From NCBI GenBank assembly GCA_031283085.1, contig JAITCM010000144.1, positions 1 through 64,000 on the forward strand: a DNA stretch of 64,000 bases. Direction: 5' to 3'. Every line of letters begins with the position of its first letter. Position 1 is the first letter of the stretch. Shown here one piece after another: positions 1 through 64,000 of this stretch. Source of the stretch: Chitinispirillales bacterium (GTDB lineage Bacteria > Fibrobacterota > Chitinivibrionia > Chitinivibrionales > Chitinispirillaceae). Below the pieces are notes generated by a model. That model was not told where the DNA came from, searched no databases, and saw nothing but the letters and a program-made list of their open reading frames with translations. Both the position numbers and the translations under genes were made by a program.

Positions 1-66
1 CAAGTTGCTTCGGCGCTTCGCGCCTCGCAATGACTGTCATTGCGAGCGTAGCGAAGCAATCCAGAA
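1..66. repeat. Palindromic dispersed repeat, copy A
   Basis: The arms TTGCTTCGGCGC...CTCGCAATGAC and GTCATTGCGAGCG...GCGAAGCAA form an imperfect inverted repeat centred near position 34. The core CGTCATTGCGAG / GCGAAGCAATCC is of the REP/MITE-like kind found scattered in many bacterial genomes. Degenerate copies occur at 7653-7760 and 11734-11787. This copy lies downstream of the GH8 gene stop, so in minus-strand RNA it would form a 3' hairpin. No transposase is visible nearby; mobility would need enzymes acting in trans. Confidence 0.8.
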
Positions 67-127
67 AGCCACAACTCTTAAAAAAGAATATTTACACAAA
101 ATTTGAAACTGTCTCCAAAATCCGTCA

Positions 128-2686
128 TTATTTCACCTTCAAAACCTTGACTTTCAGGTTCTGTCCGCGCCCTTTAATGTCCACAAAATACACTCCCTTA
201 GCCACGCCTCCAAGCGGCACCGACAGGCGCCCGTCTTTTTGCACGTCCAACCGCATCGCCGTCCTGCCCCTGATGTCAATCAATGCCGCCGGCGCTCCGG
301 CCATGTCGGCTGGCAGCGTTATCGTTACGGAGTTCGCGCTCCTCTTTATCGTGTATTTGGGTCGCGTGGCGCTGCGGTACGCGACGCCGATGGAGGGGTC
401 AAGGGAGACTGTGGGCGGCAGCGGCACGTAGGCGGGCGGCGCGGGCGGGGGCGTGTAGAGCTTTGAGACGTTGCCTGCAAGGAGCATCCGCTCAAGCATG
501 AGCGCCCCGGTCGTGCCGTTCGCCTCCTGAACCTGGAAGCGTATGGATGTAAGCGTGCGTAACGTAGTCGCAAGCTCCTTGCCGCTTCCGTCCCTGCGTT
601 GCCTGAAGCTCTTCAGCGGCAAGACGAACTCCCTTGACACGGCGGAGAGGACTATCGAGTCGGAGAAATACTGGTACTCGTTTGGAAAATTGAAGTCGGA
701 GGAGACCAATTGCACGGAGACGCTTACCGTGCCGCCCGCCGTCTTTGCCTTGAATATCAGCGAATCGACGCCGGTGATGTCTATCCCGTTGCCGTCCGCC
801 GTTTTGCAACTCCAGTCCAAGCCGGCGTACGGGTCGAAACCGAGACCGCCGGCGTTCAAACTGTAGGCCCAGTTGAGCCACACGTCGCCGCTCTCTTTCT
901 TGAAACTGAATATCGCGGTGGACGCCCCGGGCTGATTGAAGTCGGAGTCGTAGAAGCTCGTCCACTCTCTCCCTATATAAGGGGTAAGGTTGCTGTCGGC
1001 GAAATCGTCCACGAGCAAACGGTTGCCGCTCATCAGGTTGACGCTTGAGAAAGGCCTGCCCAGCCACACTTTATTCGTATAGACCTCGTCGACACCCGCC
1101 CCGCTCACCGTCAGCGTGTATAGCCCCTGCGGCATATACGGGTTATTGCCTGTTTGGGAGAGGCCGTACCACACCGCGCTTACATCTTTTGAGTTGCCGC
1201 CAAACGACGCCGTCTGCCCCGACGTGTCGTGCCTGATAGTTACCGTCCAGCGGACGGAGCGGCTAAACGAGGCGGTCAAGCGCAACGGCTCAACGCTCGC
1301 GTCGATTACGCGCGCGGCGGGCGTTATGACTGGGCGGTTCTCCCACTCCGGCGGGCCTTGCGGTATGCCGTCTTTCAGGTCGTCCCACACGTTGGTAAAA
1401 ACGCCGCCGAGCACGGAGGCGCCGAACCACGCGAGGAACTGGTCGAAGTACATCTCGTTACGGAGGGTGTCTTCTGTGCCGCCGGCCGGGTCGACGGCGT
1501 AGCCCCAGTAGTCGGTTCCGGGTTTATAGAATTTGAGCAGTTCTTCGCTGTAGCTTTCCGCCAGTTCCGGCCCGCCGGAGGCCATCGCGGCGGCGGCCCA
1601 CATGCCGACGGTGAGGTGGCTGTGCTCGCGGCGGGTACGCGGAATATTGACTTTTACGCTATCTCCAAGCACTTCCATACCGTCGGCGGGGAGAAGATTG
1701 CCGTCCATATCAAAGAAGTTAGCCGCCGGCGCTCCGCCTTTACGACTAATAAAAGTCATGGCGCTATCAAGGAAAGTTTTAGCGCGCGGTTCCCGGTACC
1801 ACAAATAGTCTATGCCCAAACGCCAAAAAACGCGGATAGCGTCTCTATAGAGCGCGTCACCCTTGAAAAAGGCGTTGTAACCCGCACCGCCCGTGGAGCC
1901 CCCCTCAAAGTCGAACCAGTCCGGCACAAGGCCGCGGCTGTATCCGGGAGACTTGGCAATATGGTTATAACATCCATTGATAAGATTGTTCCAACTTGCC
2001 CTGTTTGTGGAATCAAACTCGGCGAAGACGCGGTAGAACGCGGGGGCGAAGTAACCGGGATTGATGATGCCGTTTTGCCCCCAATTACCGGGCAAAAGCG
2101 CCCCGTTGCTTGCGACCATAGTAGTTCGGATGGTATTTAACAGGTTGCGGGCGCGGGTTTCGTAATTTGCCCCCTTTTCGCTCGTGTAGGATTGCCAAAT
2201 TCCGTTCTTTACCAGCCTATCGGCAAAGATGAGCAAAAGCGCTATGTCCTGGTCGGCATCGGACGCGGGTCCGGTGCCGATCTTGCCACCGCTCTCGTTC
2301 ACGCGCCAGTCGTAGTAATTCCCCGAACTCCCCCACGAGCCGGTAGCGTTCCACATATACTTTTCGCCGGCGTTCCATATCTTGTTGAAATAATTCTGGT
2401 CGTTGCTGTACAGGGCGAGGAACATCCCATACGAGACGCCCTCGCTGACAGCGTCGCCCGGCATATTAGATTTGGGCCTGTGGACAAGCCCTGTGGTATA
2501 GGCGTCGACGTTTCGCCTCTTTATCCCCTGCCAGGTCTTGATGAGGACAGTGTCGTACGACACGTCGGACGCCGCGACCACGGGCATTGAGCCCGGATAG
2601 GGAAGAAGGGCGGCCCAAACCGACGCGGTAGCGGCTAACAGTACCGCCGCCGCGGACTTTACGGATATTAATCGAGTCAACGACAT
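128..2686 (-). CDS. Secreted GH8 glycanase with C-terminal binding and sorting-like domains
   Basis: Glycoside hydrolase family 8 (endoglucanase/xylanase type, inverting). The family signatures are visible: the general-acid region SEGVSYGMFLAL and the DADQDIALLLI segment with the conserved Asp. The chosen start is the second Met block (MSLTRLISVKSAAA), which gives a clean signal peptide and a GGGAG ribosome site; the longer start at 2725 lacks both. After the roughly 400-residue catalytic domain come a beta-rich linker, a segment beginning VDDFADSNLTPYIG that resembles CBM11/CIA30-like sugar-binding folds, and a final 80-residue beta domain ending KGRGQNLKVKVLKVK, reminiscent of type IX secretion sorting domains. 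Predicted extracellular or surface-bound. The exact substrate (cellulose, xylan or chitosan) cannot be told from the sequence. Confidence 0.88.
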   Translation of the reverse strand: MSLTRLISVKSAAAVLLAATASVWAALLPYPGSMPVVAASDVSYDTVLIKTWQGIKRRNVDAYTTGLVHRPKSNMPGDAVSEGVSYGMFLALYSNDQNYFNKIWNAGEKYMWNATGSWGSSGNYYDWRVNESGGKIGTGPASDADQDIALLLIFADRLVKNGIWQSYTSEKGANYETRARNLLNTIRTTMVASNGALLPGNWGQNGIINPGYFAPAFYRVFAEFDSTNRASWNNLINGCYNHIAKSPGYSRGLVPDWFDFEGGSTGGAGYNAFFKGDALYRDAIRVFWRLGIDYLWYREPRAKTFLDSAMTFISRKGGAPAANFFDMDGNLLPADGMEVLGDSVKVNIPRTRREHSHLTVGMWAAAAMASGGPELAESYSEELLKFYKPGTDYWGYAVDPAGGTEDTLRNEMYFDQFLAWFGASVLGGVFTNVWDDLKDGIPQGPPEWENRPVITPAARVIDASVEPLRLTASFSRSVRWTVTIRHDTSGQTASFGGNSKDVSAVWYGLSQTGNNPYMPQGLYTLTVSGAGVDEVYTNKVWLGRPFSSVNLMSGNRLLVDDFADSNLTPYIGREWTSFYDSDFNQPGASTAIFSFKKESGDVWLNWAYSLNAGGLGFDPYAGLDWSCKTADGNGIDITGVDSLIFKAKTAGGTVSVSVQLVSSDFNFPNEYQYFSDSIVLSAVSREFVLPLKSFRQRRDGSGKELATTLRTLTSIRFQVQEANGTTGALMLERMLLAGNVSKLYTPPPAPPAYVPLPPTVSLDPSIGVAYRSATRPKYTIKRSANSVTITLPADMAGAPAALIDIRGRTAMRLDVQKDGRLSVPLGGVAKGVYFVDIKGRGQNLKVKVLKVK

Positions 2687-2778
2687 ATATTTTCTGTCTC
2701 CCGGACAAATAAAACATCTCATCAATAGAAACGATTATTTTTCATACGACCGGGCGGACAGCCCACGCCCGCGCATAA

Positions 2779-3438
2779 TCACTTCTTCTTCTTAGCCGCC
2801 TCTTTCTCGGCCTCTTTCGCCGCCGTCTCCTCCTCCGCCGGCGCAAGCTGCGTATCCAAACACTCTATTATCCTCATTACGCGATATCCGGGTATCGCCA
2901 CCTTCGCGTCGGCTTTCCAACCGGCTTTGGTCTGGACATAGGCCTGCTCCAGCTCGTTCTCCTTTACCTCATCCTTTACGCAGGCCAACAGGTAGGCTTT
3001 CGCCTTCTTATCCTTTGACATGACGTACTTTTCCATACCGGCCGCGGCCTTGTCGTAGACCTGGTTCACCGCCGTCTTGGTCGCGACATCAAGCGACGGC
3101 ATGGTTGACGAACCGACCGCGTTTACCTGCGGATAGCTCTTGGGCCTGTTGGACTTGGGCGGCTGAGATTTCACAAAAGTATAGGTATAATCTGACCTGA
3201 GCCACAACACGTTGGTCTTGAGCGGGATGTAGACGTCGCCGTTATCGTCCGGGGCCAACGTAGCGTTCTTGTAGCTCCAAGAGCTGTCCGGATGAAGTAT
3301 CACCTCGCTGCCGTCCTCAAGAGCAATGGTCGTGACGGAACCCGGGGCGGCGAGGGACGGGACGGCGGCCGCCATGGTCAGCAGAGCCGCGACCGCCAAT
3401 ACTGTTCCGACGACAGTAATTTTTCTTTTTGATGCCAT
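2779..3438 (-). CDS. Secreted protein of unknown function
   Basis: A 219-residue protein with a clear signal peptide (residues 1-30, cut near SLAAPGS). A short motif, EDGSEVILHPDSSWSY, recalls small periplasmic proteins with a DG.-.-L..D.SW core, but I do not recognise the family firmly. The C-terminus is a charged Glu/Ala/Lys tail, probably helical. It lies 92 bases upstream of the GH8 start on the same strand and could be cotranscribed with it. The upstream AAGGAAAG is an acceptable ribosome site. Confidence 0.75.
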   Translation of the reverse strand: MASKRKITVVGTVLAVAALLTMAAAVPSLAAPGSVTTIALEDGSEVILHPDSSWSYKNATLAPDDNGDVYIPLKTNVLWLRSDYTYTFVKSQPPKSNRPKSYPQVNAVGSSTMPSLDVATKTAVNQVYDKAAAGMEKYVMSKDKKAKAYLLACVKDEVKENELEQAYVQTKAGWKADAKVAIPGYRVMRIIECLDTQLAPAEEETAAKEAEKEAAKKKK

Positions 3439-3488
3439 TTTTATTCTTTCCTTTTTGATAGATGAAAAACCGTCGTTTAACAGCGCCT

Positions 3489-4505
3489 CTATCTTCTATA
3501 CGGGTTGGACAAAATCATTACGCCCTTTTCCATTCCAAAGTACAGGTTTCCCGACAACTCGTCCCTGTACATCGCGTATACCTGCTCCGCCTGTACGCCG
3601 TGCATATTTTTATCCGAGACCCACTCTTCGCCGTTGAACCTCAGCAAACCCGATTCCGAACCGAACCAGGTGCGGCGGGTATCGTTCATTATGCTGGTTA
3701 TGCCCTCCTGTATCTCCACGTAACGCTTCCACTCCCTGCCGTTGAACGTGTTGAGGTTCTTTGGGCCGTCGGTCATCCATATAACATCGGAGTTGGGTTC
3801 TTTGGCGAGCACACTGACATTGTTCCACTCTAAACCGCTGTTGCCGGTGTTCTTGGCGTTGTAGTTTTGGAAACTCGACCCATTGTGAACGCTCAACCCC
3901 TTGTTGGTGCCAAGGTACATTTCGCCCCTTGAGTTGGCTATCAACGCCTGTACTCTATTCGACGCCAAACCGTCGCTCGTCGTATATTTTGTCCAAGAGC
4001 TGCCGTTGAAACGCGCCGCGCCGTTCTCGGTGCCTATCCAGACATCGCCGCCGCTTCCGGCCGCGACGGCGAGAACCTTACCTTCGGGAATACCGTCCGC
4101 CGACGTGTAGGAAGTGACGTTCTTGCCACGGGCGACGGCCACGCCCTCATCGCAGGCGAACCAAACGCTTCCGCCCCGTTCAATTGCCATGCTCGTCACG
4201 CCGGTAGACGCTATGTTACCCAACTTGGGGTATTGCTGCATGAGCGGCTTCCCTTTGACCGATGCCGTCGACTGCCAAATCACTATCTCATCGGTAGCGT
4301 ACCAAACGGCGTCGCTGAGCACCGCGAACGCCTTGACCGGCGATCGGGAGGCGATAATCTTATACTCGGTGGGCTTCTCGTGAATCACCTCGCGGGCCAT
4401 CTTGTCCTCCTCCGACTTCTCCGGCTTTTGGGCGAAAGCGGAAAGGGCCAAAGACAGCGTTAAAAGCACGGCCGATGCTACCGGTTTCGGTTTTAATCTC
4501 AACAT
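3489..4505 (-). CDS. Secreted beta-propeller (two-component regulator propeller repeat) protein
   Basis: A signal peptide (cut after LALSAFAQ) is followed by several repeats of the form VWIGTENGAARFNGSSWTKY / MYLGTNKGLSVHNG, the Reg_prop pattern used in the sensor domains of hybrid histidine kinases. No kinase, membrane or sorting domain follows, so this is a free periplasmic or exported propeller. The AAAGGAGGAG ribosome site 5 bases before ATG fixes the start. It is related in style to the larger protein at 23312-25525. The ligand is unknown. Confidence 0.85.
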   Translation of the reverse strand: MLRLKPKPVASAVLLTLSLALSAFAQKPEKSEEDKMAREVIHEKPTEYKIIASRSPVKAFAVLSDAVWYATDEIVIWQSTASVKGKPLMQQYPKLGNIASTGVTSMAIERGGSVWFACDEGVAVARGKNVTSYTSADGIPEGKVLAVAAGSGGDVWIGTENGAARFNGSSWTKYTTSDGLASNRVQALIANSRGEMYLGTNKGLSVHNGSSFQNYNAKNTGNSGLEWNNVSVLAKEPNSDVIWMTDGPKNLNTFNGREWKRYVEIQEGITSIMNDTRRTWFGSESGLLRFNGEEWVSDKNMHGVQAEQVYAMYRDELSGNLYFGMEKGVMILSNPYRR

Positions 4506-4525
4506 AAACTCCTCCTTTTGGATGA

Positions 4526-4554
4526 TTTTTAACGTTAAATAAAGTCAAAGTCAA
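4526..4554 (-). promoter_or_regulatory. Possible promoter of the propeller gene
   Basis: On the minus strand TTGACT (4549-4554) is followed after 17 bases by TAAAAA (4526-4531). The spacer between 4506 and 4606 is AT-rich. The -10 is a poor match, so the call is tentative. Confidence 0.3.
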
Positions 4555-4606
4555 TACCACATACAATACAATTAATATACTTACCCGCGAACTATAACGC
4601 AACATT

Positions 4607-6889
4607 TTACTTTTCATCAACTCCGTAGCCCCAGTAGCCCACCTCCGGCTTTGATTCTTCGTACTCGTATCCGGGCGTCTTGAACAGCGCCTGATATGTC
4701 CAGTAGTTGCCCATCACCTTCTTTACGTAACCGCGAGTCTCGAAGAAGCCTATGTCTTCCACGAACAGGTCGGGCTCCAGGTGTTTGTTCCTGTCGCGCC
4801 ACTTGATTGCGTTGTGGGCGCCGGCGTTGTAACTGCACAGCACCAGCACCTTGTCGCCGTCAAACTGAACCGAGCGCTTCCGCAGGTAGAAAGTACCGTA
4901 GCGGATGTTCGTCTCGTAATTGTAGAGTGACTCCTCCGCAAACGTCTCTTTCAACTCCCGCGCTATCCCCTCGCCCGTCGCCGGCATGACCTGCATCAAT
5001 CCGATGGCCCCCGCCGGGGAGACAATCCTGTCGTCGAAGATGCTCTCCTGCCGCATAACCGCGCTTACGAGCAACGGGTCAACGCCGAAACGGGCGGCGT
5101 ACTTCCCTATCTCCGCCGAATAAAACGGCGGGAAGAGTACCGACAGCACCTGAATCGGCCTGCCCTCCCTGCTCTCTAAGGGGATGCGCCACATAAGCCT
5201 GCGGGCGACGCGGAAAGAGAGCGCTTTGCTGCCGGCTATGGCGTAGCCGCACGCCAAATCATATTGAAGCTGCAGGTTCTCGGTATAGCCGCTCTCAAAC
5301 CTGTCCAAAAACATATCCGCCACCGCCGGACGCGCAACCGTGAGCAACGCTACGCCACGCGCAAAATCGACGCTGTCCCTGGCGGACAACTTTCTCTTAG
5401 ACCAGGGTGTCAGGGAGTCAAGCCAAGCCCGCGCCCACGCTTCGTCAACGCCGCGTATGGCCATCCGCCCCCCAAACAGCCATCCGCCCGCCGTACTGTC
5501 GGCGCCCGCGCCCGCAAGCTGCCGCGCCCGATGCGCGTAGTAGTCCGTCGGGTCAAGCCGCATTATCTCACCCCACACCTTACGCGCCTCGGCCGCACGC
5601 CCCTTGGCCGCGTGGCTCTTCCCCTGCCAAAACATCCCCGCCCACTGATAGTCCGACTGCGGGAACTTCCTCTTGAACGCCTCCAAATGGGCGACCGTGC
5701 TGTCATAAAGGCCCCGCCGGTAGTAACAAAGGGCATGGCGCAGATAGGCCTCCTCCGTCCGCTTGCCCCTGGTGCCGAAGACACGCCTGTAAGCAGCCGC
5801 GGCCGACTTGTAGTCACCCGCCTCCTCAAAATTCCAGGCGCGCAGCCACAGTATCTCCTGCGTCTTCTGGTGGTTGGGGAAGCGCTCCACGTGGCGGTCA
5901 TACCAAAGCTGCGCCTGACCGCCCAAATCGAGATTGCGGCAGGCGCGGGCAATGTTCATCAGCACATCCGACTCCGAACCGTAAGCGGCGTCGTACTTCT
6001 TATAGTAATCTATGGCCTTCTGCCACTGCTCACGCCCAAAGGCGACGTCCCCCAAGAGCCGCGCCGCTTCTTTGGCTGGCACAGCTAAGGAAAACTCGGC
6101 GCGCCGCTGCGCCTGCCGCAACATTTTATCGGCGGTGGCAAAATCGCGGCACTCGGCAGACTGCTTCGCTATTGAAAACAAAAATTTCGTCGTAACAAGC
6201 GTAGTGTCGGAAGCGCGTTTTTTGAACACGCGGTCTACGAAGCGGCAAACCGAACGCCTGTCGAGCTCCGGCATATACCTTTCAAGGATGGAATCGGCCT
6301 CGGCCACGCGGTCGTCGGCGACGAGCGAGTCGCAGACAGCCTCCAATCCGGCGGCGTCGAAGAGCCTCTGCGTACGCTCCCACCTCCGGTACTCGCCGAG
6401 CCAGGATGGCGCGGCGGGTATGGAGGCCCCCCTGTCGAGCTGCGGCTTTATCTTAGAGAACACATACTGGCGATACTTAACGGGAAGCCCGACGGTCTTG
6501 AGAGCCGAGGCGTAAGCCGCCACGGCGAGCGCCCCCTTACCCTCAACCGCGGCCAGGTCGCCTATCTGTTCCATTGCCAGCGGCGCCAGCACCGGGCCGG
6601 CCCGATTGACGGCGTTGAGCGCCGATATCGCCTCGGAAACATTGCCCAGCCGGGCGTTTATCACACCAATCTTGTACAACCGCAGAAGCGTGTCGGCCTT
6701 CTTGACGGCGGTATCCCTGTTGACGGCGGAAAGGGCGGCGTCATACGCGCCGACGGCCAATTCTCGCGCCCCGGACCAGCTGGCCGCGCCGGATAGACGC
6801 GGGGAGGGGGCGGCATGGGAACGGGTCAGACAAGGAAGTAAGACGGCGAACACCGCCGTTATCAACGTTAATTTCGGATAGTTGCGCAT
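4607..6889 (-). CDS. Slt70-like soluble lytic transglycosylase with TPR domain
   Basis: A periplasmic murein hydrolase that would cleave MurNAc-GlcNAc bonds. A signal peptide (residues 1-27) is followed by about 500 residues of TPR-like helical repeats and a C-terminal SLT domain. The catalytic Glu is in AVMRQESIF, followed by SPAGAIGLMQVMPATG and the CSYNAGAHNAIKW motif. The order (superhelix, then catalytic domain) is that of Slt70, with a slightly longer helical part. No Shine-Dalgarno sequence is evident. It neighbours other envelope genes but does not overlap them. Confidence 0.92.
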   Translation of the reverse strand: MRNYPKLTLITAVFAVLLPCLTRSHAAPSPRLSGAASWSGARELAVGAYDAALSAVNRDTAVKKADTLLRLYKIGVINARLGNVSEAISALNAVNRAGPVLAPLAMEQIGDLAAVEGKGALAVAAYASALKTVGLPVKYRQYVFSKIKPQLDRGASIPAAPSWLGEYRRWERTQRLFDAAGLEAVCDSLVADDRVAEADSILERYMPELDRRSVCRFVDRVFKKRASDTTLVTTKFLFSIAKQSAECRDFATADKMLRQAQRRAEFSLAVPAKEAARLLGDVAFGREQWQKAIDYYKKYDAAYGSESDVLMNIARACRNLDLGGQAQLWYDRHVERFPNHQKTQEILWLRAWNFEEAGDYKSAAAAYRRVFGTRGKRTEEAYLRHALCYYRRGLYDSTVAHLEAFKRKFPQSDYQWAGMFWQGKSHAAKGRAAEARKVWGEIMRLDPTDYYAHRARQLAGAGADSTAGGWLFGGRMAIRGVDEAWARAWLDSLTPWSKRKLSARDSVDFARGVALLTVARPAVADMFLDRFESGYTENLQLQYDLACGYAIAGSKALSFRVARRLMWRIPLESREGRPIQVLSVLFPPFYSAEIGKYAARFGVDPLLVSAVMRQESIFDDRIVSPAGAIGLMQVMPATGEGIARELKETFAEESLYNYETNIRYGTFYLRKRSVQFDGDKVLVLCSYNAGAHNAIKWRDRNKHLEPDLFVEDIGFFETRGYVKKVMGNYWTYQALFKTPGYEYEESKPEVGYWGYGVDEK

Positions 6890-6962
6890 ATCATAATAAT
6901 ATATATCATGGAACCGCCTCGCGAACGATTATACCGCCCGCAATTAATGCGGACGGAGCGCG

Positions 6963-8273
6963 TCACCTGGCGAATATCCCCGCAACCTCCGTATGATGCG
7001 TATTCGGGTACAGGTCGAACAGGGCGAGTTTCGTCAATTTGTACCCGCCGGCGAGCAGGGCGCCCGCGTCTCTCGCGAAGGTGGACGGATTGCAGGATAC
7101 GTACAGAACGCGGCTCGGCGCGGTGTCCGTCAGCCACTTGCGCACCGCTTTGACGAGACCCGGTCGCGGCGGGTCAACCACTACGCAGTCGGGGCGGCGG
7201 CCACCGGCTATCTTCCGTAAACCGCCGCCGCGCTCCACATCGGCCAATACCGCCGTCAACCCATTCTTTTTATTAACGGCGAAGTTCCGCTCCGCCGCGC
7301 GTATCTGCCCGGCGACGTTCTCAACTAAGATTATCTCCTCAAAATCATCCGCCAGCATAAGCGAAAAAAAACCTATCCCGCCGTATAAATCCAAACAAAA
7401 TCCGCCGCCCAAACACCCTTTGGCCCACCGGCCAAGTCTCTCCAATAAAAATCCGTTGGACTGAAAGAAGCTCCCGCCGTCGGCCAAAAATTTTATTCCC
7501 GACACGTTTATCTCGGTCGCGGCATCAGTCAATCCGTCAATAACGGGGTCGCTTGCCACGCTGTCGCCAACCAATACCTTTATGCTGCTTACAGCGTTTG
7601 TTTTGTCACAGCTATTGATATTGCTATCGCTGCCGATACTGTCAATTCTTCCGGATTGCTTCGTCGATTCGCTCATTTGGCTTACGCCGAGATAAACAAG
7701 TTCGGCAAGCTCAATGCATCGCCTCGCAATGACATCATTACGAGCGTGGCGCCGCAACCCGTTTATCTCACCGTTCAACCCCGCCAACACACCGTTGAGC
7801 CGCTCGTCCAAGAGCAGGCAACTGTCCACTCTCACCACGTCGTTGGTCTTCTTGCGGAAGAATCCGGCGCAACCGTTTTCATAATCAACTTTGATTTGCG
7901 CCCTTATCCTGTAACCGAATTCGTCAGCCGTGAATATCTCCACATCATGCGGATAATCAAACTTGCCGATACGTGTCAAGCACTCTATAAGAATATCCTT
8001 TTTGCACCTGACCTGTTCGTCGTAATAAAGATGAAGCCAGTCACATCCGCCGCACTCCCCGGCATAAGGGCAGGGCGGCTCGCGGCGATGGGGCGACGGG
8101 TCGACAATCTTCACAATCCGCCCGCTCCGCACCCCGCCCTTAGCCCCGTTCTCCTCAACCTCAACGACATCGCCGGCCGCCGCATCCGGTATCAACACCA
8201 CGCCTTTGCCGTCTTTAGCAAAACCGTGTCCGCCGAATACCAGCTTTTCTATCCTCAACGTGTCAACGGACAT
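6963..8273 (-). CDS. rlmD: 23S rRNA (uracil-C5)-methyltransferase, RlmD/TrmA family
   Basis: S-adenosylmethionine-dependent m5U methyltransferase of the RumA/TrmA family. It has an N-terminal TRAM OB-fold (residues 1-60), [4Fe-4S] cysteines in CPYAGECGGCDW plus a later Cys (VRCKK), a Rossmann methyltransferase core, the VVDPPRPGL motif, the catalytic Cys in YVSCNPST and the proton-acceptor Glu in HHTEVAGIF. The middle of the protein carries 36 residues encoded by a palindromic repeat (7653-7760) and then an Asn/Ser/Asp-rich stretch. All catalytic residues are present, so the enzyme is probably active. The precise U site (747 or 1939) is not resolved by sequence. Confidence 0.93.
   Translation of the reverse strand: MSVDTLRIEKLVFGGHGFAKDGKGVVLIPDAAAGDVVEVEENGAKGGVRSGRIVKIVDPSPHRREPPCPYAGECGGCDWLHLYYDEQVRCKKDILIECLTRIGKFDYPHDVEIFTADEFGYRIRAQIKVDYENGCAGFFRKKTNDVVRVDSCLLLDERLNGVLAGLNGEINGLRRHARNDVIARRCIELAELVYLGVSQMSESTKQSGRIDSIGSDSNINSCDKTNAVSSIKVLVGDSVASDPVIDGLTDAATEINVSGIKFLADGGSFFQSNGFLLERLGRWAKGCLGGGFCLDLYGGIGFFSLMLADDFEEIILVENVAGQIRAAERNFAVNKKNGLTAVLADVERGGGLRKIAGGRRPDCVVVDPPRPGLVKAVRKWLTDTAPSRVLYVSCNPSTFARDAGALLAGGYKLTKLALFDLYPNTHHTEVAGIFAR
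7572..7650 (-). repeat. Degenerate coding repeat in the rlmD-type gene
   Basis: The minus strand reads as loosely repeated ATT GAC AGT ATC GGC AGC GAT-type codons, giving the peptide DSIGSDSNINS. The same flavour of low-complexity, in-frame sequence occurs at 18434-18541, 20596-20650 and 22671-22740 in unrelated genes. It directly abuts the palindromic element at 7653-7760. Confidence 0.5.
7653..7760. repeat. Palindromic dispersed repeat, copy B, in frame inside rlmD
   Basis: The left arm GGATTGCTTCGTCGATTCGCTC is separated by about 48 bases from CTCGCAATGAC, then follows a degenerate right arm ATCATTACGAGCGTGGCGC...CAACCC. The 108 bases (36 codons) contain no stop in the host frame and encode part of the protein (from about LRRHARNDVIARR to STKQSG). 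This resembles the Rickettsia palindromic-element situation, in which a mobile palindrome is tolerated in a coding region. Confidence 0.75.
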
Positions 8274-8396
8274 CTTTTCTTCCCGTCATACGTACGCCTC
8301 AGACGCCGCTTTCGTGCCGCCGCAGATATCGACAGGCAGGTTTGCCGTTGATTCTTCCATCGTTTGCCGCATACGCCCCATAAAGAATCAACACCA

Positions 8397-9689
8397 TTAA
8401 TCACCGGACAATTTGACATTCGGCAAACCCTTCCTGTCGCCAATGACCGCGCCCATCGGGCGCCACCTTGCCTTTGCCCTTTCACGCGCGCCGTGAATCC
8501 TCGCCGCCATTTCGCCTATACCGGCGCTCCGCCGCTTTCCCATTGCGTCAACAACGCCGCCGTCCTCGCCGACATCGTCCCCGTCGTCCTCCGTAAGCGA
8601 AAACTCGGGTTGCAGCATTTTCAGCGCGTAGTACATCTCCCTTAACTCCCTTATCAGCTGTTGCCGGATGTATGAGGCCGGGATATTCGGGTATTCGGCC
8701 TGTATCTCCTCGACTTCCGCTTGGATTATCCCGCGCTGACGCGCGTTCGGAATACGCGCGTCCACATAGCTTTCAATATCCGCCGGTACCTGATCCGGTT
8801 CTATTCCAACCCTGTGGTACTGCCCCGTTCTCTCCGAAATCCCGCTTATCTCAAGGAAAGTGACGCTAAGTTTCCTGATTCTTTCTCTCGTTTCAATCGG
8901 GATAAGCAGCTGCCCGATGCCCTTGCCGTAGCTATTGCTACCTACCAAATACGCGCCCGCGCCGTCCTTCAGGCCGGCGGCCAATATCTCGGAGGCGCTG
9001 GCGCTGTAGCCGTTTATCAATACCGCGACCTTCTTGTTTAGCAACGCGGGGCTCGGCGTCTCCGTGCTGAACACGTCCTCAAATGTCTCGCCCGCGTTAT
9101 AGCGGCTGTTGTAATCCCTGTAGCGGACATTGAGGTACGGGGTGCCGTAAGGCAGCAACTCGCCCAATATCGCGTCGGTCACACCAATGTACCCGCCGCC
9201 GTTGTTGCGCACGTCTATGATGATGTTCGGGTACTCCGACAATCTCGGCAGAACTTCGTTAAAAAATACGAGCGCCGTATCCGAGAATTCCGGTAGATAA
9301 AAGTACACGGTGGAGGGTGTGAACTCCATCGGCTCGTAAAACTCAGTATTCGGATCAAACAATTCCTCGCTGCCGCCCAAGTGATCGCTCAGGTATTCGG
9401 TGTAGCGCACGCCGTGCAGGGTGTCGTGTATGCTATCGAACATATCATTGGGTGTCATTGACCCGATGTAATCGGGAAGGCGGTCATGGTAGATACTGTA
9501 TATCTTGAGGCTCTGCCACACGCTATACCGCTCGCCATTGTCAACCCCGCCGTTGTCCGCCGGAATCAAAAAATCATCGGAGTCCCGGTGGACGCAACCG
9601 CCGGTAAGCGCGAACACGGCGATAACCGCGAACATCAGGAGTTTGCGTTGACACCGCCTTTTCTTTTTTTCTTTTCCTATGTCTGACAT
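8397..9689 (-). CDS. S41-family C-terminal-processing-like protease, lipoprotein
   Basis: A lipobox (FALTGGC) after a charged N-terminus predicts a lipoprotein. The peptidase_S41 core is clear: IIIDVRNNGGGYIG, the nucleophile region GYSASASEILAAGLKDG and the general-base Lys in SNSYGKGIGQ. No PDZ domain is seen, unlike classical CtpA/Prc. The C-terminal 130 residues are helical and charged. It is 62 bases downstream of a paralogue (9752-10891) with which it shares most motifs, so the pair arose by tandem duplication. The AAGGAG ribosome site lies 12 bases before ATG. Substrate unknown. Confidence 0.88.
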   Translation of the reverse strand: MSDIGKEKKKRRCQRKLLMFAVIAVFALTGGCVHRDSDDFLIPADNGGVDNGERYSVWQSLKIYSIYHDRLPDYIGSMTPNDMFDSIHDTLHGVRYTEYLSDHLGGSEELFDPNTEFYEPMEFTPSTVYFYLPEFSDTALVFFNEVLPRLSEYPNIIIDVRNNGGGYIGVTDAILGELLPYGTPYLNVRYRDYNSRYNAGETFEDVFSTETPSPALLNKKVAVLINGYSASASEILAAGLKDGAGAYLVGSNSYGKGIGQLLIPIETRERIRKLSVTFLEISGISERTGQYHRVGIEPDQVPADIESYVDARIPNARQRGIIQAEVEEIQAEYPNIPASYIRQQLIRELREMYYALKMLQPEFSLTEDDGDDVGEDGGVVDAMGKRRSAGIGEMAARIHGARERAKARWRPMGAVIGDRKGLPNVKLSGD

Positions 9690-9751
9690 TTGTACTTGTT
9701 CTCCTTATGGCATATTTAGAGTTAAAGTAAAAATCACCGTTGATAACTTCG

Positions 9752-10891
9752 TCACTCGCCGGATAATCGCATCCCCGGCAAATCCTTTTCGTCGATAATG
9801 ACCGCGCACATGGGGCGCCACGTCGCGTTTGCCGTCGCTCCGGCGCCGTACACCGTATTCGTAACGGCGCGCAGTTTCGCCGCCAGCGTATCCCCGCCGT
9901 CGTCGGGATTAAGCGTAACCCCCGGTTCCAACATCTTTAGCGCGCAGTACAATTCCCTGACATACCGCGAACCCGCGTCCGGCCATCGCGCTGCGGCTTC
10001 GTCCATTATCTCTTGCGGCACGGGGTCGGGATTGATACCGACATTGTGGTACAGCCCCGTCCTGTCTGTGAGTCCCCAAATCTCCATGAATGTTATACTG
10101 AGCCGCTTACGCTTGCGCTCCGGCTCGTCTCTCTTAATGATGACCTGGCCTATGCCCTTACCGTAGCTTGTGCCGCCGATTAAGTACGCGCCCGCGGCGT
10201 CCTTGAGGCCGGCGGCTAATATTTCGGAGGCGCTGGCGCTTTCGCTGTCCATCAGCACCGCGAGCCTCTTGGGACGGCCATCCGGATTGAGCAGGTGGGG
10301 ATTCCGCGTAGTCGTGCGGCTCGTCTCCTCCACCGTTTCACCCGCGTACTCGCGGTTGTTGTACCGTCTATAGCGATTATTGATGTACGGGGTATCGTAG
10401 GGCAAAAGCTCGCCCAAAATAGAGTCGGTCACACTCAAATACCCGCCGCCGTTTTTGCGGACATCAATGATGAGGTTCGGATGGCGCGACAGTTCCCGCA
10501 TACTTATATTGAAATATTCAAGCGCCGTATCCGAGAACTCCGGCAGGCGGAAGTACATAGTGGATGAGTCGGCGGTGAGCGGCTGCGGATGATGGAACTT
10601 CGTATTCGGGTTAAATATGGCCCCGCCGCCGGGACGGTCGTCAACGTACTCGGTGTAACGCCCGCCGCGCAGCGAGTCGTTTATGACGCGGAACATATCG
10701 TACGGATCCATTGAGCCGGGGGTCTTGGGGAGACGCTCCCGGTAAATGCTGTAGACCTTGAGATACTGCCACACGCTCTGCTGCTCCTCAAGGCCGGCCT
10801 CATCGCCGTCGTAAGAGGGATATACGCAACCGCAAATAAGCGCAAGCGCGGCAATAACAATGAGCGTCGGCAATCGGCGTTGATATCGCAT
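9752..10891 (-). CDS. S41-family protease lipoprotein, paralogue of the next gene
   Basis: The lipobox ALICGC gives a lipoprotein. The S41 signatures are LIIDVRKNGGGYLS, the Ser in DSESASASEILAAGLKD and the Lys in GTSYGKGIGQ, so the Ser/Lys catalytic pair is intact. The N-terminal VWQYLKVYSIYRERLP and the C-terminal TWRPMCAVI segments are also shared with the 8397-9689 protein. No PDZ domain is visible. The start has only a weak AAGAAG ribosome site. It lies 33 bases downstream of rpe on the same strand. Confidence 0.88.
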   Translation of the reverse strand: MRYQRRLPTLIVIAALALICGCVYPSYDGDEAGLEEQQSVWQYLKVYSIYRERLPKTPGSMDPYDMFRVINDSLRGGRYTEYVDDRPGGGAIFNPNTKFHHPQPLTADSSTMYFRLPEFSDTALEYFNISMRELSRHPNLIIDVRKNGGGYLSVTDSILGELLPYDTPYINNRYRRYNNREYAGETVEETSRTTTRNPHLLNPDGRPKRLAVLMDSESASASEILAAGLKDAAGAYLIGGTSYGKGIGQVIIKRDEPERKRKRLSITFMEIWGLTDRTGLYHNVGINPDPVPQEIMDEAAARWPDAGSRYVRELYCALKMLEPGVTLNPDDGGDTLAAKLRAVTNTVYGAGATANATWRPMCAVIIDEKDLPGMRLSGE

Positions 10892-10924
10892 CTTCTTTTT
10901 TTCTTTGTTAAAGTGTTTTATACG

Positions 10925-11593
10925 TCAACCTCTAACTTTTTGTATCCTGTCCCTGTAATCCGAATTGCCGAAGACGTAGCTCCCCGCCACCAAAACATTC
11001 GCCCCGGCTTCAATACAGGCTTTGGCCGTCTCCTCATTGACGCCACCGTCCACCTCTATGTCAATATCCATACCTTTCTCTATCGACATTTGTCTCAACG
11101 CGCGAACTTTCTCCAATACGTCGGGGATGAACTTCTGGCCGCCGAAACCGGCGTAGACCGACATCACCACCGCCATGTCTATCTCCGGCAACGCTTCCGT
11201 AAACAGGCTTATCGGTTTGTCGGGATTGACCGCTACCCCCGCCCGTACGCCGCGCGCCCTTATCCTCGCCGCAACCGCCCTGACGCCGTCCAACCCGCCC
11301 ACCGCCTCGGCGTGGAAGGACAGTATGTCGGCGCCGGCGTCGCAAAAGGCGTCCACGTATCCGGCCGGGTCGACGACCATCAGGTGCACGTCAAGCGGCA
11401 CGGCGACGCACCTCTTCACCGCGGCCACCGCCATCGGCCCAAAGGAGATATTGGGCACAAAGCACCCGTCCATGACGTCGCAGTGGATAAGGTCGGCCCC
11501 GGCGTCCTGGGCGGCCTTGACCTCCCGCTCCAAGTAACGGAAGTCGGCAGAGAGTATGGAGGGGGCGACCCTGACTTCGGTTCCAGTCTTCAT
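10925..11593 (-). CDS. rpe: Ribulose-phosphate 3-epimerase
   Basis: Interconverts ribulose-5-phosphate and xylulose-5-phosphate in the pentose phosphate pathway. The TIM-barrel metal-site motifs are present: APSILSADF, IHCDVMDG, VHLMV, VYAGFGGQKF and DGGVN. I chose the internal Met (MKTGTEVRV), which gives the usual length of about 222 residues; the extra 38 upstream codons have no homologous look. No strong ribosome site is seen. It is divergent from the GH3 gene across a 213-base spacer. Confidence 0.95.
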   Translation of the reverse strand: MKTGTEVRVAPSILSADFRYLEREVKAAQDAGADLIHCDVMDGCFVPNISFGPMAVAAVKRCVAVPLDVHLMVVDPAGYVDAFCDAGADILSFHAEAVGGLDGVRAVAARIRARGVRAGVAVNPDKPISLFTEALPEIDMAVVMSVYAGFGGQKFIPDVLEKVRALRQMSIEKGMDIDIEVDGGVNEETAKACIEAGANVLVAGSYVFGNSDYRDRIQKVRG

Positions 11594-11733
11594 AACGATA
11601 GACAAAAATAATATGGGGCCGCGGGCAAAATCAAATTCAAACGCTTTTGATTTTAAAGAATCCGATTTGGTTTTTTGGGCATCGGCTATTATATTATAAG
11701 TATGCAAACCGATAAGGTTCGGGTATTGTTATA

Positions 11734-11787
11734 GATTGCTTCGCTCGCAATGACGTCACTGCGAGGAGCAAGCGACGAAATAATTCC
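11734..11787. repeat. Palindromic dispersed repeat, copy C, in the GH3 leader
   Basis: GATTGCTTCGCTCGCAATGACGTCA followed by CTGCGAGGAGCAAGCGACGAA is an imperfect inverted repeat of the same family as 1-66. It ends about 20 bases before the GH3 start codon, just upstream of its AAGGGAGG ribosome site, so its hairpin would sit in the mRNA leader or overlap the promoter of either divergent gene. Confidence 0.75.
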
Positions 11788-11806
11788 AATATTAAGGGAG
11801 GTTAGT

Positions 11807-14521
11807 ATGATATTCTTAAAGACACCCATCGCGCTTGCGCTTTTCTGTCTATTGCCGGTCGCCGTCGCGACGCATACGTCGGGAGCGGTCACGTTGACGG
11901 GGAAAGTTACCGACAGTCTAGGAAACGCTCTGCAAAACGCCGTTGTACAGATTAAGTCAGGCGGCAGCCTGCTCGCGTCCGCCCGCGCGCTTACCGACGC
12001 GCAGGGGAATTTCGGGCAGTTCAAATCCTCTGCCATAGAAGTTGCCGGCGCCGGGGAAACATTGCTGGTCGTTAAGAAAACCGGGTATTTGCCGAAAACC
12101 GTCGATTACGGCAGCCTGTCGGGAGACGCCGTAACCGTCGTTCTCGAAAGCGACCCGCTGGAGAGGCGCATCGACAGCGTTATGGCAATGATGAACCTCG
12201 CGGAGAAGCTCGCCCAAATGACCCAGGCGGAGCAGGGTTCCGGCGGCATTTACAGCCCCAACACCGTTAACAAACCGAACAACGGAAACGACTATCTTTA
12301 CGGCAGCGTTTTGAACGGCGGAAGCGGTTATTCGTCAACATTCCTTAGTACGGTAACAACTACCCTGAACAGCTGGCCGGCCGGCCGGGCTAAAATCCCT
12401 ACTTCATACGGCAAAGACGCCGTACATGGCAACGCGGGAGTGTCCGGCTATACCGTGTTCCCACACAATATAGGCCTCGGCGCCACCCGCGACTCCGCCC
12501 TGGTGAGGCGCATAGGCGAGGCGACCGCCAAAGAACTCTGGGCGGCCGGCATAGACCTCAACTTCTCGCCGGCCGTATCCGTAGTCCGCAACTTGCGTTG
12601 GGGCCGCTCCTACGAAAGTTACGGAGAAACCGCCGAATTATCGGTACAAATGGGCGCGGCGATGGTACGCGGTTTGCAGGGGGAGCGCTACAACGCCCCG
12701 TGGCGCGTAACAGCGACCGCCAAACACTTTTTGGGCGACGGCGGCACGACGGACGGCAAAGACCGCGGAAACACCGCCGCCACGGACAGCGTGTTACGCG
12801 CCGTCCACCTGCCCGGCTACGAGGCGGCGGTGGAACAGGGCGTCCTGAGCGTCATGGCAAGTTTCAATCAGATAAACGGAACGCATCAACACATCGACTC
12901 CGTCCGCCTTACCGGATGGCTCAAGACGGAACTGGGCTTCGACGGCTATGTCATAAGCGACTGGCAGGGCATAGCCAACTCAAATCAGCCGGGATTTACC
13001 TCGCCGGACGGCTACGGCCCCGGCGCCAATACCGGGCCTGCGCTGACCCAGGAGGCGGTGCGCAAGGCAATCAACTCGGGCATCGACCTCGCTATGGAAC
13101 CCGGCACCCATACAAATTTCATGACGTACCTGACTGCGCTGGTGAACAACGGTTCCGTCTCCCAAGCCCGTATTGACGACGCGGTGCGCCGCATCCTCCG
13201 CGCCAAGTTCCGCGCCGGCCGCATGGACAACTTTGCCGGCCCGTCAGGTTACGTCGGCAACACAGCCAACAAAAATCCAGCCGCTCACCGCGAAATCGCC
13301 CGCGAAGCCGTGCGCAAAAGCCAGGTGCTGCTCAAAAACGACAACTCCGCCCTACCGCTCTCAAAGAGCGCAAAAATTCACGTGTTCGGCAGTCATCGCG
13401 ACAATATCGGCTTGCAATGCGGCGGCTGGACTATCAACTGGCAGGGTGATACCACAAACACCGCCTTCTCCGGCGTCGGCACCTCCATATATAAAGGTAT
13501 GCAGGAAGTACCCGGAGCGAATGTGTCGGCGTCCGCCGCGGAGGCGGACGTAATCGTCTACGTTACCGGCGAACGCCCCTACGCCGAGTGGGAAGGCGAC
13601 CTTGCCTCCCTTGAATTCAACCCCCCCGCGGCGGATATGACCGCTCTTACCGATTACCGCGGACAGGGGAAAAAAATCGTAACGGTATTCGTCGCCGGCC
13701 GCCCGCGCTCGGCGCAGCAGCTTTTGCAGGCAAGCGACGCTTTCTTAGCCGCCTGGCTGCCCGGCACGGAGGGCGGCGGGGTGGCGGACATCCTCTTCGG
13801 CGGCGCCATAACCGGTACGTTGCCCGTCACTTGGCCCGGCGCTAACGGTACGCAATTCCAATATGGATTCGGGTTGAACTATTTAAAAACCCCGGCCGCC
13901 CCGAACGCGCCGACGCTGGCCACAAAATCGCACAACAGCGTAACGCTCACGCCAAACGCCGCGTATGAGTTTTCTATGGACGGAACCGCATGGCTGAGAA
14001 ACAACGAGTTTATCGGTTTGGAAGAAGAAACGGAGTACACGTTTTATCAAAGGGCGGCCGCTACGGACACTTCAAACGCTTCCGCGCCGAGCCCCGGACT
14101 TAACGTGACGACAGACAGGGAGACAATCTCCATAGCACGCGGCGCCCGGGAAATTCCGTCCGCCAAGACCGGCGGCGTAAGCGTACTGCGGCCATTATCC
14201 GCGGTGGTAATAAATAATTTCACCGCCGGACCGAATCCGGCCGCGTCGCGCTCCGGCAGCGTGAATTTCTTTTGGCGGGGCGGCGGGTTCAAGAGCGGCA
14301 CGCTTAACATCTATGACGCGTTCGGAAATTTTGTCAAGAAAATCAACATCGGCGACGGCGACAGGCCGACAGAAGAATTCGGACGGCGCTACGTCGGCAA
14401 GTGGGACTTTACCGACAGAAAAGGACGGCCGGTTTCGGAGGGGAGCTACGTCGTTAGGGGAACGGTCACGGGGCGGGATGGGAAGAGTACGAAAATTTCT
14501 TTTGTTTTGGGGATGAGGTAG
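11807..14521 (+). CDS. Secreted GH3 beta-glucosidase / glucan exo-hydrolase
   Basis: A retaining glycosidase that would release glucose from cello-oligosaccharides. A signal peptide (1-28) is followed by a carboxypeptidase-regulatory-like beta domain (VTLTGKVTDSLGNAL), the GH3 barrel starting at MNLAEKLAQMTQAE with the nucleophile Asp in GYVISDWQGI, the GH3 C-terminal domain with GNVGLQ-like features, an fn3-like segment (near EETEYTFYQRA) and a FlgD-like C-terminal domain (LNIYDAFGNFVKKI, SYVVRGTV). The Met at 11807 is preferred because AAGGGAGG lies 6 bases upstream. It is probably cotranscribed with the HD gene 19 bases downstream. It would act after GH8 or GH1 in glucan use. Confidence 0.92.
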   Translation: MIFLKTPIALALFCLLPVAVATHTSGAVTLTGKVTDSLGNALQNAVVQIKSGGSLLASARALTDAQGNFGQFKSSAIEVAGAGETLLVVKKTGYLPKTVDYGSLSGDAVTVVLESDPLERRIDSVMAMMNLAEKLAQMTQAEQGSGGIYSPNTVNKPNNGNDYLYGSVLNGGSGYSSTFLSTVTTTLNSWPAGRAKIPTSYGKDAVHGNAGVSGYTVFPHNIGLGATRDSALVRRIGEATAKELWAAGIDLNFSPAVSVVRNLRWGRSYESYGETAELSVQMGAAMVRGLQGERYNAPWRVTATAKHFLGDGGTTDGKDRGNTAATDSVLRAVHLPGYEAAVEQGVLSVMASFNQINGTHQHIDSVRLTGWLKTELGFDGYVISDWQGIANSNQPGFTSPDGYGPGANTGPALTQEAVRKAINSGIDLAMEPGTHTNFMTYLTALVNNGSVSQARIDDAVRRILRAKFRAGRMDNFAGPSGYVGNTANKNPAAHREIAREAVRKSQVLLKNDNSALPLSKSAKIHVFGSHRDNIGLQCGGWTINWQGDTTNTAFSGVGTSIYKGMQEVPGANVSASAAEADVIVYVTGERPYAEWEGDLASLEFNPPAADMTALTDYRGQGKKIVTVFVAGRPRSAQQLLQASDAFLAAWLPGTEGGGVADILFGGAITGTLPVTWPGANGTQFQYGFGLNYLKTPAAPNAPTLATKSHNSVTLTPNAAYEFSMDGTAWLRNNEFIGLEEETEYTFYQRAAATDTSNASAPSPGLNVTTDRETISIARGAREIPSAKTGGVSVLRPLSAVVINNFTAGPNPAASRSGSVNFFWRGGGFKSGTLNIYDAFGNFVKKINIGDGDRPTEEFGRRYVGKWDFTDRKGRPVSEGSYVVRGTVTGRDGKSTKISFVLGMR

Positions 14522-14540
14522 TACGGTAGGGAGGATACTT

Positions 14541-15797
14541 ATGGCGACGGTACGAATGGATTCGCTCATCAAGTCTATAGCCGCGGCTTTAGATATTGTG
14601 GAGGGCGGCCTTTTGGGGGCCAGTACCAATCACGGCAAGCGAATCGCCGTTCTTTGCGCAATGATGGGGAAGGCTTTACAAAAAGATCCGGCGGAAATAA
14701 CAGCGCTTGCCGTTTGCGCGTTGCTTCACGATAACGCGCTCACCGAGTATATTCTTTCCGAGCAGACAGGCGGATACCACGACCCGGCCATGAAAAAACA
14801 CTGCGAATTCGGTCAGCGGAATGTGGACGCCCTCCATCTTAAAACAAATGTGAAGGATTTTATTCTCTATCACCATGAACGGGCCGACGGCATGGGGCCG
14901 TTCGGCGTACGGGAGGGGGAAGGCCCCCTTGAAGCGGAGCTTATCACAATCGCCGACTCAATAGATGCCGTCCACCATCTGCAACGGCTGGAACCTGAGG
15001 AACTACCCGCCATTCGCGACATAATCGCTAAGGAAACCGGAAAGCATTACGGCAAGAAAGCGGCGGCGGCGATGCTGGAAATTCTCGATTGGCCCACAAT
15101 CATTTCTCTCAACGACCGCATCATTAAACAAACCGCCTCGGAGGTCTTGCCCCCCTGGACCGCAGATATACAAACGGACACTATGTTCGGCCTGGCCTGT
15201 TTTACCGCCAAAATCATCGACTACAAATCGGTCTTTACCCAAAAACACTCGACTCAAATTGCCAATAAAGCGTGGTTTATGGGGAAACACTACCGATATG
15301 AACCGCAAATAATGGCGGAACTGTATCTGGCGGCGTCTCTCCATGACCTCGGAAAATTAGCGGTTCCCTCAGATATTCTGGAAAAACCCGGCAAACTTAC
15401 CGGAGAAGAGTTTGATATCATCAAGGAACACGTCCGCCTAACCTGGGAACTTCTCGGCGATATTGAAGGTTTTGAAACCGTATGCCGGTGGGCCTCCGAC
15501 CACCACGAAAAACTGGACGGCAGCGGCTACCCCTTCGGGAAAAAAACTTCCGAATTGGACTTCAACTCAAGATTGTTGGCATGCTTGGACTTATATCAGG
15601 CGATAAGCGAGGAAAGACCGTACCACCCAGGTCGGAATCACGCGGATACTATGCGAATACTCTATGATATGGCGGATACCGGAAAGATAGACGGCGGTAT
15701 CGTCAACGACATAAACGACGTCCTTGCCCCTTATGACGGGAAAGACCTGCCGCCGCCGAGCGGGTGTGAGCAGGGATGCGTTATTTTAATAGCGTAG
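14541..15797 (+). CDS. Tandem HD-domain / HD-GYP-type phosphohydrolase
   Basis: Two metal-dependent phosphohydrolase domains in one 418-residue cytosolic protein. The N-terminal half has STNHGKRI, CALLHDNAL, KKHCEFG and YHHERADGMGPFG. The C-terminal half has QKHSTQIAN, ASLHDLGKLAVP, KEHVRLTWE and SDHHEKLDGSGYPFG, the HD-GYP signature, although the GYP triad reads GYPFG. HD-GYP proteins commonly hydrolyse cyclic di-GMP. No receiver, GAF or membrane domain is attached. GGGAGG lies 6 bases before ATG. Its placement behind a glycosidase gene suggests coordinated expression, but no functional link is proven. Confidence 0.85.
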   Translation: MATVRMDSLIKSIAAALDIVEGGLLGASTNHGKRIAVLCAMMGKALQKDPAEITALAVCALLHDNALTEYILSEQTGGYHDPAMKKHCEFGQRNVDALHLKTNVKDFILYHHERADGMGPFGVREGEGPLEAELITIADSIDAVHHLQRLEPEELPAIRDIIAKETGKHYGKKAAAAMLEILDWPTIISLNDRIIKQTASEVLPPWTADIQTDTMFGLACFTAKIIDYKSVFTQKHSTQIANKAWFMGKHYRYEPQIMAELYLAASLHDLGKLAVPSDILEKPGKLTGEEFDIIKEHVRLTWELLGDIEGFETVCRWASDHHEKLDGSGYPFGKKTSELDFNSRLLACLDLYQAISEERPYHPGRNHADTMRILYDMADTGKIDGGIVNDINDVLAPYDGKDLPPPSGCEQGCVILIA

Positions 15798-15914
15798 ATA
15801 TTCCCATTGAACGGTTTGCCTGCCGACTGCAACGCAGCGGTCTAAACGAAAATAAAAACATTCACGGGCGACTCGCTGCCAAATTACCCGCGGCCGCAAC
15901 AGTCTCCGGTCACG

Positions 15915-17537
15915 CTACTCCAACCTTACCCTGTCAATCCATACCAGAAGTCTCTCCCCTTTGCCGGCCCGGATTTCTACCTCTATGTCATTATTATCGA
16001 CACTGCCCCCGTCTTGCGATTTTTGCGGCAGGGGCAGTTTCAGGGCGGTCCACCGCTCCGACTTCCACGCGTTGTACTTAGCGGTCTTTTTTTGGGCGAA
16101 GTCCGGGGCGTTGTGGTATACCCATTTTCCTTTGGGGCGTCTCAGGCGTATTGACGGCTTTCCCTCTCCACGGATGCTCAGCGTCAGAAATTTTTGCCGC
16201 GGCGCGGAGGTTAGCGCCGCCCTTGCCGCGGTGTGGTTTTCCGACTCGTGCAGGCCGCTTATTTTTAAACTGTGGGAACCGGTTTTGGCGTGTTTGCCGT
16301 CCCGTTCCACGGAGAAGCGGCTGTCGCCGCTTAACCAGCCGTCGGTCGACGCGGCGAAGTCGCCGACCGTCAGAGAGGGGTTGATGTCCGGACACCCGAC
16401 GCTGACGGTGTCTACGATTAGTTTTGACCGTACCAGCCTGGCGGTTATCGGGAGGTGGTCGGAGTAACCCTCGGCCTTGTGGTACCTCTCCTTTCCCTTG
16501 TAGTACATCTGCCGGCGGTACGGCGCCCCGTCTTTCAGCAACCGCCCATCCCAGGTGAAGGCCTGGAAGGAGCCGCGCAGGTAGGAATACCCCTCGTCGT
16601 CGAAGAGCGACGCCGGCAGCAGCATATTGTCTATGGTGTTTTTGGCGCCCCTGTAGACGTAGCTCATCCGGGCGCCCTCATCCACTTCGAGCCACGGGTT
16701 GTAGTGGCAGCCGCCGCAGGAGGGCAGTTCCCCAACGCAGACAAATCTCGCGGGCGACTTGGGGTCCGCCCCCTCCGCTACCGTCTTCAACGTGTGGTTG
16801 ATGCCGGTCTTCCCGTGGGTATCGTCGTGCCCTGAGGTGTGGAAAGACGCGTACTCGTCGTAGTTGGAGTTGAGGTCGCCCATGATGATGTAGTCGGCGC
16901 CGCCGCGCAAGCTGTCCAAGCGCAGCCGCAGCGTTTGCGCCGCCGCGGCGCGGGCCGACTCCGGATGCCGCTTTGACGGCCAGTGGTTGACGAAGACCCG
17001 CAGTGTGTCGCCGCCGCGCGCGACGACCGCTTCGAGTATGGAGCGGGAGTTCTCCACCGGAAGCGCCCGTTTCCCCACTATCGGGAATTTGGACAAAATC
17101 GCCGTGACGGTCGCTGACCCCGGAGCGTCGGCCGTCACGGCGTAGGGGTACGGCGCCCCCATCCTGTCAAGCGCGTCAGCCAGCTCAATGAGCGTGTTCG
17201 AGTTTTCGATTTCGCAGAGCCCGAACAAATCCGCGCCGATGGCCGCGATGACTTGGGCCGTACCGCGCAGCCGCGCCCGCTGTATCTCGGCGCTCCATCC
17301 GTACCATCCGGGTTTGTACTCGTCGTACTCCGTGCCGTCGAGGTTGAAGTCGAAGAGGTTTTCGACATTGTAAAAAGCCGCCGTTACAGTGTCGGGCAGC
17401 GGCGGAGCCTTCGCGCGGGTCTTTTTGTCACCGCCCGCGACGGCGGGGGAGGCGTCGTCCGTGTCGCGCTTGCCGCACCCGTAAAATACCGTAAGGGCGG
17501 CTAAGACGGCAGCGATAAATACACAGCGGCAACTCAT
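15915..17537 (-). CDS. Endonuclease/exonuclease/phosphatase-fold lipoprotein
   Basis: EEP superfamily hydrolase anchored as a lipoprotein (lipobox TVFYGC). Motifs: AAFYNVENLFD, LCEIENSNT, FVNHWPSKRHP, IMGDLNSNYDEY and GYSDHLPITARL, which supply the metal and His/Asp catalytic residues. A C-terminal beta-sandwich-like extension of about 140 residues (from SVGCPDINPSLTVGDF) may bind sugar. The true start is at 17537, overlapping the stop of the upstream gene as ATGA; the longer open frame is antisense noise. It could be an extracellular nuclease or a phosphodiesterase. Confidence 0.9.
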   Translation of the reverse strand: MSCRCVFIAAVLAALTVFYGCGKRDTDDASPAVAGGDKKTRAKAPPLPDTVTAAFYNVENLFDFNLDGTEYDEYKPGWYGWSAEIQRARLRGTAQVIAAIGADLFGLCEIENSNTLIELADALDRMGAPYPYAVTADAPGSATVTAILSKFPIVGKRALPVENSRSILEAVVARGGDTLRVFVNHWPSKRHPESARAAAAQTLRLRLDSLRGGADYIIMGDLNSNYDEYASFHTSGHDDTHGKTGINHTLKTVAEGADPKSPARFVCVGELPSCGGCHYNPWLEVDEGARMSYVYRGAKNTIDNMLLPASLFDDEGYSYLRGSFQAFTWDGRLLKDGAPYRRQMYYKGKERYHKAEGYSDHLPITARLVRSKLIVDTVSVGCPDINPSLTVGDFAASTDGWLSGDSRFSVERDGKHAKTGSHSLKISGLHESENHTAARAALTSAPRQKFLTLSIRGEGKPSIRLRRPKGKWVYHNAPDFAQKKTAKYNAWKSERWTALKLPLPQKSQDGGSVDNNDIEVEIRAGKGERLLVWIDRVRLE

Positions 17538-18838
17538 TTGAACCCGTACTCCCCCGGATAATCCGAGATTATGATAAGCGCGATTACCTGCGGTATATAC
17601 TCGTTCGTCTCTTTGGCGAGCCAGCCCATGCGGTACAGGTGCCAGAAGTCGCGGTCGTTTACGGGGTCGTCTATGCGTTTGAGGGCGTTTATTACGCGTT
17701 GTTCGCCGGCGTTGTAGGCGGCCATGCAGAGCATTGTTGAGCCGCGGGCGCCGAAAATCGCGATGAGGTCTTTGAAGTGGGCGGCCGCGGCGCGGGTCGC
17801 TTTTTCGGGGTCGGCGCGTTCGTCGACGCCGCCGCCCACGCGCAGCCCGTAACGGCGGGCGGTGTGCGGCATGAACTGCCACATACCCGCCGCGCCGGCG
17901 TGTGAGACCGCCCGCGTGTTGAAGCCGCTTTCGAGCATCGCGACGTATGCGAGCTCAACCGGTACGTTTTTTTCGGAGAAAACGGCGCGAATCATGGGAA
18001 AATAACGCTGCCCGCGCTCCATCCAGAGCGCGACCGTGCCGCGCATTGAGCCGCGGTAGAGTTCGAGATAGCGTTCGACGCTTTCGACCATCTCCGGCGG
18101 CGCGCGGTAGCCGTCCTCGCCGAAGCGGGTGAGAACGGCGTTTATCCTGTCGCGGGTACTCGACGCGGATGTTGACGTTGGCGCGGGCGCGGATATCGGG
18201 GTTGACGGGGAGGTTGACGGAACGGAAAAGAAGTCCTTCCCTGCCGGAGAGGTTCTCGCCGGCGATGCCGTTGGGGAGGATACCATATTTAACAGCATAA
18301 ACAGCGTCGTCGCCGCCAGTACGGCTATCGACACGGCAATTGAGGCGATTACGGCGGCGACGCGGCGTTTTTGCATCCGGGGCGGGGCGGCGGCGTCATC
18401 GTCCGCGAGCGGTACGGGTTTGACGGCGCCGGTCAGACCGGCGTCAAGGTCGCCGGCGCCGATGTTATCGACGCCGATATTATCGATACCGGCGTTTATA
18501 TCGTTAGTACCGGCAACATTATTGATTCCGTTGATACCGTCGTCCGCCACAATCCTGAATTTCGGCCCGCTTCGCCCGAGTCCGATTTCGTCTCCGGCCT
18601 CCAATACGCACTCTTGAATCCGCCGGCCGTTTACAAAAGTCCCGTTGGTACTCTGTAAATCTTGCAGCAACATCCGCCGCGGGTCGGCGTAGAGCACCGC
18701 GTGGTAGGCCGATACGCCGCGGTCGTCGGCCGTGAGCGCGACGGTGTTCCCCGGGCCGCGTCCGATACTGACGGCGCCCTCCGGCAACGGCAGCCGCCCG
18801 CCCCGGCATAGGTCGGCGCGTTCTAAAAAAAATGCCAT
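17534..18838 (-). CDS. FHA domain - transmembrane - lytic transglycosylase fusion
   Basis: The N-terminus (residues 1-100) is a forkhead-associated phosphopeptide-binding domain with SIGRGPGNTVAL, SAYHAVLYADP and DLQSTNGTFVNG. A low-complexity Asn/Asp/Ile/Gly linker, a single transmembrane helix (AVIASIAVSIAVLAATTLFM) and a Ser/Thr/Pro stalk follow. The C-terminal 190 residues form an MltD-like SLT domain with the catalytic Glu in VAMLESGFN, AAGMWQFMPHTARRYGL and AAYNAGEQRV. Topology would put FHA in the cytoplasm and the muramidase in the periplasm. It overlaps the EEP lipoprotein gene by 4 bases. The combination suggests wall cutting controlled by Thr-phosphorylated partners. Confidence 0.9.
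   Translation of the reverse strand: MAFFLERADLCRGGRLPLPEGAVSIGRGPGNTVALTADDRGVSAYHAVLYADPRRMLLQDLQSTNGTFVNGRRIQECVLEAGDEIGLGRSGPKFRIVADDGINGINNVAGTNDINAGIDNIGVDNIGAGDLDAGLTGAVKPVPLADDDAAAPPRMQKRRVAAVIASIAVSIAVLAATTLFMLLNMVSSPTASPARTSPAGKDFFSVPSTSPSTPISAPAPTSTSASSTRDRINAVLTRFGEDGYRAPPEMVESVERYLELYRGSMRGTVALWMERGQRYFPMIRAVFSEKNVPVELAYVAMLESGFNTRAVSHAGAAGMWQFMPHTARRYGLRVGGGVDERADPEKATRAAAAHFKDLIAIFGARGSTMLCMAAYNAGEQRVINALKRIDDPVNDRDFWHLYRMGWLAKETNEYIPQVIALIIISDYPGEYGFK
18434..18541 (-). repeat. Degenerate in-frame coding repeat in the FHA-transglycosylase gene
   Basis: On the minus strand, imperfect units of the kind GCCGGTATCGATAAC repeat six to eight times and encode a stretch such as GINGINNVAGTNDINAG. 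It lies between the FHA domain and the membrane helix, where length is probably neutral. Comparable blocks are in three other genes of the window. Confidence 0.65.
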
Positions 18839-19033
18839 TTCCCGCTCCCGATAATCGGTTTAACCTGTTTCTTTAATTTCACGCATCCCAATAATCCGGA
18901 CATTTTTTAACGCGATACGACGGCGGTACGACGAGAGAGCACCTCTTTACGACGAGAGTAACGCGGCGGCTGGCGGCGCGTCTTTACATAATATACATTA
19001 CGGATGACCCGGACGCAAAAATATTTAAAGATT

Positions 19034-19981
19034 TTATTTTTTAACCCACTCCTCTATCCCTCTCCCCGACCGTTCCCACCCCGAATAGCTGAAATTCAAT
19101 GTGCAGTAACGGCAATATGGGATTGGGTTGGCCAGTTTTTCCAATATTTCGTCAATTGAGTTTACTTTAAAAATATCAACGTAATCATCTTCCGATGGCT
19201 CGGCGAACCCGTATTCGCTTTTATCAAAATATTTGTTGAAGTGCTTTGTCAGCAGCGGGAATCCGCACGGGTCAAGTTTTCCGTCTTCCAGATAGATACA
19301 GACGTTTCCCCAGGGGCATTTGCGGTACGCTTTTTCGACATTCCGGCCGCCGCTTAAATCCCAGGTATGTTTGTACCAGGAAAGCGCCCCGGTTCTGTCC
19401 AGCGCCTCCAGCTCAACGCCGTGTTTTCGCGCTTGCGCTATGATTTTGTCCTCGTCGATTTTAATCGGATATACGCTGACGACTAATTTTACGGCGTTTT
19501 TCCGGCAGCTTTGCCAGAATTCGTCCGGCTGTTCCGCCAAAAGTATGCCGTTGGTAACCAATTGCGCGCCGCAATCGAAATATTTTCCGGTTATGTCGAG
19601 TATCTTGATTAAGCCGGGGTGCAGAAGCGGTTCCCCGCCTATCAGGCTCACGTCGCACCTTCTATTCGTTAATTCCGAGAGCCGTTTAAAGTCTCTTTCC
19701 AATATGTCCGAATCGACGAATTTTTTTTCCGCGAGCGGGCAGAAATTCGTGCAACTCTTGCAATTTAAATTGCAATGGTCGCATATATGCACGTCAAAAA
19801 ACAGCTTCTCTCTTTTGGGTTTAACCGTTTTGGAAATCCCGGTTTTTATCTTTGTTTTTACCTTCCGCAACCCCGTTACCAAACGCATCAGCATCGGGAT
19901 TTTTTTCAACAGCTTCTTGAGCGTTGGCTTTTTACAGCCGTATTCGGACAGGAGCCTGCTTTTTTCAACGGTTTCGCTCAT
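19034..19981 (-). CDS. Radical SAM protein with C-terminal extra cysteines
   Basis: The CX3CX2C cluster motif CNLNCKSC (C70, C74, C77) and the SLIGGEPLLHP motif mark a radical S-adenosylmethionine enzyme. The C-terminal part has further cysteines (KCPWGNVC, LDPCGFP, CRYC), consistent with a SPASM/twitch-type domain binding extra Fe-S clusters. The N-terminal 55 residues are basic. AAAGGAGGAGG precedes ATG, and the start overlaps the upstream FemAB-like gene by 4 bases. It is likely to modify a sugar, lipid or peptide made by the neighbouring genes; the substrate is unknown. Confidence 0.85.
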   Translation of the reverse strand: MSETVEKSRLLSEYGCKKPTLKKLLKKIPMLMRLVTGLRKVKTKIKTGISKTVKPKREKLFFDVHICDHCNLNCKSCTNFCPLAEKKFVDSDILERDFKRLSELTNRRCDVSLIGGEPLLHPGLIKILDITGKYFDCGAQLVTNGILLAEQPDEFWQSCRKNAVKLVVSVYPIKIDEDKIIAQARKHGVELEALDRTGALSWYKHTWDLSGGRNVEKAYRKCPWGNVCIYLEDGKLDPCGFPLLTKHFNKYFDKSEYGFAEPSEDDYVDIFKVNSIDEILEKLANPIPYCRYCTLNFSYSGWERSGRGIEEWVKK

Positions 19982-21015
19982 CTGCGGCCTCCTCCTTTCA
20001 GCGCGCGGCGCACCGTTGAAACAAGCGAGCGCAGCGGGGTTTTTGTCGATATTACCGGAGTCGGCAACGCGCCGGCGCCGAAGTGTTTTTTGAACGACTC
20101 CACTCCGCCGTAGCCGCCGCTTGGGTTGAAGTCGAAAGTTTTGTATCCCCGGCTTATCGCGTCTAAGATTATCTTCCAGTACAACAGGTTATTCGGCCTG
20201 GCGTCAAAATACCGCGACGATGCCGCTCCGTGCCAGCTCACCGCGTGCCCGTTCCAGTAGAAAAACACGGCGCCGGCTATAGGGACGCCCTCTTTAAACG
20301 CCAGCCAAAGAGTCTCGTTTCCGGTGCGGATTTCGCGTATCCGCCGGAACAGGGAACGCGGGTAGACATTTCTCGGATTCATGGCCGGCCCGCCCCCGCG
20401 CCAGCGTTCCAGCGAGCATCGGTAGAGTTCGTAGTATTGGTCCCACTCGCGCGGCGCCTCGGCCGCCCTGACGGTCACGCCGGCGCGCTCCGCGCTCTTT
20501 ATCGCGCTCTTATGGCCCTTGCTCATGCCAAGCGTTATCGCGCGTTCCCCTTTTGTCAAATCCAAGATATGCGTAAAGTCGTCCTTGCGGTTGATACCGC
20601 CGGTATTGCCGATGCTGTCAAGGCCGCCGTCCATACCGCCCGCGGCGCCGATAAAGCGCGACGACGGGTCGAACGGATTTACCCTAAACGTCAGATTGGT
20701 TTTGGACATCAACACGCGAAAGAGGTGTTTGACGTGTTCCGGCGTCAGTATCGACGCGCTGAGCCACCCACCGTATGTTCCGCCGGGCGATGAAAAATGG
20801 TCGACGAGCAATCCGCCGGCGCGTCCGATTTTCGCGAAAGGAACGACGGCGGACGCTCCGTCGTCAAAGTGTACCGACAACGCGCCGCTGTTCCGTTTCG
20901 GCGCAATCAACTCATACCAGTACGGCGTATGAAAATAGGTCGCGCAGGGGCAGCCCTTAGCGGCGTCCATCCACGCTTCCCTCGATGCCTCCGCCACACG
21001 ATAAGCGCGCCTCAT
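19978..21015 (-). CDS. FemAB/BioF2-like GNAT-fold acyltransferase
   Basis: A 345-residue protein with two GNAT-like halves. The second half has DLTKGERAITLGMSKGHKSA, SLERWRGGG, FKEGVPIAGAVFFYWNGHA, NNLLYWKIILDAISRGYKTFDF and a final GVESFKKHFG. These are the hallmarks of FemAB-like (PF13480-type) transferases, which attach amino acids or acyl groups to cell-wall or glycan precursors. An Asp/Gly/Asn-rich insert (GLDSIGNTGGINR) splits the halves. It overlaps both neighbours by 4 bases. Confidence 0.8.
   Translation of the reverse strand: MRRAYRVAEASREAWMDAAKGCPCATYFHTPYWYELIAPKRNSGALSVHFDDGASAVVPFAKIGRAGGLLVDHFSSPGGTYGGWLSASILTPEHVKHLFRVLMSKTNLTFRVNPFDPSSRFIGAAGGMDGGLDSIGNTGGINRKDDFTHILDLTKGERAITLGMSKGHKSAIKSAERAGVTVRAAEAPREWDQYYELYRCSLERWRGGGPAMNPRNVYPRSLFRRIREIRTGNETLWLAFKEGVPIAGAVFFYWNGHAVSWHGAASSRYFDARPNNLLYWKIILDAISRGYKTFDFNPSGGYGGVESFKKHFGAGALPTPVISTKTPLRSLVSTVRRALKGGGRR
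20596..20650 (-). repeat. Degenerate in-frame coding repeat in the FemAB-like gene
   Basis: The minus strand reads GGCGGTATGGACGGCGGC followed by CTTGACAGCATCGGCAATAC, encoding DSIGNTGGIN, almost the same peptide as DSIGSDSNIN in the rlmD-type protein. It lies between the two GNAT halves. Confidence 0.5.
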
Positions 21016-22094
21016 AAGCCCTCTACGATTCTCTTAAACTTAGCCGCGTCAAAATTCGCGTTTATGTGTTTCTTGACAAACGTATCAAGCTCGGTATAAT
21101 CTTCGTCGGTAAGTCTCCCCTTAAAGGCGCGCAGCGCTATCGGCGCGTACTCCGTATCCAGCCCCAACAGCAACATATCGAACCAGCTCTCGCAGCCGCA
21201 GATATTGCGGCAGGTGAAGTCCACTCTGCCCATACGGCCGTTCACGGCCCGCGCGAGCATGGTGAACGCCTTCTTTAATCCGCCTTTTTTGAGGATTTTG
21301 CCGTAGGCGCGGTCTGTTCTGCGCAGCTGCGAACCGAGGCTCGCGCCGCATGTGAAAAGCTCTCCACGCGGCGAGAAATGCACCGAGAAATACTGGTTAT
21401 AGCACTGTATCTTGCGGAAATTCTTATGGCGCAAAAGGCAATCGAAATCGTGCGTTACGGCGCTGTGCACGGATTTGATTTCCGCGAACACATCAAGGAA
21501 TCTGCGGTAACCGTCCCGCTCCCTTACGACAGACAGTTCGCTTTCGGGGGGCATTACAGGCGCGAGTCCAAGCCCGATGCGCGGAGATACGGCGGCGAGC
21601 TGGGCCGCGAAGCGTTTTAGCGTATCAATGTTTTTTTCCGTAACCACGGTATTTATCATAAGCTCCGGGCAGCGCTCCGCCGAATTTATAAGCGCCGCGA
21701 TTCGGTCGAGCACGGCGTCGCCGCCGAGCCCGCGAGTCGCGGCGTTGACCTCTCCGGGACCGTCAACGCTTATCACCAAACGGTCTATGTACGGAAAGGC
21801 CTCCGCCAGTTTTTGCGGCCCCGTGCCGTTGTGGACGACCCGAATGTACGGGTTCCAAACCGCCTTCGCCCGCGAAAGCAATCCGGGGAGCTCCTTCAGC
21901 AACGACGGCTCGCCGCCGCTGATATTCAGTATCCGCGGCTTGTACGCCGCAATGCGGTCAAGCGCCTCGAACCGGTTTATCGTCTCCGGCTCATTGGCCC
22001 GCTTCATTATCGAAGGGTCGCAGTATGCGCAGTGGAGATTACAGCGGTCGGTCACCTTCCAGGTGGCTATCCAGCAGAAGTTATTGTTTATCAT
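21012..22094 (-). CDS. Radical SAM / SPASM-like protein
   Basis: The radical SAM motif is TDRCNLHCAYC, followed by ILNISGGEPSLLKEL and LVISVDGPGEVN. C-terminal cysteines (FTCGASLG and TCRNICGCES) suggest auxiliary clusters. I prefer the Met at 22094 (MINNNFCW), one base after the stop of the GT4 gene (TGAGATG); an alternative start is at 22127. It is the second radical SAM enzyme of a four-gene coupled unit. It would act on a glycan or a small peptide; no precursor-peptide gene was found beside it. Confidence 0.85.
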   Translation of the reverse strand: MINNNFCWIATWKVTDRCNLHCAYCDPSIMKRANEPETINRFEALDRIAAYKPRILNISGGEPSLLKELPGLLSRAKAVWNPYIRVVHNGTGPQKLAEAFPYIDRLVISVDGPGEVNAATRGLGGDAVLDRIAALINSAERCPELMINTVVTEKNIDTLKRFAAQLAAVSPRIGLGLAPVMPPESELSVVRERDGYRRFLDVFAEIKSVHSAVTHDFDCLLRHKNFRKIQCYNQYFSVHFSPRGELFTCGASLGSQLRRTDRAYGKILKKGGLKKAFTMLARAVNGRMGRVDFTCRNICGCESWFDMLLLGLDTEYAPIALRAFKGRLTDEDYTELDTFVKKHINANFDAAKFKRIVEGL

Positions 22095-22095
22095 C

Positions 22096-23265
22096 TCACG
22101 CGCGCTCCCCGTTAAGAACGTCGTCATAAATTTTTTCTATGCCGCTGATATAATTTTCCATTGTGAATTTTGAATCGAGTTCGGCGCGGGCGGCAATCGC
22201 CGTTTTTTGCCTTAACTCACGGGACTCCAAAATAGCGGCGGTTCTGTCCGCCGCCGAATTGATGTCGCCCCGTTTGACCAAATACCCGCTTTCCCCGTCC
22301 GTAAAGCATTCGCCGATGCCCCCGCAATCGTAGGCCACAACCGCAACCCCCATCGCCATCGCCTCAAGCACCACCCCGCCCAAGGCTTCTTCCCAGTCCG
22401 GGGCGTGCACCAATACGGACGCCACCGCCATAACCGCGGCGACCTCCTCCTGTTTGATGTTGCCCGTAACCGTCAAACACCCGTCAAGCCCTTTGCGTTT
22501 GATTTCGTCTATCATTTCGTCATAATATTTCTCGTGCCCGGGCACTTTACCGCCGACAATTATAAACTTGACATCACCGGAAATTTTAGTTTTAATTCGC
22601 GACGCTATTTCCAAAAAATTATGGTGCCCCTTGTCGCGGCGAAACGAGGAGACGGCAATTACCGTGGGAATGTCATCGGCATCCGTATTAACCGCGTTCG
22701 TATCGGCCGGAACCGCGTTGATAATATTCGCGCCGTTGAAGACCGACCTGTCGGGTCCGGGATTGTAGACGACCGACGCCCGGCGCCCGAATCCGTAGTA
22801 ACGCTTGACAAAATGGGAGACCGTGACGATTCGCGAGCAGAAGAGGTGCGTCCACACCCGATAAAGATACCTGACCGCCCCGGCGTCGACGCAAACGCGG
22901 ATATGCGCGACGGACGCGGCGCCGGCAAGCCGGGCAAACGGATAAAACGGCGCGTCGATAACATCGGAGAAGTGCGCAATCCCAACGCCGTTGCCGCGAA
23001 TGTACCCGCGCAAACGCCATCCGGCGAATATCCATGTCAATAGCTGCCAGGGCCGCTTCCAAAAATCCCTCTTCAACCGCTCGAACGGAACGATGCCCAC
23101 GTCAATTCCCGCCCCGCGGAGCCTCTCCGCCAGTTCGCCCTCCTCCGGCAGCACAACGCAAACGTCAACCCCGCGTCCGGCAAGCCCCACCGCCAACTTG
23201 CAGGTACTAATCGGCATACCGGTGCCGAATGAGGACAGGGAGCAAAATACGCAGGTCTTTTTCAT
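22096..23265 (-). CDS. GT4-family glycosyltransferase
   Basis: A GT-B fold, retaining glycosyltransferase. The N-terminal Rossmann part starts MKKTCVFCSLSSFGTGMP. The C-terminal donor domain has the VIAVSSFRRDKGHHNF strand, LVHAPDWEEALGGVVLEAMA with the EX7E-type pair, and VVAYDCGGIGECF. An Asn/Asp/Ala-rich insert (ANIINAVPADTNAVNT) separates the domains. It is first in the unit, and probably transfers a hexose to a surface glycan or lipid carrier. No Shine-Dalgarno sequence is evident. Confidence 0.9.
   Translation of the reverse strand: MKKTCVFCSLSSFGTGMPISTCKLAVGLAGRGVDVCVVLPEEGELAERLRGAGIDVGIVPFERLKRDFWKRPWQLLTWIFAGWRLRGYIRGNGVGIAHFSDVIDAPFYPFARLAGAASVAHIRVCVDAGAVRYLYRVWTHLFCSRIVTVSHFVKRYYGFGRRASVVYNPGPDRSVFNGANIINAVPADTNAVNTDADDIPTVIAVSSFRRDKGHHNFLEIASRIKTKISGDVKFIIVGGKVPGHEKYYDEMIDEIKRKGLDGCLTVTGNIKQEEVAAVMAVASVLVHAPDWEEALGGVVLEAMAMGVAVVAYDCGGIGECFTDGESGYLVKRGDINSAADRTAAILESRELRQKTAIAARAELDSKFTMENYISGIEKIYDDVLNGERA
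22671..22740 (-). repeat. Degenerate in-frame coding repeat in the GT4 gene
   Basis: The minus strand reads GCGAATATTATCAACGCGGT and continues with GATACGAACGCGGTTAATAC, encoding NIINAV and TNAVNTD. It sits at the linker between the two Rossmann domains. Same style as the repeats at 7572, 18434 and 20596. Confidence 0.45.
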
Positions 23266-23311
23266 TATACGCTCTTTGCTTTTTAGATTTTAATCTTTAA
23301 AATCTTTTAGC

Positions 23312-25525
23312 CTACGGCTTAATAATAATCTTCGCCCTCTCCCCCCCCGGGCTGACCACCGCAATATACGTTCCCGGAACAATATTTCTCTTCGGTGTCC
23401 ACGCCGCTCTCCACTCCGTGTCCGTGTGGTACTTCGCCTCTACCCTTGCGGTCAGCGCGCCGTTTATGGCGTATACCGAGACGCTTGACTTCGGTTTCAG
23501 GCCGCAGAATGTTATCTGTTGCGCGCCCTGGGTGTTGCCGCTCGCGGAGTACAGGTTGGGGACGGCGCGCAGCGGCGGTTTTGACGCGGCTTTGCCGGAG
23601 CTGCCCGTGCTTACCATTGAGATGCCCTCGTCGGTCGCGACCCACAGGCGGCCGTTCTTCCGGTCGACGGCCACGGAGACCACGTTGTTTGAGGAAAGGC
23701 CGGTCGTTTCGTCTATTCGGCGCGTTTCCTTAGTCGCCAGGTCGTAACGTATAACGCCGCCGGAGCCAGTGCCGAGCCACAGGACGCCGTCGTCCACGGC
23801 CATGCTTGACGCGGTGCTTATCGTGTTATCCACTGTTTCTATAGTCGTCGCGCCGGCCCGGATTCTCCTTATGCCGCCGGAACCGGCCATATACAACGCG
23901 CCGTCGGGGCCCGCTTCCAACGCCCTCAGTGTCCCTACCGCCTCGTATACCGTGACTACCTCTATGCTATCGGAGAGCGGGTTGCCGTTGTGGCGGAAGG
24001 CGACGACGCGGTTCCCCCCGTAGGCGAATATCTTGCCGTCGCGGCTCACCGCCAGAAAATCGATGCTCTGCGTCTTGAGCGGCAAATCCGTGAAGAAGCG
24101 CCTGAAGTGCGCTTTAACCGGGTTTGTCTCGTATGGTACGGGGTCGTAGCGGGGGTCGTAGCAAATGAGGTTGCCGAAATCGCTTTCGAACGCGGAGACC
24201 CAAAGGTATCCCGATGAATCGGCGGCGATTGCGTCGCACTTGCCCCACACAATTCCGCCGATGCCGTCGCGCACGTATGATACGCCGGTGTAGTCGCCGT
24301 AGCCTATAATAAGCTGCCCGACGGTATTATTCGCCGGGTTGATGTGCTTGATGTTCCCGCCCCATGTCCCCACCCAAAATGTTCCGTCTCTCCCAAAGGC
24401 CGCTCCGAGCGCGTTGTTGTCGCCGGCGTAGCCGAAGTCGTTACCGTGGGTGCTGCGGCTGTAGAGATGCCAGCGGCCGTCGAACCTGTGGACTCCGTGA
24501 TACCAGTAGTTGGGGAGGCTGACCGTCGGCAACGCCCATAAATCACCGGTTGATGAGACTACCACGCGCGACGCCCGTTTGAGCGAGTAGCCCTCTATTT
24601 TATGCTGCCGCAGCGGCGGGTCTCCGTCGCCGAGCGAGAAGTAGTACATCGCCTCCGTGCCTATCCACAGGCGCTTGTCGCCCTCGTTGTAGAGGGCTAT
24701 AATGCCGCCGTCGGCCAATATCCGCGCCGACCTGACGGTATCGCCGTCCGTCCAGGTCAGCCGTCCACCGGTGTCGGCCGCGTAGAGGGCACCGCGAAAG
24801 ACGGCGGCGGGCTTGGAACGCGCCGTAACGCCGCCGCCGGCGGGCACGAACGAATAGACAGGCCCGCTCCCCTTCGTCTTCCAGATGCCGGGGTCGTAAA
24901 AGTTGCGCTGCGAAAGCGGGATGTCGTATAGGCCGTCCAAATAGGCCACGCCCTCGCCGCATCCCAAAAAGAGCGTGTCGCCGTTAGCCTCAATGACGTT
25001 GACGCCAACGTCGGAGAACCCCGCGATGGCGGTCGCGTTGCGCATCGCAATGCCCTTGAGCGGGTCAAAGAGGCTAACCCCCATATTTGACCCGACAACG
25101 ATAAGGCCGTCGTAACTGTACAGCGAAGTGACGCGCCAGCCGGAGAGCCTGTATGTGGAGTACGTCGTATACTGTCCGCGCGGCGTACGCCTGTACAGAT
25201 ACCCCCTGCGCGACCCTATCCAGACGTTTCCGGCATCGTCGCGGCATAGCGACGTCAGGTGCAGGTCGGGGAAGACGCGCCCGTTTCCCACGAACTCCCG
25301 CGCGCCGCTTTCGAGGTTGTGCATAACGAGCCCGCCGCTTGTGGCCGCCCAAAGGGTGTCGCCCCACTGCAGGAAGGCGTTCACGGTTACGGGTGAGCTG
25401 TAGTTGGCGATATTTTCGAACGCGGCGGGCGCGGCGGCGGGGCCGCCGGCAAAGCCGGCAACAAACACGGCCGCCGCGAGCAGAGACGCCGTTTTCGCTC
25501 TTGTGATGTTTTTAGGTTCGGGCAT
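23312..25525 (-). CDS. Large secreted beta-propeller protein with C-terminal sorting-like domain
   Basis: A signal peptide (cut near GGPAAAPAAF) precedes about 600 residues of Reg_prop-like blades, such as VWIGSRRGYLYRR, LWIGTEAMYYF, LWLGTGSGGVIRYDL and LWVATDEGISM. This is followed by an 80-residue C-terminal beta domain (SSVSVYAINGALTARVE, PGTYIAVVS, IIIKP) like those routing proteins through type IX secretion. The same end is seen on the GH8 protein. A paralogue in style is at 3489-4505. The ligand or partner is unknown. Confidence 0.85.
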   Translation of the reverse strand: MPEPKNITRAKTASLLAAAVFVAGFAGGPAAAPAAFENIANYSSPVTVNAFLQWGDTLWAATSGGLVMHNLESGAREFVGNGRVFPDLHLTSLCRDDAGNVWIGSRRGYLYRRTPRGQYTTYSTYRLSGWRVTSLYSYDGLIVVGSNMGVSLFDPLKGIAMRNATAIAGFSDVGVNVIEANGDTLFLGCGEGVAYLDGLYDIPLSQRNFYDPGIWKTKGSGPVYSFVPAGGGVTARSKPAAVFRGALYAADTGGRLTWTDGDTVRSARILADGGIIALYNEGDKRLWIGTEAMYYFSLGDGDPPLRQHKIEGYSLKRASRVVVSSTGDLWALPTVSLPNYWYHGVHRFDGRWHLYSRSTHGNDFGYAGDNNALGAAFGRDGTFWVGTWGGNIKHINPANNTVGQLIIGYGDYTGVSYVRDGIGGIVWGKCDAIAADSSGYLWVSAFESDFGNLICYDPRYDPVPYETNPVKAHFRRFFTDLPLKTQSIDFLAVSRDGKIFAYGGNRVVAFRHNGNPLSDSIEVVTVYEAVGTLRALEAGPDGALYMAGSGGIRRIRAGATTIETVDNTISTASSMAVDDGVLWLGTGSGGVIRYDLATKETRRIDETTGLSSNNVVSVAVDRKNGRLWVATDEGISMVSTGSSGKAASKPPLRAVPNLYSASGNTQGAQQITFCGLKPKSSVSVYAINGALTARVEAKYHTDTEWRAAWTPKRNIVPGTYIAVVSPGGERAKIIIKP

Positions 25526-25638
25526 TTTTTGCTCTTTTTAACCCCGGTAATCCTCTTATTTTAATTTCTTTTAATTCTATAGAATCATATTAATATAATT
25601 GACGCGCACGCCACCGCGCAAAGAGCAAGCGCCAATAT

Positions 25639-26328
25639 CTATACGCCGCGCCTGTCGCCCCATATCGCCTTATGCAACTGTATCCCAAGCCTTACGCCCG
25701 CCGGACGGGTCTTTACCATCCATTCCGCCAGCGTCCTGTACGGTAACGACGGCGCCGACGGGGAGAAGATTATCGGGCAGCGGGCAGCGAGGCCGCGCCG
25801 GGCGCAGAACTCCGCCGCCCATACCGCGTCGCCTATCGACGCCAACACGAACTTCAGTTCGTCGCCGGCGCGCAGGCGGCCAATGTTATCCGCAAAAAAA
25901 CTCCCTTCCTCCCCGCTGCCGGGGCACTTTACATCCACAACGCGGCGGACGCCGGCGGGGATTGCGCCAATGTCGAGGCTGCCGTTGGTCTCCAGCATCA
26001 CCTCGTAGCCCAAGTCCAAAAAACCGGCGCAGAGGGCGGCGGTTTCGCGCTGCAGGAGCGGCTCGCCGCCGGTGATTTCAACCAGGCGCCGGACGGGCGC
26101 CGCGCCGGGCGGCGTACCGGCATCAGCATAGAGCTTTTCCACGGCGGCGACGATGGCGGGGACGGGCATCGGCGATGGGGCGCCGCCCGCGCCGTCGCCG
26201 CGCGCGTACTTAGTATCGCACCAAACGCAACGCAGATTGCATCCGAACAGGCGAACGAAAGAGCAGGGCCGACCGGACTGGGCGGACTCGCCTTGGATGG
26301 ACAGGAATATTTCCGACACGTTTAACAT
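25639..26328 (-). CDS. queE: 7-carboxy-7-deazaguanine synthase
   Basis: Radical SAM enzyme of queuosine/preQ0 biosynthesis that contracts carboxy-tetrahydropterin to CDG. The N-terminus VSEIFLSIQGESAQSGRP, the cluster motif CNLRCVWC, VEITGGEPLLQ and VMLETNGSLDIG are diagnostic of QueE; the length of 229 residues is usual. No other queuosine genes are in the window. No ribosome site is evident. Confidence 0.93.
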   Translation of the reverse strand: MLNVSEIFLSIQGESAQSGRPCSFVRLFGCNLRCVWCDTKYARGDGAGGAPSPMPVPAIVAAVEKLYADAGTPPGAAPVRRLVEITGGEPLLQRETAALCAGFLDLGYEVMLETNGSLDIGAIPAGVRRVVDVKCPGSGEEGSFFADNIGRLRAGDELKFVLASIGDAVWAAEFCARRGLAARCPIIFSPSAPSLPYRTLAEWMVKTRPAGVRLGIQLHKAIWGDRRGV

Positions 26329-26547
26329 ATAAATATGTCATATCGCAAAAATCAAATTCTTTTTATGAGGATGGCGCCGAGCTTTCGCCTGAGCGTACGG
26401 TAACCGCCGACTCAACAATATAATATTTTCCGCCGCCGCCCATAATGTATATTTATAGAAACAAAAACCATGGAATCGTTGGATATCTAAGGAGGAGGTT
26501 GCCGAAAATATACATTGCCGATGGAATTGTTTACGGGAACGACCGCC

Positions 26548-27624
26548 CTAACTTCCCCCCAGCTCCGCAAACTCCGCCTCGCCGTCGCCGCCCTTGTTGC
26601 CCTTGTTTGCGCGCCTCTTTATGGTGTTTGCCTCCGATAAATCCGAGTCTAAGCGCTTCTTTATGTCCTTGGAGAGCCGGTAGGAGCCCGCGGCGCTTGC
26701 TTCCTCCAGGGCTTCGTTGTTTTTGCCCATTGCCAAATACGCCCTCGCCATTCCAACGTGCGCTTTGACGGCGTTGTAGTAGTTTGTGTTCTGGTCTTTC
26801 TCGCACTTCGCGTATATCGCCCTGTAGGCGGCGGCGGCCTCGTCGTACCGCTTCAGGCCGTGCAGGGCGGCGGCGCGGCCCCACATAAAGGATAACGCCC
26901 TGGGGTACTTCTTACCCATGTCGGTCGCAACATTCAGCGCGTCCTCGTAGCGCTTCTCGTTCATGTACACGTCTATCAGTACGCAACCTGCGGCGGCGCG
27001 GGAGTAAACTCCGTTCCTGATTACACCCTTGAGCTTTTCTATGCCAATCTCACGCTTGTCCTCCACGCCCGGCATCCACCAGAGCATCTTCATCAGGGCG
27101 CTGCGCCAGTAGTCGTAGGTGCCTGTGCCGAAGTTTATGTCGGGGTTCTTGCTGCCGTCGGCGGCCATCTTCAGGAATACGGAGACGCCCTTCCAACCGT
27201 AGCGGAAAGCGGTAATGTACCGCTCGTAGCGAGCCTCGAAGGTACCTTTGTAGCCCTCGGCGCCGCCGAGGAAAAACCTTGCCCAGTCGTCGTTCGGGGC
27301 GGAGGCAAGTATCTTTTCGGCTTTCTCTACCGCCTGGTCGCATGAGCGGTAAAACTCGGCCTCGCGCTTGTTGGACTGGTAGCGCTGCATCCACGCCTCA
27401 ACCACGGCGGCCATGAAAAAGTAGCCGGCGGGGTGTTCCGGATAGGCGCGCAGTATCTTCTTAGCCTCATCCTCGGCGCATTTGTAATCTTCCTTAAAGA
27501 CGCACTCAATGCTGGCCGACGCCCACCCGTGCATATCGGCGGGCAGCTGTTGCGGCTGAGCCGCCGCGGCGGCGCAAAGGAGCGACATCGCAAGCGCGGC
27601 GACTGCGAAAACTCTCTTACTCAC
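26548..27624 (-). CDS. Secreted TPR-like protein
   Basis: I place the start at GTG 27624, which gives the signal peptide VSKRVFAVAALAMSLLCA, a GGAGG ribosome site and an 8-base overlap with the preceding lipoprotein gene. A much longer open frame upstream is a shadow. The mature protein is helical with TPR-like pairs (DEAKKILRAYPEHPAGYFF, YDEAAAAYRAIYAKC, AHVGMARAYLAMG). About 358 residues. It is probably a periplasmic scaffold working with the lipoprotein encoded just upstream. Confidence 0.82.
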   Translation of the reverse strand: MSKRVFAVAALAMSLLCAAAAAQPQQLPADMHGWASASIECVFKEDYKCAEDEAKKILRAYPEHPAGYFFMAAVVEAWMQRYQSNKREAEFYRSCDQAVEKAEKILASAPNDDWARFFLGGAEGYKGTFEARYERYITAFRYGWKGVSVFLKMAADGSKNPDINFGTGTYDYWRSALMKMLWWMPGVEDKREIGIEKLKGVIRNGVYSRAAAGCVLIDVYMNEKRYEDALNVATDMGKKYPRALSFMWGRAAALHGLKRYDEAAAAYRAIYAKCEKDQNTNYYNAVKAHVGMARAYLAMGKNNEALEEASAAGSYRLSKDIKKRLDSDLSEANTIKRRANKGNKGGDGEAEFAELGGS

Positions 27625-28012
27625 CGCCGCCTCCGCCCTCCGCGGAAACCGTATCGGGCGCAACCGTGTAGTACATATTGTGGTACCGGTCCCACATACC
27701 GAAACGGCGGTGGTAGCGGTACTTCCGCCTGATTTTCTTCTCCACGCCGACAAGGGGTTTAAGGAAGAAAAAGTCTGTGACCGCCATACGCGAGTACGCT
27801 CCCTCATTGTACTCCTTGTAGGATACAAGCTCAAAACGCGGCTCATCCATGAGCGCCGCCGCCGACACGCTGTCGATGATGGCGGCAAGGTCGTCGGCAA
27901 GGATGACGTCTAACTTGCCGCGGACCACGGCGTCGCTCTCGTCGCAGGCGGCAGAGAGAAGGGCGACAACGACGCACAGCGGCGGCAGTATATGTTTCGC
28001 GATTGTAAACAT
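27617..28012 (-). CDS. Small lipoprotein of unknown function
   Basis: 131 residues with the lipobox LLSAAC. The mature part has helices (DDLAAIIDSVSAAAL) and a basic segment (KKIRRKYRYHRRFG) before a Gly-rich end. I recognise no family. Translational coupling to the TPR gene through an 8-base overlap suggests the two products form one complex. Confidence 0.75.
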   Translation of the reverse strand: MFTIAKHILPPLCVVVALLSAACDESDAVVRGKLDVILADDLAAIIDSVSAAALMDEPRFELVSYKEYNEGAYSRMAVTDFFFLKPLVGVEKKIRRKYRYHRRFGMWDRYHNMYYTVAPDTVSAEGGGGGE

Positions 28013-28077
28013 GATAATATTAAAATAATATATGGTGATGGGGAATGGGGAATAATGACGTCGTGAATTTCCACATC

Positions 28078-28105
28078 AAAAAAGGGCGGCCACACGGAGC
28101 CGCCC
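28078..28105 (-). terminator. Rho-independent terminator after the outer-membrane protein gene
   Basis: On the minus strand GGGCGGC and GCCGCCC (28099-28105 with 28084-28090) form a 7-bp GC stem with an 8-base loop, followed by six T. The stop codon of the upstream gene is about 30 bases before it. A near-identical hairpin serves fba at 62148-62175. Confidence 0.85.
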
Positions 28106-28134
28106 CTGCACGTCAATTTACTTTAAATCACAGT

Positions 28135-29409
28135 CTAAAACCTGTATGTCGCGCTCACCCTGTTGAACAGGTGGTACTGGGAGCCGGATATCAGGTTGGT
28201 TAGCGTGTACGGCAAATCCTCCGAGGCTACGAAGTCTATCCTCAGGCGGTTATCGATATTGATGCCGAAACCGAGGCCGACCAAATCGTTGTCCCAGCCG
28301 TTGGACGACGGGTTTTCCAGCCAGGCGCTCTTCGTGTCCCCATTCTTCGTCTCATACTGGAACTCCTTCTGGCCGCCAACGCGGATAAGGAACCAATCCC
28401 ACACTATATTGCGCTCAATACCGAAACTCAGGCGCGCGCCTATCCTCTGCGGGTCTCCGCTTGCCCCAACATTCTTTTGGCTGTTTTCCTGAGTATAAAT
28501 CCCCTGCAAACCGGCCCAAAAGAAACCTCGGTCAATGTTCATGTTGATACCCACACCGCCGGCGACATCCACTATGTCGGCCCTGTTGAGCGTCATGTAG
28601 GTGAGCGAAACCTGCGGCACAAAGGAACCGTTGATTGCCGGAACGGCGGTGAAGAAGCGCAGGTCGCCGCGTACAAAGTAGTCATTGTCGGAGATCAGCA
28701 CTCTCAACGTCGTATCTTGCGCAACATCCGCCAAATTTGAAACTCTGTCATATGTCCAGCGAGCGTTAGTCAAACCCCCATTCACCGAGGCCTCAAGGTC
28801 AAGTCCCTGCTCAATATTGTAGTTGATACCGGCCGTACCCTTGTAAATCGCCGTTTGGTTTCGTATATCGCCATTCTCCCGCACACATTGATAAGCGGTG
28901 TAAAAACCGAGACCCATCGCAAATCCGTTGCCGATATCGTAACCCAGCATTAAGTCAAACTTACCCAACGGGTCAACAAGGTTATTTCCATTCCATTCGG
29001 TAGCTCCTGGAGTTACATCCAGCCCCCTGCTTCCATACCCGCCGGCTTTGATAAGCTTTTCGAGCATATAGTCTCTCCTGTTCACAAACGCGCCTATTGA
29101 GAGCATAGGCCCGCTCTCCTCATCGCTGAAGCCGTAGGAAATCATACCGCCAAAAAGCGGGTCCAACGGCTGCACATTCTTCTGTCTCCCGAAATTGCCG
29201 CTCGAATCTTCCGGGCCCATCCATCCGAAAGACCCATAGATTAAGTTAGGGTACAAACTCATATCCGCCGGATTGGTAAAAACAGAGACCTCGTCACGGT
29301 AGAAATATGGCGTCTCCTGCCTGCCCATAACCCTTACACGCGCATCCGTAGCGTAAACGCTGACCGCAAACCCCGCCGCGAGAATAACCGCAAGCGCCCT
29401 TTTCATCAT
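28135..29409 (-). CDS. Outer-membrane beta-barrel protein
   Basis: A signal peptide (cut near AVSVYATDA) is followed by alternating aromatic/hydrophobic strands (GFAMGLGFYTAYQC, GLDLEASVNGGL, RIGARLSFGIERNI) and a terminal Phe (RVSATYRF), which is the usual barrel-assembly signal. 424 residues suggest about 16 strands. It may be a PorV/FadL-like porin, but no family is certain. AGGAGG lies 5 bases before the first ATG. It is upstream of a GC hairpin terminator and downstream of the TonB/ExbBD machine. Confidence 0.82.
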   Translation of the reverse strand: MMKRALAVILAAGFAVSVYATDARVRVMGRQETPYFYRDEVSVFTNPADMSLYPNLIYGSFGWMGPEDSSGNFGRQKNVQPLDPLFGGMISYGFSDEESGPMLSIGAFVNRRDYMLEKLIKAGGYGSRGLDVTPGATEWNGNNLVDPLGKFDLMLGYDIGNGFAMGLGFYTAYQCVRENGDIRNQTAIYKGTAGINYNIEQGLDLEASVNGGLTNARWTYDRVSNLADVAQDTTLRVLISDNDYFVRGDLRFFTAVPAINGSFVPQVSLTYMTLNRADIVDVAGGVGINMNIDRGFFWAGLQGIYTQENSQKNVGASGDPQRIGARLSFGIERNIVWDWFLIRVGGQKEFQYETKNGDTKSAWLENPSSNGWDNDLVGLGFGINIDNRLRIDFVASEDLPYTLTNLISGSQYHLFNRVSATYRF

Positions 29410-29530
29410 AAATGCCTCCTAATTGGTATTTATATTTTGTATTAGGTATTGATTTGTTACTTTTTTATTCTTAACAAACTTTTATTTAAAAAATAAGGAA
29501 TTTGATTTCGAAACTTAATACTAAGAAACT

Positions 29531-29586
29531 AAAAAGCAGGGGCCGAACCTGTTTGTTTCAGCGAAGTCAACAAATTCAACCCCTGC
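29531..29586 (-). terminator. Long-stem hairpin followed by T-run
   Basis: GCAGGGG (29580-29586 read on minus) pairs with CCCCTGC (29536-29542), with further internal pairing (GAA..TTTGTT with AACAAA..TTC), followed by TTTTT. It lies about 125 bases before the barrel gene start and after the first terminator. It may be a back-up terminator, a leader attenuator, or the end of a small RNA. Confidence 0.55.
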
Positions 29587-29710
29587 CAAAGCCAATAACA
29601 ACAAAACATATTTACAGCGTACTGTCAACCTTATCCGCAAACCGCGGGAGACGCCGTAAGACGCCCCCTGCGCACAATTCTCACACGCCGTCGACCAGGC
29701 GCATCGCGTT

Positions 29711-29741
29711 AAAAACAGGGGCGCTATTTAATTGCGCCCCT
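29711..29741 (-). terminator. Rho-independent terminator after the TonB-like gene
   Basis: Minus strand AGGGGCGC (29734-29741) pairs with GCGCCCCT (29717-29724) around a 9-base loop, followed by GTTTTT. It starts 14 bases after the stop of the TonB-like gene and would end the ExbB-ExbD-ExbD-TonB operon. Confidence 0.85.
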
Positions 29742-29754
29742 CCCGGCAAGACAA

Positions 29755-31155
29755 TCACTGCGAGAAGACGAACGGGTACGTGACCTCGGTCACGTCGCCC
29801 GGCTTGTCTATCTTCTCAAAATTCCAACTCTTAACACGGGAAACCACCGTCGTCTCAAGTTCCGAATCGGCCATTGTCGACTCCACCACTTGGGCGAATA
29901 TCACCCTGCCGAATTCGTCTATTGCGAACTTGACCGTGATTTTACCGGTCAACCCCGGCTTCTCGCGCAAACGCTTGTTGTAGGCGTAGCGCAAAGCGGC
30001 CATATTCTGCATAACCACGCGCTGGATGCTTGCGCGGCTACGGCCGCCGGTCAGGGCGCCGCCCTTAAGGAAGTCTGGGGAAGATACCTTGAGCTCGCCC
30101 TTCTTCTTGAGCTCGAGACCGCCGCCTCCGCCGCCCATCAAACCACCGAGCAGGTCGTCAACGCCGCCGCCGCCCCCGCCGAAGCCGGAGCCATAACCGG
30201 AACCGTAACCGATACCGGCCACGCCCTTACGCCCGACGCCGCCGTCACCGCCCGACTTCAAACCGCCTACGCCGGAGAGGATAGCGTCAATGTCGGTGGC
30301 AAAACCGCCCTTGCCGAAGATATCCGCGCTCGCGACACTCTTGCCCTTGATTTGGCCGGAGACGATACCGAGAACGCCCATCTGGGTAACGCGGGCCCTG
30401 GGGTCGCCGCCGCCCTTGTTGCTGCTCACGCCCTGGCTGTTCGTGGGCTTGAGCTTCTTCTGGTCACTCTTGATGTCTTCCTTCTTCTTCTCCTCCTCCT
30501 TCTTTTTCTCCAAAGTGGCAGCGACCTCTTCCGCCTTGACTAACTTCGCGGTGCGCTCCTCGGGGAGCTTTTCGAAGAAGTCGACCGCAACCTCAACGGG
30601 GTGCTGCAATGTCAGGAAAACGCCGACGCCTATCGCCAGGGCCATACAAACGGACTCGATTTTGTTCAGGCGGTTGCTCTTCTCAATCATGAAGATATCA
30701 CCGCGCTGAGCGAGCATCTCTTTGTACTCGGCGTCGGAGAGCACTCTCCCCGGTTCGTCGTCGTCATCGTCGTCGTCGCGCCTCGGCTGCGGCGGCGGCA
30801 TCTGCTGCGCCGCCGGTCGGGCGGGCGCAGGGTGTTGGGGCATAGCGGCGGCCGCCGGCCTCGACGGCGGCGCGTATGCCGCGGCGGCTACGGGAGCGGC
30901 CGCAACAGCCATCGGCGCGGCTGCGGCAACGTTGCCCAGCGGCACCAGTTCCACCTCGGCTCCAATGGCGCCGAACTCGGCGCGAAGCCTTAAGGACTCG
31001 TCCTCGTCCGCCTCTTTCCGGATGCAAATCGCCTTCTGCGTGACTGCATTGTACACCACGTCAGGCGTGCTGCCGGACCATTGGGCGACCTTGGCGGCAA
31101 TCGCCGAAGCCCGCGGCGGATCCAAACACTGTTTAATAAGCACTTTGTATTTCAT
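29755..31155 (-). CDS. AgmX/PglI-type TonB-like energy transducer
   Basis: 466 residues. The C-terminal 95 residues (VVMQNMAALRYAYNKRLREK, GKITVKFAIDEFG, VESTMADSELETTVVSRVKS) match the AgmX/PglI domain, a TonB-related C-terminal domain found in gliding and envelope machines. A single membrane helix is at about 166-184. Unlike ordinary TonB, the N-terminus is long (165 residues) and cytoplasmic: an alpha/beta domain (1-75), an Ala/Pro-rich stretch and a run of seven Asp. After the helix come a Lys/Glu coiled coil and a Gly-rich spacer. Cotranscribed with two ExbD and one ExbB. Confidence 0.88.
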   Translation of the reverse strand: MKYKVLIKQCLDPPRASAIAAKVAQWSGSTPDVVYNAVTQKAICIRKEADEDESLRLRAEFGAIGAEVELVPLGNVAAAAPMAVAAAPVAAAAYAPPSRPAAAAMPQHPAPARPAAQQMPPPQPRRDDDDDDDEPGRVLSDAEYKEMLAQRGDIFMIEKSNRLNKIESVCMALAIGVGVFLTLQHPVEVAVDFFEKLPEERTAKLVKAEEVAATLEKKKEEEKKKEDIKSDQKKLKPTNSQGVSSNKGGGDPRARVTQMGVLGIVSGQIKGKSVASADIFGKGGFATDIDAILSGVGGLKSGGDGGVGRKGVAGIGYGSGYGSGFGGGGGGVDDLLGGLMGGGGGGLELKKKGELKVSSPDFLKGGALTGGRSRASIQRVVMQNMAALRYAYNKRLREKPGLTGKITVKFAIDEFGRVIFAQVVESTMADSELETTVVSRVKSWNFEKIDKPGDVTEVTYPFVFSQ

Positions 31156-31157
31156 GA

Positions 31158-31652
31158 TTATTCATCCCTTTCCATGACGGCAAAGTTCATGTTGTTGTAA
31201 CCGGACTTGCCGCAAGTATTCATGATTTTGAAAAGAACGTCGAAATCGATGTTCTTATCAACTTGAACTATGATCTTACCCTGCACCGCGTTGAGCGCGC
31301 CTATGCGCACCATCTCTTCCTCTGCGGCAAGGCACGCCTTGAGGCGCTCCTCGAGCTTCGTGATAATCGGGTCGTTAGACTCCGGCGGGATGTTCCTTGC
31401 ATCCTCCGTCGGGACGACCGCCTGATTATCAAGAAGTATCATGTCCTGAGTCACCGCCAACTGGAGACTCACCTCGGACGGTTTCTTTTTGGACGCGGAG
31501 TTCGGCAGCACAAGGTTGTCGGCGTTCGTCAGCAATGACCCCTCCGCCGAAAAACTCTTGAGCAGGAACACGAGGATGATTGTGAACATATCCATCATCG
31601 ACGTAATGTTCAGGCTGGCGTTCTCCTTCTTCTTCTTAAAATGGCCCGCCAT
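31158..31652 (-). CDS. ExbD/TolR-type proton-channel subunit
   Basis: A short N-terminal tail, one membrane helix (MMDMFTIILVFLLKSFSA) containing the conserved Asp, and a periplasmic domain of about 110 residues ending in KIMNTCGKSGYNNMNFA. It works with ExbB to power the TonB-like protein. GGGGG lies 6 bases upstream of ATG, and it is 2 bases from the TonB-like gene. Confidence 0.9.
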   Translation of the reverse strand: MAGHFKKKKENASLNITSMMDMFTIILVFLLKSFSAEGSLLTNADNLVLPNSASKKKPSEVSLQLAVTQDMILLDNQAVVPTEDARNIPPESNDPIITKLEERLKACLAAEEEMVRIGALNAVQGKIIVQVDKNIDFDVLFKIMNTCGKSGYNNMNFAVMERDE

Positions 31653-31655
31653 AAG

Positions 31656-32441
31656 TTACCCCCTCAGCTTAGCGATGGAAATGTTTGGAAACTCGGCGGT
31701 ACGCGCCGCGTCCATGATCTGCACGATTTTGTCGTAGATCACCTCGTTTTCGGCCGCGATGATGATATCATCGGCGTCCACTGCCTCACGATAACGCTCC
31801 TTGACTTTCATAAGACGGTTTTTAAGCTCGTCGTAGGCCGACAAAGGTCTGGTCTCGAACTCCTCGCCCGGGTTCTTCACAATAACCCGGCGCCGCGGAT
31901 TCGTCAGCGCATAGACCGTGTCGCCTACCTTAGCCTCTTTGACGGGGACGCCGTCCACGTCCGTCAGCATCTCCCCGAACTTCGTGTACAGCGACCTCAG
32001 GATGTTGCGGTTCTCGTCCGATGTGTACAGGTAAATATCGTAGCGCTCGTGAATGGAGAACTCTTTCCCTGTCCTCGGATTAATCGGTTGTACGCCGGGC
32101 GTATACTCTATGGTTGTATCGAAGTTATCCTTGGTCAGGTAACGGTGATACTCCCTATAGAAGAGGCTGGGCATAAACCCGCCCTTCGCCCCTAAGGTCA
32201 CGACGGAATCGGTGATGATGGCAGTGAGGAGCAGCTTCTCGCTCTTGTCCTCCTGCGGCTGCTCGGTAACAGCGGTGTTCGTCTGCGAACCGCGCGCTTC
32301 CGGCAGCTTGATGTCGATGACCGCGACCTTGGCGAACTCAGCCGATATGAGAAGCATCGGGATAAGCACGACCATGAGGTTCATAAAACACTTCAAGTCC
32401 ATCTCCTGTGGCTCAATATCTGGCCTTTTAAGTTTGCTCAT
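31656..32441 (-). CDS. Second ExbD-like subunit, with enlarged periplasmic domain
   Basis: The membrane helix LKCFMNLMVVLIPMLLIS follows a cytoplasmic tail starting SKLKRPDIEPQEMD. It is longer (261 residues) than a canonical ExbD (about 140) and has a large insert (residues 90-175). GGAGGG precedes ATG. Two non-identical ExbD proteins with one ExbB are typical of the gliding-type/AgmX machines. Confidence 0.85.
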   Translation of the reverse strand: MSKLKRPDIEPQEMDLKCFMNLMVVLIPMLLISAEFAKVAVIDIKLPEARGSQTNTAVTEQPQEDKSEKLLLTAIITDSVVTLGAKGGFMPSLFYREYHRYLTKDNFDTTIEYTPGVQPINPRTGKEFSIHERYDIYLYTSDENRNILRSLYTKFGEMLTDVDGVPVKEAKVGDTVYALTNPRRRVIVKNPGEEFETRPLSAYDELKNRLMKVKERYREAVDADDIIIAAENEVIYDKIVQIMDAARTAEFPNISIAKLRG

Positions 32442-32471
32442 TTTGTCCCTCCAGGCAAAATTGTGTAAGTT

Positions 32472-33098
32472 TTAGGCCTCAACCAGGTTGATGAGCTTGG
32501 TCGACTTTTCGTCAAGCTCCTGCATGACGCCGTCGGACTTCGCACCGACCACGCCGTGAAGGAGAAGCATTGGAACAGCGACAATCAGCCCCCACAGCGT
32601 GGAGGACATGGCAACGGAAATACCGGTCGCGAGAGCCTGCGCCCTCTGAGCCGCCGGCACATTTGCGATAGCGTCGAAAGCCAGCATCAGTCCGTAAATC
32701 GTTCCCATAAGGCCCATCAGCGTCGCTAAGTTGGCTAGCGTCGGGATGATGCCTATGAATCGGGTGATCTTGGGTGATTCCGTCAGGAATACCTCGTCAA
32801 CGGCCTTTTGTACCGCCTTGGCGCCCCGCCCGCGGTTCTGCAGAATAGCGGTCACACCCTTGGCAAGCGGCGTGTTCTGAGAGGATGAGTACTTTATCGC
32901 CTTCTCGTACTCCCCCGCCTTCAGATACTTGGAAACGCCGTTCATAAATGTCCCGCTACCCGAACCGCACTTCACGAAGAGGTACCACAACCTCTCGATA
33001 ACCAACCCCATCCCGCCGAAAAACAGGAATAGAATGATCCACATACACCAGCTACCGCTCGTAAGAAAACCGTCTAACACAAACTTGTAAAGCTGCAT
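32472..33098 (-). CDS. ExbB/TolQ/MotA-type proton-channel protein
   Basis: Three membrane helices: WCMWIILFLFFGGMGLVIE, ANLATLMGLMGTIYGLMLAF and SSTLWGLIVAVPMLLLHGVV, the MotA/TolQ/ExbB arrangement. 208 residues. It is first of the four-gene operon ExbB-ExbD-ExbD-TonB and has an AAAGGAG ribosome site. It would form the ExbB5-ExbD channel that uses proton motive force. Confidence 0.92.
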   Translation of the reverse strand: MQLYKFVLDGFLTSGSWCMWIILFLFFGGMGLVIERLWYLFVKCGSGSGTFMNGVSKYLKAGEYEKAIKYSSSQNTPLAKGVTAILQNRGRGAKAVQKAVDEVFLTESPKITRFIGIIPTLANLATLMGLMGTIYGLMLAFDAIANVPAAQRAQALATGISVAMSSTLWGLIVAVPMLLLHGVVGAKSDGVMQELDEKSTKLINLVEA

Positions 33099-33202
33099 TT
33101 TGAAACTCCTTTCACTTAAATTATAAGTGATGTTTGGTTGTTATTGTTAAAAAAACCTCCGCTTACCCCGGGCTGCTCCAATGGATGGCCCCTCCTAATA
33201 AA

Positions 33203-33208
33203 ATTATA
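33203..33208 (-). promoter_or_regulatory. Candidate -10 element of the ExbB operon
   Basis: A perfect TATAAT (minus strand) lies about 105 bases before the ExbB start, inside a 166-base spacer. The -35 region is weak. A second TATAAT is at 33120-33125, only about 20 bases before the start codon. Which is used cannot be decided from sequence. Confidence 0.4.
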
Positions 33209-33264
33209 TCATAACACAACCGATAATGCACGATATTTTACATTTTTTTTGCGCCGCCCCCAAA

Positions 33265-36200
33265 TTACGACCCGGACTTCGCCTTGAGGTCGCTTATCCT
33301 CTGTTCCTCAAGCTGTATATTCCGCTCCGCTTCCATCTGGATACGGTTCAACTGCTTTATCTTTTCATCGACGCCGATGTCCCTCTTTACGATGTCGTCG
33401 ATACGGCGCATACCGCGGTCAAACTCGGAGTCGCGGCCTTTCGACACTATCTCCTTGCCCTCCGCGTCGTACTGCTTGGGCCTCTCTTTGGGCTTCCACT
33501 CGACAATCTGAATGTCCTTCCACTCAGATTCGGGGTTAATGACGGCAAGGCGCTCGCGGATGCGGTCGACCCACGGGCTGTTCGCGATACCTATCTCCTT
33601 CGCCATCTTCATGCCGTTCTCGTACACGGGCATCGCGGCGTCCTGGGCCTTGAGGTAGCGCTCCTCAAGCTCCATCACGTAAAACTCACGCTCCTCCCCC
33701 GTCAGCTCCTTGGGCACCGGCGAATTCTTGAAGAGAAGGCCGACCTGCTCCAATATGTCGCCCTTCTTATAAGCCATCTCCATCATCGCCTGCATGGACA
33801 TCTCAATATACTCGCCCTTCAGGTTCTGCTCCTTCGCCCAAGCTATGTTCTGGCCGAAATACTCCATAGCCTTGTCGTAATACTTGTCGAGGCTCGACAG
33901 TATCTTGATCTTGCCGCCCATCTTCTCGACCTCGTTGCCGAAGAGCGTTTGGTTGGCCACCGCCTCCGCCATATCGTAGAAGCCCTTGCCTATCATGTAA
34001 GTGGCCCTCATCGTCCACTCCTCCACCCCAAGCTCAATAGCCTTGGCAAAGTACTTGGCGGGATCCTCAAGCGCCTTGGTCTTCGACTTCACGACGCCGC
34101 TCATCTCCTTCTCGTTCTTGGCGACAAGCTTTATGTCCTCAAACTTCTTGTAATATATCTCGCCGACCCTGAAGTACGCTTCCGCGACGTTGGCCACGTC
34201 TATGTCGCTCGTCTTGCTGTACTGCTCGTATATCTTGACGGCCTTGTTGTAGTTGGTCTCGGACTCCTTGTAGTTCTGCATATTGAAATACGCGTTACCC
34301 GCCTTGACAAGCGCCTGCACCTGCTTGTAGCGGTCGGCGGTGTACTTATCGGCGTAGTCGGAGAAGGAGTTGGCCATCTTGCCGAACTCTTCGAGCTTCT
34401 CGTAGCACAAGCCTATTGAGAAAAACGCTTCGGCTGCGAACTCGCTGCTCGGATAGCGGCTGGCCATCGTCTCATAGACATTGATGGCGTTGTGGTAGTG
34501 CTTGCCCTTTTCAAATATCAGACCGGCGTTGTACAGCGCCTGCGGCGTCTTGGGGTCGTTGGCGTACCTTTCATATATTAGCTCGAACATTTTGCCGGCC
34601 ATGTCGTACTGATTCATCTTCTGGTAACACTCCGAAGCCGACGACAAACTCGGTATGGCGAACTCCGCCTTTGGGATTTGGTTCGCCGCGGTCAAATAAA
34701 TCTGCGCGGCGCGGTCGTACTTGCCGCCCTTCTTGTAATTCTCGGCTGCGCGGATATACGCGCTCTCGCGCAACGTACCTTTGGGGAACCTGTCCGGCAA
34801 CTGCTCAAATATCGCCGCCGCTTTGTCGAAATCCTTCATCTCCTCAAAGCACACGCCCCCCTCAAACCACCCCTTCTCCGCGACCTTGCCCTCGCGGAAC
34901 TCGCCCGATATTGCCTGGAACGCGGCGGCCGCGCCGGCGAGATTGCCCGACTTCTTCATGTTCTCGGCGTTGCGGTACATCGCGCCGGCGGCAAGCTCGT
35001 TAATCTCCTCGTAATCCTTCGTATCGCGAGCTGTCCTCGACAGCAAAGCTTTGAACGTCTGCATCGCCAAATCAAACTGGTTGTTGCTCGAATAGGCGGT
35101 ACCGAGCATCCTGGCGGCGTTATTGTAAATCTTGGATTTCTGGTACTGGTCAACCACCATCTTAAACGCCGTCACCGCTTCCCCGAAATTCTTTCCGCCG
35201 AAGTGGATGTTACCGGCCAGGTACAGAGCGTCCGCGGCGTTATTGCTTTGCGGGAAGCGCCTCTGGAAAATCATACAGTAGTCGAGTAACTTCTTGGTGG
35301 AGGGCAGCGCGTAAGATTTATCCTCGCTTATCCCCTCCTTGGCTATCTCCTTCTTACGGCACATATCCAGGGCCACGATAACGTTGTAACCGGCATCCTC
35401 CTGAGAGATGGCTATCGGATTCGTTTTGTCGCCCTTCGTCGCCTTCAATTTCTCGAGCTCTTCGGCATCCATACCCAAAGTATCAACGTCGTTTACGTAC
35501 GCCGGATACTTCGACACATCCTCCTCGGCCACGAACCTGTAGTTTTCGGCGGCTTTCTCGCAGTCGCCCATTGAGCTGTATATCTCGGCCACGTTGTACT
35601 TGTACTCAAACACGCGCCATTTGTCGTCCGGAAATTTGGTAAAGAACTCGTTATAACGCTTCATCGCCTTGTCGAAAGAGGCCTTATCCTTCTTCTTTTG
35701 ACCTTCGCCGTGATAGAACAGGGCAATATCGCCAAGCGCGCGGCGTACCTGACCCCTGGCCACGTCTATGACTCTCCGCTCCTTAGAGTTTGCCGTGTAC
35801 CATTTGCTGCCCTCGCCATAATCGTCAACAAGGCTCTCCCGCTCTTTGTTGGCCTTATCGTGCTCCTTCTTAACCACGAAGCACTCAATGAGCTTTTGCC
35901 GGGCAAGCGGCGCCTCCCTGTACATCGGGTACTTCTTGAGCGCGCCCTCAAGCGCCTTGATAGCCGCGTCCCACTGGCCATGGTCGCGATTCTTCGCGCC
36001 CACCATATAAATCACCTGCGCCTCGTAGGACTTACCGGAATTCTTCTTGAAGAACTTTATCGCCTCATCCACGCCGTCCGGCATATCGGAGAAGCAGATA
36101 GCCATATACTCAAGCGCCATTTCGCGGAACTCTTTCTTCTGGTACTTGTTGGCGTCGCAAGCCTCCACGTAGGTGTGGAAATACTCGACCGCCTTGTCAA

Positions 36201-36954
36201 AATCGCCGGTGTTGTATGCGCACTCGGCCAACCGGTAGTGGTTCATCTCCCTGGAGACGACGTCTATCTGGTCTTCCTTAACTTTCTTGAAGTGTTCGTA
36301 AGCCTTGGTGAAGTTATTGTCCATAAACGCGAGCTCGCCCAGGCGGAATTGCGCCGCGGAGACGCGGGGGCTGTTGGGGAAGCGCTGCGCCAATTGCTCA
36401 AGGATAATGCGCGCGGTATCAAGGTGCCCGGCCACAAGGTAGTTTTGGCTCATCTGGTAGTAGGCCTCGGGCAACTTGGGAAAATTCGGGTACTCACGGG
36501 ACAGCTGCCAGTATATCTTGAGCGATTTCGAGTAGTCCGGGATGGGCGGCGTCGGCGGCGTTCCGCGCCCGGTGCGGTCGTACTGTTTCATAGCCTCGGC
36601 GTGCTGCTCCGACGCCCTGCCGAAATTGTCACGCCCCTGGTCGTAGTAGAGCGCGCCCAACTCAAACATAATCCCAGCGCAACGGTCGGTCTTCTTCACG
36701 GAACACCCGTCAAGCAGCTTCTCGTACTTTTCTATTATCGTTTCCAAGTCATGCCCTTTGGGCCGGTTGGCTTCCGCCGTCTTAATCCTGTCGCTCTGAC
36801 TCTCCTGCTTCTTCTGCTCAAGCGCCCGGATTTGAGCCTCAATCTCCTCCTTAGACTTCTTCTTTTGCGCGAACGCCGGAGCGACCGCCCCACAAAACAA
36901 CGCGCCGGCCACGGCGGCCATCAAAACGACCCTCAACCTCAACCCTTTCCTCAT
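33265..36954 (-). CDS. Giant periplasmic TPR protein
   Basis: 1229 residues: a signal peptide (cut near AFAQKKKSK), a short coiled coil (SKEEIEAQIRALEQKKQ), then some 25 TPR-like units in which the A-helix G/Y and P positions repeat (LPEAYYQMSQNYLVAGHLD, APLARQKLIECFV, FAAEAFFSIGLCYEKL). The C-terminal 100 residues are charged and coiled (IKQLNRIQMEAERNIQLEE). AAGGAG lies before ATG. It is a scaffold, most likely binding the AgmX-type TonB, ExbD and outer-membrane partners of the same locus. Confidence 0.85.
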   Translation of the reverse strand: MRKGLRLRVVLMAAVAGALFCGAVAPAFAQKKKSKEEIEAQIRALEQKKQESQSDRIKTAEANRPKGHDLETIIEKYEKLLDGCSVKKTDRCAGIMFELGALYYDQGRDNFGRASEQHAEAMKQYDRTGRGTPPTPPIPDYSKSLKIYWQLSREYPNFPKLPEAYYQMSQNYLVAGHLDTARIILEQLAQRFPNSPRVSAAQFRLGELAFMDNNFTKAYEHFKKVKEDQIDVVSREMNHYRLAECAYNTGDFDKAVEYFHTYVEACDANKYQKKEFREMALEYMAICFSDMPDGVDEAIKFFKKNSGKSYEAQVIYMVGAKNRDHGQWDAAIKALEGALKKYPMYREAPLARQKLIECFVVKKEHDKANKERESLVDDYGEGSKWYTANSKERRVIDVARGQVRRALGDIALFYHGEGQKKKDKASFDKAMKRYNEFFTKFPDDKWRVFEYKYNVAEIYSSMGDCEKAAENYRFVAEEDVSKYPAYVNDVDTLGMDAEELEKLKATKGDKTNPIAISQEDAGYNVIVALDMCRKKEIAKEGISEDKSYALPSTKKLLDYCMIFQRRFPQSNNAADALYLAGNIHFGGKNFGEAVTAFKMVVDQYQKSKIYNNAARMLGTAYSSNNQFDLAMQTFKALLSRTARDTKDYEEINELAAGAMYRNAENMKKSGNLAGAAAAFQAISGEFREGKVAEKGWFEGGVCFEEMKDFDKAAAIFEQLPDRFPKGTLRESAYIRAAENYKKGGKYDRAAQIYLTAANQIPKAEFAIPSLSSASECYQKMNQYDMAGKMFELIYERYANDPKTPQALYNAGLIFEKGKHYHNAINVYETMASRYPSSEFAAEAFFSIGLCYEKLEEFGKMANSFSDYADKYTADRYKQVQALVKAGNAYFNMQNYKESETNYNKAVKIYEQYSKTSDIDVANVAEAYFRVGEIYYKKFEDIKLVAKNEKEMSGVVKSKTKALEDPAKYFAKAIELGVEEWTMRATYMIGKGFYDMAEAVANQTLFGNEVEKMGGKIKILSSLDKYYDKAMEYFGQNIAWAKEQNLKGEYIEMSMQAMMEMAYKKGDILEQVGLLFKNSPVPKELTGEEREFYVMELEERYLKAQDAAMPVYENGMKMAKEIGIANSPWVDRIRERLAVINPESEWKDIQIVEWKPKERPKQYDAEGKEIVSKGRDSEFDRGMRRIDDIVKRDIGVDEKIKQLNRIQMEAERNIQLEEQRISDLKAKSGS

Positions 36955-37017
36955 GACAGCTTCTCCTTTTTAGCTTATTTCCAAAAAATACATTGTTTGC
37001 TTCATTACCCCGCCGCG

Positions 37018-39480
37018 CTATTCGCCCGATTCCTCCAACTGCCTCCTCAACTTCTCTATCTCCGCGTCTATCTTACCCTCCGTGCCCGCGCTCTTCTGCA
37101 TCTCCTCCTGCACCCTGCGGCTCTTTATCATGTTCGTCGCCTTGGCCAGCGCGAAGGTCGCGTCTTCTATAATCTGCTCCTTCTGCATAAAGAAGTTACG
37201 GTGCGACTTCTCCAGCATCCTGTAGTCGAAGAACTCCTTGTGTTCCCTGGCGAACCTCTCGTACCCCTTCTGCAACTCCGGCCTTTCCTCGACCGAGCGC
37301 GGCGTGGGCTTCCTCATCGCGTTCTTCCTTATCTTGTCGGCCGTCGGCGCAAAGGTATCCATTTCGCCGTCGTACTGCACCTTACGCGTCGTCACGTCGT
37401 CGGCGGTGAGGAACTTTCCGTTGCTGGCGGTTTCCAAACACTTCTCAAACGCGGGGACCGCGTCGGAGTAGCGCTTCTGCAGCATCAGCGAGTAACCCCT
37501 GAGCAAGTGCGCTTCGGGAACGAACGGCGACTTGGGGTGCAACGCTATTATTTTGTCGACCTTTTGGTACGCGAGCTGCGGCTGTCCGGCCTTGACCCAT
37601 GCCCACGCGGTACCCAAAAGGGCCTCGTCGCCGGAAGGGGACGCCCCCTCATGAACCATACTGTATGCCTCCACCGCCTCGCGCAGCTTACCCTTGCCGT
37701 CCGCGCCTTGCGACTCAAAGTAGATATGCCCCAACTTCACCGCCGCGGCGTTCTGCAGGAGGTCGTCCGACTTTCTTGACGTGGTGTCGTCCACTATGCG
37801 GCGCAAATTTTGTATGGCCGCCTGCTCCCTGTCGGAATGGTAGTGGATGACCGAAAGCGTGTACAAAGCGTACAGATACGACTTATCCGTCGGCTTAACC
37901 TTTTCAAAGTGCTCTCTCGCCGCCTCCTCGTGGCCGCGGGCGAACTCTATTTCACCGGCAAGGTACTCCGCCTCGCCCACAATCTCGCTCTCGGGGTAGA
38001 GGTTGATGATAAACGAGTGGTTCCTCATGGCCTCATCGTAGTTATCCTCGCGGTAATCTATGCTCATCACGCCGTAGAGGTAGTTGGCGCGCATATCGGA
38101 GGTGGTATACTCCTCAAGCGCGTCCCTAAACACCTCGCGGGCTGTGTTATTCATATACAGCTCTTTATAGCAGTCGCCCATGTAGTAGACGGCTTTGTCG
38201 TTTAAGTAAAATGTGGGATAAAGCGACATCAGCTTGCCGTAGGCAAACGAGGCCTCCCAATACTTGCCGGCGGTATAGAGGCGCATAGCCTGCTGGTAGA
38301 CGTCCATAGGGGCGACGACCAGCCTGTCGTAGAGCCTCTTGGACTCTTTCTGCTCGCGCGTCCGGCCAAAGTCGGCGGAGGCGCGGAGCATCATCACGAG
38401 CCCGCGCTCGTCATCCATGCTCGCCGAGTTCTCCAAGAAGCTGTAACCGAAGTTATAATCGATATTGAGATAGTTTATCATCTCCGGAAGCGGGTATATC
38501 AGGTTGTAATTGAAGCCCAAATACGGGATGTTGTTATTTGTCCACCCGCCTTTGAACCATATCTGCGGGATAAACATATACTTGACGTGGAACCCCCAGC
38601 GCAGGGCGGTCGGGAACATACCGGCTATGTCCTTGGTCAACGCTTTTATGCTGTCCTGGTTTACAACCCCGGACAAAAGCGCTTCCCTGAACTTATTCCA
38701 CGGCAGGGCGGCGAATATGTCCCTAAACGCGTTGTCTATCAATACCTCGAAACTAGCCACCAGGTTGTCGTTGAGTCCGCTGTAACGCAACCCCATGCGA
38801 GCGCGCGACACCGTGATGAGGTCGGAGGGCGTCGGCTTAAAATAAAAATCATCCGGCCCGTCATCCACACCCTTCTCCCACGGGGTCTGCGTGGGCAGGA
38901 TGTCCTGGGCGTTCAGGCTTATGCCGATATCGCCGTATTGATAGTGGTCAAGCGGGTTGATGTACACCCCCACGTCGAGGCCCGGCACCCTTGAGACCGC
39001 GCTCGCGCCGAACTGCGTCTGGGTGCGCAATTTTACGTTGCTGCCGAGCATGAGCCACGGCAACACCCGCACGCCGTAGTTCCCTATCAACCATAAATCT
39101 TGATAAGACACCGTACCGCTCGCCTCACCGTCGCTTTCACGCCCAACCTTCTCCACGGAGTTGCGGGCGTGGAGTATCGTGAGACCAACGGTGTGGTTCA
39201 GGCGCACCGGATAGAAGAAGCTGAAATCCTGGTAGCCCATATTGCCGCGGTCGAGCCCCCAACGATAGAACGCCATACTCGCGTGCATCTGGTTCACCCT
39301 GTACAAAAGCGCCGGGTTGACGAGCGCCGAGGTCCAGCTGTTCAAATCCTGCGTGAAGTCCGCCTGAAAGTAGGGCGCGTCGTAGCCGCCCTCGCCGTCC
39401 TGCCCAAAGGCAAAGACCGCGCCAAGCAACACGATAGCCGACACTACGCGTATCGAACAAGCCGCTCTCTTCGTTTTCAT
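37018..39480 (-). CDS. Outer-membrane barrel fused to TPR domain
   Basis: I choose the Met at 39480 because GGAGGG lies upstream of it, inside the longer frame. A signal peptide (cut near AVFAFGQ) is followed by a PorV/UPF0164-like barrel part (residues about 25-360, with NSWTSALVNPALLYRV, YPVRLNHTVGLTILHARN and DVGVYINPLDHYQYGDI) and then TPR-type helices (VYQQAMRLYTAGKYWEASFA, AKKAGQPQLAYQ-like) to about residue 720. A coiled tail ends it (KIDAEIEKLRRQLEES). It probably lies on the inner face of the outer membrane. Confidence 0.78.
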   Translation of the reverse strand: MKTKRAACSIRVVSAIVLLGAVFAFGQDGEGGYDAPYFQADFTQDLNSWTSALVNPALLYRVNQMHASMAFYRWGLDRGNMGYQDFSFFYPVRLNHTVGLTILHARNSVEKVGRESDGEASGTVSYQDLWLIGNYGVRVLPWLMLGSNVKLRTQTQFGASAVSRVPGLDVGVYINPLDHYQYGDIGISLNAQDILPTQTPWEKGVDDGPDDFYFKPTPSDLITVSRARMGLRYSGLNDNLVASFEVLIDNAFRDIFAALPWNKFREALLSGVVNQDSIKALTKDIAGMFPTALRWGFHVKYMFIPQIWFKGGWTNNNIPYLGFNYNLIYPLPEMINYLNIDYNFGYSFLENSASMDDERGLVMMLRASADFGRTREQKESKRLYDRLVVAPMDVYQQAMRLYTAGKYWEASFAYGKLMSLYPTFYLNDKAVYYMGDCYKELYMNNTAREVFRDALEEYTTSDMRANYLYGVMSIDYREDNYDEAMRNHSFIINLYPESEIVGEAEYLAGEIEFARGHEEAAREHFEKVKPTDKSYLYALYTLSVIHYHSDREQAAIQNLRRIVDDTTSRKSDDLLQNAAAVKLGHIYFESQGADGKGKLREAVEAYSMVHEGASPSGDEALLGTAWAWVKAGQPQLAYQKVDKIIALHPKSPFVPEAHLLRGYSLMLQKRYSDAVPAFEKCLETASNGKFLTADDVTTRKVQYDGEMDTFAPTADKIRKNAMRKPTPRSVEERPELQKGYERFAREHKEFFDYRMLEKSHRNFFMQKEQIIEDATFALAKATNMIKSRRVQEEMQKSAGTEGKIDAEIEKLRRQLEESGE

Positions 39481-39505
39481 ATACACACAACCCTCCACAA
39501 TGTTA

Positions 39506-40870
39506 TCACCGTACCGGGATAACCTCTATCCTTCTGTTAGCGGCCCGCCCGTCATCCGTACTATTGGACGCCACCGGCCGTTCCATACCGTATCCTCGGG
39601 CGGTCATCCGGTTTTTGGAAATGCCCTTGGAGACCAAATAATTCAGCACCGCCCTCGCCCTTTTCATCGACAGCGATTTGTTGGCATCCTCGTCGCCCAC
39701 ATTGTCCGTATGGCCGGCGATTTCAACCCGCAAATCGGAGTAATAAGCCAAACTCTCGTATATTTGGTCTAAAGCGGCGTAAGACTCCGACGTTAACTGG
39801 TCGCTGCCCTCCCAAAAGTTTACCCCCTGCAAAAGTATTGGCCCGGTGATAGCGGCCGGCGCGTTGGCCGACGAAGCCTTCGACGCGCCCCCGTAACTCG
39901 GCGCGGAGTATGAGGCGTCGCCGTACGACGAGGACGAAGATGAAGACGATGCCGAGGACGAGGACGAAGCGCCGAAATATTGGTCCAACTCGCTGGACGC
40001 CTTCTCTTTCTCCGACAGCGGCGCCACCGCGATAACATCGTCGGAAAGGCCTATGTCCGCACCCTCCTCGCCCTTGCCTTTACACGGGGAACCCGATTTC
40101 ACGCTGTAGTTGTGGCGCGGAAAGCCGGCCCCCACAAACTGCGGCTCGACGGAGATGTTCTGCTGGCGCGTCGTTTCGTTGTCCATACTGTTGCTGAACG
40201 GCAACCGATTGGCGTAGATATCGTTGCCCACAAGCCGCGACTTAATCGCGTTCGGCCCGGCGAAAACCCCGTACTGCTTGTTGCCGTAGATGATGTTGTT
40301 GCGAATCAGTACCTCCGTATAGTTGGCGCAAAAGATACCGCTGTAGCCGTTTTCCATGATTACGTTGTGGGCTATGGAGGTACGGGTCCCGCGCACCGAT
40401 TCCAGAAAAATCCCCGTCCATTCGTTCCGGTAGACCACATTATTGGTGATGTCGGGCAGCGTTACGAGAGCGTGGATGCCCGTCCCCTTATTATCAATAA
40501 CAATGTTGTTTGTGATGATGGGCCTCGTGTTTTTGCACAGTATTCCGGTACGCCCATTGCGAATCGTGAAGCCGGTAAGCACCGCCCCGTCCGCCCCGAC
40601 GACGGCGGGCCCCCTGCGCCGCCCGTCTATAATCGTCGACTTCTTGTCCTGCCCCACCAACACGACGTCGTCGACCATGGTGACGTTTTCGTAGTACACG
40701 CCGTTGCGCACATAGACCGTGTCCCCCTCGACGGCCTCGCCAAGCGCCGCCTGTATGGTCGGAAAGTCTTTGGGAACACTTATCCTCTTCTGCGCGGAGG
40801 CGCAAACGATAGCCGCGGCAAGGAACAAACAAGCCACCCGCACCCGCCGTTTAGTTAAAGATATAGCCAT
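39506..40870 (-). CDS. Parallel beta-helix / OmpA-domain fusion protein
   Basis: The start at 40870 gives a clear signal peptide (cut near CASAQ); the frame extends 14 codons further without a better site. Residues 20-280 contain pectate-lyase/NosD-like beta-helix coils (FTIRNGRTGILCKNT, NNVVYRNEWTGIFLES, IRNNIIYGNKQYGVF). A Ser-rich linker of about 60 residues (codons drawn from TCG/TCC/TCT runs) precedes a C-terminal OmpA peptidoglycan-binding domain (LRVEIAGHTDNVGD, MKRARAVLNYLVSKGI, NRRIEVIPV). First gene of the trans-envelope operon; likely anchors a surface or periplasmic fibre to the wall. Confidence 0.85.
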   Translation of the reverse strand: MAISLTKRRVRVACLFLAAAIVCASAQKRISVPKDFPTIQAALGEAVEGDTVYVRNGVYYENVTMVDDVVLVGQDKKSTIIDGRRRGPAVVGADGAVLTGFTIRNGRTGILCKNTRPIITNNIVIDNKGTGIHALVTLPDITNNVVYRNEWTGIFLESVRGTRTSIAHNVIMENGYSGIFCANYTEVLIRNNIIYGNKQYGVFAGPNAIKSRLVGNDIYANRLPFSNSMDNETTRQQNISVEPQFVGAGFPRHNYSVKSGSPCKGKGEEGADIGLSDDVIAVAPLSEKEKASSELDQYFGASSSSSASSSSSSSSYGDASYSAPSYGGASKASSANAPAAITGPILLQGVNFWEGSDQLTSESYAALDQIYESLAYYSDLRVEIAGHTDNVGDEDANKSLSMKRARAVLNYLVSKGISKNRMTARGYGMERPVASNSTDDGRAANRRIEVIPVR

Positions 40871-41175
40871 AAACACGCCGCCCCGTCGTTCTTTCCGTAT
40901 CGGTTTTGACATAAACTGGTACCCGCTCCCCCCAAAAACAAGGGGACAATCACACTCTATAAATCTAATTCACGCGCAACGCCATGTCAATAATAAAAAA
41001 ACTCTCCACAATTAATAAAATTTATCTTTTTTTTTTGTAATATGCAAATTTTTTTTTATTTATTGTTTTTTTACTCTTTTTTACGCCGGTTTTTCGTATT
41101 AATTTTTTATTGACCCGGCATTGTTTTTAAAGATTTTGGCTTCTACTCCCCAAAAAAATATATATTACTTCAACT
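40871..41175. promoter_or_regulatory. AT-rich divergent promoter region with T-tracts
   Basis: A 305-base spacer between divergent genes. Six T-runs of 5 to 10 bases (41027-36, 41049-57, 41066-72, 41077-82, 41090-94, 41103-08) have centre-to-centre distances of about 10.5 to 21.5 bases, so intrinsically bent DNA or an UP-type element is possible. TTGACC at 41110-41115 and TATATT near 41160 are the best promoter-like strings for the plus-strand gene. No ORF is credible here. Confidence 0.5.
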
Positions 41176-44100
41176 ATGAGAACCTTAATCTTATTAATAG
41201 CGGCGGCAATCCTGACAATTCTAACCCTCCCGTCCCCCGCCGTCCCCGACGACTTCGGCAAAAACAAAGTCCAATACCGATACCTGGACTGGAGTTGCCT
41301 CAAAGCCCCGCGCTACACCCTGTACTACCACCAGGACCAGGGCCGCCTCCCGGAACTCTCCTGCATCTGGCTCGACGACGTCTACCGCGACCTGAGCTAC
41401 CGCTTCCGCTTCCGCCACTCTACCCCCGTCCCCGTCGTCCTCTACGAGTCGCCGGCGCTCTTTGAACAGACGAACATCATCACCGAGCTCCTCCCGGAGG
41501 AGGTAGGCGGGTTCACGGAAATCTTCAAGAACCGCGTGGTCATCCCGCACAACGGGTCGCTCGCCGACCTGCGGCACGTTCTCCACCACGAGTTCGTACA
41601 CGCCTTCGTATTCGGCATGGTCTACGGCGGCAGCATCCTCCGCGCAGCAGGGGCGCAGGTGCCTCTGTGGTTCAACGAGGGGCTCGCCGAACTGCTCTCC
41701 TCGGGCTGGGAGCGCCAAGCCGATATGTTTATGCTCGACAGGATGCTAAACTCGACCGTCCCGCCGCCCTCTCCGGCGCTCGACGGATACTTAGCCTACA
41801 AGGGCGGACAGTCCTTTCTCTACTACCTCCACAGCACCGGCACCGACAGCCTGTTCAATAGAATGCTTATTGAATTCAAGCTTACCCGCTCCGCTGAGGC
41901 CGCAATCGAGCGGGTCTACGCCAAAAATATGGAAGAACTCGGCAAGGATTGGCTTCGGGAGCTGCGCCGAATCTACTGGCCGGAGGCAGGCCGCCGCGTA
42001 AACCCGGAGACGCAGGCCTCGCCCGTCACCGCGAAGGAGCGCAGCCGCGCCAACGTGTACCCCAGGGCTTCGCCCGACGGCAAACGGATAGCCTTCTTCA
42101 GCGACAGGCACGACTACACGCGGATAATCATCACCGACACCGCCGGCAAGGAACTGCGCCGCATAGGCGGGGAGCACAGCTTCGGCAACTCTTTCGAGTC
42201 CTTCCGCCCCATGGACGGCGCTATCGCCTGGTCACCCGACGGGAAACAGCTCGCCTTCGTCGCCAAAAAAGGCGGTAAAGACGAGATACGAATAGTTGAC
42301 GCCGCGACCGCCCGAACGCGGAGAACCGTCCGGCCGCCACTGACGTCCACAGGCGGCCTTGACTGGTCAAGGGACGGAAACCTGCTCACGTTCGTGGGTA
42401 TGTCCTACGGGCAAACTGATATATACCTATATAATCTGGCCTCCGACGAACTCACGGTTCTCGTGGACACCTACGAATCCAAAGATTCGCCGCGATTCAG
42501 CCCGGACGGTAATAAAATCATCTTCGCTACTACGGATACCGCCGGTCTTTATTCGGGGCCGTTCTCCGGTGTGCCGAGGCCGACGTCGGACATCGCCGTA
42601 TACGACATCCGCGACGGCGGCTACCGCCTGCTGACCGAGACGGAGTGGAACGATAAACAGCCGGCCTTCTCGCTCGACGGGTCGCAGTTCGTCTTCGTCT
42701 CGGACAGGAACGGTATCGACAATCTCTACATAGACAGCGTCGACAATCCCGGTAAACCCCGCCCGCTCACCGACTACACCGGCAAGTGCGCGAACCCCGA
42801 TTGGGCGGCGGACGGATCGGCCATCGTTTTCGACCTGTTCATGAATCAGTCCTGGAATATCTGGAGGCTGGCCAAGCCCCTGGAGAAGACCCTGGGCGAC
42901 ACCGCTTTGGCGCCGACCGTATGGGCGCGGCATGAGGCGGATACCTCCATACCGTTCTTCAAAAGGGCCGCCGTTCCAGCCAAAGACAGCGTCGGCGTCG
43001 GTGATTCGGTCAAAGCGGCAGACGGCAACGCGGTCAGGCCGTACCGGAGCGGCGACGGCAAAGCCGGCAGGCGGCGCGGCGGAATCAAAGATTCGGAGGA
43101 TGCCCGCGAAAGACCCTTTGCCGTCGATGCGCCCAACGACTCAATCCCGCCGTCCGAACGCTACACGCTGCGCTTCACCCCCGACCTTGTAATCTTCGGA
43201 CTTGGCGTGAGCACCTATAGCGGCGCCTCCGGCCAGGCTCTCGCCACCTTCAGCGACATCATGGGCGACCACCGCGTCACCCTCGCCGGCGACCTGCAGG
43301 TAGACATCGGCGATTACGCGCAGATATTCGCCTCCTACGAGTACCTAAAGCGCCGCGTCAACATGATGGCGGGCGGGTTCTACTATAAGTATTACAGTTA
43401 CGACGGGCTCGGAAGCCGCTACTTCCACGACTTGGAGACCGGCGGCATACTTGGGCTCAGCTACCCGTTCTCCGTCTTCTCGCGTACCGACCTGAACCTC
43501 TCCGGCCGCTACATACGGCGCGAACCGCTCACGGGCGGCACAGCGCTCGAAAGGAACGCGCTCTCGGCAAGCCTCGGCTACTCGTTCGACAACATCCTCT
43601 GGGGGCTCACGGGCCCGCTTGCCGGCATACGCGCCTCAGCCTCAACGCAACTTGCCCCGCCGCTGACATTCACAGACGAGGCATACATATCCGGCGACAT
43701 CGACATCCGCCACTACACGCACATATTCAAGCGCTACGTGTGGGCAAACCGTTTGGTTCTGGGCGCGAGCGCCGGCTTGGGCGACAGCGCGCATACCGCG
43801 AGACGATACTTTTTGGGCGGCAGCGAAAACTGGTTCAACTACGGCGTCAACGCCGAAAACTACGACAAAAACATCGGCTACAGCTACTACTCAAGCCTCG
43901 TCTCCCCGCTGCGCGGCTGGAACTACTTCGATATCACCGGCGACAGGGCGTTGCTGATGAACACGGAGTTCCGCTTCCCGTTCATACGGGAGGTATCGAC
44001 TGTGTGGCCTATACCGATGCAAATCAAGTACATAAACGGGGCACTGTTCTTTGACGCGGGGTACGCCTGGACGGGGGGGGACGGCGATAATAACATACTC

Positions 44101-44247
44101 CCCCCGAAGATCGCGGGCGGGTACGGCTTCGGAATGCGGGCGAACCTGGGGATTTTCGTGCTGAGATATGACAGAGGGTGGCCCACGGACTTTAGAGGGG
44201 GCGGAGGGGCGCCAATCAACTATTTTTCGCTGGGGGCGGAGTTCTAA
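41176..44247 (+). CDS. Zincin - TolB propeller - Omp85-barrel fusion
   Basis: A 1023-residue outer-membrane protein. A signal peptide is followed by a gluzincin metallopeptidase domain (HHEFVHAFVFG with a downstream WFNEGLAE Glu ligand, residues about 30-260), then TolB-type repeats (SPDGKRIAFFSDRHDYTRI, WSPDGKQLAF, FSPDGNKIIFAT) to about 560, a charged linker, and a C-terminal Bac_surface_Ag barrel (TLRFTPDLVIFGLGVS, IGLKYINGALFFDAGYAW-like strands) ending in Phe. No ribosome site is seen before ATG. The three domains each occur in known families, but I do not recall this exact order as common. Confidence 0.88.
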   Translation: MRTLILLIAAAILTILTLPSPAVPDDFGKNKVQYRYLDWSCLKAPRYTLYYHQDQGRLPELSCIWLDDVYRDLSYRFRFRHSTPVPVVLYESPALFEQTNIITELLPEEVGGFTEIFKNRVVIPHNGSLADLRHVLHHEFVHAFVFGMVYGGSILRAAGAQVPLWFNEGLAELLSSGWERQADMFMLDRMLNSTVPPPSPALDGYLAYKGGQSFLYYLHSTGTDSLFNRMLIEFKLTRSAEAAIERVYAKNMEELGKDWLRELRRIYWPEAGRRVNPETQASPVTAKERSRANVYPRASPDGKRIAFFSDRHDYTRIIITDTAGKELRRIGGEHSFGNSFESFRPMDGAIAWSPDGKQLAFVAKKGGKDEIRIVDAATARTRRTVRPPLTSTGGLDWSRDGNLLTFVGMSYGQTDIYLYNLASDELTVLVDTYESKDSPRFSPDGNKIIFATTDTAGLYSGPFSGVPRPTSDIAVYDIRDGGYRLLTETEWNDKQPAFSLDGSQFVFVSDRNGIDNLYIDSVDNPGKPRPLTDYTGKCANPDWAADGSAIVFDLFMNQSWNIWRLAKPLEKTLGDTALAPTVWARHEADTSIPFFKRAAVPAKDSVGVGDSVKAADGNAVRPYRSGDGKAGRRRGGIKDSEDARERPFAVDAPNDSIPPSERYTLRFTPDLVIFGLGVSTYSGASGQALATFSDIMGDHRVTLAGDLQVDIGDYAQIFASYEYLKRRVNMMAGGFYYKYYSYDGLGSRYFHDLETGGILGLSYPFSVFSRTDLNLSGRYIRREPLTGGTALERNALSASLGYSFDNILWGLTGPLAGIRASASTQLAPPLTFTDEAYISGDIDIRHYTHIFKRYVWANRLVLGASAGLGDSAHTARRYFLGGSENWFNYGVNAENYDKNIGYSYYSSLVSPLRGWNYFDITGDRALLMNTEFRFPFIREVSTVWPIPMQIKYINGALFFDAGYAWTGGDGDNNILPPKIAGGYGFGMRANLGIFVLRYDRGWPTDFRGGGGAPINYFSLGAEF

Positions 44248-46928
44248 TCGTCGCCGCGCAGTCCGCAACTAACCATATGGATGTTCGGATTACCATCCAG
44301 GTATGTAATGGCGGTAAGCGCCAAGGGGTGCATCAGGCTCAAATCAACACCATCCACGGGTTTAAAAATCACTCTGGAAATCAGCAACTCGCAATCTAAC
44401 TTGTCGTGTTCCCATCTATGATCGTCCGCCGACTTTTTATATTCCTCCACCAACTCAGAATAATCGCCTGGGTCGGCCTCTTTTTCGTTCAGCTTGTCAT
44501 ACAACCGTTCTTCCAACTCTTTTGCCGACGACAATGCGCCCTCTATGCCCTTTACTTTTGACCAATACCTCGTTTCACGCAATCTTAACAGGCTTAAGGA
44601 TAACTCATACGCGTCTCGAATTTTACGCAACGTTTTAGGGATAATCGGCTTTTCGCGTAATTCTTTACATAACTCATCAAACCTCGTTGATAAGTGTTTT
44701 ACTAAACGCGATAATATTTTAAGCTCATTCTCGCGTTCACAAATGTGACCCAACAGCTTTTCGTTTGCCAACAAGGGCAAGGAGAATGTTCTTCCGATTC
44801 TCTTATTGCCGCTTTCATCGTTACCCCCACACCGACCGACAATAGCTTTTATACATTCGCTTGTGTAGGAAACATTCGGATTGCATAACACAGTTGTAAC
44901 AAACGCAGGGCTTAACCCAATGTCTTTATTTTTTGAAAAATATTCGCCGCGGTATAAATCATATTCTACGTCCGACAATATCAGTGCCAATGTCGCGATG
45001 ATGTGTTCGACATAGAAACGTCCAATATCGTCAAATGATTTCAAGTTCAAGTCAAGAACCTTCTCTAAAATATCGGACGCTTTTTGCCCGATGTCCTGCC
45101 CCATTTCCTTTTGTTCTTTCTGTTTATACGGTAAGCCGACCCAGGCCAAAAATATCTGTCGGCACGCCGTGCGTACGCCGTATTCCCACCGCATCTCTTT
45201 ACGTTCCACATTATCGTTATAACGTCTATCCTTATCCCAGTCCCATTTGTCAACCTCATTTTCCGCTTCGCACAGCCCTTTATAAATTTTATCATAAATT
45301 TCCGTCAGAACTTCCTCATCCTCGCAAAACCCCATAACAAACGGCAAATACATACGTTCCGGCTCCCCTTCTTCTATAAGCAACCGTTTTTCCCCTGCTT
45401 CCTCATTCTTCAAAACGAACCGGTATGAATTTCTGTCGTTGAAGTCGTATACAAGTCGAACGTCAAATTCGGCGGCTGTTTTTAATTCGTCATCCATTTT
45501 TACCGTCGCCACGTATTTTTTATCCGTTATCCCGCCTATCGTCAACGGGAAGCGTATTTCCTTGTGCCCGGCGGGCAAAGTGAGTCTTTCTTCGCATTTA
45601 ATGACACGCGGTTCAAACAGGTTTTCAACGGTTTTATTATCTTCAACGAGAACGTATCGGCCTAAGCGTTTTTGTCTTTTGTCCACAATACGGTCGAGCA
45701 CCAATTTCGGCAAGGTTTCTATCCAAAGCGGAATGTCCCTTTTTTTTCTTTCCATGTATCGCGCCAGCGGCTCGCCGTGTCCGGCGTCAGGTAATAACAC
45801 AGGCATCTTTACGGCGGCACCGGCTAACGCCAAAAAATCACCGTACACAACGCATCCGACAAGTTTGTTGACCGCAACCACGTTTTTTGATACGTACCGT
45901 TTTAGGAAGTCCTTAGCTTCCGGCGCGCTTACTGTGTACAGCCGGTCTTTATAGACCAGGTCAAATGGGCGGCCGCCGCAAAGCAGCTCATGCGTTGCGT
46001 TGCCGCATATCAGCCGATCTATGGCCTCCTTAGACACAGGCAATCTTCTTTTTTTTAAATATTCCTCCCAAAATGCTTTCGCCACACTAACATAACTTAA
46101 CGGTTGTACGGCATCATCCAATTTATTCCTGTCGCAGCGTGTAAACATGATTTCGTTGTCATATTTCTCTCCGATTTCAGCTTTTATGGAGATTTTAACC
46201 GGCTCATTTTCAAACAGGTCTACCACGTCAATTTTCCCGGCATCACCTTTTCCAGCGCCGTAACAGTATCTATAGGCGGCCGCGACGGAGCGCCAGACAT
46301 ACGTATAGCCGGAAAATCCGGATTTAACGTTGTTTGAGAAGACGTCGGTATTGTCCGGCAGGTAATAGAATCTACCGTCGTTTTCCTCCATACCGTTCAG
46401 CGTCTCTTTCACGATTTCTGCGACATGGCCATAGTCATTCTTCACGCAACAACGCCGAACGCTGGCGATGTCGTTTAGCGCGAAATCCACAATCGCGTGA
46501 GGATGAATATCATCGTGCGACCCGCCGTCGTTGTAACTGATAAATTCCGCGCATATCTCTTTGCATATCTTTTCATTATTTTCAAAAAATACGGCGTTGG
46601 ATGCGATGTCGTATATGAAGCCGTTGTTTTTCAGTCTGACCGGACCGCGATCGGAGATAAACTCTTTGCCGGCGGTCTCTTTTATCATTGCCTGCAGGGC
46701 GTTTATTCTGTGTTCGATCTGCCCGGTATCTTCCGAAAGTTCCGTCAGCTCCGCCAAAGCGATACGGTCGTTCGCAGTCTCCGTTTGAGCGGTCGGTTCA
46801 AAAACGGCGGTTTCGTCCGGTTTCGCTTCCTCAATGGATTTAAGCGGCGCCGACGTTTTCTTACCGCCGTCATTTGTTTTGGACACATTGGGGTAACGTT
46901 TATTGAACCTTTCTATCTGATTATTCAT
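44244..46928 (-). CDS. Unrecognised 894-residue protein, last gene of the defence operon
   Basis: No family is recognised. The N-terminal 80 residues look disordered (Pro/Thr/Glu rich); the rest is mixed alpha/beta with Trp/Tyr-rich strands (YVWRSVAAAYRYCYG, VYDFNDRNSYRFVLK). There is no membrane helix and no clear nuclease or ATPase motif. A lone RFYVEH is in a hydrophobic helix and lacks the polar residue expected after Arg in HEPN motifs. Its stop overlaps that of the convergent zincin gene (CTAA) with no spacer. It overlaps the DUF2357 gene by 4 bases, so it is made with it. It could be a large scaffold or effector of the system. Confidence 0.8.
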   Translation of the reverse strand: MNNQIERFNKRYPNVSKTNDGGKKTSAPLKSIEEAKPDETAVFEPTAQTETANDRIALAELTELSEDTGQIEHRINALQAMIKETAGKEFISDRGPVRLKNNGFIYDIASNAVFFENNEKICKEICAEFISYNDGGSHDDIHPHAIVDFALNDIASVRRCCVKNDYGHVAEIVKETLNGMEENDGRFYYLPDNTDVFSNNVKSGFSGYTYVWRSVAAAYRYCYGAGKGDAGKIDVVDLFENEPVKISIKAEIGEKYDNEIMFTRCDRNKLDDAVQPLSYVSVAKAFWEEYLKKRRLPVSKEAIDRLICGNATHELLCGGRPFDLVYKDRLYTVSAPEAKDFLKRYVSKNVVAVNKLVGCVVYGDFLALAGAAVKMPVLLPDAGHGEPLARYMERKKRDIPLWIETLPKLVLDRIVDKRQKRLGRYVLVEDNKTVENLFEPRVIKCEERLTLPAGHKEIRFPLTIGGITDKKYVATVKMDDELKTAAEFDVRLVYDFNDRNSYRFVLKNEEAGEKRLLIEEGEPERMYLPFVMGFCEDEEVLTEIYDKIYKGLCEAENEVDKWDWDKDRRYNDNVERKEMRWEYGVRTACRQIFLAWVGLPYKQKEQKEMGQDIGQKASDILEKVLDLNLKSFDDIGRFYVEHIIATLALILSDVEYDLYRGEYFSKNKDIGLSPAFVTTVLCNPNVSYTSECIKAIVGRCGGNDESGNKRIGRTFSLPLLANEKLLGHICERENELKILSRLVKHLSTRFDELCKELREKPIIPKTLRKIRDAYELSLSLLRLRETRYWSKVKGIEGALSSAKELEERLYDKLNEKEADPGDYSELVEEYKKSADDHRWEHDKLDCELLISRVIFKPVDGVDLSLMHPLALTAITYLDGNPNIHMVSCGLRGDD

Positions 46929-47965
46929 ACGTCGGCCTCTTCTTCCGCGCCTACTCTGTCATTCTTGATTTTTATCGTTTTTATCACCGTTTTTCGCCCG
47001 TCTTTCACCAAAATTTTTACGCTTTCAACCGGTTTTCCGCCGCACACAATCCCAACGCCGTCTTGATATGTGACGACTCTCTCAAATATTTTGACTTCTT
47101 TTCCGGCTAAGACGGCATCGCCCACAGTGTCAGCCGACTTAATCAAAAGCTCCATGCGCAACAACAACTCGGGCAGTTTGTTCCACTTTCTCTCAATCCG
47201 CTCCTCGACCTTTTTCATGTTTTCCGTTTCACGCCGGACCACGCTATAGTATTTGTCGCATAAGAGGGCGTTGTTTGGAACGGCGGCGACCTGTTCTCTG
47301 ACATCGTTCAATCCAGTTTTTCTCATAGCGTTTTTTATCCATAAAAAGCCTTGCAGCTCCGATACCCTTGAGCAGCCGTCTCTCTTACCGCAATCGGCGC
47401 ATTCGGACTTTTCCACCAACATGGAAATATATTTGTACAACCTGCCGTAGAAATACCTAAGCGCCCTGTTTTCAACCGTATCCGGCGAAAAAACAGTCTT
47501 GCGCGTCAGAACGGTGTTATTGGGCTTAATCTTGTCCTCTATCTTCTCCTGCGGTCGTTGCGCGAGCCATTCCACAGTTTTGTGCGATACCTCGCGAACC
47601 CGCGAAACGTGCTGTTTGCAGCTCTCTTTTACAAGACGGGTACGCGGGTTAATCACGATTTTTTCAATGGCCGGTAAGGCTTTTAAGGCAATTTGTGTGA
47701 ACTCATCGTGCCGCAGCGGTCTTTCGCTCACGCATGCCGTTTCTTCCGCCGCCGCGGCGATTTCGTTTATGTAGCGGCTGAGGGTGGTATGGTTATATCC
47801 TCTCTGCAGCCTTTGAGTGAGCTCAAGTCTGTTATTCAGACAAAAATAGAACGAATCCACCGCGCGCAAAAGGTCGTACCACAAGACCTGCGCGGGGGAT
47901 AGCTTATCCGTTTCGCCGTTTATGATATAGTCAATCTTATTGGGGAGCGCCGGCTTATTCAGCAT
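46925..47965 (-). CDS. DUF2357 / McrC-type protein without visible nuclease domain
   Basis: Motifs seen: INPRTRLV (105-112), DTVENRALRYF (162-172) and NNALLCDKYY (231-240), which correspond to the DUF2357 region that usually precedes a DUF524 PD-(D/E)xK nuclease in McrC-like partners of McrB. Here the protein ends about 100 residues later, and I see no D...ExK set. A CX2C-type pair (CADCGKRDGC) may bind metal. It overlaps the McrB-like gene by 11 bases and the 894-residue gene by 4. Probably the structural partner of the ATPase, with cleavage left to another subunit. Confidence 0.75.
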   Translation of the reverse strand: MLNKPALPNKIDYIINGETDKLSPAQVLWYDLLRAVDSFYFCLNNRLELTQRLQRGYNHTTLSRYINEIAAAAEETACVSERPLRHDEFTQIALKALPAIEKIVINPRTRLVKESCKQHVSRVREVSHKTVEWLAQRPQEKIEDKIKPNNTVLTRKTVFSPDTVENRALRYFYGRLYKYISMLVEKSECADCGKRDGCSRVSELQGFLWIKNAMRKTGLNDVREQVAAVPNNALLCDKYYSVVRRETENMKKVEERIERKWNKLPELLLRMELLIKSADTVGDAVLAGKEVKIFERVVTYQDGVGIVCGGKPVESVKILVKDGRKTVIKTIKIKNDRVGAEEEADV

Positions 47966-50420
47966 TTTTACTTTTTACCCCGTCATCTTGCGGCACGCTA
48001 TCCTCAGCGTCCGGGACGCTCTCTTTTTTGTCCTCTAAAAACTCGCCGCTTTTCCACATAAAGACGCCGTAGGGCGCGGCGAGGGCGTTCGAATAGTCGG
48101 CGGACAGTTCCGGGACCTTTTCATCAATGATGTTTTTTATCGCGTCAAGGCAATCTCTCCTGACTTTACCCTCCGTTTCGATGCCTCTGAGTTTCGGCAT
48201 GACCTTAAACGCCACGGCTTCCGCGAAAGCTTTATCCCGCTCCTTTTTGGCCTCATCGGAATCGATTTTTTCACCGAACTCCGCGACGCGTGGGCACGCC
48301 GCCACGTAGTACTCTATGCTCTGCCACACGCGATGCCCCAGCGCCCTACCACCTTTCTCCAGGCACTCGCTGATACGCACTATCGTTTTTTTATATGCTT
48401 CCGCGGCCTTATGAAACCCATCTTTTTCGCACAGTTCAAGGTACTCTCTTTGCCATTTGACCCAAATCTTCCTGTCAAGAAGCCGTATCGCGTTGCTACC
48501 ATTATGTTTCAATTCACGGGACGCCAACACCTTCGGCCTGGGGAAAACTATGATGTTGCTCCTGTCCACCACCTTATCGGAGAGCCCCTTTGTAGTCTCG
48601 TCTTCGTTCATTGTCCCTATCCAGAGCATATTGCGCGTCAGCTTTATCGGCAGAGAGTCTATTCCGGCGCCGAGGTCAATATCTATTGAGGCTGCCTCAC
48701 TCTCTCTCTTATTCCTGTTCTCTTCCAATTTGCTGAGCATATCGCTGAAATACAGCTCTATATGCGCGAGATTCATCTCATCAAGCAGAAATAGCGACAG
48801 CTTTTTGAGAAAATCGCCGTTTTCCTCCTGCATTTGATACATCGCCCGCAAAATCGGTTTAGCCTCGAACCTGCGTTCCAGCGCGTTGTAGTAACCCAGC
48901 ATTGACGAAGGGCTGTCCCAGTCGGGCTTTACCGGCGTATTCATGAACAACAGCCCGCCGTACTGCGAGTACAAGCGCGGAAGCTCGGATTTGCCGGTGC
49001 CGCTCACACCCGCCAAGACGGTGATCGGCGACCAAATAGCCGTCTTCACGCAAGTGTGGAACGCCTCAATCAGCCTGTCCGAAAACTCGAACCCATCGCT
49101 TTTGATTCCATTCTTTATACCGTCAAGCCAATCCAATTCCGTCACGGCATTACCATTGTCAAACTCGGTGTATTTTCCGGTGAATACGCGCTTTGTAATG
49201 GGTCTCATACGGTATTCTCTCGACTTTTCGCCGTCCTTCAGCCTATCAAGCATATCCTTAATCTCTTCTATCTTATCGGCCTGCTTATCCACCATTTCTT
49301 TTAAGACAGTGTTTAGCCCCTCAAAACTTTTGAACTTCGCAACCTCAACTTCAAGTTCATCCCGCCGTCTTGACGCCACTTCCAAATCGCTTTTCAGTTT
49401 TTCATACTGATCGGCCCTGGTAATCACACTCGCGTGCAATTCATTTTGAATCATTTCAGCCCGTATTTTCTCAAGCTCTTCCTTAATTGCCCTATTCTCG
49501 TCAAGCAGGTCGGTTTTGACCAATGCCTCGCTTTTCCGGTATTTGTATTGGTACTCCTCCTTTTCTTTATTTACTCTCTTCAACTCCGCGTAGAGGATGT
49601 CTATTTGATTTCTCAACTCCATGTTATTGCTTTCAATCATGCCCGCCGTTTCGCCGACCTTTTTTTCTATGTAGGCCTCCAACGCGTCTTTTTGACTTTC
49701 AATCGAGCGTTTCATGAGAAGGAGTTCCATATTACGCTGATCCAACGCTACTTTCTTATCCTCGTTTTCTTTACGCGCTTTTATGATGTCATCATCCACC
49801 TGGGCAAGCTTATTTTCGCGCCACTCCGATATTTTTTTCTCAGCCTCCCTGCGTCTGTTCACGGATTCTTCGACATACTCGACGCTCTTGTTGGATATTG
49901 CGTCATTTAAATTGACCAGCGACGTTATGACTTTATCCGTTTCCGAGAGAGCCGATTCCAACCGTTCTTTGGCGGCGTCAACGACCTCGGCATACAACCC
50001 GCCGAACCCCTCGCTACTTTTTCGGACGGATTCACGCACCTCGTATAATGCCGATTTAATTTCGGAAACGAGGCGATTCCCTTCGTCATCGACACACTTT
50101 ATGGTCTCTTTGCGTCCGGATATAAGCTCGTCCAACTCCTTTTTCCGCACGGAAATGTCGTCTTCTATCTCCTTTTTTCTGTCAGAAAAGCTTTTATCCA
50201 GTTCCTCTTTCCGCCGATCAAACGATTCTTTGAGCGCTTTCATCTTTTGGTCGAGTATTTCGTAATCATCGCGTAACCGCCGGCCCTCCTGTTCCGCGGA
50301 TTTACGTTTTTTTTCGACTTCCGCCAATCTCTCTTCGGCGCTCCGCAACTCAGGCAATTGCCGGACAGCCGGATCATTAATCGGTTGCGCCTCTCCCGGA
50401 TTGTTCCTGTTGTGTTTCAT
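47955..50420 (-). CDS. McrB-like AAA+ ATPase with long coiled coil
   Basis: Residues 25 to about 400 are a nearly continuous heptad coiled coil (RKKEIEDDISVRKKELDEL, KRVNKEKEEYQYKYRKSEAL). The C-terminal half has Walker A GVSGTGKS (471-478), Walker B LFLLDEMN (543-550), the sensor GTMNEDETT (602-610) and an Arg in DKVVDRSN, as in McrB-type GTPase/AAA+ proteins. It would form a ring motor next to the DUF2357 protein. The coiled coil replaces the usual DNA-recognition domain of McrB, as in CoCoNuT systems. AAGGAT precedes ATG. Confidence 0.88.
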   Translation of the reverse strand: MKHNRNNPGEAQPINDPAVRQLPELRSAEERLAEVEKKRKSAEQEGRRLRDDYEILDQKMKALKESFDRRKEELDKSFSDRKKEIEDDISVRKKELDELISGRKETIKCVDDEGNRLVSEIKSALYEVRESVRKSSEGFGGLYAEVVDAAKERLESALSETDKVITSLVNLNDAISNKSVEYVEESVNRRREAEKKISEWRENKLAQVDDDIIKARKENEDKKVALDQRNMELLLMKRSIESQKDALEAYIEKKVGETAGMIESNNMELRNQIDILYAELKRVNKEKEEYQYKYRKSEALVKTDLLDENRAIKEELEKIRAEMIQNELHASVITRADQYEKLKSDLEVASRRRDELEVEVAKFKSFEGLNTVLKEMVDKQADKIEEIKDMLDRLKDGEKSREYRMRPITKRVFTGKYTEFDNGNAVTELDWLDGIKNGIKSDGFEFSDRLIEAFHTCVKTAIWSPITVLAGVSGTGKSELPRLYSQYGGLLFMNTPVKPDWDSPSSMLGYYNALERRFEAKPILRAMYQMQEENGDFLKKLSLFLLDEMNLAHIELYFSDMLSKLEENRNKRESEAASIDIDLGAGIDSLPIKLTRNMLWIGTMNEDETTKGLSDKVVDRSNIIVFPRPKVLASRELKHNGSNAIRLLDRKIWVKWQREYLELCEKDGFHKAAEAYKKTIVRISECLEKGGRALGHRVWQSIEYYVAACPRVAEFGEKIDSDEAKKERDKAFAEAVAFKVMPKLRGIETEGKVRRDCLDAIKNIIDEKVPELSADYSNALAAPYGVFMWKSGEFLEDKKESVPDAEDSVPQDDGVKSKNAE

Positions 50421-50430
50421 TTTTTATCCT

Positions 50431-52455
50431 TTATTGTGAAAATTTTGACACTTCCGTAATTTGCGTCTCCACCAGCTCAAGATACTGCGCGCACCGTTTA
50501 ATTTCAAACGGCTTTCCGTTGTGCCCTATATCCTCGTACAATTCATTGACGAGCCTCAGCGCCTGTTTGTTTTCGACTAAGACTTTAATAAAGCGTTCGT
50601 GAGCAATCATGTCGAGAAACTTTTGCGCGAGCAACTGCTTTCCCGTCCCGGACTTCAACACCGGCATACCGGAGAGCATTGTTTTATCAAATCCGGCATT
50701 CGACAGACACTCAATCACCGTCTCGTTTCGCTTCGCTCTGTCATCTTGCCAGTTAAGGCCGGACGGCGCCCCGCGGTACAACTCAATAAGCGTGTTTTCG
50801 CAGTCGGCATAAAACGATGAGTCGGAATTCACGAAACTCGCGTACGCCCGCGTAAACCGCCTGCGCAATTCGGTATCTTCGTTTAGCCCAAGCCGCTTTG
50901 CCGCATCGTCGCCGAGACTTGCCACATCGTTCATTTGCCTGTTTTGCCGCTTTACCGGGCCCAACTCCTCAATTATATTGATACCGTACAGCGCCTTTTC
51001 CATTTTGCCCGCAAATCTGACAACGCCGTCGGCCTCAAACGCTTGCCCCTCGTGCTTACCCATGTTCCGTTTATTTAAGATATCAAGGTTATCAAACTCT
51101 ACCATAAAATCGGCGTATTCGGTTTTCAGCCTCTCTACCGGTTCATATTTCCAGTCCATAGCATATCTTACGAGCAAAGCTATAATAGCAGTAAACAAAT
51201 CCGCCTGTTTCTCTTCAAACAACATTCCATACGCCTTCTTGCCGCACACTCCCGCAAAATAATCGTACATACCGTCTTTATACCGCAAACCGGCATCCGC
51301 AAAAAGCCGTTCTATCGTCTGCTTTTTCACCGCGTCGCGCATATCGCACACGCTATCTTTTATTCTTTCTTTCTTTTCTTCAGGCTCACGGTCAAGAATC
51401 GCGCATATTTCACGCTCGAGAACTCCGCAGCACTTTTCGTAAACACCTCTCTTCTCCCGTTCCGCAGCCGCCGTTATCGCTTCCTGCCGCTCCCAAATAA
51501 GCCGCCGCAAATCCGCGTTCAACCTTAAATTATACTTATTGTCAATTTCGCGAATCGATGACATATCATTATCATTATCACAGGCCCCGTACCGCCCTTC
51601 CAGCGCTTTGAACCTCTTTTCCAGCGCGTTACGAAAATCAACGAACCTTTCTTTTGTATCGTTTATTATCTTATCACGCATTCCGATATCAGTTTTGCCT
51701 TTTGAACGAATGCTGCCAATGCTCCAATTGTCCGACGCTACCGTATATTCCCGTCCTTTGCCGAGACTGATACGCGTCCATTTCACAGAAACCGCGATAT
51801 ACGCCTTAATGGGATATCCGTTCGGATATACGTCAATGACTCTGTATTGCCCCATATCCGGATCCAAGTCGACATCTACAAGCAACCGCCTTACCTCAGG
51901 CGCAAGCCCACCGTCTTTTTGAATCAATTCACAACACTCGCTGAAATCCTTGCCGACCGGTTCCGAATGGCATATTTGGCTCTTATAAGAAAAAATTTTC
52001 AAGTCATTTGTTTGCAATTCTATTAAATCCGTAACCGCGACGGCATTCCGGCATATTACGCCGGTAATATGGTTAAACACAACGTACGCTCCTGTTCTGA
52101 CATCGCCGCAAACATCAGCTTTCGTTTCGCCGTCGGACTCATGAAGATCATTCTTATCGTTTAAAGCTCTACGATAGCGTTTTTCGCCCGACTCGATGTC
52201 TTTGGCCTGTTTCTCCTCATCCTTTATGTCATCCGTTATCTTTTTTATCAGCTCGGGTGCCTGACACAGCTTTTCGGCAATTTCCATGTGGCTCATCAGG
52301 GCGTCCTGTTTTTTAAAGCGCTTAACCGCAGTCGCGATGAAATCGTCGTCAACCGTTCTTTCCGTCCTAACTACGGGAAGCAAGGTAACCGGCACAAGAG
52401 CGTATATGTCGGCCTTTTTATCGATGCTCTTATTGTAATAAACCGGGTTCGTCAT
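50431..52455 (-). CDS. Unrecognised 674-residue protein with HEPN-type RNxxxH motif
   Basis: No overall family is recognised. Residues 463-468 read RNMGKH, preceded by a hydrophobic helix (YADFMVEFDNLDILNK) and followed by a small-residue turn and helix, matching the RX4-6H ribonuclease motif of HEPN domains with the favoured polar residue after Arg. The N-terminal 300 residues are mixed; 310-385 is charged and possibly coiled (EREKRGVYEKCCGVLEREI). It overlaps the helicase gene by 4 bases; GGAGGG precedes ATG. Candidate RNA-cleaving effector of the operon. Confidence 0.65.
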   Translation of the reverse strand: MTNPVYYNKSIDKKADIYALVPVTLLPVVRTERTVDDDFIATAVKRFKKQDALMSHMEIAEKLCQAPELIKKITDDIKDEEKQAKDIESGEKRYRRALNDKNDLHESDGETKADVCGDVRTGAYVVFNHITGVICRNAVAVTDLIELQTNDLKIFSYKSQICHSEPVGKDFSECCELIQKDGGLAPEVRRLLVDVDLDPDMGQYRVIDVYPNGYPIKAYIAVSVKWTRISLGKGREYTVASDNWSIGSIRSKGKTDIGMRDKIINDTKERFVDFRNALEKRFKALEGRYGACDNDNDMSSIREIDNKYNLRLNADLRRLIWERQEAITAAAEREKRGVYEKCCGVLEREICAILDREPEEKKERIKDSVCDMRDAVKKQTIERLFADAGLRYKDGMYDYFAGVCGKKAYGMLFEEKQADLFTAIIALLVRYAMDWKYEPVERLKTEYADFMVEFDNLDILNKRNMGKHEGQAFEADGVVRFAGKMEKALYGINIIEELGPVKRQNRQMNDVASLGDDAAKRLGLNEDTELRRRFTRAYASFVNSDSSFYADCENTLIELYRGAPSGLNWQDDRAKRNETVIECLSNAGFDKTMLSGMPVLKSGTGKQLLAQKFLDMIAHERFIKVLVENKQALRLVNELYEDIGHNGKPFEIKRCAQYLELVETQITEVSKFSQ

Positions 52456-55400
52456 GGCAAAAGCCTCCCTCCGGGTTTTTCCTTACATAGCTCCCGAAAC
52501 AGTTTTATTTGCCCCATATCTTTAAGCATCTCCGGCGCGCCGACGACTATAAGCAACTTTTTTTCGCGGCTCAACGCGACGCAACGACGGTTTTCATTAT
52601 CCAGGAACCCGATATTTCCGGCATCGTTCGCAACAGTAACGGACAAATAGACTACATCGAACTCTTTGCCTTGAAAAGCGTCGACCGTGCCGATAAACAA
52701 TGTGTGACCGCAATTGGCGTACTTGGGCGCAATGGACGCTACGTCGTCTTCGCCGCGCACCATCGAATCGTTTTCAACAAGCTTGCCCTCCATGTATTCG
52801 CGTTGCGCTTTATAAAACGATATTATCCCTATTGACAACCGTTTGCCGCAAGTGTCTATCGCGTCCTTTACATCGCCGGCAATCCATTCAGCCTCACACG
52901 GCCTGTAGCGGGAATTTTTATTGTTTTTCTTTTCAAATCCGTACTTAACGGGCAACTCCTTAAAAACGGCGCAAACGTTTTTATACTTAGGTATGTTGTG
53001 CTCGAATTCTTTTGTGTCTTTTTTGCCGTTTTCCAGCTTTCCATTATAAAACTCCGCGCTTACAAAGCTGCCCAGAAGCGGCGGAGAGCGGAATTGCTCG
53101 CTAAGCATCACGAAGCGCCTGATGCCGTCGCGCTCTTCCATTCTTTTGGCCACATTAATCAGCTTTTCAAAAAGCGAGCAATCCGCGTCGACATCGGTAT
53201 CGGCGCCATCATCGGTTTGCGGCAATGCCCCGCTCTTTTCCTTTACTTTTTTCATAGCCTCTTCAAACAGCTTTTTGTCTTGAAATTGCGGCAATTGGTG
53301 ATGATCGCCCACTAAGACGACGCGCTTTGACGCACGGGATATTACGACGGCCAAGTCATTCGGGCTTGAACGGGCCGCCTCGTCGACAATCACATTTTCA
53401 AATTCCGCCGCGCCCGCTTCCTCGCCGCTTCCGCGGAAGTCCATATTTCCCCAATTGCCGTCCAACTGATGATGGGTACTGCCGACGTACTTGTTGTATT
53501 TTTTTATAGCGTACAGCGTTTCGCCGTAGTTGTTTTTGTATGTGTGGATATAGTCCGAAATAATCTCCGCCTCAAGGTTGTAGCTCTGCGCGAGCCTGTC
53601 CTCAATCTCGCCGAGCATACCGCGTAGCGTTTCGCGTAAGTTTTGTTTTTCCGACTTGTTGATAACCGGCTTTTTGTCCGCCGTAATCTCCGCGACAAGG
53701 CGTGACCTGTGTTTAAGCGCCGAATCGAATTTTCCATCCTCAACATCCGCCTTATATCCGTCTAACGCCTTTTTTATCTTATCGTCTTTAAGCAACCCAA
53801 ACGTGTCCAAATAATCCTTAACCGTTTGAAAGCATAATTTTCCGTCGTCCTCATACGCTGTTTTGCCGCACCTTAAGCGATTCGCCGCCGACGCCACCTG
53901 AATAATATGTTCTTTAACGTTCGTCTTTGCGGCATACTTATCACGCAAATCCCTAAGCTTTCGCAGCGATTCCGGCATATAGTTTTTCACCAAATCGATT
54001 ATCCCGTCTATATAGCTACGGACATTGTTGAAGCTAAGTTGCATATGGTCGAGCGCGGCTATCCGTTCCTTTATGGTGTACAGTACCCCTTTTTCGGCGT
54101 ATTTGGGGTACTTTGCCGTCAGTTCTTCCGCCTTTTCCCTGATTTGACAGGCAAGCGGCAAACTAAGAATCTTCGCCGCGTTTTTATCCTTGCCGCCGTA
54201 GCGGATGCACGGCAGACCGTTGACCGTAGCGTGTTCCATAAGGTTGTCGAGCGCGTCGTGCTGGTATGCCGTAAGCAATGTACCGTTTAGCGGCTTATCG
54301 CGCCCCTCAATAGCCTTGATAATAGCGCGAATCAGCCCTGATTTTCCGGTTCCAGGCGGCCCGAGTATGACGGCTATATCCGGTGTCTCATAGGCCACGC
54401 GCAACGCCTCCGCCTGATTAGGCGTGGGCGGGTACGCAAAATATTTGCCCATATCCTTTAAAGGTATATTTTTATTCCGCGCCCCCCTGTACCGTATTTC
54501 GTTTTCGGCATTGATCCCCAAAAGTATCTCGGACAATTGGGGCATCGGCGTCTCCCCTTCCATAATCCGTGCGTACTCACGCTCTATGGTATCAAGCATT
54601 CTTGTCTTTTTGCGACCGGAAACGAGTATATAAGCGGTGTTTTCTATCATGTTTCTGCCGATTTCCTGATCCTTTTGAAGGACAATTTTCCCCTTTTCTT
54701 TGGACGCCGCAATATCAACATTGATTGTATTCTTGCCGTTTTTCCTCAAATATTCACGTACTTCAGATACCAATTTTCCTTTATCCTCGCGAGATTGCCC
54801 TTCCAGCCTGTCGCGGAATTCGTTCATTTTTCCCACAACCGCACCGTCGTTCTGCGCAGGCAACAGGTAACAGTCGTCAATACCGGTCTTATCCATTTCG
54901 GAAATGAAATCGGAAAGAACGTTCGTTCCGCCGTCCTTGACGATAAAACCGTCGTCATAGTCGCCTGTTTTGAGGACTCCGGCGTTTACGCAGGCGTCGA
55001 TTATCCGCTCGTAATCGGAAAAGCAGTATTCGCGCCACAGCTCCAAGTACGTGTTATTTCGCCCGTTGATATCCCGCCGTACGCTTTTACGCAAAATTTC
55101 TCTTTTCTTTGTAAAAAGCCACCCCGTTTCAACCGACATAATCTTATACTCGTAGTCACCGCCATTCCTGAGCGGGCGTCTTGTCACGGCGTTTATGTAC
55201 GGATTATCCTCATCATCACCGGTTACGGCGCAATCCAACGTGACACCCCCTCCTTTACGGTCTACTCCGACAAATACAAACGAATCATTTCTCATCGATT
55301 CATCATATCCGGCAAGCCTCTTTCTCGCCATTACGACAATATTGCCTCCGCCGACCGAAAAGACGAACTCGCTTGACAGCCCGTCCAAACCGGATTTGGC

Positions 55401-55748
55401 TCCGGCTAAGAAATCATCGGAGACCGTAACGCCCTTTATCCCTGATTTTTCGCACGGTAAAAAATGGAATTCATGCAACACGCCATTATCGCTGAGCTTG
55501 ACAACCCCGATTGTCCCACCGTTTTCCAAACTCGCCGAAACCGCTTTTTCTTCCGATGTTTTTTTAAATCTGACTAGAACAGGCGCAGCATCCGCCCCAT
55601 CCGGCCTAACACAAATACCGCCGGAATCCGTCTTGATTATTCGGCAAACACGGCTCCGGCTTCCGCCTTGCAAGGCATCCGCGAGTTGACACTCGGCGTA
55701 AAGCAACTTTACCGGCGGGATGTAGCGCTCAATGTCCTTTAATTCCAT
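52452..55748 (-). CDS. SF1 helicase, UPF1/DNA2-like, with large N-terminal region
   Basis: 1098 residues. The helicase motifs start at Walker A GPPGTGKS (463-470), then VIVDEAARSSPNDLA (Walker B, 787-800), VLVGDHHQLPQ (811-821), LSEQFRSPPLLG, GIISFYKAQ and the GTVDAFQGKEFD / ALSREKKLL motifs V and VI, as in AAA_11/AAA_12 (UPF1, DNA2) enzymes. An insertion of about 230 residues separates motif Ia from motif II. The N-terminal 430 residues are unassigned; a strand-rich part near YKIMSVETGWLFTKKR could be an OB-like domain. Starts in TAATG overlap with the kinase stop. Likely an RNA- or DNA-translocating subunit. Confidence 0.88.
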   Translation of the reverse strand: MELKDIERYIPPVKLLYAECQLADALQGGSRSRVCRIIKTDSGGICVRPDGADAAPVLVRFKKTSEEKAVSASLENGGTIGVVKLSDNGVLHEFHFLPCEKSGIKGVTVSDDFLAGAKSGLDGLSSEFVFSVGGGNIVVMARKRLAGYDESMRNDSFVFVGVDRKGGGVTLDCAVTGDDEDNPYINAVTRRPLRNGGDYEYKIMSVETGWLFTKKREILRKSVRRDINGRNNTYLELWREYCFSDYERIIDACVNAGVLKTGDYDDGFIVKDGGTNVLSDFISEMDKTGIDDCYLLPAQNDGAVVGKMNEFRDRLEGQSREDKGKLVSEVREYLRKNGKNTINVDIAASKEKGKIVLQKDQEIGRNMIENTAYILVSGRKKTRMLDTIEREYARIMEGETPMPQLSEILLGINAENEIRYRGARNKNIPLKDMGKYFAYPPTPNQAEALRVAYETPDIAVILGPPGTGKSGLIRAIIKAIEGRDKPLNGTLLTAYQHDALDNLMEHATVNGLPCIRYGGKDKNAAKILSLPLACQIREKAEELTAKYPKYAEKGVLYTIKERIAALDHMQLSFNNVRSYIDGIIDLVKNYMPESLRKLRDLRDKYAAKTNVKEHIIQVASAANRLRCGKTAYEDDGKLCFQTVKDYLDTFGLLKDDKIKKALDGYKADVEDGKFDSALKHRSRLVAEITADKKPVINKSEKQNLRETLRGMLGEIEDRLAQSYNLEAEIISDYIHTYKNNYGETLYAIKKYNKYVGSTHHQLDGNWGNMDFRGSGEEAGAAEFENVIVDEAARSSPNDLAVVISRASKRVVLVGDHHQLPQFQDKKLFEEAMKKVKEKSGALPQTDDGADTDVDADCSLFEKLINVAKRMEERDGIRRFVMLSEQFRSPPLLGSFVSAEFYNGKLENGKKDTKEFEHNIPKYKNVCAVFKELPVKYGFEKKNNKNSRYRPCEAEWIAGDVKDAIDTCGKRLSIGIISFYKAQREYMEGKLVENDSMVRGEDDVASIAPKYANCGHTLFIGTVDAFQGKEFDVVYLSVTVANDAGNIGFLDNENRRCVALSREKKLLIVVGAPEMLKDMGQIKLFRELCKEKPGGRLLP

Positions 55749-57151
55749 TATTCCGCCCTCCGAAACACCACACGCGCCGTAAATTCATCGGGCGCTTTGG
55801 TATTGGTAATCCAAACGGTGTCGCCGGGCATTACCGCCGACTGTTCCTGTTCGAGCTTTCGCGCACCGGCGCCGTCAAAAACATCGTGCTTATAACCGTT
55901 TGGCGTTGACACCTTTACTTCTTTGTCAGCCGCTTCCGCAACCAGCGCCGCGGCCTCATCCAGCGAAGAGAGCACCATTTTATAATCCAGGATATCCGTT
56001 TTTCCATAGAGAACGGCGATGTGTGTCGATACCACGCCGTAGCCGTCGCCGGTCGGCGTCAAAATATCGGTTTTTGCCAGCCAGCCGGAGTGGCGGCGGC
56101 CTTTGTGCAACAATTCCGCCACATCGTAGTAGTGGTGCGCCCCGCACTCTTCGCAGTAGCACACGCGTCCGGCGGCTTCGCACAGAGCCGCATGCCACTC
56201 CGCCGCCGACGGGCGCCCCTCAAACCGCTTGCGAGAATTGCAGCTAAACGCCCGCTCAAATAACCCCAGCATTTTCTTTGTGATGCCGAACCGCCACGGC
56301 AATATCCCGTCGCCCGGCCGATTGGAATCGTCTTCACTGTCGTATATGAAAGCCTTTCCCCCCTCTTCCGCCGGTTCATCCGCGGCAGCCGACGGTTCGG
56401 CGTCCCAACCCGCCTCTTCCGACGAAACCCCGTCAAACGGGTCATTTATGTTTAACAGCCTGTACGCCAATAACGCGAAAGAGTATATGTCGGAAGCGGC
56501 GGTGTTCGGTCGGCCCCCATCTTTAAAACCGGCACATTTGACGACCTCCGGCGCCCCAAAACCCGGCGTATAGAGCGGGCCGGCCAATCGCCCCGTACTG
56601 ATGTTGTCCGCGTCAATAAGCCATATTTTGGCATCGCCGGACGCCATTGATTTAATATCCGGCATTTTGGAGATAAACACATTTTTCTCTGAAATATCGC
56701 CGTACACGGCGCCGGCGCCGTGTATGTAATAGAGCGTCTTCGCTAAGTCCTTTAATAGCAATAGCCTGCGTTTTAATCCCCCGCCGGCGTGGTACTCCTT
56801 CAACGGTTCTTCGGCCTTTTCACACTTCATAAGCGAACCTACCGGTTTGCCGCCGTCCAAAAAACGCATGACGTATCCCTTGTCCGGCTTCGCGAGCTTA
56901 ACTATGGGACGGGCGAGCCCTGCTTTCGGATGAATAAAGATGCCGGATGTTTTGTCAAGCGACTTTTCGTATTCTTCGTATGATTTTTTATCGTCAAGCG
57001 CGATTTTTATTGCTATCTCTCTGTCATGCGACAGATAGACCCTGCCCTGACCGCCTTCGGCTAAAGGCTCTTCCGGCGTGTCGTAGCGGTTGCCGTCCAC
57101 ATCGATAAACGTCCGATGTCCTTGTCGCTTTGCGCTCACTTTTTTACGCAC
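55748..57151 (-). CDS. Ser/Thr-kinase-like protein of a TerY-P triad
   Basis: Kinase features: the glycine-loop AEGGQGRVYL (31-40), Lys49 in AIKIAL, YGDISEKNVFI (150-160) in place of HRD...N, LIDADN (178-183) in place of DFG, and the GAPEVV motif (199-204). The aspartates and Asn needed for catalysis are present despite the altered flanking residues. After residue 325 a CYCEECGAHH cluster may be half a zinc ribbon, followed by a C-terminal beta domain (TDILTPTGDG...). TerY-P kinases are known to carry such extra nucleic-acid-binding ends. It overlaps PP2C by 8 bases and the helicase by 1. Confidence 0.85.
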   Translation of the reverse strand: MRKKVSAKRQGHRTFIDVDGNRYDTPEEPLAEGGQGRVYLSHDREIAIKIALDDKKSYEEYEKSLDKTSGIFIHPKAGLARPIVKLAKPDKGYVMRFLDGGKPVGSLMKCEKAEEPLKEYHAGGGLKRRLLLLKDLAKTLYYIHGAGAVYGDISEKNVFISKMPDIKSMASGDAKIWLIDADNISTGRLAGPLYTPGFGAPEVVKCAGFKDGGRPNTAASDIYSFALLAYRLLNINDPFDGVSSEEAGWDAEPSAAADEPAEEGGKAFIYDSEDDSNRPGDGILPWRFGITKKMLGLFERAFSCNSRKRFEGRPSAAEWHAALCEAAGRVCYCEECGAHHYYDVAELLHKGRRHSGWLAKTDILTPTGDGYGVVSTHIAVLYGKTDILDYKMVLSSLDEAAALVAEAADKEVKVSTPNGYKHDVFDGAGARKLEQEQSAVMPGDTVWITNTKAPDEFTARVVFRRAE

Positions 57152-57839
57152 TCTCTTTTATGACGATGAGCGTTTTATCATCGCCGGATTTCGGCCTCGT
57201 CCAACGGTTGAGCAGCTTCTTTACATACCCGTTACGCCCCCGCTGTTCCACCCGTTTCGCCACTTCATTGATCACAAACTCGGCGAAATCAAACAATCCG
57301 CCCTCTTCTATGTCGTCGCTTACCCCATCCGTCGCCAACATCAGCTTTAGCCCGCCGGACGCCTGTTCGTCGCGGTATCGCCAATCTTGCGGCTTGCAAG
57401 TATCCATGGCATCGGTAGAGTTGGCGAAGTCCTTTCCATTCAGTTCCAACGTTTCCCGTTTACCCCCGCTATCTATCGTGATAACCCCGTCGCCGAGCGC
57501 AGCAGCAAACAAGCGCCCTGTGCCAAAGCGTATCGCAAACAGGCACGTACACGCGCACGCCCGCACATCCAAACCGGAAAGCCTCACACGCCAAATCGCA
57601 TGGACAAGGCGGATAATGTCAGCCCCCCCGGTCGCCGGAACAATCATTCTGCTTGCCGTTAAAACGCTCCGCACCGCGGCCTTTGAGCCGACTTGCGAGT
57701 TTTCCCGGCTGCCGAGCCCGTCGGACACCGCGGCGACATACATGGTTTTTGCGCGCGCCACAACCCAAGCGTCCTGATTCGGGCAACCCGTGAGCAAATG
57801 CGTCTTGCCTGTCTTTGACGCGCCGCCATACGTTAACAT
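57144..57839 (-). CDS. PP2C-type protein phosphatase of a TerY-P triad
   Basis: PP2C metal-binding motifs are present: NQDAW (21-25), SDGLGS (39-44), LGDG (115-118), ATDGVSDD (169-176) and GDDKTLIV (219-226). 231 residues, cytosolic, without attached domains. It would reverse phosphorylation by the adjacent kinase. Translationally coupled to both neighbours (7-base overlap with vWA, 8-base with kinase). Confidence 0.92.
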   Translation of the reverse strand: MLTYGGASKTGKTHLLTGCPNQDAWVVARAKTMYVAAVSDGLGSRENSQVGSKAAVRSVLTASRMIVPATGGADIIRLVHAIWRVRLSGLDVRACACTCLFAIRFGTGRLFAAALGDGVITIDSGGKRETLELNGKDFANSTDAMDTCKPQDWRYRDEQASGGLKLMLATDGVSDDIEEGGLFDFAEFVINEVAKRVEQRGRNGYVKKLLNRWTRPKSGDDKTLIVIKESA

Positions 57840-58495
57840 ACATCAAAATCGCTTTCGCCGGATATATTAGGCACGATATTCGGATTGACGCTCTTCGTAC
57901 GGGTACCGACACTCATGGTAACGTACTTGAAGAACTTCACTATCTCTTTCGCGTCGCCGAGGAAAACCTTTTCTTCTTTAGAAACAAACTCCGAAAGCAT
58001 CCTGTAAGCCGGATCGCCCTCCGTCATGTTCACCCCAAGCGCGAGCCTGTGGCACTTTGACGTCCGCGGAGCATTCAAGAAACTATCAAAGTTCGACCTC
58101 CAATCATCGGTAGGCACACCATCCGAAACCAACACAACGGCAGGCCTATAGGCGTTGGACGGGATCTTTTCCTTATCCTCGACAAGCCCCTCGACAATGG
58201 ATATCGCCGAACCGAGCGGCGTACCGCCACACGCGCTCATATCCGTCCATTTCAACTCGTTTGCGTTTGTCAGCGGATACATCATTTTCGCATCCCCGCC
58301 GAATGTGACGACGGCGGCCTTAATCTCGGCGATTACGCTTTCGTCCTTTGAAAAGGCCTCCAACATCTCTTTTACACTTTCGTTGAGCGTATGGATGGGC
58401 TCTCCCTCCATGGAGCCCGAAACATCCAACATCAGAATTACCGGCAGCGTTTTTGCGCTCTTTTTGATTGAATCCGGCATCTTGAAATCATCCAC
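57833..58495 (-). CDS. TerY-type vWA-domain protein
   Basis: A 220-residue von Willebrand A domain with a complete MIDAS: DVSGS (24-28), Thr92 in GGTPLGS and Asp125 in LVSDGVP. It matches TerY in size and in association with PP2C and kinase genes (TerY-P triad). The start is GTG at 58495, with GGAGGG 5 bases upstream; the internal ATG at 58480 is less likely. It probably binds or regulates the phosphorylated partner of the defence operon. First gene of the eight-gene unit, 33 bases after the GH1 stop. Confidence 0.9.
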   Translation of the reverse strand: MDDFKMPDSIKKSAKTLPVILMLDVSGSMEGEPIHTLNESVKEMLEAFSKDESVIAEIKAAVVTFGGDAKMMYPLTNANELKWTDMSACGGTPLGSAISIVEGLVEDKEKIPSNAYRPAVVLVSDGVPTDDWRSNFDSFLNAPRTSKCHRLALGVNMTEGDPAYRMLSEFVSKEEKVFLGDAKEIVKFFKYVTMSVGTRTKSVNPNIVPNISGESDFDVC

Positions 58496-58528
58496 TTTAT
58501 CCCTCCATATCTTTTTGATTGATTGTTA

Positions 58529-59878
58529 TTATTGATTCTGGCCCCGCCGCGCCGTCTCCGCAAAATACAACCCCGAGTCCTTGACCGTCCGCTTCCCCGT
58601 CTCAAAATCCACATACACCAACCCAAACCTGTGCTTATACCCACAGTGCCACTCAAAGTTGTCCATCAGGCTCCAGTAGAAATAACCTGTATAGGGGATG
58701 CCATCGGTTATCGCCCTGTCAACCTGTTCAAAATGGTCGGCAATGAACTCTGTCCTCTGGGGGTCGCGCACCTTCCCGTCCTTTGACAAACACTCGGTTA
58801 TGCACGTTCCGTTTTCGGTTATGACAAGCGGTTTTTTGTAGCGCTCGTAGAAGAATTTTCCCGCCCAATACAGAACATCGGGGACGATTGGCCAGTCAAA
58901 ACTGTTCATTCTGTATCCAACCGGATTCGGTACCAACTCAGGACGCCCGTCAACACCCGCTTTAACGGCTGCCCCCGTGTATATGTTGACTCCGAAAAAG
59001 TCTAATCCCTGTGAGATTAACGACATATCTTCATCCGTAAATTCCGGTGCGTCCTTGCCGTAAGCATCAAGCCCTTGCTGCGGGTATCTGCCTAGATAGA
59101 CCGGGTCCATCCACCAAGCGCTGTTCCATAACGTCGAGGGGTCCACCTCAAACGTGGCAATTCTCGCCGCGTCAACGTCACGCCGCTCCCCGCTCGCCGG
59201 ACGGCGCAACCAACCCACGGGGGCGAAACCCACCGACGCCGCCTTTTTAGCCATGCCCCTGATAGCGGAAACCGCGCGGCCATGCGCCAAAAGCAGATTG
59301 TGGCCGGCTGCGAGCGCTTCCCCGGTCGTCAATCTCAAACCCGGCGCGTGAACGCCGGTCACCATACCGTGGTTTATGACCACCTGCGGCTCGTTAATAG
59401 TCATCCAATGGTTTACACGATCGGAAAATTTGTCCATCACGACAGACGCGAATTCCCCAAACCATTTCGGCGACTCAGGGCTCATCCATCCCCCGCGACG
59501 CTGCAACGCCTGCGGCAGGTTCCAGTGATACAGGGTAATCCACGGCTCAATCCCCGCGCCCAACAGCGCGTCAATCAACCTGTCGTAAAAATCAACCCCC
59601 CTGGAATTAACGGAACCGGTTCCCTCAGGGATAACACGCGGCCAGGCAATCTCCATCCTGTAAGCGTTGACCCCAAGAGCCTTCATTATTTCAACGTCTT
59701 CCAAATATCTATGATAATGATCGCAAGCATTTTCGCCGCTATGCCCCTGCCACACAGCGCCGGGCCGCCGGCAAAACACGTCCCAAATCCCCTCCCCCTT
59801 GCCGTCCTCAAACGCCGCCCCCTCAATCTGATAGGCGGCGGTGGCGGCGCCCCAAACGAAATCTTTCGGAAACGCCAT
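58529..59878 (-). CDS. GH1 beta-glucosidase
   Basis: Retaining glycosidase of family 1, 449 residues. Signatures: FPKDFVWGAATAAYQIEGA at the N-terminus, the acid/base Glu in HWMTINEP and the nucleophile Glu in PLVITENGTC; ends near KRTVKDSGLYFAE. The Met at 59878 is preferred (GGGG upstream; the longer frame overlaps the preceding gene). No signal peptide, so cytosolic hydrolysis of imported cellobiose or similar. It is flanked by defence genes on both sides; its base composition is like the rest of the chromosome, unlike theirs. Confidence 0.94.
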   Translation of the reverse strand: MAFPKDFVWGAATAAYQIEGAAFEDGKGEGIWDVFCRRPGAVWQGHSGENACDHYHRYLEDVEIMKALGVNAYRMEIAWPRVIPEGTGSVNSRGVDFYDRLIDALLGAGIEPWITLYHWNLPQALQRRGGWMSPESPKWFGEFASVVMDKFSDRVNHWMTINEPQVVINHGMVTGVHAPGLRLTTGEALAAGHNLLLAHGRAVSAIRGMAKKAASVGFAPVGWLRRPASGERRDVDAARIATFEVDPSTLWNSAWWMDPVYLGRYPQQGLDAYGKDAPEFTDEDMSLISQGLDFFGVNIYTGAAVKAGVDGRPELVPNPVGYRMNSFDWPIVPDVLYWAGKFFYERYKKPLVITENGTCITECLSKDGKVRDPQRTEFIADHFEQVDRAITDGIPYTGYFYWSLMDNFEWHCGYKHRFGLVYVDFETGKRTVKDSGLYFAETARRGQNQ

Positions 59879-59880
59879 TG

Positions 59881-60963
59881 TCACCCCTTCCCCTTTCTCC
59901 TGTTGCAATCCTTGCACAGCATCTGTAAATTATCCGGCTGCGTCTTGCCGCCCTCCGACCACGGGGTAACGTGGTCGCCCTCCATATCGTCAATCTTAAA
60001 CGTTTCTTCGCAAATCGAGCACTTGCCGTTTTGCTTTTCAAAAGCCTTGCGCTTTTGGCTCTCCGTAAACGCCCTGATATTCAAGTGTTTTTCATCGCCG
60101 GTAATCAGGTATTGATAGATACCGGATTTTTTGGTAACGTCATCATCCTCCATAAGCTCTTTCACACGGCTTTCCAAGTCGGAAGCCGACGGCAACTTCT
60201 TTTTGCCGTGCTCATTGTACAGTTCGCCCCACGGGAGCCCTTTCATCTCCCTCCGATACGCGGGGAAAACAGCCTTTACCCATTCTATGACCGCGCAAAA
60301 ATAAAGCCATAACTCATTGGCGCTTTCTTCATGCTGATGCTTAGACATATACTCGTTAATATGCCCCTTGCCGAACCAATTTATAGCGGTTTCCAAAAAA
60401 TCCTGCCTTATCGGGGAACCGTTTACGTAATCTTTGGCGAGATTGTAGGCGGCGCAGTTCGTTTTGCTAAAATGGCGCTTCGCGTCGGTGAGCCATGGAC
60501 CGGTATAGATAGCGTTCCTTAACTCCTGTTCGGTTAATCTTTCTCCGGCGGTATTAATGATTCTGAACCACGCTAATTTCTCGCTGTCCGTGCCTTCGCA
60601 GAAATAGACCATGCATTTGTAATTAAGGATTTGTTCCCGTTCATCGTTCGTGAGATTATACCACGCGCGGTCACCTATGGCGTATTCGCCATTAACGTAC
60701 TGACAAATCGAAACTGTCCGTTGCTGGCCGTCAAGAATTTCGAACATATCTCCGCTCTTCATCCAATACATGACGTTAAGCGGAAAATTTTGTCGTATCG
60801 TCTCAATAACGGCGTTACGTTGCCTGTCCTTATAGACAAACTCGCGTTGATACTTCGGGCGGATATTTAACTTCTTTTCATAGCCCAATACGCCCTCTTC
60901 CTGGTTGTCTGTGTAACCGTTTACGATGTCGCGAATCGCAATTTCGTGTAACGTGATGTTCAT
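59881..60963 (-). CDS. DUF262 (ParB-like) - HNH endonuclease fusion
   Basis: DUF262 motifs: RPKYQREF (35-42) and DGQQRT (78-83), the ParB/GmrS-like nucleotide-hydrolysing core. The C-terminal 50 residues form an HNH domain: CSIC (315-318), GDHVTPW (329-335), DNLQML (344-349), CKDCNRR (350-356). Such fusions (GmrSD-type) act on modified or unmethylated DNA. The start overlaps the methyltransferase stop (ATGA). It precedes GH1 by 2 bases. Confidence 0.9.
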   Translation of the reverse strand: MNITLHEIAIRDIVNGYTDNQEEGVLGYEKKLNIRPKYQREFVYKDRQRNAVIETIRQNFPLNVMYWMKSGDMFEILDGQQRTVSICQYVNGEYAIGDRAWYNLTNDEREQILNYKCMVYFCEGTDSEKLAWFRIINTAGERLTEQELRNAIYTGPWLTDAKRHFSKTNCAAYNLAKDYVNGSPIRQDFLETAINWFGKGHINEYMSKHQHEESANELWLYFCAVIEWVKAVFPAYRREMKGLPWGELYNEHGKKKLPSASDLESRVKELMEDDDVTKKSGIYQYLITGDEKHLNIRAFTESQKRKAFEKQNGKCSICEETFKIDDMEGDHVTPWSEGGKTQPDNLQMLCKDCNRRKGKG

Positions 60964-62018
60964 ATTTTACCCCCAATGTTAACCTGTTTATTTTTGATTA
61001 AAACACGCGCGTATGTCTCTTTGTTTTTGAACTTGAAACGGTGTCCATAATTAGGGTTGTCTTCAACATACCTATCAAGACCGATAATCTCAAACTGTTC
61101 GGGATTATATTTATCAATAAACGTAATTGGAACCCCCATTGCCCCGTTATAGTCAAAGGGTATATCGGCTACTTTATCAACGTTTATCGCGTTATAATTA
61201 TCAAACGCCGGATAATTTTCCGTCGAATAACTTTTAGACAGTATCATATTCTCGTGTCTTTTGACATGGTCTAAATTAGTAAACCACACAATAGAGCCTT
61301 TACTGAAATACTTGACGCCGTTTTCAATCTTTATCCTTGATTGAGTCTTAATCTCATAATGATACGGAACCTGAAACCATTTTGTGCCGCCGTTATCTAT
61401 CCCAAGCCAAATTTTATTATCCCTAATCAACATAAAAACATCTTTATATGAAAGCGCGTTTAAATCGCCGATAATCAAAAACTTCATATCATTCTCAACA
61501 AGTTGCGCCACATATTCCCTAAACAGCGAAAACGGCGGATTGGTAACGACAATATCGCTTTCCTTGAGCAACTCAACGCACTCGGCCGACCGGAAGTCCC
61601 CGTCGCCGTTTAACCGGGAAAGCGTATTGTTCCTGTTCTTTGCGAGCGAAATGACTATATCGCGCAAATCAAACCCGCCGTCGCAGTTTTCGTCCACCGC
61701 CTCATTAACAATGATTTTGTGGGGAACCCTGGTCGTCTTGTTTTCCGGCGTCTCATATTCGAACAGCGAAAGCTCTCTATTCGCGACAGGCGAGCCGATA
61801 TAGCAGGTGGCAATTAATTTCTTTAACCCCAAGAAATTAAAGCCCGTGGCAAAATATTTGAAAAAGTTGCTCTCATACGGATCATCGCAGTTGCAAAAGA
61901 CGGTTTTGCCCAAAAAATGCCCTTTGTAGTGCTTGAGTTCTCTCCCAATATCGGAAAGCTGGGTATAAAACTCGTCGGCTTTTTGCTTTTTCGCTTTATT
62001 TAAGTCGGCGTTTGCCAT
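60960..62018 (-). CDS. M.EcoRI-family adenine-specific DNA methyltransferase
   Basis: 352 residues. VFCNCDDPYESNFFKYF (40-56) and NPPFSLFREYV (160-170) are signatures of the EcoRI-type N6-adenine methyltransferase family. The motif IV sequence NPPF is complete. GGAGG precedes ATG. It forms a coupled pair with the DUF262-HNH gene: a plausible modification/restriction module in which methylation protects the host from the nuclease. The recognition site cannot be read from the sequence. Confidence 0.92.
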   Translation of the reverse strand: MANADLNKAKKQKADEFYTQLSDIGRELKHYKGHFLGKTVFCNCDDPYESNFFKYFATGFNFLGLKKLIATCYIGSPVANRELSLFEYETPENKTTRVPHKIIVNEAVDENCDGGFDLRDIVISLAKNRNNTLSRLNGDGDFRSAECVELLKESDIVVTNPPFSLFREYVAQLVENDMKFLIIGDLNALSYKDVFMLIRDNKIWLGIDNGGTKWFQVPYHYEIKTQSRIKIENGVKYFSKGSIVWFTNLDHVKRHENMILSKSYSTENYPAFDNYNAINVDKVADIPFDYNGAMGVPITFIDKYNPEQFEIIGLDRYVEDNPNYGHRFKFKNKETYARVLIKNKQVNIGGKI

Positions 62019-62078
62019 TTTTTGCCCCTCCCCCCGTTAATCGGTTATCCTTGTAATTGATGAACCCGTACCGTAATT

Positions 62079-62084
62079 AATATA
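62079..62084 (-). promoter_or_regulatory. Candidate promoter -10 of the methyltransferase operon
   Basis: Minus strand TATATT lies about 61 bases before the methyltransferase start, in an otherwise AT-rich spacer that starts after the fba terminator. The -35 is poor. It would drive methyltransferase, nuclease, GH1 and possibly the eight-gene operon. Confidence 0.3.
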
Positions 62085-62147
62085 ATATCCGCCGCCCCCA
62101 AAGAAATATTTTTTTGGCCTTTCCGCGCCCCATAGATGCCCGAAAAC

Positions 62148-62175
62148 AAAAAAGGGCAGCCACACGGGGCCGCCC
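62148..62175 (-). terminator. Rho-independent terminator after fba
   Basis: Minus strand GGGCGGC (62169-62175) pairs with GCTGCCC (62154-62160), including a G-U wobble, with an 8-base loop, then six T. It is about 60 bases after the fba stop. The stem pairs fully only when transcribed from this strand. Almost identical to the terminator at 28078-28105. Confidence 0.85.
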
Positions 62176-62233
62176 CTACAACTTCATGTATCAAATCGAT
62201 TATTAAACCTTGCCATTACATCAAAACCAAAAA

Positions 62234-63229
62234 TCACCCCTTGCCCGCGCTCCCCAACACGTTCTCGTTCTTGTCTATCATCATCTTGACAAGCTCCTCC
62301 CGCGCCGGCCCAAGGTACTTCCGCGGGTCAAATTCACCGGGCTTCTCTTTGAATACTTTGCGGATGATTGCCGTGAGCACGAGCCGCCCGTCGGAATCGA
62401 TATTTATCTTGCAAACCGCCGACTTCGCGGCTTTCCGCAACTGCTCCGACGGAATCCCTACAGCCGCCTTCAGCGCGCCGCCGCATTCCTCGATAATCTT
62501 CACGTACTCCGGCAACACGGAACTCGACCCATGCAACACAATCGGGAAGCCCGGAATCCTCTTTTCAATTTCTTCCAAAATGTCGAACCGCAGCGGCGGC
62601 GGCACCAGCACTCCGTCCGCGTTTTTCGTGCACTGTTCCGGCTTGAACTTGAACGCGCCGTGCGAGGTGCCAATGGAGATGGCTAAGGAGTCCACGCCGG
62701 TCTTCTTGACGAAGTCCTCGACCTGTTCGGGCTGCGTGTATATGGATTTCGCGGCAACCACGTCGTCCTCGATGCCGGAGAGAACGCCGAGTTCCCCCTC
62801 GACCGTAACGTCGTACTTGTGAGCGTACTCGACTACCTTGGAGGTAAGCTCGATGTTTTTCTCGTAGGGGTGATGCGACCCGTCAATCATCACCGAAGAG
62901 AACCCGCTCTCAATACATCCCACACATAGCTCGAAAGTATCGCCGTGGTCGAGGTGCAACGCCACGGGCATATTGAAGCCCTGCTCGCGGGCCATGGCGA
63001 CGGCGCCCTGAGCCATATAGCGCAGGAGCGTGGCGTTGGCGTATTTGCGCGCGCCGCTGGACACCTGCATAATCACCGGGGAGTTGGACTGCCCGCAGGC
63101 CGTGATTATGGACTGTATCTGCTCCATGTTGTTGAAGTTGTAGGCGGGTATGGCGTAGCCGCCCTTAAACGCCTTCGCGAACATATCCTTTGTGTTGACA
63201 AAACCGAGGTCTTTGTAGCTGACTGCCAT
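62234..63229 (-). CDS. fba: Class II fructose-bisphosphate aldolase
   Basis: Zinc-dependent aldolase of glycolysis and gluconeogenesis. Motifs: AIPAYNFNNMEQ, the zinc and catalytic region ALHLDHGDTFE, VMIDGSHHPYEKN, the Zn-ligand His in GTSHGAFK, and VLHGSSSVLPEYVK. 331 residues, normal length. AAGGA lies before ATG. It is downstream of rplQ by 47 bases on the same strand. Confidence 0.96.
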   Translation of the reverse strand: MAVSYKDLGFVNTKDMFAKAFKGGYAIPAYNFNNMEQIQSIITACGQSNSPVIMQVSSGARKYANATLLRYMAQGAVAMAREQGFNMPVALHLDHGDTFELCVGCIESGFSSVMIDGSHHPYEKNIELTSKVVEYAHKYDVTVEGELGVLSGIEDDVVAAKSIYTQPEQVEDFVKKTGVDSLAISIGTSHGAFKFKPEQCTKNADGVLVPPPLRFDILEEIEKRIPGFPIVLHGSSSVLPEYVKIIEECGGALKAAVGIPSEQLRKAAKSAVCKINIDSDGRLVLTAIIRKVFKEKPGEFDPRKYLGPAREELVKMMIDKNENVLGSAGKG

Positions 63230-63276
63230 AATGTTTTAGTCCTTTCGGTTTAAAGATAAAATCAAAGTCTTTAAAA

Positions 63277-63813
63277 TCACTGATTTTCCCGCCCATCAGG
63301 GGCGGTATCAGTATCGGCAGTATCAACCGCCTCCACCGGTTCTGCGGCAACGGGTTCCGTTGCCTTATCAGCCAATACAGCCGGAGATGCGGCTTTGGGT
63401 TTGGCGGATTTCTTTTTGGGAGCGGCGCCGCCCTTTTTCCTCACCGCGTCGTTGTGGCCGCGGCCCACAAGCTCTATAATCGCCATGGGGGCGCAGTCGC
63501 CCTTGCGGTCTTCCGTTTTCAAAACCCTTGTATAGCCGCCGTTGCGTTCCCTGTAACCGGGCGCAATATCGTCGAAGAGTTTTTTGAGCACCTCGCCGTC
63601 GTTAATCCGGCAAGCGGCCAAACGCCTCGCGTGGAGATCGCCCTTTTTGCCGTAGGTAATCATACGCTCCACCACGCCGCGCACCTCTTTGGCCTTCGCA
63701 AGCGTAGTGGTGACCCGCTCCTTGTCTAAAATAGACACGGCCAAATTGGAGAGCATAGCCCTGCGATGGGAAGCGCTGCGATTTAACTTCCGCCCTGATA
63801 CTAAGTGACGCAT
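63277..63813 (-). CDS. rplQ: 50S ribosomal protein L17
   Basis: The L17 core covers the first about 120 residues ([59 protein letters not shown]). A Lys/Ala-rich, then acidic C-terminal extension of about 55 residues follows ([13 protein letters not shown]), as in several Fibrobacterota and Bacteroidota L17 proteins. It directly follows rpoA, the conserved alpha-operon order. Confidence 0.97.
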
Positions 63814-63891
63814 GATACGGCCTTCTTCTTTATATTGTTTGTGTTAATAATTTACGAAACATTATCTACTCGCACTACCGCGGGCGGTACC

Positions 63892-64000
63892 CTACTCGCC
63901 GTTACCCATGATTTTTTCGACATCCATCCCAAACGTCAAACCCATATTGGTAAGCACCGCGTTGAGCTCAACCAGCGACTTTCTCCCGAAATTCTTGTAC
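63892..64000 (-). CDS. rpoA: RNA polymerase alpha subunit, 3' end only
   Basis: The final 35 codons of RpoA, truncated by the window edge. The frame reads YKNFGRKSLVELNAVL and ends MDVEKIMGNGE, the alpha-CTD helix-hairpin-helix end. It is followed 78 bases later by rplQ. Confidence 0.95.
   Translation of the reverse strand, partial: YKNFGRKSLVELNAVLTNMGLTFGMDVEKIMGNGE

Follow-up and report, generated by a model that had tools for sequence, protein, structure and literature searches.

A mosaic palindromic repeat lies in frame in a predicted rlmD gene of a Chitinispirillales bacterium and recurs in other protein genes

The closest described systems are the CGTC-tagged REP super-family (Di Nocera et al. 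2013, PMC3733652) and the Rickettsia palindromic elements (RPEs), and the two overlap, since the former paper counts RPE-6 and RPE-4 as CGTC-1 and CGTC-4 repeats. As described there, CGTC repeats have a stem of 8–9 bp and a loop of 4–5 bases, form mostly head-to-head dimers (tail-to-tail ones are rare) and come without a linked or dedicated transposase. Bradyrhizobium is among the genera it names as carriers, and the five phyla it lists do not include Fibrobacterota. RPEs are palindromes of ~100–150 bp, known as in-frame inserts of housekeeping genes that are unrelated to one another (Ogata et al. 2000, 2002, as relayed in PMC10969869 and PMC3733652).

We analysed a 64,000-nt stretch of DNA from a Chitinispirillales bacterium (“the window”: positions 1 to 64,000 of contig JAITCM010000144.1, assembly GCA_031283085.1), in which a first-pass annotation had placed a palindromic repeat in frame within an rRNA methyltransferase gene. 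This claim stands, with corrections: the host is a 436-codon open frame with a match to the RlmD profile, and copies of the repeat occur at many places in the genome. The segment is an insertion, it is made of repeat DNA, and the repeat turns up again in further genes of this genome as well as in sister species. We are highly confident in the fuller reading that a dispersed, non-coding mosaic of the CGTC-REP/RPE type was inserted into the variable linker of RlmD and is translated as ~36–41 extra residues. A literature search on the letters CATTGCGAG returned unrelated papers only.

The rlmD gene and its insert

The host frame matches the TIGR00479/RlmD profile with 224.8 bits (cut-off 183.55) and also matches PF05958, and the best solved relative of its product is E. 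coli RumA (RlmD, PDB 1uwv); by these matches it is predicted to encode an RlmD-type 23S rRNA uracil methyltransferase. No stop or frameshift interrupts the gene. The CPYAGECGGC cysteines and the SCNP motif, which we take to be the iron-sulfur cluster residues and the catalytic motif of RlmD, align with those of E. coli RumA, in line with the first-pass remark that the active site is untouched. The insert starts ~17 residues after the VDSC cysteine (residue 152), ahead of the methyltransferase domain, and occupies about residues 169–209, in a linker that is variable across all relatives. Its predicted peptide (e.g., CIELAELVYLGVSQMSESTK) has many basic residues.

Aligning RlmD homologues for a gap at this place had been set beforehand as a check. 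Among 60 relatives, 56 gave matches; the best 29 were inspected, 27 of them cover the insert site, and all 27 (six from the same genus) lack the segment. The insert site lies outside the range of two partial homologues (L010 from G006, L021 from G026), and a longer, distant RlmD form (L028 from G041) has unrelated sequence there. The nearest relative, G007, has an RlmD with 79% identity over 404 aligned codons and 36 fewer residues (108 nt) between LNG and VSS, with the frame kept. The proposed gain of about 36 residues, a multiple of three without a stop, is borne out. The segment given for it, 108 bases at 7653–7760, has exactly the right net length; the repeat-derived part is longer and overruns it on both sides (Table 1). 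Compared with other species of the genus, G007 itself has a long linker, and the loop had already grown in the ancestor that it shares with the species studied here. No other copy in the assembly is identical to the one in RlmD, which sits within a 104-kb contig; both points speak against an assembly error. Beside the palindrome, at residues ~210–230, RlmD is also lengthened by an N/D/S/T/G-rich stretch encoded by GATACCGGTATTGATACC-like DNA.

Three kinds of unit make up the insert: an inverted CGTCATTGCGAG pair, a 23-base GAGATAAACAAGTTG module that is present twice in inverted orientation, and a GAGCTTGCCGAA-type / GCATTGAGCTTGCCGA module. Its beginning on the coding strand, GAGATAAAC, pairs with an internal GTTTATCTC, and most of it is predicted to form a single hairpin (−45 kcal/mol, z −2.8). 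The palindrome core has the same centre as window positions 24–46 and 11744–11765. The earlier equation of the segment with the element at 1–66 and 11734–11787 is correct for the core; the remainder consists of 23-base and GAGCTTGCCGAA-type modules. All intact copies of the element carry GTCATTGCGAG units, i.e., a CGTC (or TGTC) tag followed by a stem starting with AT, and end in GCAATCCA(GA) with a short unpaired CCA tail. The stem, ATTGC/GCAAT as read off the sequence, has 5 paired bp, with mismatches further in. On each strand of the consensus palindrome, two of the three frames are stop-free and the third reads CAA TGA.

Table 1. Positions in the window of the host gene, the parts of its insert and two further copies of the palindrome; a dot marks a feature without assigned strand
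Feature	Positions	Strand	Basis or remarks
rlmD host gene	6963..8273	-	436 codons; TIGR00479, PF05958, PDB 1uwv, open frame
Whole repeat-derived insert, mosaic palindrome	7648..7769 (approx.)	-	122 nt; repeat matches, absence from homologues, fold
Distal end GACGAAGCAATCC	7653..7665	-	Usual end of the element; recurs in other copies
23-base module CCGAACTTGTTTATCTCGGCGTAAGCC (also GAGATAAACAAGTTG module)	7676..7702	-	Separate high-copy repeat, sometimes tandem
Palindrome core, tail-to-tail pair of CGTCATTGCGAG-type units	7723..7744	.	Coding strand CTCGTAATGA TGTCATTGCGAG
Inverted partner of 23-base module, GAGATAAACGGGTTGC	7754..7769	-	Outer hairpin arm; sequence and fold
Tail-to-tail palindrome copy	1..66	+	Contig end, within a larger IS- or MITE-like repeat
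Degenerate intergenic copy	11734..11787	.	Between ORFs 10925-11707(-) and 11750-14521(+)

Copies in the genome, in other genes and in relatives

After clustering of the matches listed, ~72 places in the genome under study (G000) carry some module and ~56 carry the palindrome core. A second near-complete copy of the segment lies on G000:C3 (83% identity, BLAST E 4.6e-28), alongside dozens of partial ones. The 23-base module has dozens of exact or near-exact matches and forms a tandem array with period 23 at G000:C44, and the copy at the window's start is one of four identical full-length copies, again with dozens of partial ones. The bare 12-mer, allowing two mismatches, occurs 8 times in the window (7.1 expected), i.e., at chance level, so the case for a repeat relies on the longer copies. 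The pattern TGCGAGNNNNNGNGAAGCAATC, whose spacing is unlike that of the element, had no match; repeats like GGTATTGATACC occur twice in the window, without a clear excess, and Rfam returned no family within window positions 1–14000. The degenerate copy overlaps the annotated N-terminus of the ORF at 11750-14521(+), whose true start is probably a downstream ATG.

About 14 of the ~56 copies are no more than 200 bases from the start of a contig, which indicates that the assembly breaks at palindrome repeats. Window positions 1–118 resemble the terminal part of an IS- or MITE-like repeat (closing with GAAACTGTCTC) with the palindrome copy inside, and at L068, L069, L070, L072, L111 and L117 palindromes likewise sit within a larger repeat, which is bounded by GGGAACCTCTAAAAA ... 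TTTTTTAGAGATGCCC. Elsewhere in the window, the neighbouring ORFs at 8397-9689 and 9752-10891 (-) form a tandem duplication (71–81% DNA identity over parts) and look, by eye, like S41-type peptidases.

The genome search for the element in other coding regions, a second check named in advance, was positive: among the copies in this genome that were read together with their flanks, several lie within long frames. Besides RlmD, the counted hosts in this genome are PyrD (dihydroorotate dehydrogenase; PF01180, NF005574), a family-2 glycosyltransferase (GT2), a MurU-like nucleotidyltransferase, a polyferredoxin and two proteins without assigned family, L104 and L120. Three candidates were left out of the count: an LptE-like protein and L123, where the copy is near an N-terminus of uncertain start, and a weak DsbD-like case. 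At each of the counted sites besides RlmD, the sister-species proteins are without the insert; the host loops are variable, and short in relatives where this species has repeat DNA. In PyrD, for example, the insert falls at a point where only ~seven residues separate the aligned blocks in the solved enzyme 5ue9. Not every copy is complete: those in GT2, L120 and the DsbD-like gene have modules only, without the palindrome core, and that in L104 has one unit and a module. The core-bearing in-gene copies use both open frames of the palindrome, reading HCERSEAI in PyrD, the nucleotidyltransferase, MetH and NifV, and VIA..KQS or similar in RlmD and the polyferredoxin; because the frame differs among host genes, there is no conserved peptide.

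MetH and NifV are hosts in sister species. The MetH copy lies in an 873-aa frame of G007 (TIGR02082), and the NifV copy in G006 has a counterpart at the same place in G007, not in G000. The arms of the two NifV palindromes differ and the linker around them has diverged between the two species; they may represent one old insertion or two. The NifV-like homocitrate synthase is a fused frame of 630–666 aa in four species of the genus (L347 = G006:C66:912-2909, L381, L382 and L383), in which the order of the two halves has apparently been exchanged. We considered whether the palindrome had made this fusion in G006 (666 aa) and rejected the idea, since G000, G003 and G007 have the fused gene too and G000 has no palindrome there.

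Other sequences also lengthen such loops. The G007 homologues of the nucleotidyltransferase and L104 (L271 and L333) carry another palindrome in these loops, GTAGGGGCGAATTGTGTTCGCCC or a degenerate form of it, which is GTAG-type and in frame as VGANCVRPSV or similar. At L073, L101, L104, L259 and L260, from several species of the genus, palindrome-adjacent loops are extended by N/D/S/T/G-rich residues encoded by DNA like that beside the RlmD palindrome.

The full 66-base tail-to-tail dimer is present in G000, G006 and G007 and had no match in G001, G003, G004 or G005. In G002, and in other families within the order and phylum, the matches are shorter, and G030, from the same order, has pairs in head-to-head order. 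For the exact 26-base unit, the matches listed include Bradyrhizobium, where it is common, numerous further Alphaproteobacteria, and records labelled Bacteroidales, Chloroflexi/Anaerolineae, Spirochaetaceae, Phycisphaerae, Clostridia, Rickettsiales and Legionellales. One match, a Fibrobacter succinogenes contig (L209), agrees at 92% with G051, of genus g24 in family f8; as this genus is in the same phylum as the window, the genome studied here falls in Fibrobacterota. The CGTC-type unit is a widely scattered repeat type.

Origin and spread of the insert

The simplest alternative, ordinary linker growth in this lineage with a chance likeness to repeats, suits a linker that varies throughout the genus and had already lengthened in the ancestor shared with G007. 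We give it virtually no credence, however, because it is refuted by nucleotide matches reaching E 4.6e-28 and by tens of copies of each module. Decay of rlmD, with its open frame a recent accident, is highly improbable: in the laboratory, cells can often do without RlmD, but the 436 codons are uninterrupted, the catalytic and cluster motifs are kept, and the other host genes are likewise intact. Between this genome and G007, dN/dS is 0.10–0.20 for RlmD (~0.15), PyrD, the nucleotidyltransferase and GT2, a measure that spans the whole branch and not only the time since insertion. Purifying selection acts on the host genes compared. The inserted peptide might instead have been put to use, e.g., in RNA binding through its abundant basic residues, and be kept by selection, and the NifV palindromes, which share a site in G006 and G007 despite the diverged linker, would fit such a role. 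The host proteins are unrelated, however, the reading frame varies from gene to gene and the insert is absent from sister species, so we think this very unlikely.

How the repeat moves is a further question, and for this we looked for Y1 transposases. In a REPIN/RAYT-type system, a Y1 (HUH) transposase would move the palindrome in trans as single-stranded DNA. The small inverted palindrome pairs are in keeping with this, as are the one Y1 gene found in the genome, which is RAYT-like (PF01797; L129 = G000:C86:2900-3244), and fragments of the palindrome that lie ~0.2–0.9 kb from the Y1 gene of G002. The Y1 gene of the genome under study, however, is bracketed by different palindromes (GCACCCC.TAGGGGTGC-type) unrelated to the CGTC repeat, of which no copy was seen in the 3.3 kb read around it. 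Similarly, the Y1 gene of G002 (L126) is bracketed by unrelated GCACCCCGGATNGGGGTGC-type palindromes, the CGTC-type fragments not directly flanking it, and no Y1 gene was found in G006 or G007, which have many copies in assemblies only 68% complete. We consider a RAYT carrier improbable and, as a candidate for the present repeat, unsupported; the lack of a linked RAYT agrees with the lack of a dedicated transposase in the published account of CGTC repeats (PMC3733652). None of the 11 complete copies with both ends preserved (several of which share one larger repeat) has a target-site duplication of at least 4 bases, and no parent transposon of the palindrome repeat was identified.

We therefore favour the insertion of non-coding repeat DNA, for which we propose the following course. 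A mosaic palindromic repeat entered an already variable RlmD linker, which joins the iron-sulfur part to the methyltransferase domain. Two open frames per strand would let some insertions leave the host gene open, selection would remove the others, and in-frame copies in tolerant loops would remain. The peptide is presumably translated and roughly neutral, and the element may spread as non-autonomous DNA, either by some enzyme or by replication errors at hairpins. Most likely the repeat is selfish or neutral DNA, with selection as the filter that retains copies in frame and in tolerant loops. We saw no gene broken by the palindrome, and since in-gene copies were found via open frames, this tests the frame-breaking share only in part. 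Three candidate gene-splitting copies between same-strand ORFs were rejected, as their flanks are separate complete genes and not the halves of one.

A broader possibility, which we regard as doubtful, is that certain housekeeping loops of the genus are repeated landing sites, where unrelated palindromes (CGTC-type mosaic and GTAG-type) and N/D/S/G-rich DNA are added in frame. If true, these loops would reflect a continuing loop-building process, not isolated accidents.

Comparison with known repeat families

In-frame palindromes are best known from Rickettsia; here at least seven genes of a single genome from a distant phylum have them, as do other sites in sister species, and the case shows how repeat DNA can become protein. 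The old question of whether such inserts are merely tolerated or help to shape proteins is now open to comparison, as some species of the genus have the element and others lack it, allowing insertion age, frame bias and loop tolerance to be measured within it. Annotators should expect peptide signatures like HCERSEAI and VIASxAKQS within real proteins.

Like MITEs, the repeat is small and non-coding with inverted ends (TCTGGATTG...CAATCCAGA), but it differs from them in the target-site and parent-transposon results above. It resembles GTAG REPs/REPINs in being a non-autonomous, short interspersed pair of inverted palindromes, but it has no GTAG tag, and the RAYT gene is bracketed by another palindrome. 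With CGTC REPs, as described in that paper, it shares the CGTC/TGTC tag followed by AT, the GCAAT-CCA end, inverted dimers, both genic and intergenic positions and, as far as Y1 transposases are concerned, the absence of a linked transposase. In contrast to that description, 36 of 36 dimer records (a figure in which some loci count twice) show tail-to-tail pairing, so that the tags face inward, extra modules are nested in it or attached, and its host phylum is Fibrobacterota. Its stem, read off the sequence as 5 perfect pairs plus inner mismatches, may also differ from the described 8–9 bp.

The likeness to RPEs drawn by the first-pass annotation holds in that the repeat lies in frame in several unrelated protein genes, a likeness of behaviour, on which we assign it to no Rickettsia RPE family. 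It does not hold for structure, as the insert is not a single element but joins at least three modules in a mosaic, and the phylum is distant. On its letters, the element is best placed with the CGTC REPs by tag and tail, and it is RPE-like by behaviour. What is new is the exclusive tail-to-tail pairing, the attached modules and the Fibrobacterota host; in-frame palindromes themselves have already been described in Rickettsia and some other bacteria.

Follow-up and report, generated by a model that had tools for sequence, protein, structure and literature searches.

A probable horizontally acquired CoCoNuT inside type III-A, with CnuC and CnuD encoded by separate genes, in a Chitinispirillales bacterium

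Introduction

The window, a stretch of 64,000 nucleotides from a Chitinispirillales bacterium, carries an eight-gene operon that is most likely a horizontally acquired CoCoNuT lying inside type III-A, in a lineage in which the CnuCD protein has come to be encoded by two genes, one for CnuC and one for CnuD (a reading to which we give a probability of roughly 0.8). In the main text of Bell et al. 2024 (PMC11090510), CoCoNuTs of types II and III-A carry TerY-P, CnuH, CnuE (HEPN), CnuB and CnuC; in type III-A, CnuC and CnuD form one fused protein, CnuCD, that includes Hsp70-like and HEAT-like parts, and TerY-P is very frequent without belonging to the core. A separate CnuD is described there only for types III-B and III-C, which according to the same text never carry TerY-P; the literature that it cites links TerY-P to the tellurite and stress response. 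Because a TerY-P/McrB CoCoNuT is thus already described (PMC11090510), the operon is not a new kind of system, and the suggestion of a possibly novel subtype, made when the DNA was first read from its letters, survives for a variant only: TerY-P, a HEPN effector and unfused CnuC and CnuD are a combination outside the main-text scheme of that paper, whose rule that TerY-P never accompanies a separate CnuD is extended here. The operon therefore offers a natural experiment on CoCoNuT architecture, with identical parts but CnuC and CnuD as separate proteins, so that the proposed RNA-sensing subunit can be expressed, tagged or omitted alone, which is impossible with a fused III-A protein.

Results

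Gene content of the operon

Eight open reading frames occupy the minus strand from 44244 to 58495 and encode proteins of 220, 231, 467, 1098, 674, 821, 346 and 894 residues, with successive junctions of -7, -8, -1, -4, +10, -11 and -4 bases (Table 1). All eight genes are identified by sequence, profile, tree and structure evidence. The sequence-only reading had described eight genes on a single strand, neighbours overlapping by up to 11 bases or lying up to 10 bases apart, and had labelled five of the products as vWA, PP2C, kinase, SF1 helicase and DUF2357 proteins; the reading frames bear out the former and Pfam the latter (VWA_2, 1.8e-10; PP2C_2, 1.6e-27; Pkinase, 3.1e-10; AAA_12/AAA_11 of SF1, 3.5e-36; DUF2357, 4.7e-8). 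Its RNxxxH protein is the 674-residue CnuE, where the motif reads R463-N-M-G-K-H468, its nuclease-less DUF2357 protein does consist of 346 residues with DUF2357 as the only domain, and the product of 894 residues that it left unnamed comes from a real gene and can now be called CnuD. The Pfam scan yielded a weak AAA_5 match as the only one for CnuB, nothing significant for the 674-residue protein and zero matches for the 894-residue protein. PADLOC gave the vWA protein a weak TerY match (3.5e-4) and assigned CnuB to the candidate defence family PDC-M26A (4.3e-32), while CnuH matched the IGHMBP2 family (TIGR00376). A search of the window for ncRNA and tRNA found none.

Table 1. Features of the operon and of the block that contains it (positions in the window)
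Feature	Position	Strand	Evidence and remarks
vWA protein, TerY-like	57833..58495	-	VWA_2; MIDAS D24-x-S26-x-S28...T92...D125 intact
PP2C phosphatase	57144..57839	-	Pfam; III-A blastp; metal-binding Asp residues kept
Ser/Thr kinase of TerY-P	55748..57151	-	III-A STK profile 4.6e-84; K49, D152, N157, D180, D182 kept
CnuH, UPF1-like SF1 helicase	52452..55748	-	TIGR00376; III-A CnuH profile 6.8e-161; Walker A/B, motifs IV-VI kept
CnuE, putative HEPN effector	50431..52455	-	hhalign E 3.3e-5; R463xxxxH468 kept, I643-G-H645
CnuB, coiled-coil McrB GTPase	47955..50420	-	Walker A, Walker B, NxD N605-E-D607-E
CnuC, DUF2357, 346 aa, without nuclease	46925..47965	-	CnuCD profile 2.8e-34; corresponds to N-terminal part of III-A CnuCD
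CnuD, predicted Hsp70-like NBD/SBD and helical C-terminal part	44244..46928	-	corresponds to remainder of III-A CnuCD; profile 2.4e-29
14.28-kb insertion	44248..58528		between TolB/Omp85-like gene and GH1 beta-glucosidase gene

A CnuCD profile from which the window was excluded matched CnuC over profile positions 50-255 of 1231 (114 bits) and the 894-residue protein mainly over positions 451-797 (97.7 bits). Alignment of the latter with III-A CnuD by hhalign reached a probability of 99.8 over 649 columns, the reversed sequence giving nothing, and in blastp it resembled the C-terminal half of the CnuCD of III-A plasmids. Its AlphaFold2 model has a mean pLDDT of 60.7, better at residues 160-520, and a helical C-terminal part; in Foldseek, DnaK and other Hsp70s made up nearly all of the top 50 matches (best DnaK 5nro_A, E 2e-8, probability 1.00). 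The low TM-scores (about 0.4 by target) are explained by the limited confidence in parts of the model and by an alignment that covers the chaperone part alone. The nucleotide motifs of this Hsp70-like protein are degenerate; when profiles were run against PDB sequences, nothing useful emerged for CnuD. Profile matches and predicted fold together identify the protein as an Hsp70-like CnuD.

Phylogeny and gene neighbourhood in relatives

When compared by blastp with the plasmid-borne III-A operons of Photobacterium (L005), Caballeronia (L006) and Phytobacter (L008), the operon matches gene by gene: CnuB is 33-45% identical (E to 9e-113), the matches of CnuH, STK, PP2C, vWA and CnuC are clear, and the vWA protein is 43% identical to that of the Photobacterium system. 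In a careful CnuB tree of 63 rows the window forms a clade (98/94) with L051, from an uncultured Clostridiales, and L063, from Oscillibacter, within a Bacillota-rich III-A group of 14 rows (98/93); the identical trio appears in the CnuH tree (95) within a group of 11 rows (99), although long branches, that of the window in either tree and those of L051 and L063, call for caution. On these trees the operon is placed phylogenetically inside the type III-A CoCoNuTs.

Relatives were collected by a scan with a CnuB alignment, one genome per species, which found 313 loci, of which the best 80 were kept. These 80 were fetched with CnuB alone, and in 74 of them (of the best 80 of 313), spread over many phyla, CnuH, CnuE, CnuB and CnuC(D) stand together on the same strand, so the association of the genes is not due to chance. 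PP2C and STK were also detected in 53 of the 74, contig ends or the 10-kb flank truncating many loci. The proposal of a CoCoNuT-like system is thus upheld and sharpened to a place inside type III-A by the NxD motif and the CnuB and CnuH trees. Of the two outcomes that had been named as counting against it, neither was observed: the McrB domain has NxD and falls inside III-A, and the genes are linked in other loci, though absent at this site in three congeners.

Insertion site and mobility

The TolB/Omp85-like and GH1 genes adjoin in those three congeners, with the operon missing and a gap of about 33 bases in one of them (G007), so the 14.28-kb block is a clean insertion; its GC content, 49%, lies below the 57% of the left flank. 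Among 168 genomes of the phylum, close CnuB relatives were found in the window genome and in G059 and G126 (another family) only. Since these last two have canonical III-A operons with fused CnuCD and fall elsewhere in the CnuB tree, the window copy was probably acquired separately, and vertical inheritance within the phylum was rejected for this locus in view of the empty site in the three congeners and of the fused state and tree position of the G059 and G126 systems. The G059 locus (L091) has one in-frame TAA within the CnuB match, its other III-A genes being detected.

A restriction-modification-like pair at 59881-62018 lies 1.4 kb upstream of the CoCoNuT, with the GH1 gene between; an EcoRI-family adenine methyltransferase gene (PF13651, 5e-132) overlaps that of a GmrSD_N (DUF262)-HNH protein by 4 bases. 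Relatives do not have this pair between the GH1 gene and an aldolase gene, which suggests a second insertion very close to the first.

These observations bear on whether the operon serves defence at all. A regulatory or proteostasis system, in which TerY-P signalling, an Hsp70-like protein and a UPF1-like helicase would deal with stalled ribosomes or damaged RNA, would suit the Hsp70-like character of CnuD and the link of TerY-P with stress and tellurite responses made in work that PMC11090510 cites. We nevertheless regard it as distinctly unlikely: a mobile defence system fits better because the insertion is patchy and absent from congeners, relatives are plasmid-borne, a restriction-type gene pair lies nearby, and the RNase motifs are kept in nearly all relatives.

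Active-site residues and the diverged effector CnuE

The TerY-P trio is present with its catalytic residues, and the vWA MIDAS, the PP2C aspartates, the K/D/N/D residues of the kinase, the Walker A/B and IV-VI motifs of CnuH and the Walker A/B and NxD motifs of CnuB are all intact. The C-terminal zinc ribbon of the kinase keeps its first CxxC (C333, C336) and has lost the second Cys pair, one of two thus remaining. CnuB has NxD rather than NxxD (N605-E606-D607-E608), N and D being kept in 79/79 relatives; N-terminal to the GTPase, residues 21-410 have a heptad power of 1.05 against 0.34 +/- 0.09 in shuffles (0/500 as high). At the N-terminus of CnuH, which in III-A bears an SmpB-like OB domain, the hhalign match spans residues 96-420 (probability 97), not the first 95.

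Of the eight genes, cnuE has diverged the most. Pairwise searches for its relatives in plasmids, phages, viral contigs and the collected loci found none, and profile alignment alone succeeded: an hhalign comparison with 75 III-A CnuE sequences aligned 301 columns at E 3.3e-5, where the reversed control gave 0.23, and with a smaller set the N-terminal winged-helix region also aligned colinearly. Profile searches of PDB sequences returned chiefly HTH proteins for the N-terminus, consistent with the reported winged helix. The HEPN1 motif RxxxxH is kept (among relatives R in 71/75 and H in 75/75), while the RxH of HEPN2 is altered, with Ile in place of an Arg that 72/75 relatives keep, so that the two-HEPN trait of type III-A is here reduced to one complete motif. 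The predicted CnuE model, of poor quality (pLDDT 60.6), is too weak to establish the HEPN fold independently, and in Foldseek it retrieved no HEPN fold, only meaningless helical matches. A putative HEPN nuclease by its HEPN1 motif and remote III-A CnuE homology, CnuE, alongside a DUF2357-only CnuC, corresponds to the CoCoNuT trait of a missing or inactive McrC nuclease with another nuclease present.

Because the HEPN2 Arg is gone and the zinc ribbon incomplete, the system could be decaying or rewired. Were it a III-A CoCoNuT in decay, with CnuE, the zinc ribbon and the link between CnuC and CnuD breaking down and phage restriction lost, those two losses and the high divergence of CnuE would be expected; eight open frames with >4,700 codons in total, tight couplings and otherwise intact catalytic residues argue against it, and we hold decay to be slightly less probable still than a non-defence role.

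CnuC and CnuD as separate genes

The cnuC stop and cnuD start overlap by 4 bases (ATGA) at 46925-46928, a purine-rich stretch precedes cnuD, and CnuD begins with a long low-complexity linker, so that the single fused protein of type III-A is here replaced by proteins of 346 and 894 residues. Fused CnuCDs in relatives measure 1014-1415 residues (76 collected from the 80 kept loci and three plasmids). Among the best 80 of 313 CnuB loci, separate genes occur only in L051 (638 + 919 residues) and L063 (372 + 900 residues), a frequency to be read as an estimate since only those 80 were kept. Both resemble the window in having CnuC apart from CnuD together with the other III-A genes, and in forming one clade with it; unlike the window, they keep the HEPN2 Arg, and their CnuE sequences are hardly comparable with its CnuE. 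As these two clostridial loci share the split and cluster with the window in the CnuB and CnuH trees alike, the simplest reading is a single fission that took place within III-A rather than an unfused state inherited from an ancestor. Loss of the cold-shock domain was dropped as a hallmark of the split, that domain having been scored by Pfam in just 14/38 fused CnuCDs.

That this is an ordinary III-A CoCoNuT whose split is only apparent, arising from a frameshift or an assembly error, is the least credible alternative and very improbable: the assembly is fragmented (144 contigs) and broken frames occur in other loci (L025, L061, L074), but cnuD has its own start, the purine-rich stretch, the ATGA overlap and the linker, and two independent clostridial loci break at the equivalent place and join the window in two gene trees.

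Three observations on other loci touch on these genes. In the Clostridiales III-A locus L025 (3663-9222), CnuH and CnuE are each broken across frames while the adjoining CoCoNuT genes are open, which may reflect decay, sequencing error or recoding. The CnuC of L051 (11647-13563) has a C-terminal DUF6273 after DUF2357, where CnuD would otherwise be fused. Viral contigs were searched for a relative of the split CnuD and none was found; L130, an IMG/VR contig classed as viral, encodes CnuB, a CnuH-like helicase, a DUF2357 CnuC and a separate CnuD-like stretch, and resembles III-B/III-C.

Comparison with published CoCoNuT types

The traits that define CoCoNuTs and could be tested by sequence (NxD, coiled coil, nuclease swap, CnuH) are all present. 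With type III-A the operon shares the content and order vWA, PP2C, STK, CnuH, CnuE, CnuB, CnuC-CnuD, the NxD GTPase, the lack of a McrC nuclease and an Hsp70-like CnuD; it differs in having CnuC and CnuD as two genes, in the lost RxH Arg and in the incomplete zinc ribbon, and has no CARF gene or extra ATPase. Because the CnuCD fusion and the RxH motif are absent, the operon is filed, on its sequence, as a split-CnuCD variant inside III-A and not as textbook III-A. Types III-B and III-C likewise have CnuD as a separate gene; their effector, however, is Vsr or PLD, neither of which the Pfam scan detected in the window, the main text of PMC11090510 describes them as never having the TerY-P that is found here, and the window CnuC, at 346 residues, is too short for an inactive PD-(D/E)xK domain. 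Type II has TerY-P, CnuH, a HEPN CnuE and a coiled-coil CnuB in common with the window, but its CnuC is about 610-750 residues long (loci L126-L129) with a nuclease given as inactive in PMC11090510, it has no CnuD, and the window CnuB does not group there. Assignment to type II, III-B or III-C was rejected on architecture and tree.

Proposed mechanism

A literature search found no experimental test or measured activity of any CoCoNuT, and the following scheme draws on what is known of the protein families. The TerY-P trio would sense infection or stress and set the system by phosphorylation and dephosphorylation, a switch that the literature hypothesizes; the Hsp70-like CnuD and the N-terminal domains of CnuH would recognise aberrant RNA or stalled ribosomes; CnuC would stimulate the CnuB GTPase hexamer, whose coiled coils would hold the complex together; and CnuH would drive RNA into CnuE, where the first HEPN domain would cut it, with arrest of phage growth or shutdown of the cell as the outcome. 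We infer that RNA cleavage would in this way be gated by phosphorylation and GTP. As a separate, translationally coupled subunit, CnuD may dock and leave. A bolder proposal, which we consider unlikely, is that the split-CnuCD lineage forms a functional subtype, in which CnuD would be a dissociable Hsp70-like sensor as in III-B/III-C, TerY-P would exert phosphorylation control, each CnuE of the window system would have one active HEPN site, and recruitment of CnuD, not a built-in fusion, would time RNA cutting.

In the III-A locus of a Thermoguttaceae bacterium (L039), the kinase of the first TerY-P set is short and PP2C was not detected there; just downstream, at 16303-20405 on the opposite strand, lies a second TerY-P-like set of PP2C, two vWA proteins and a kinase.
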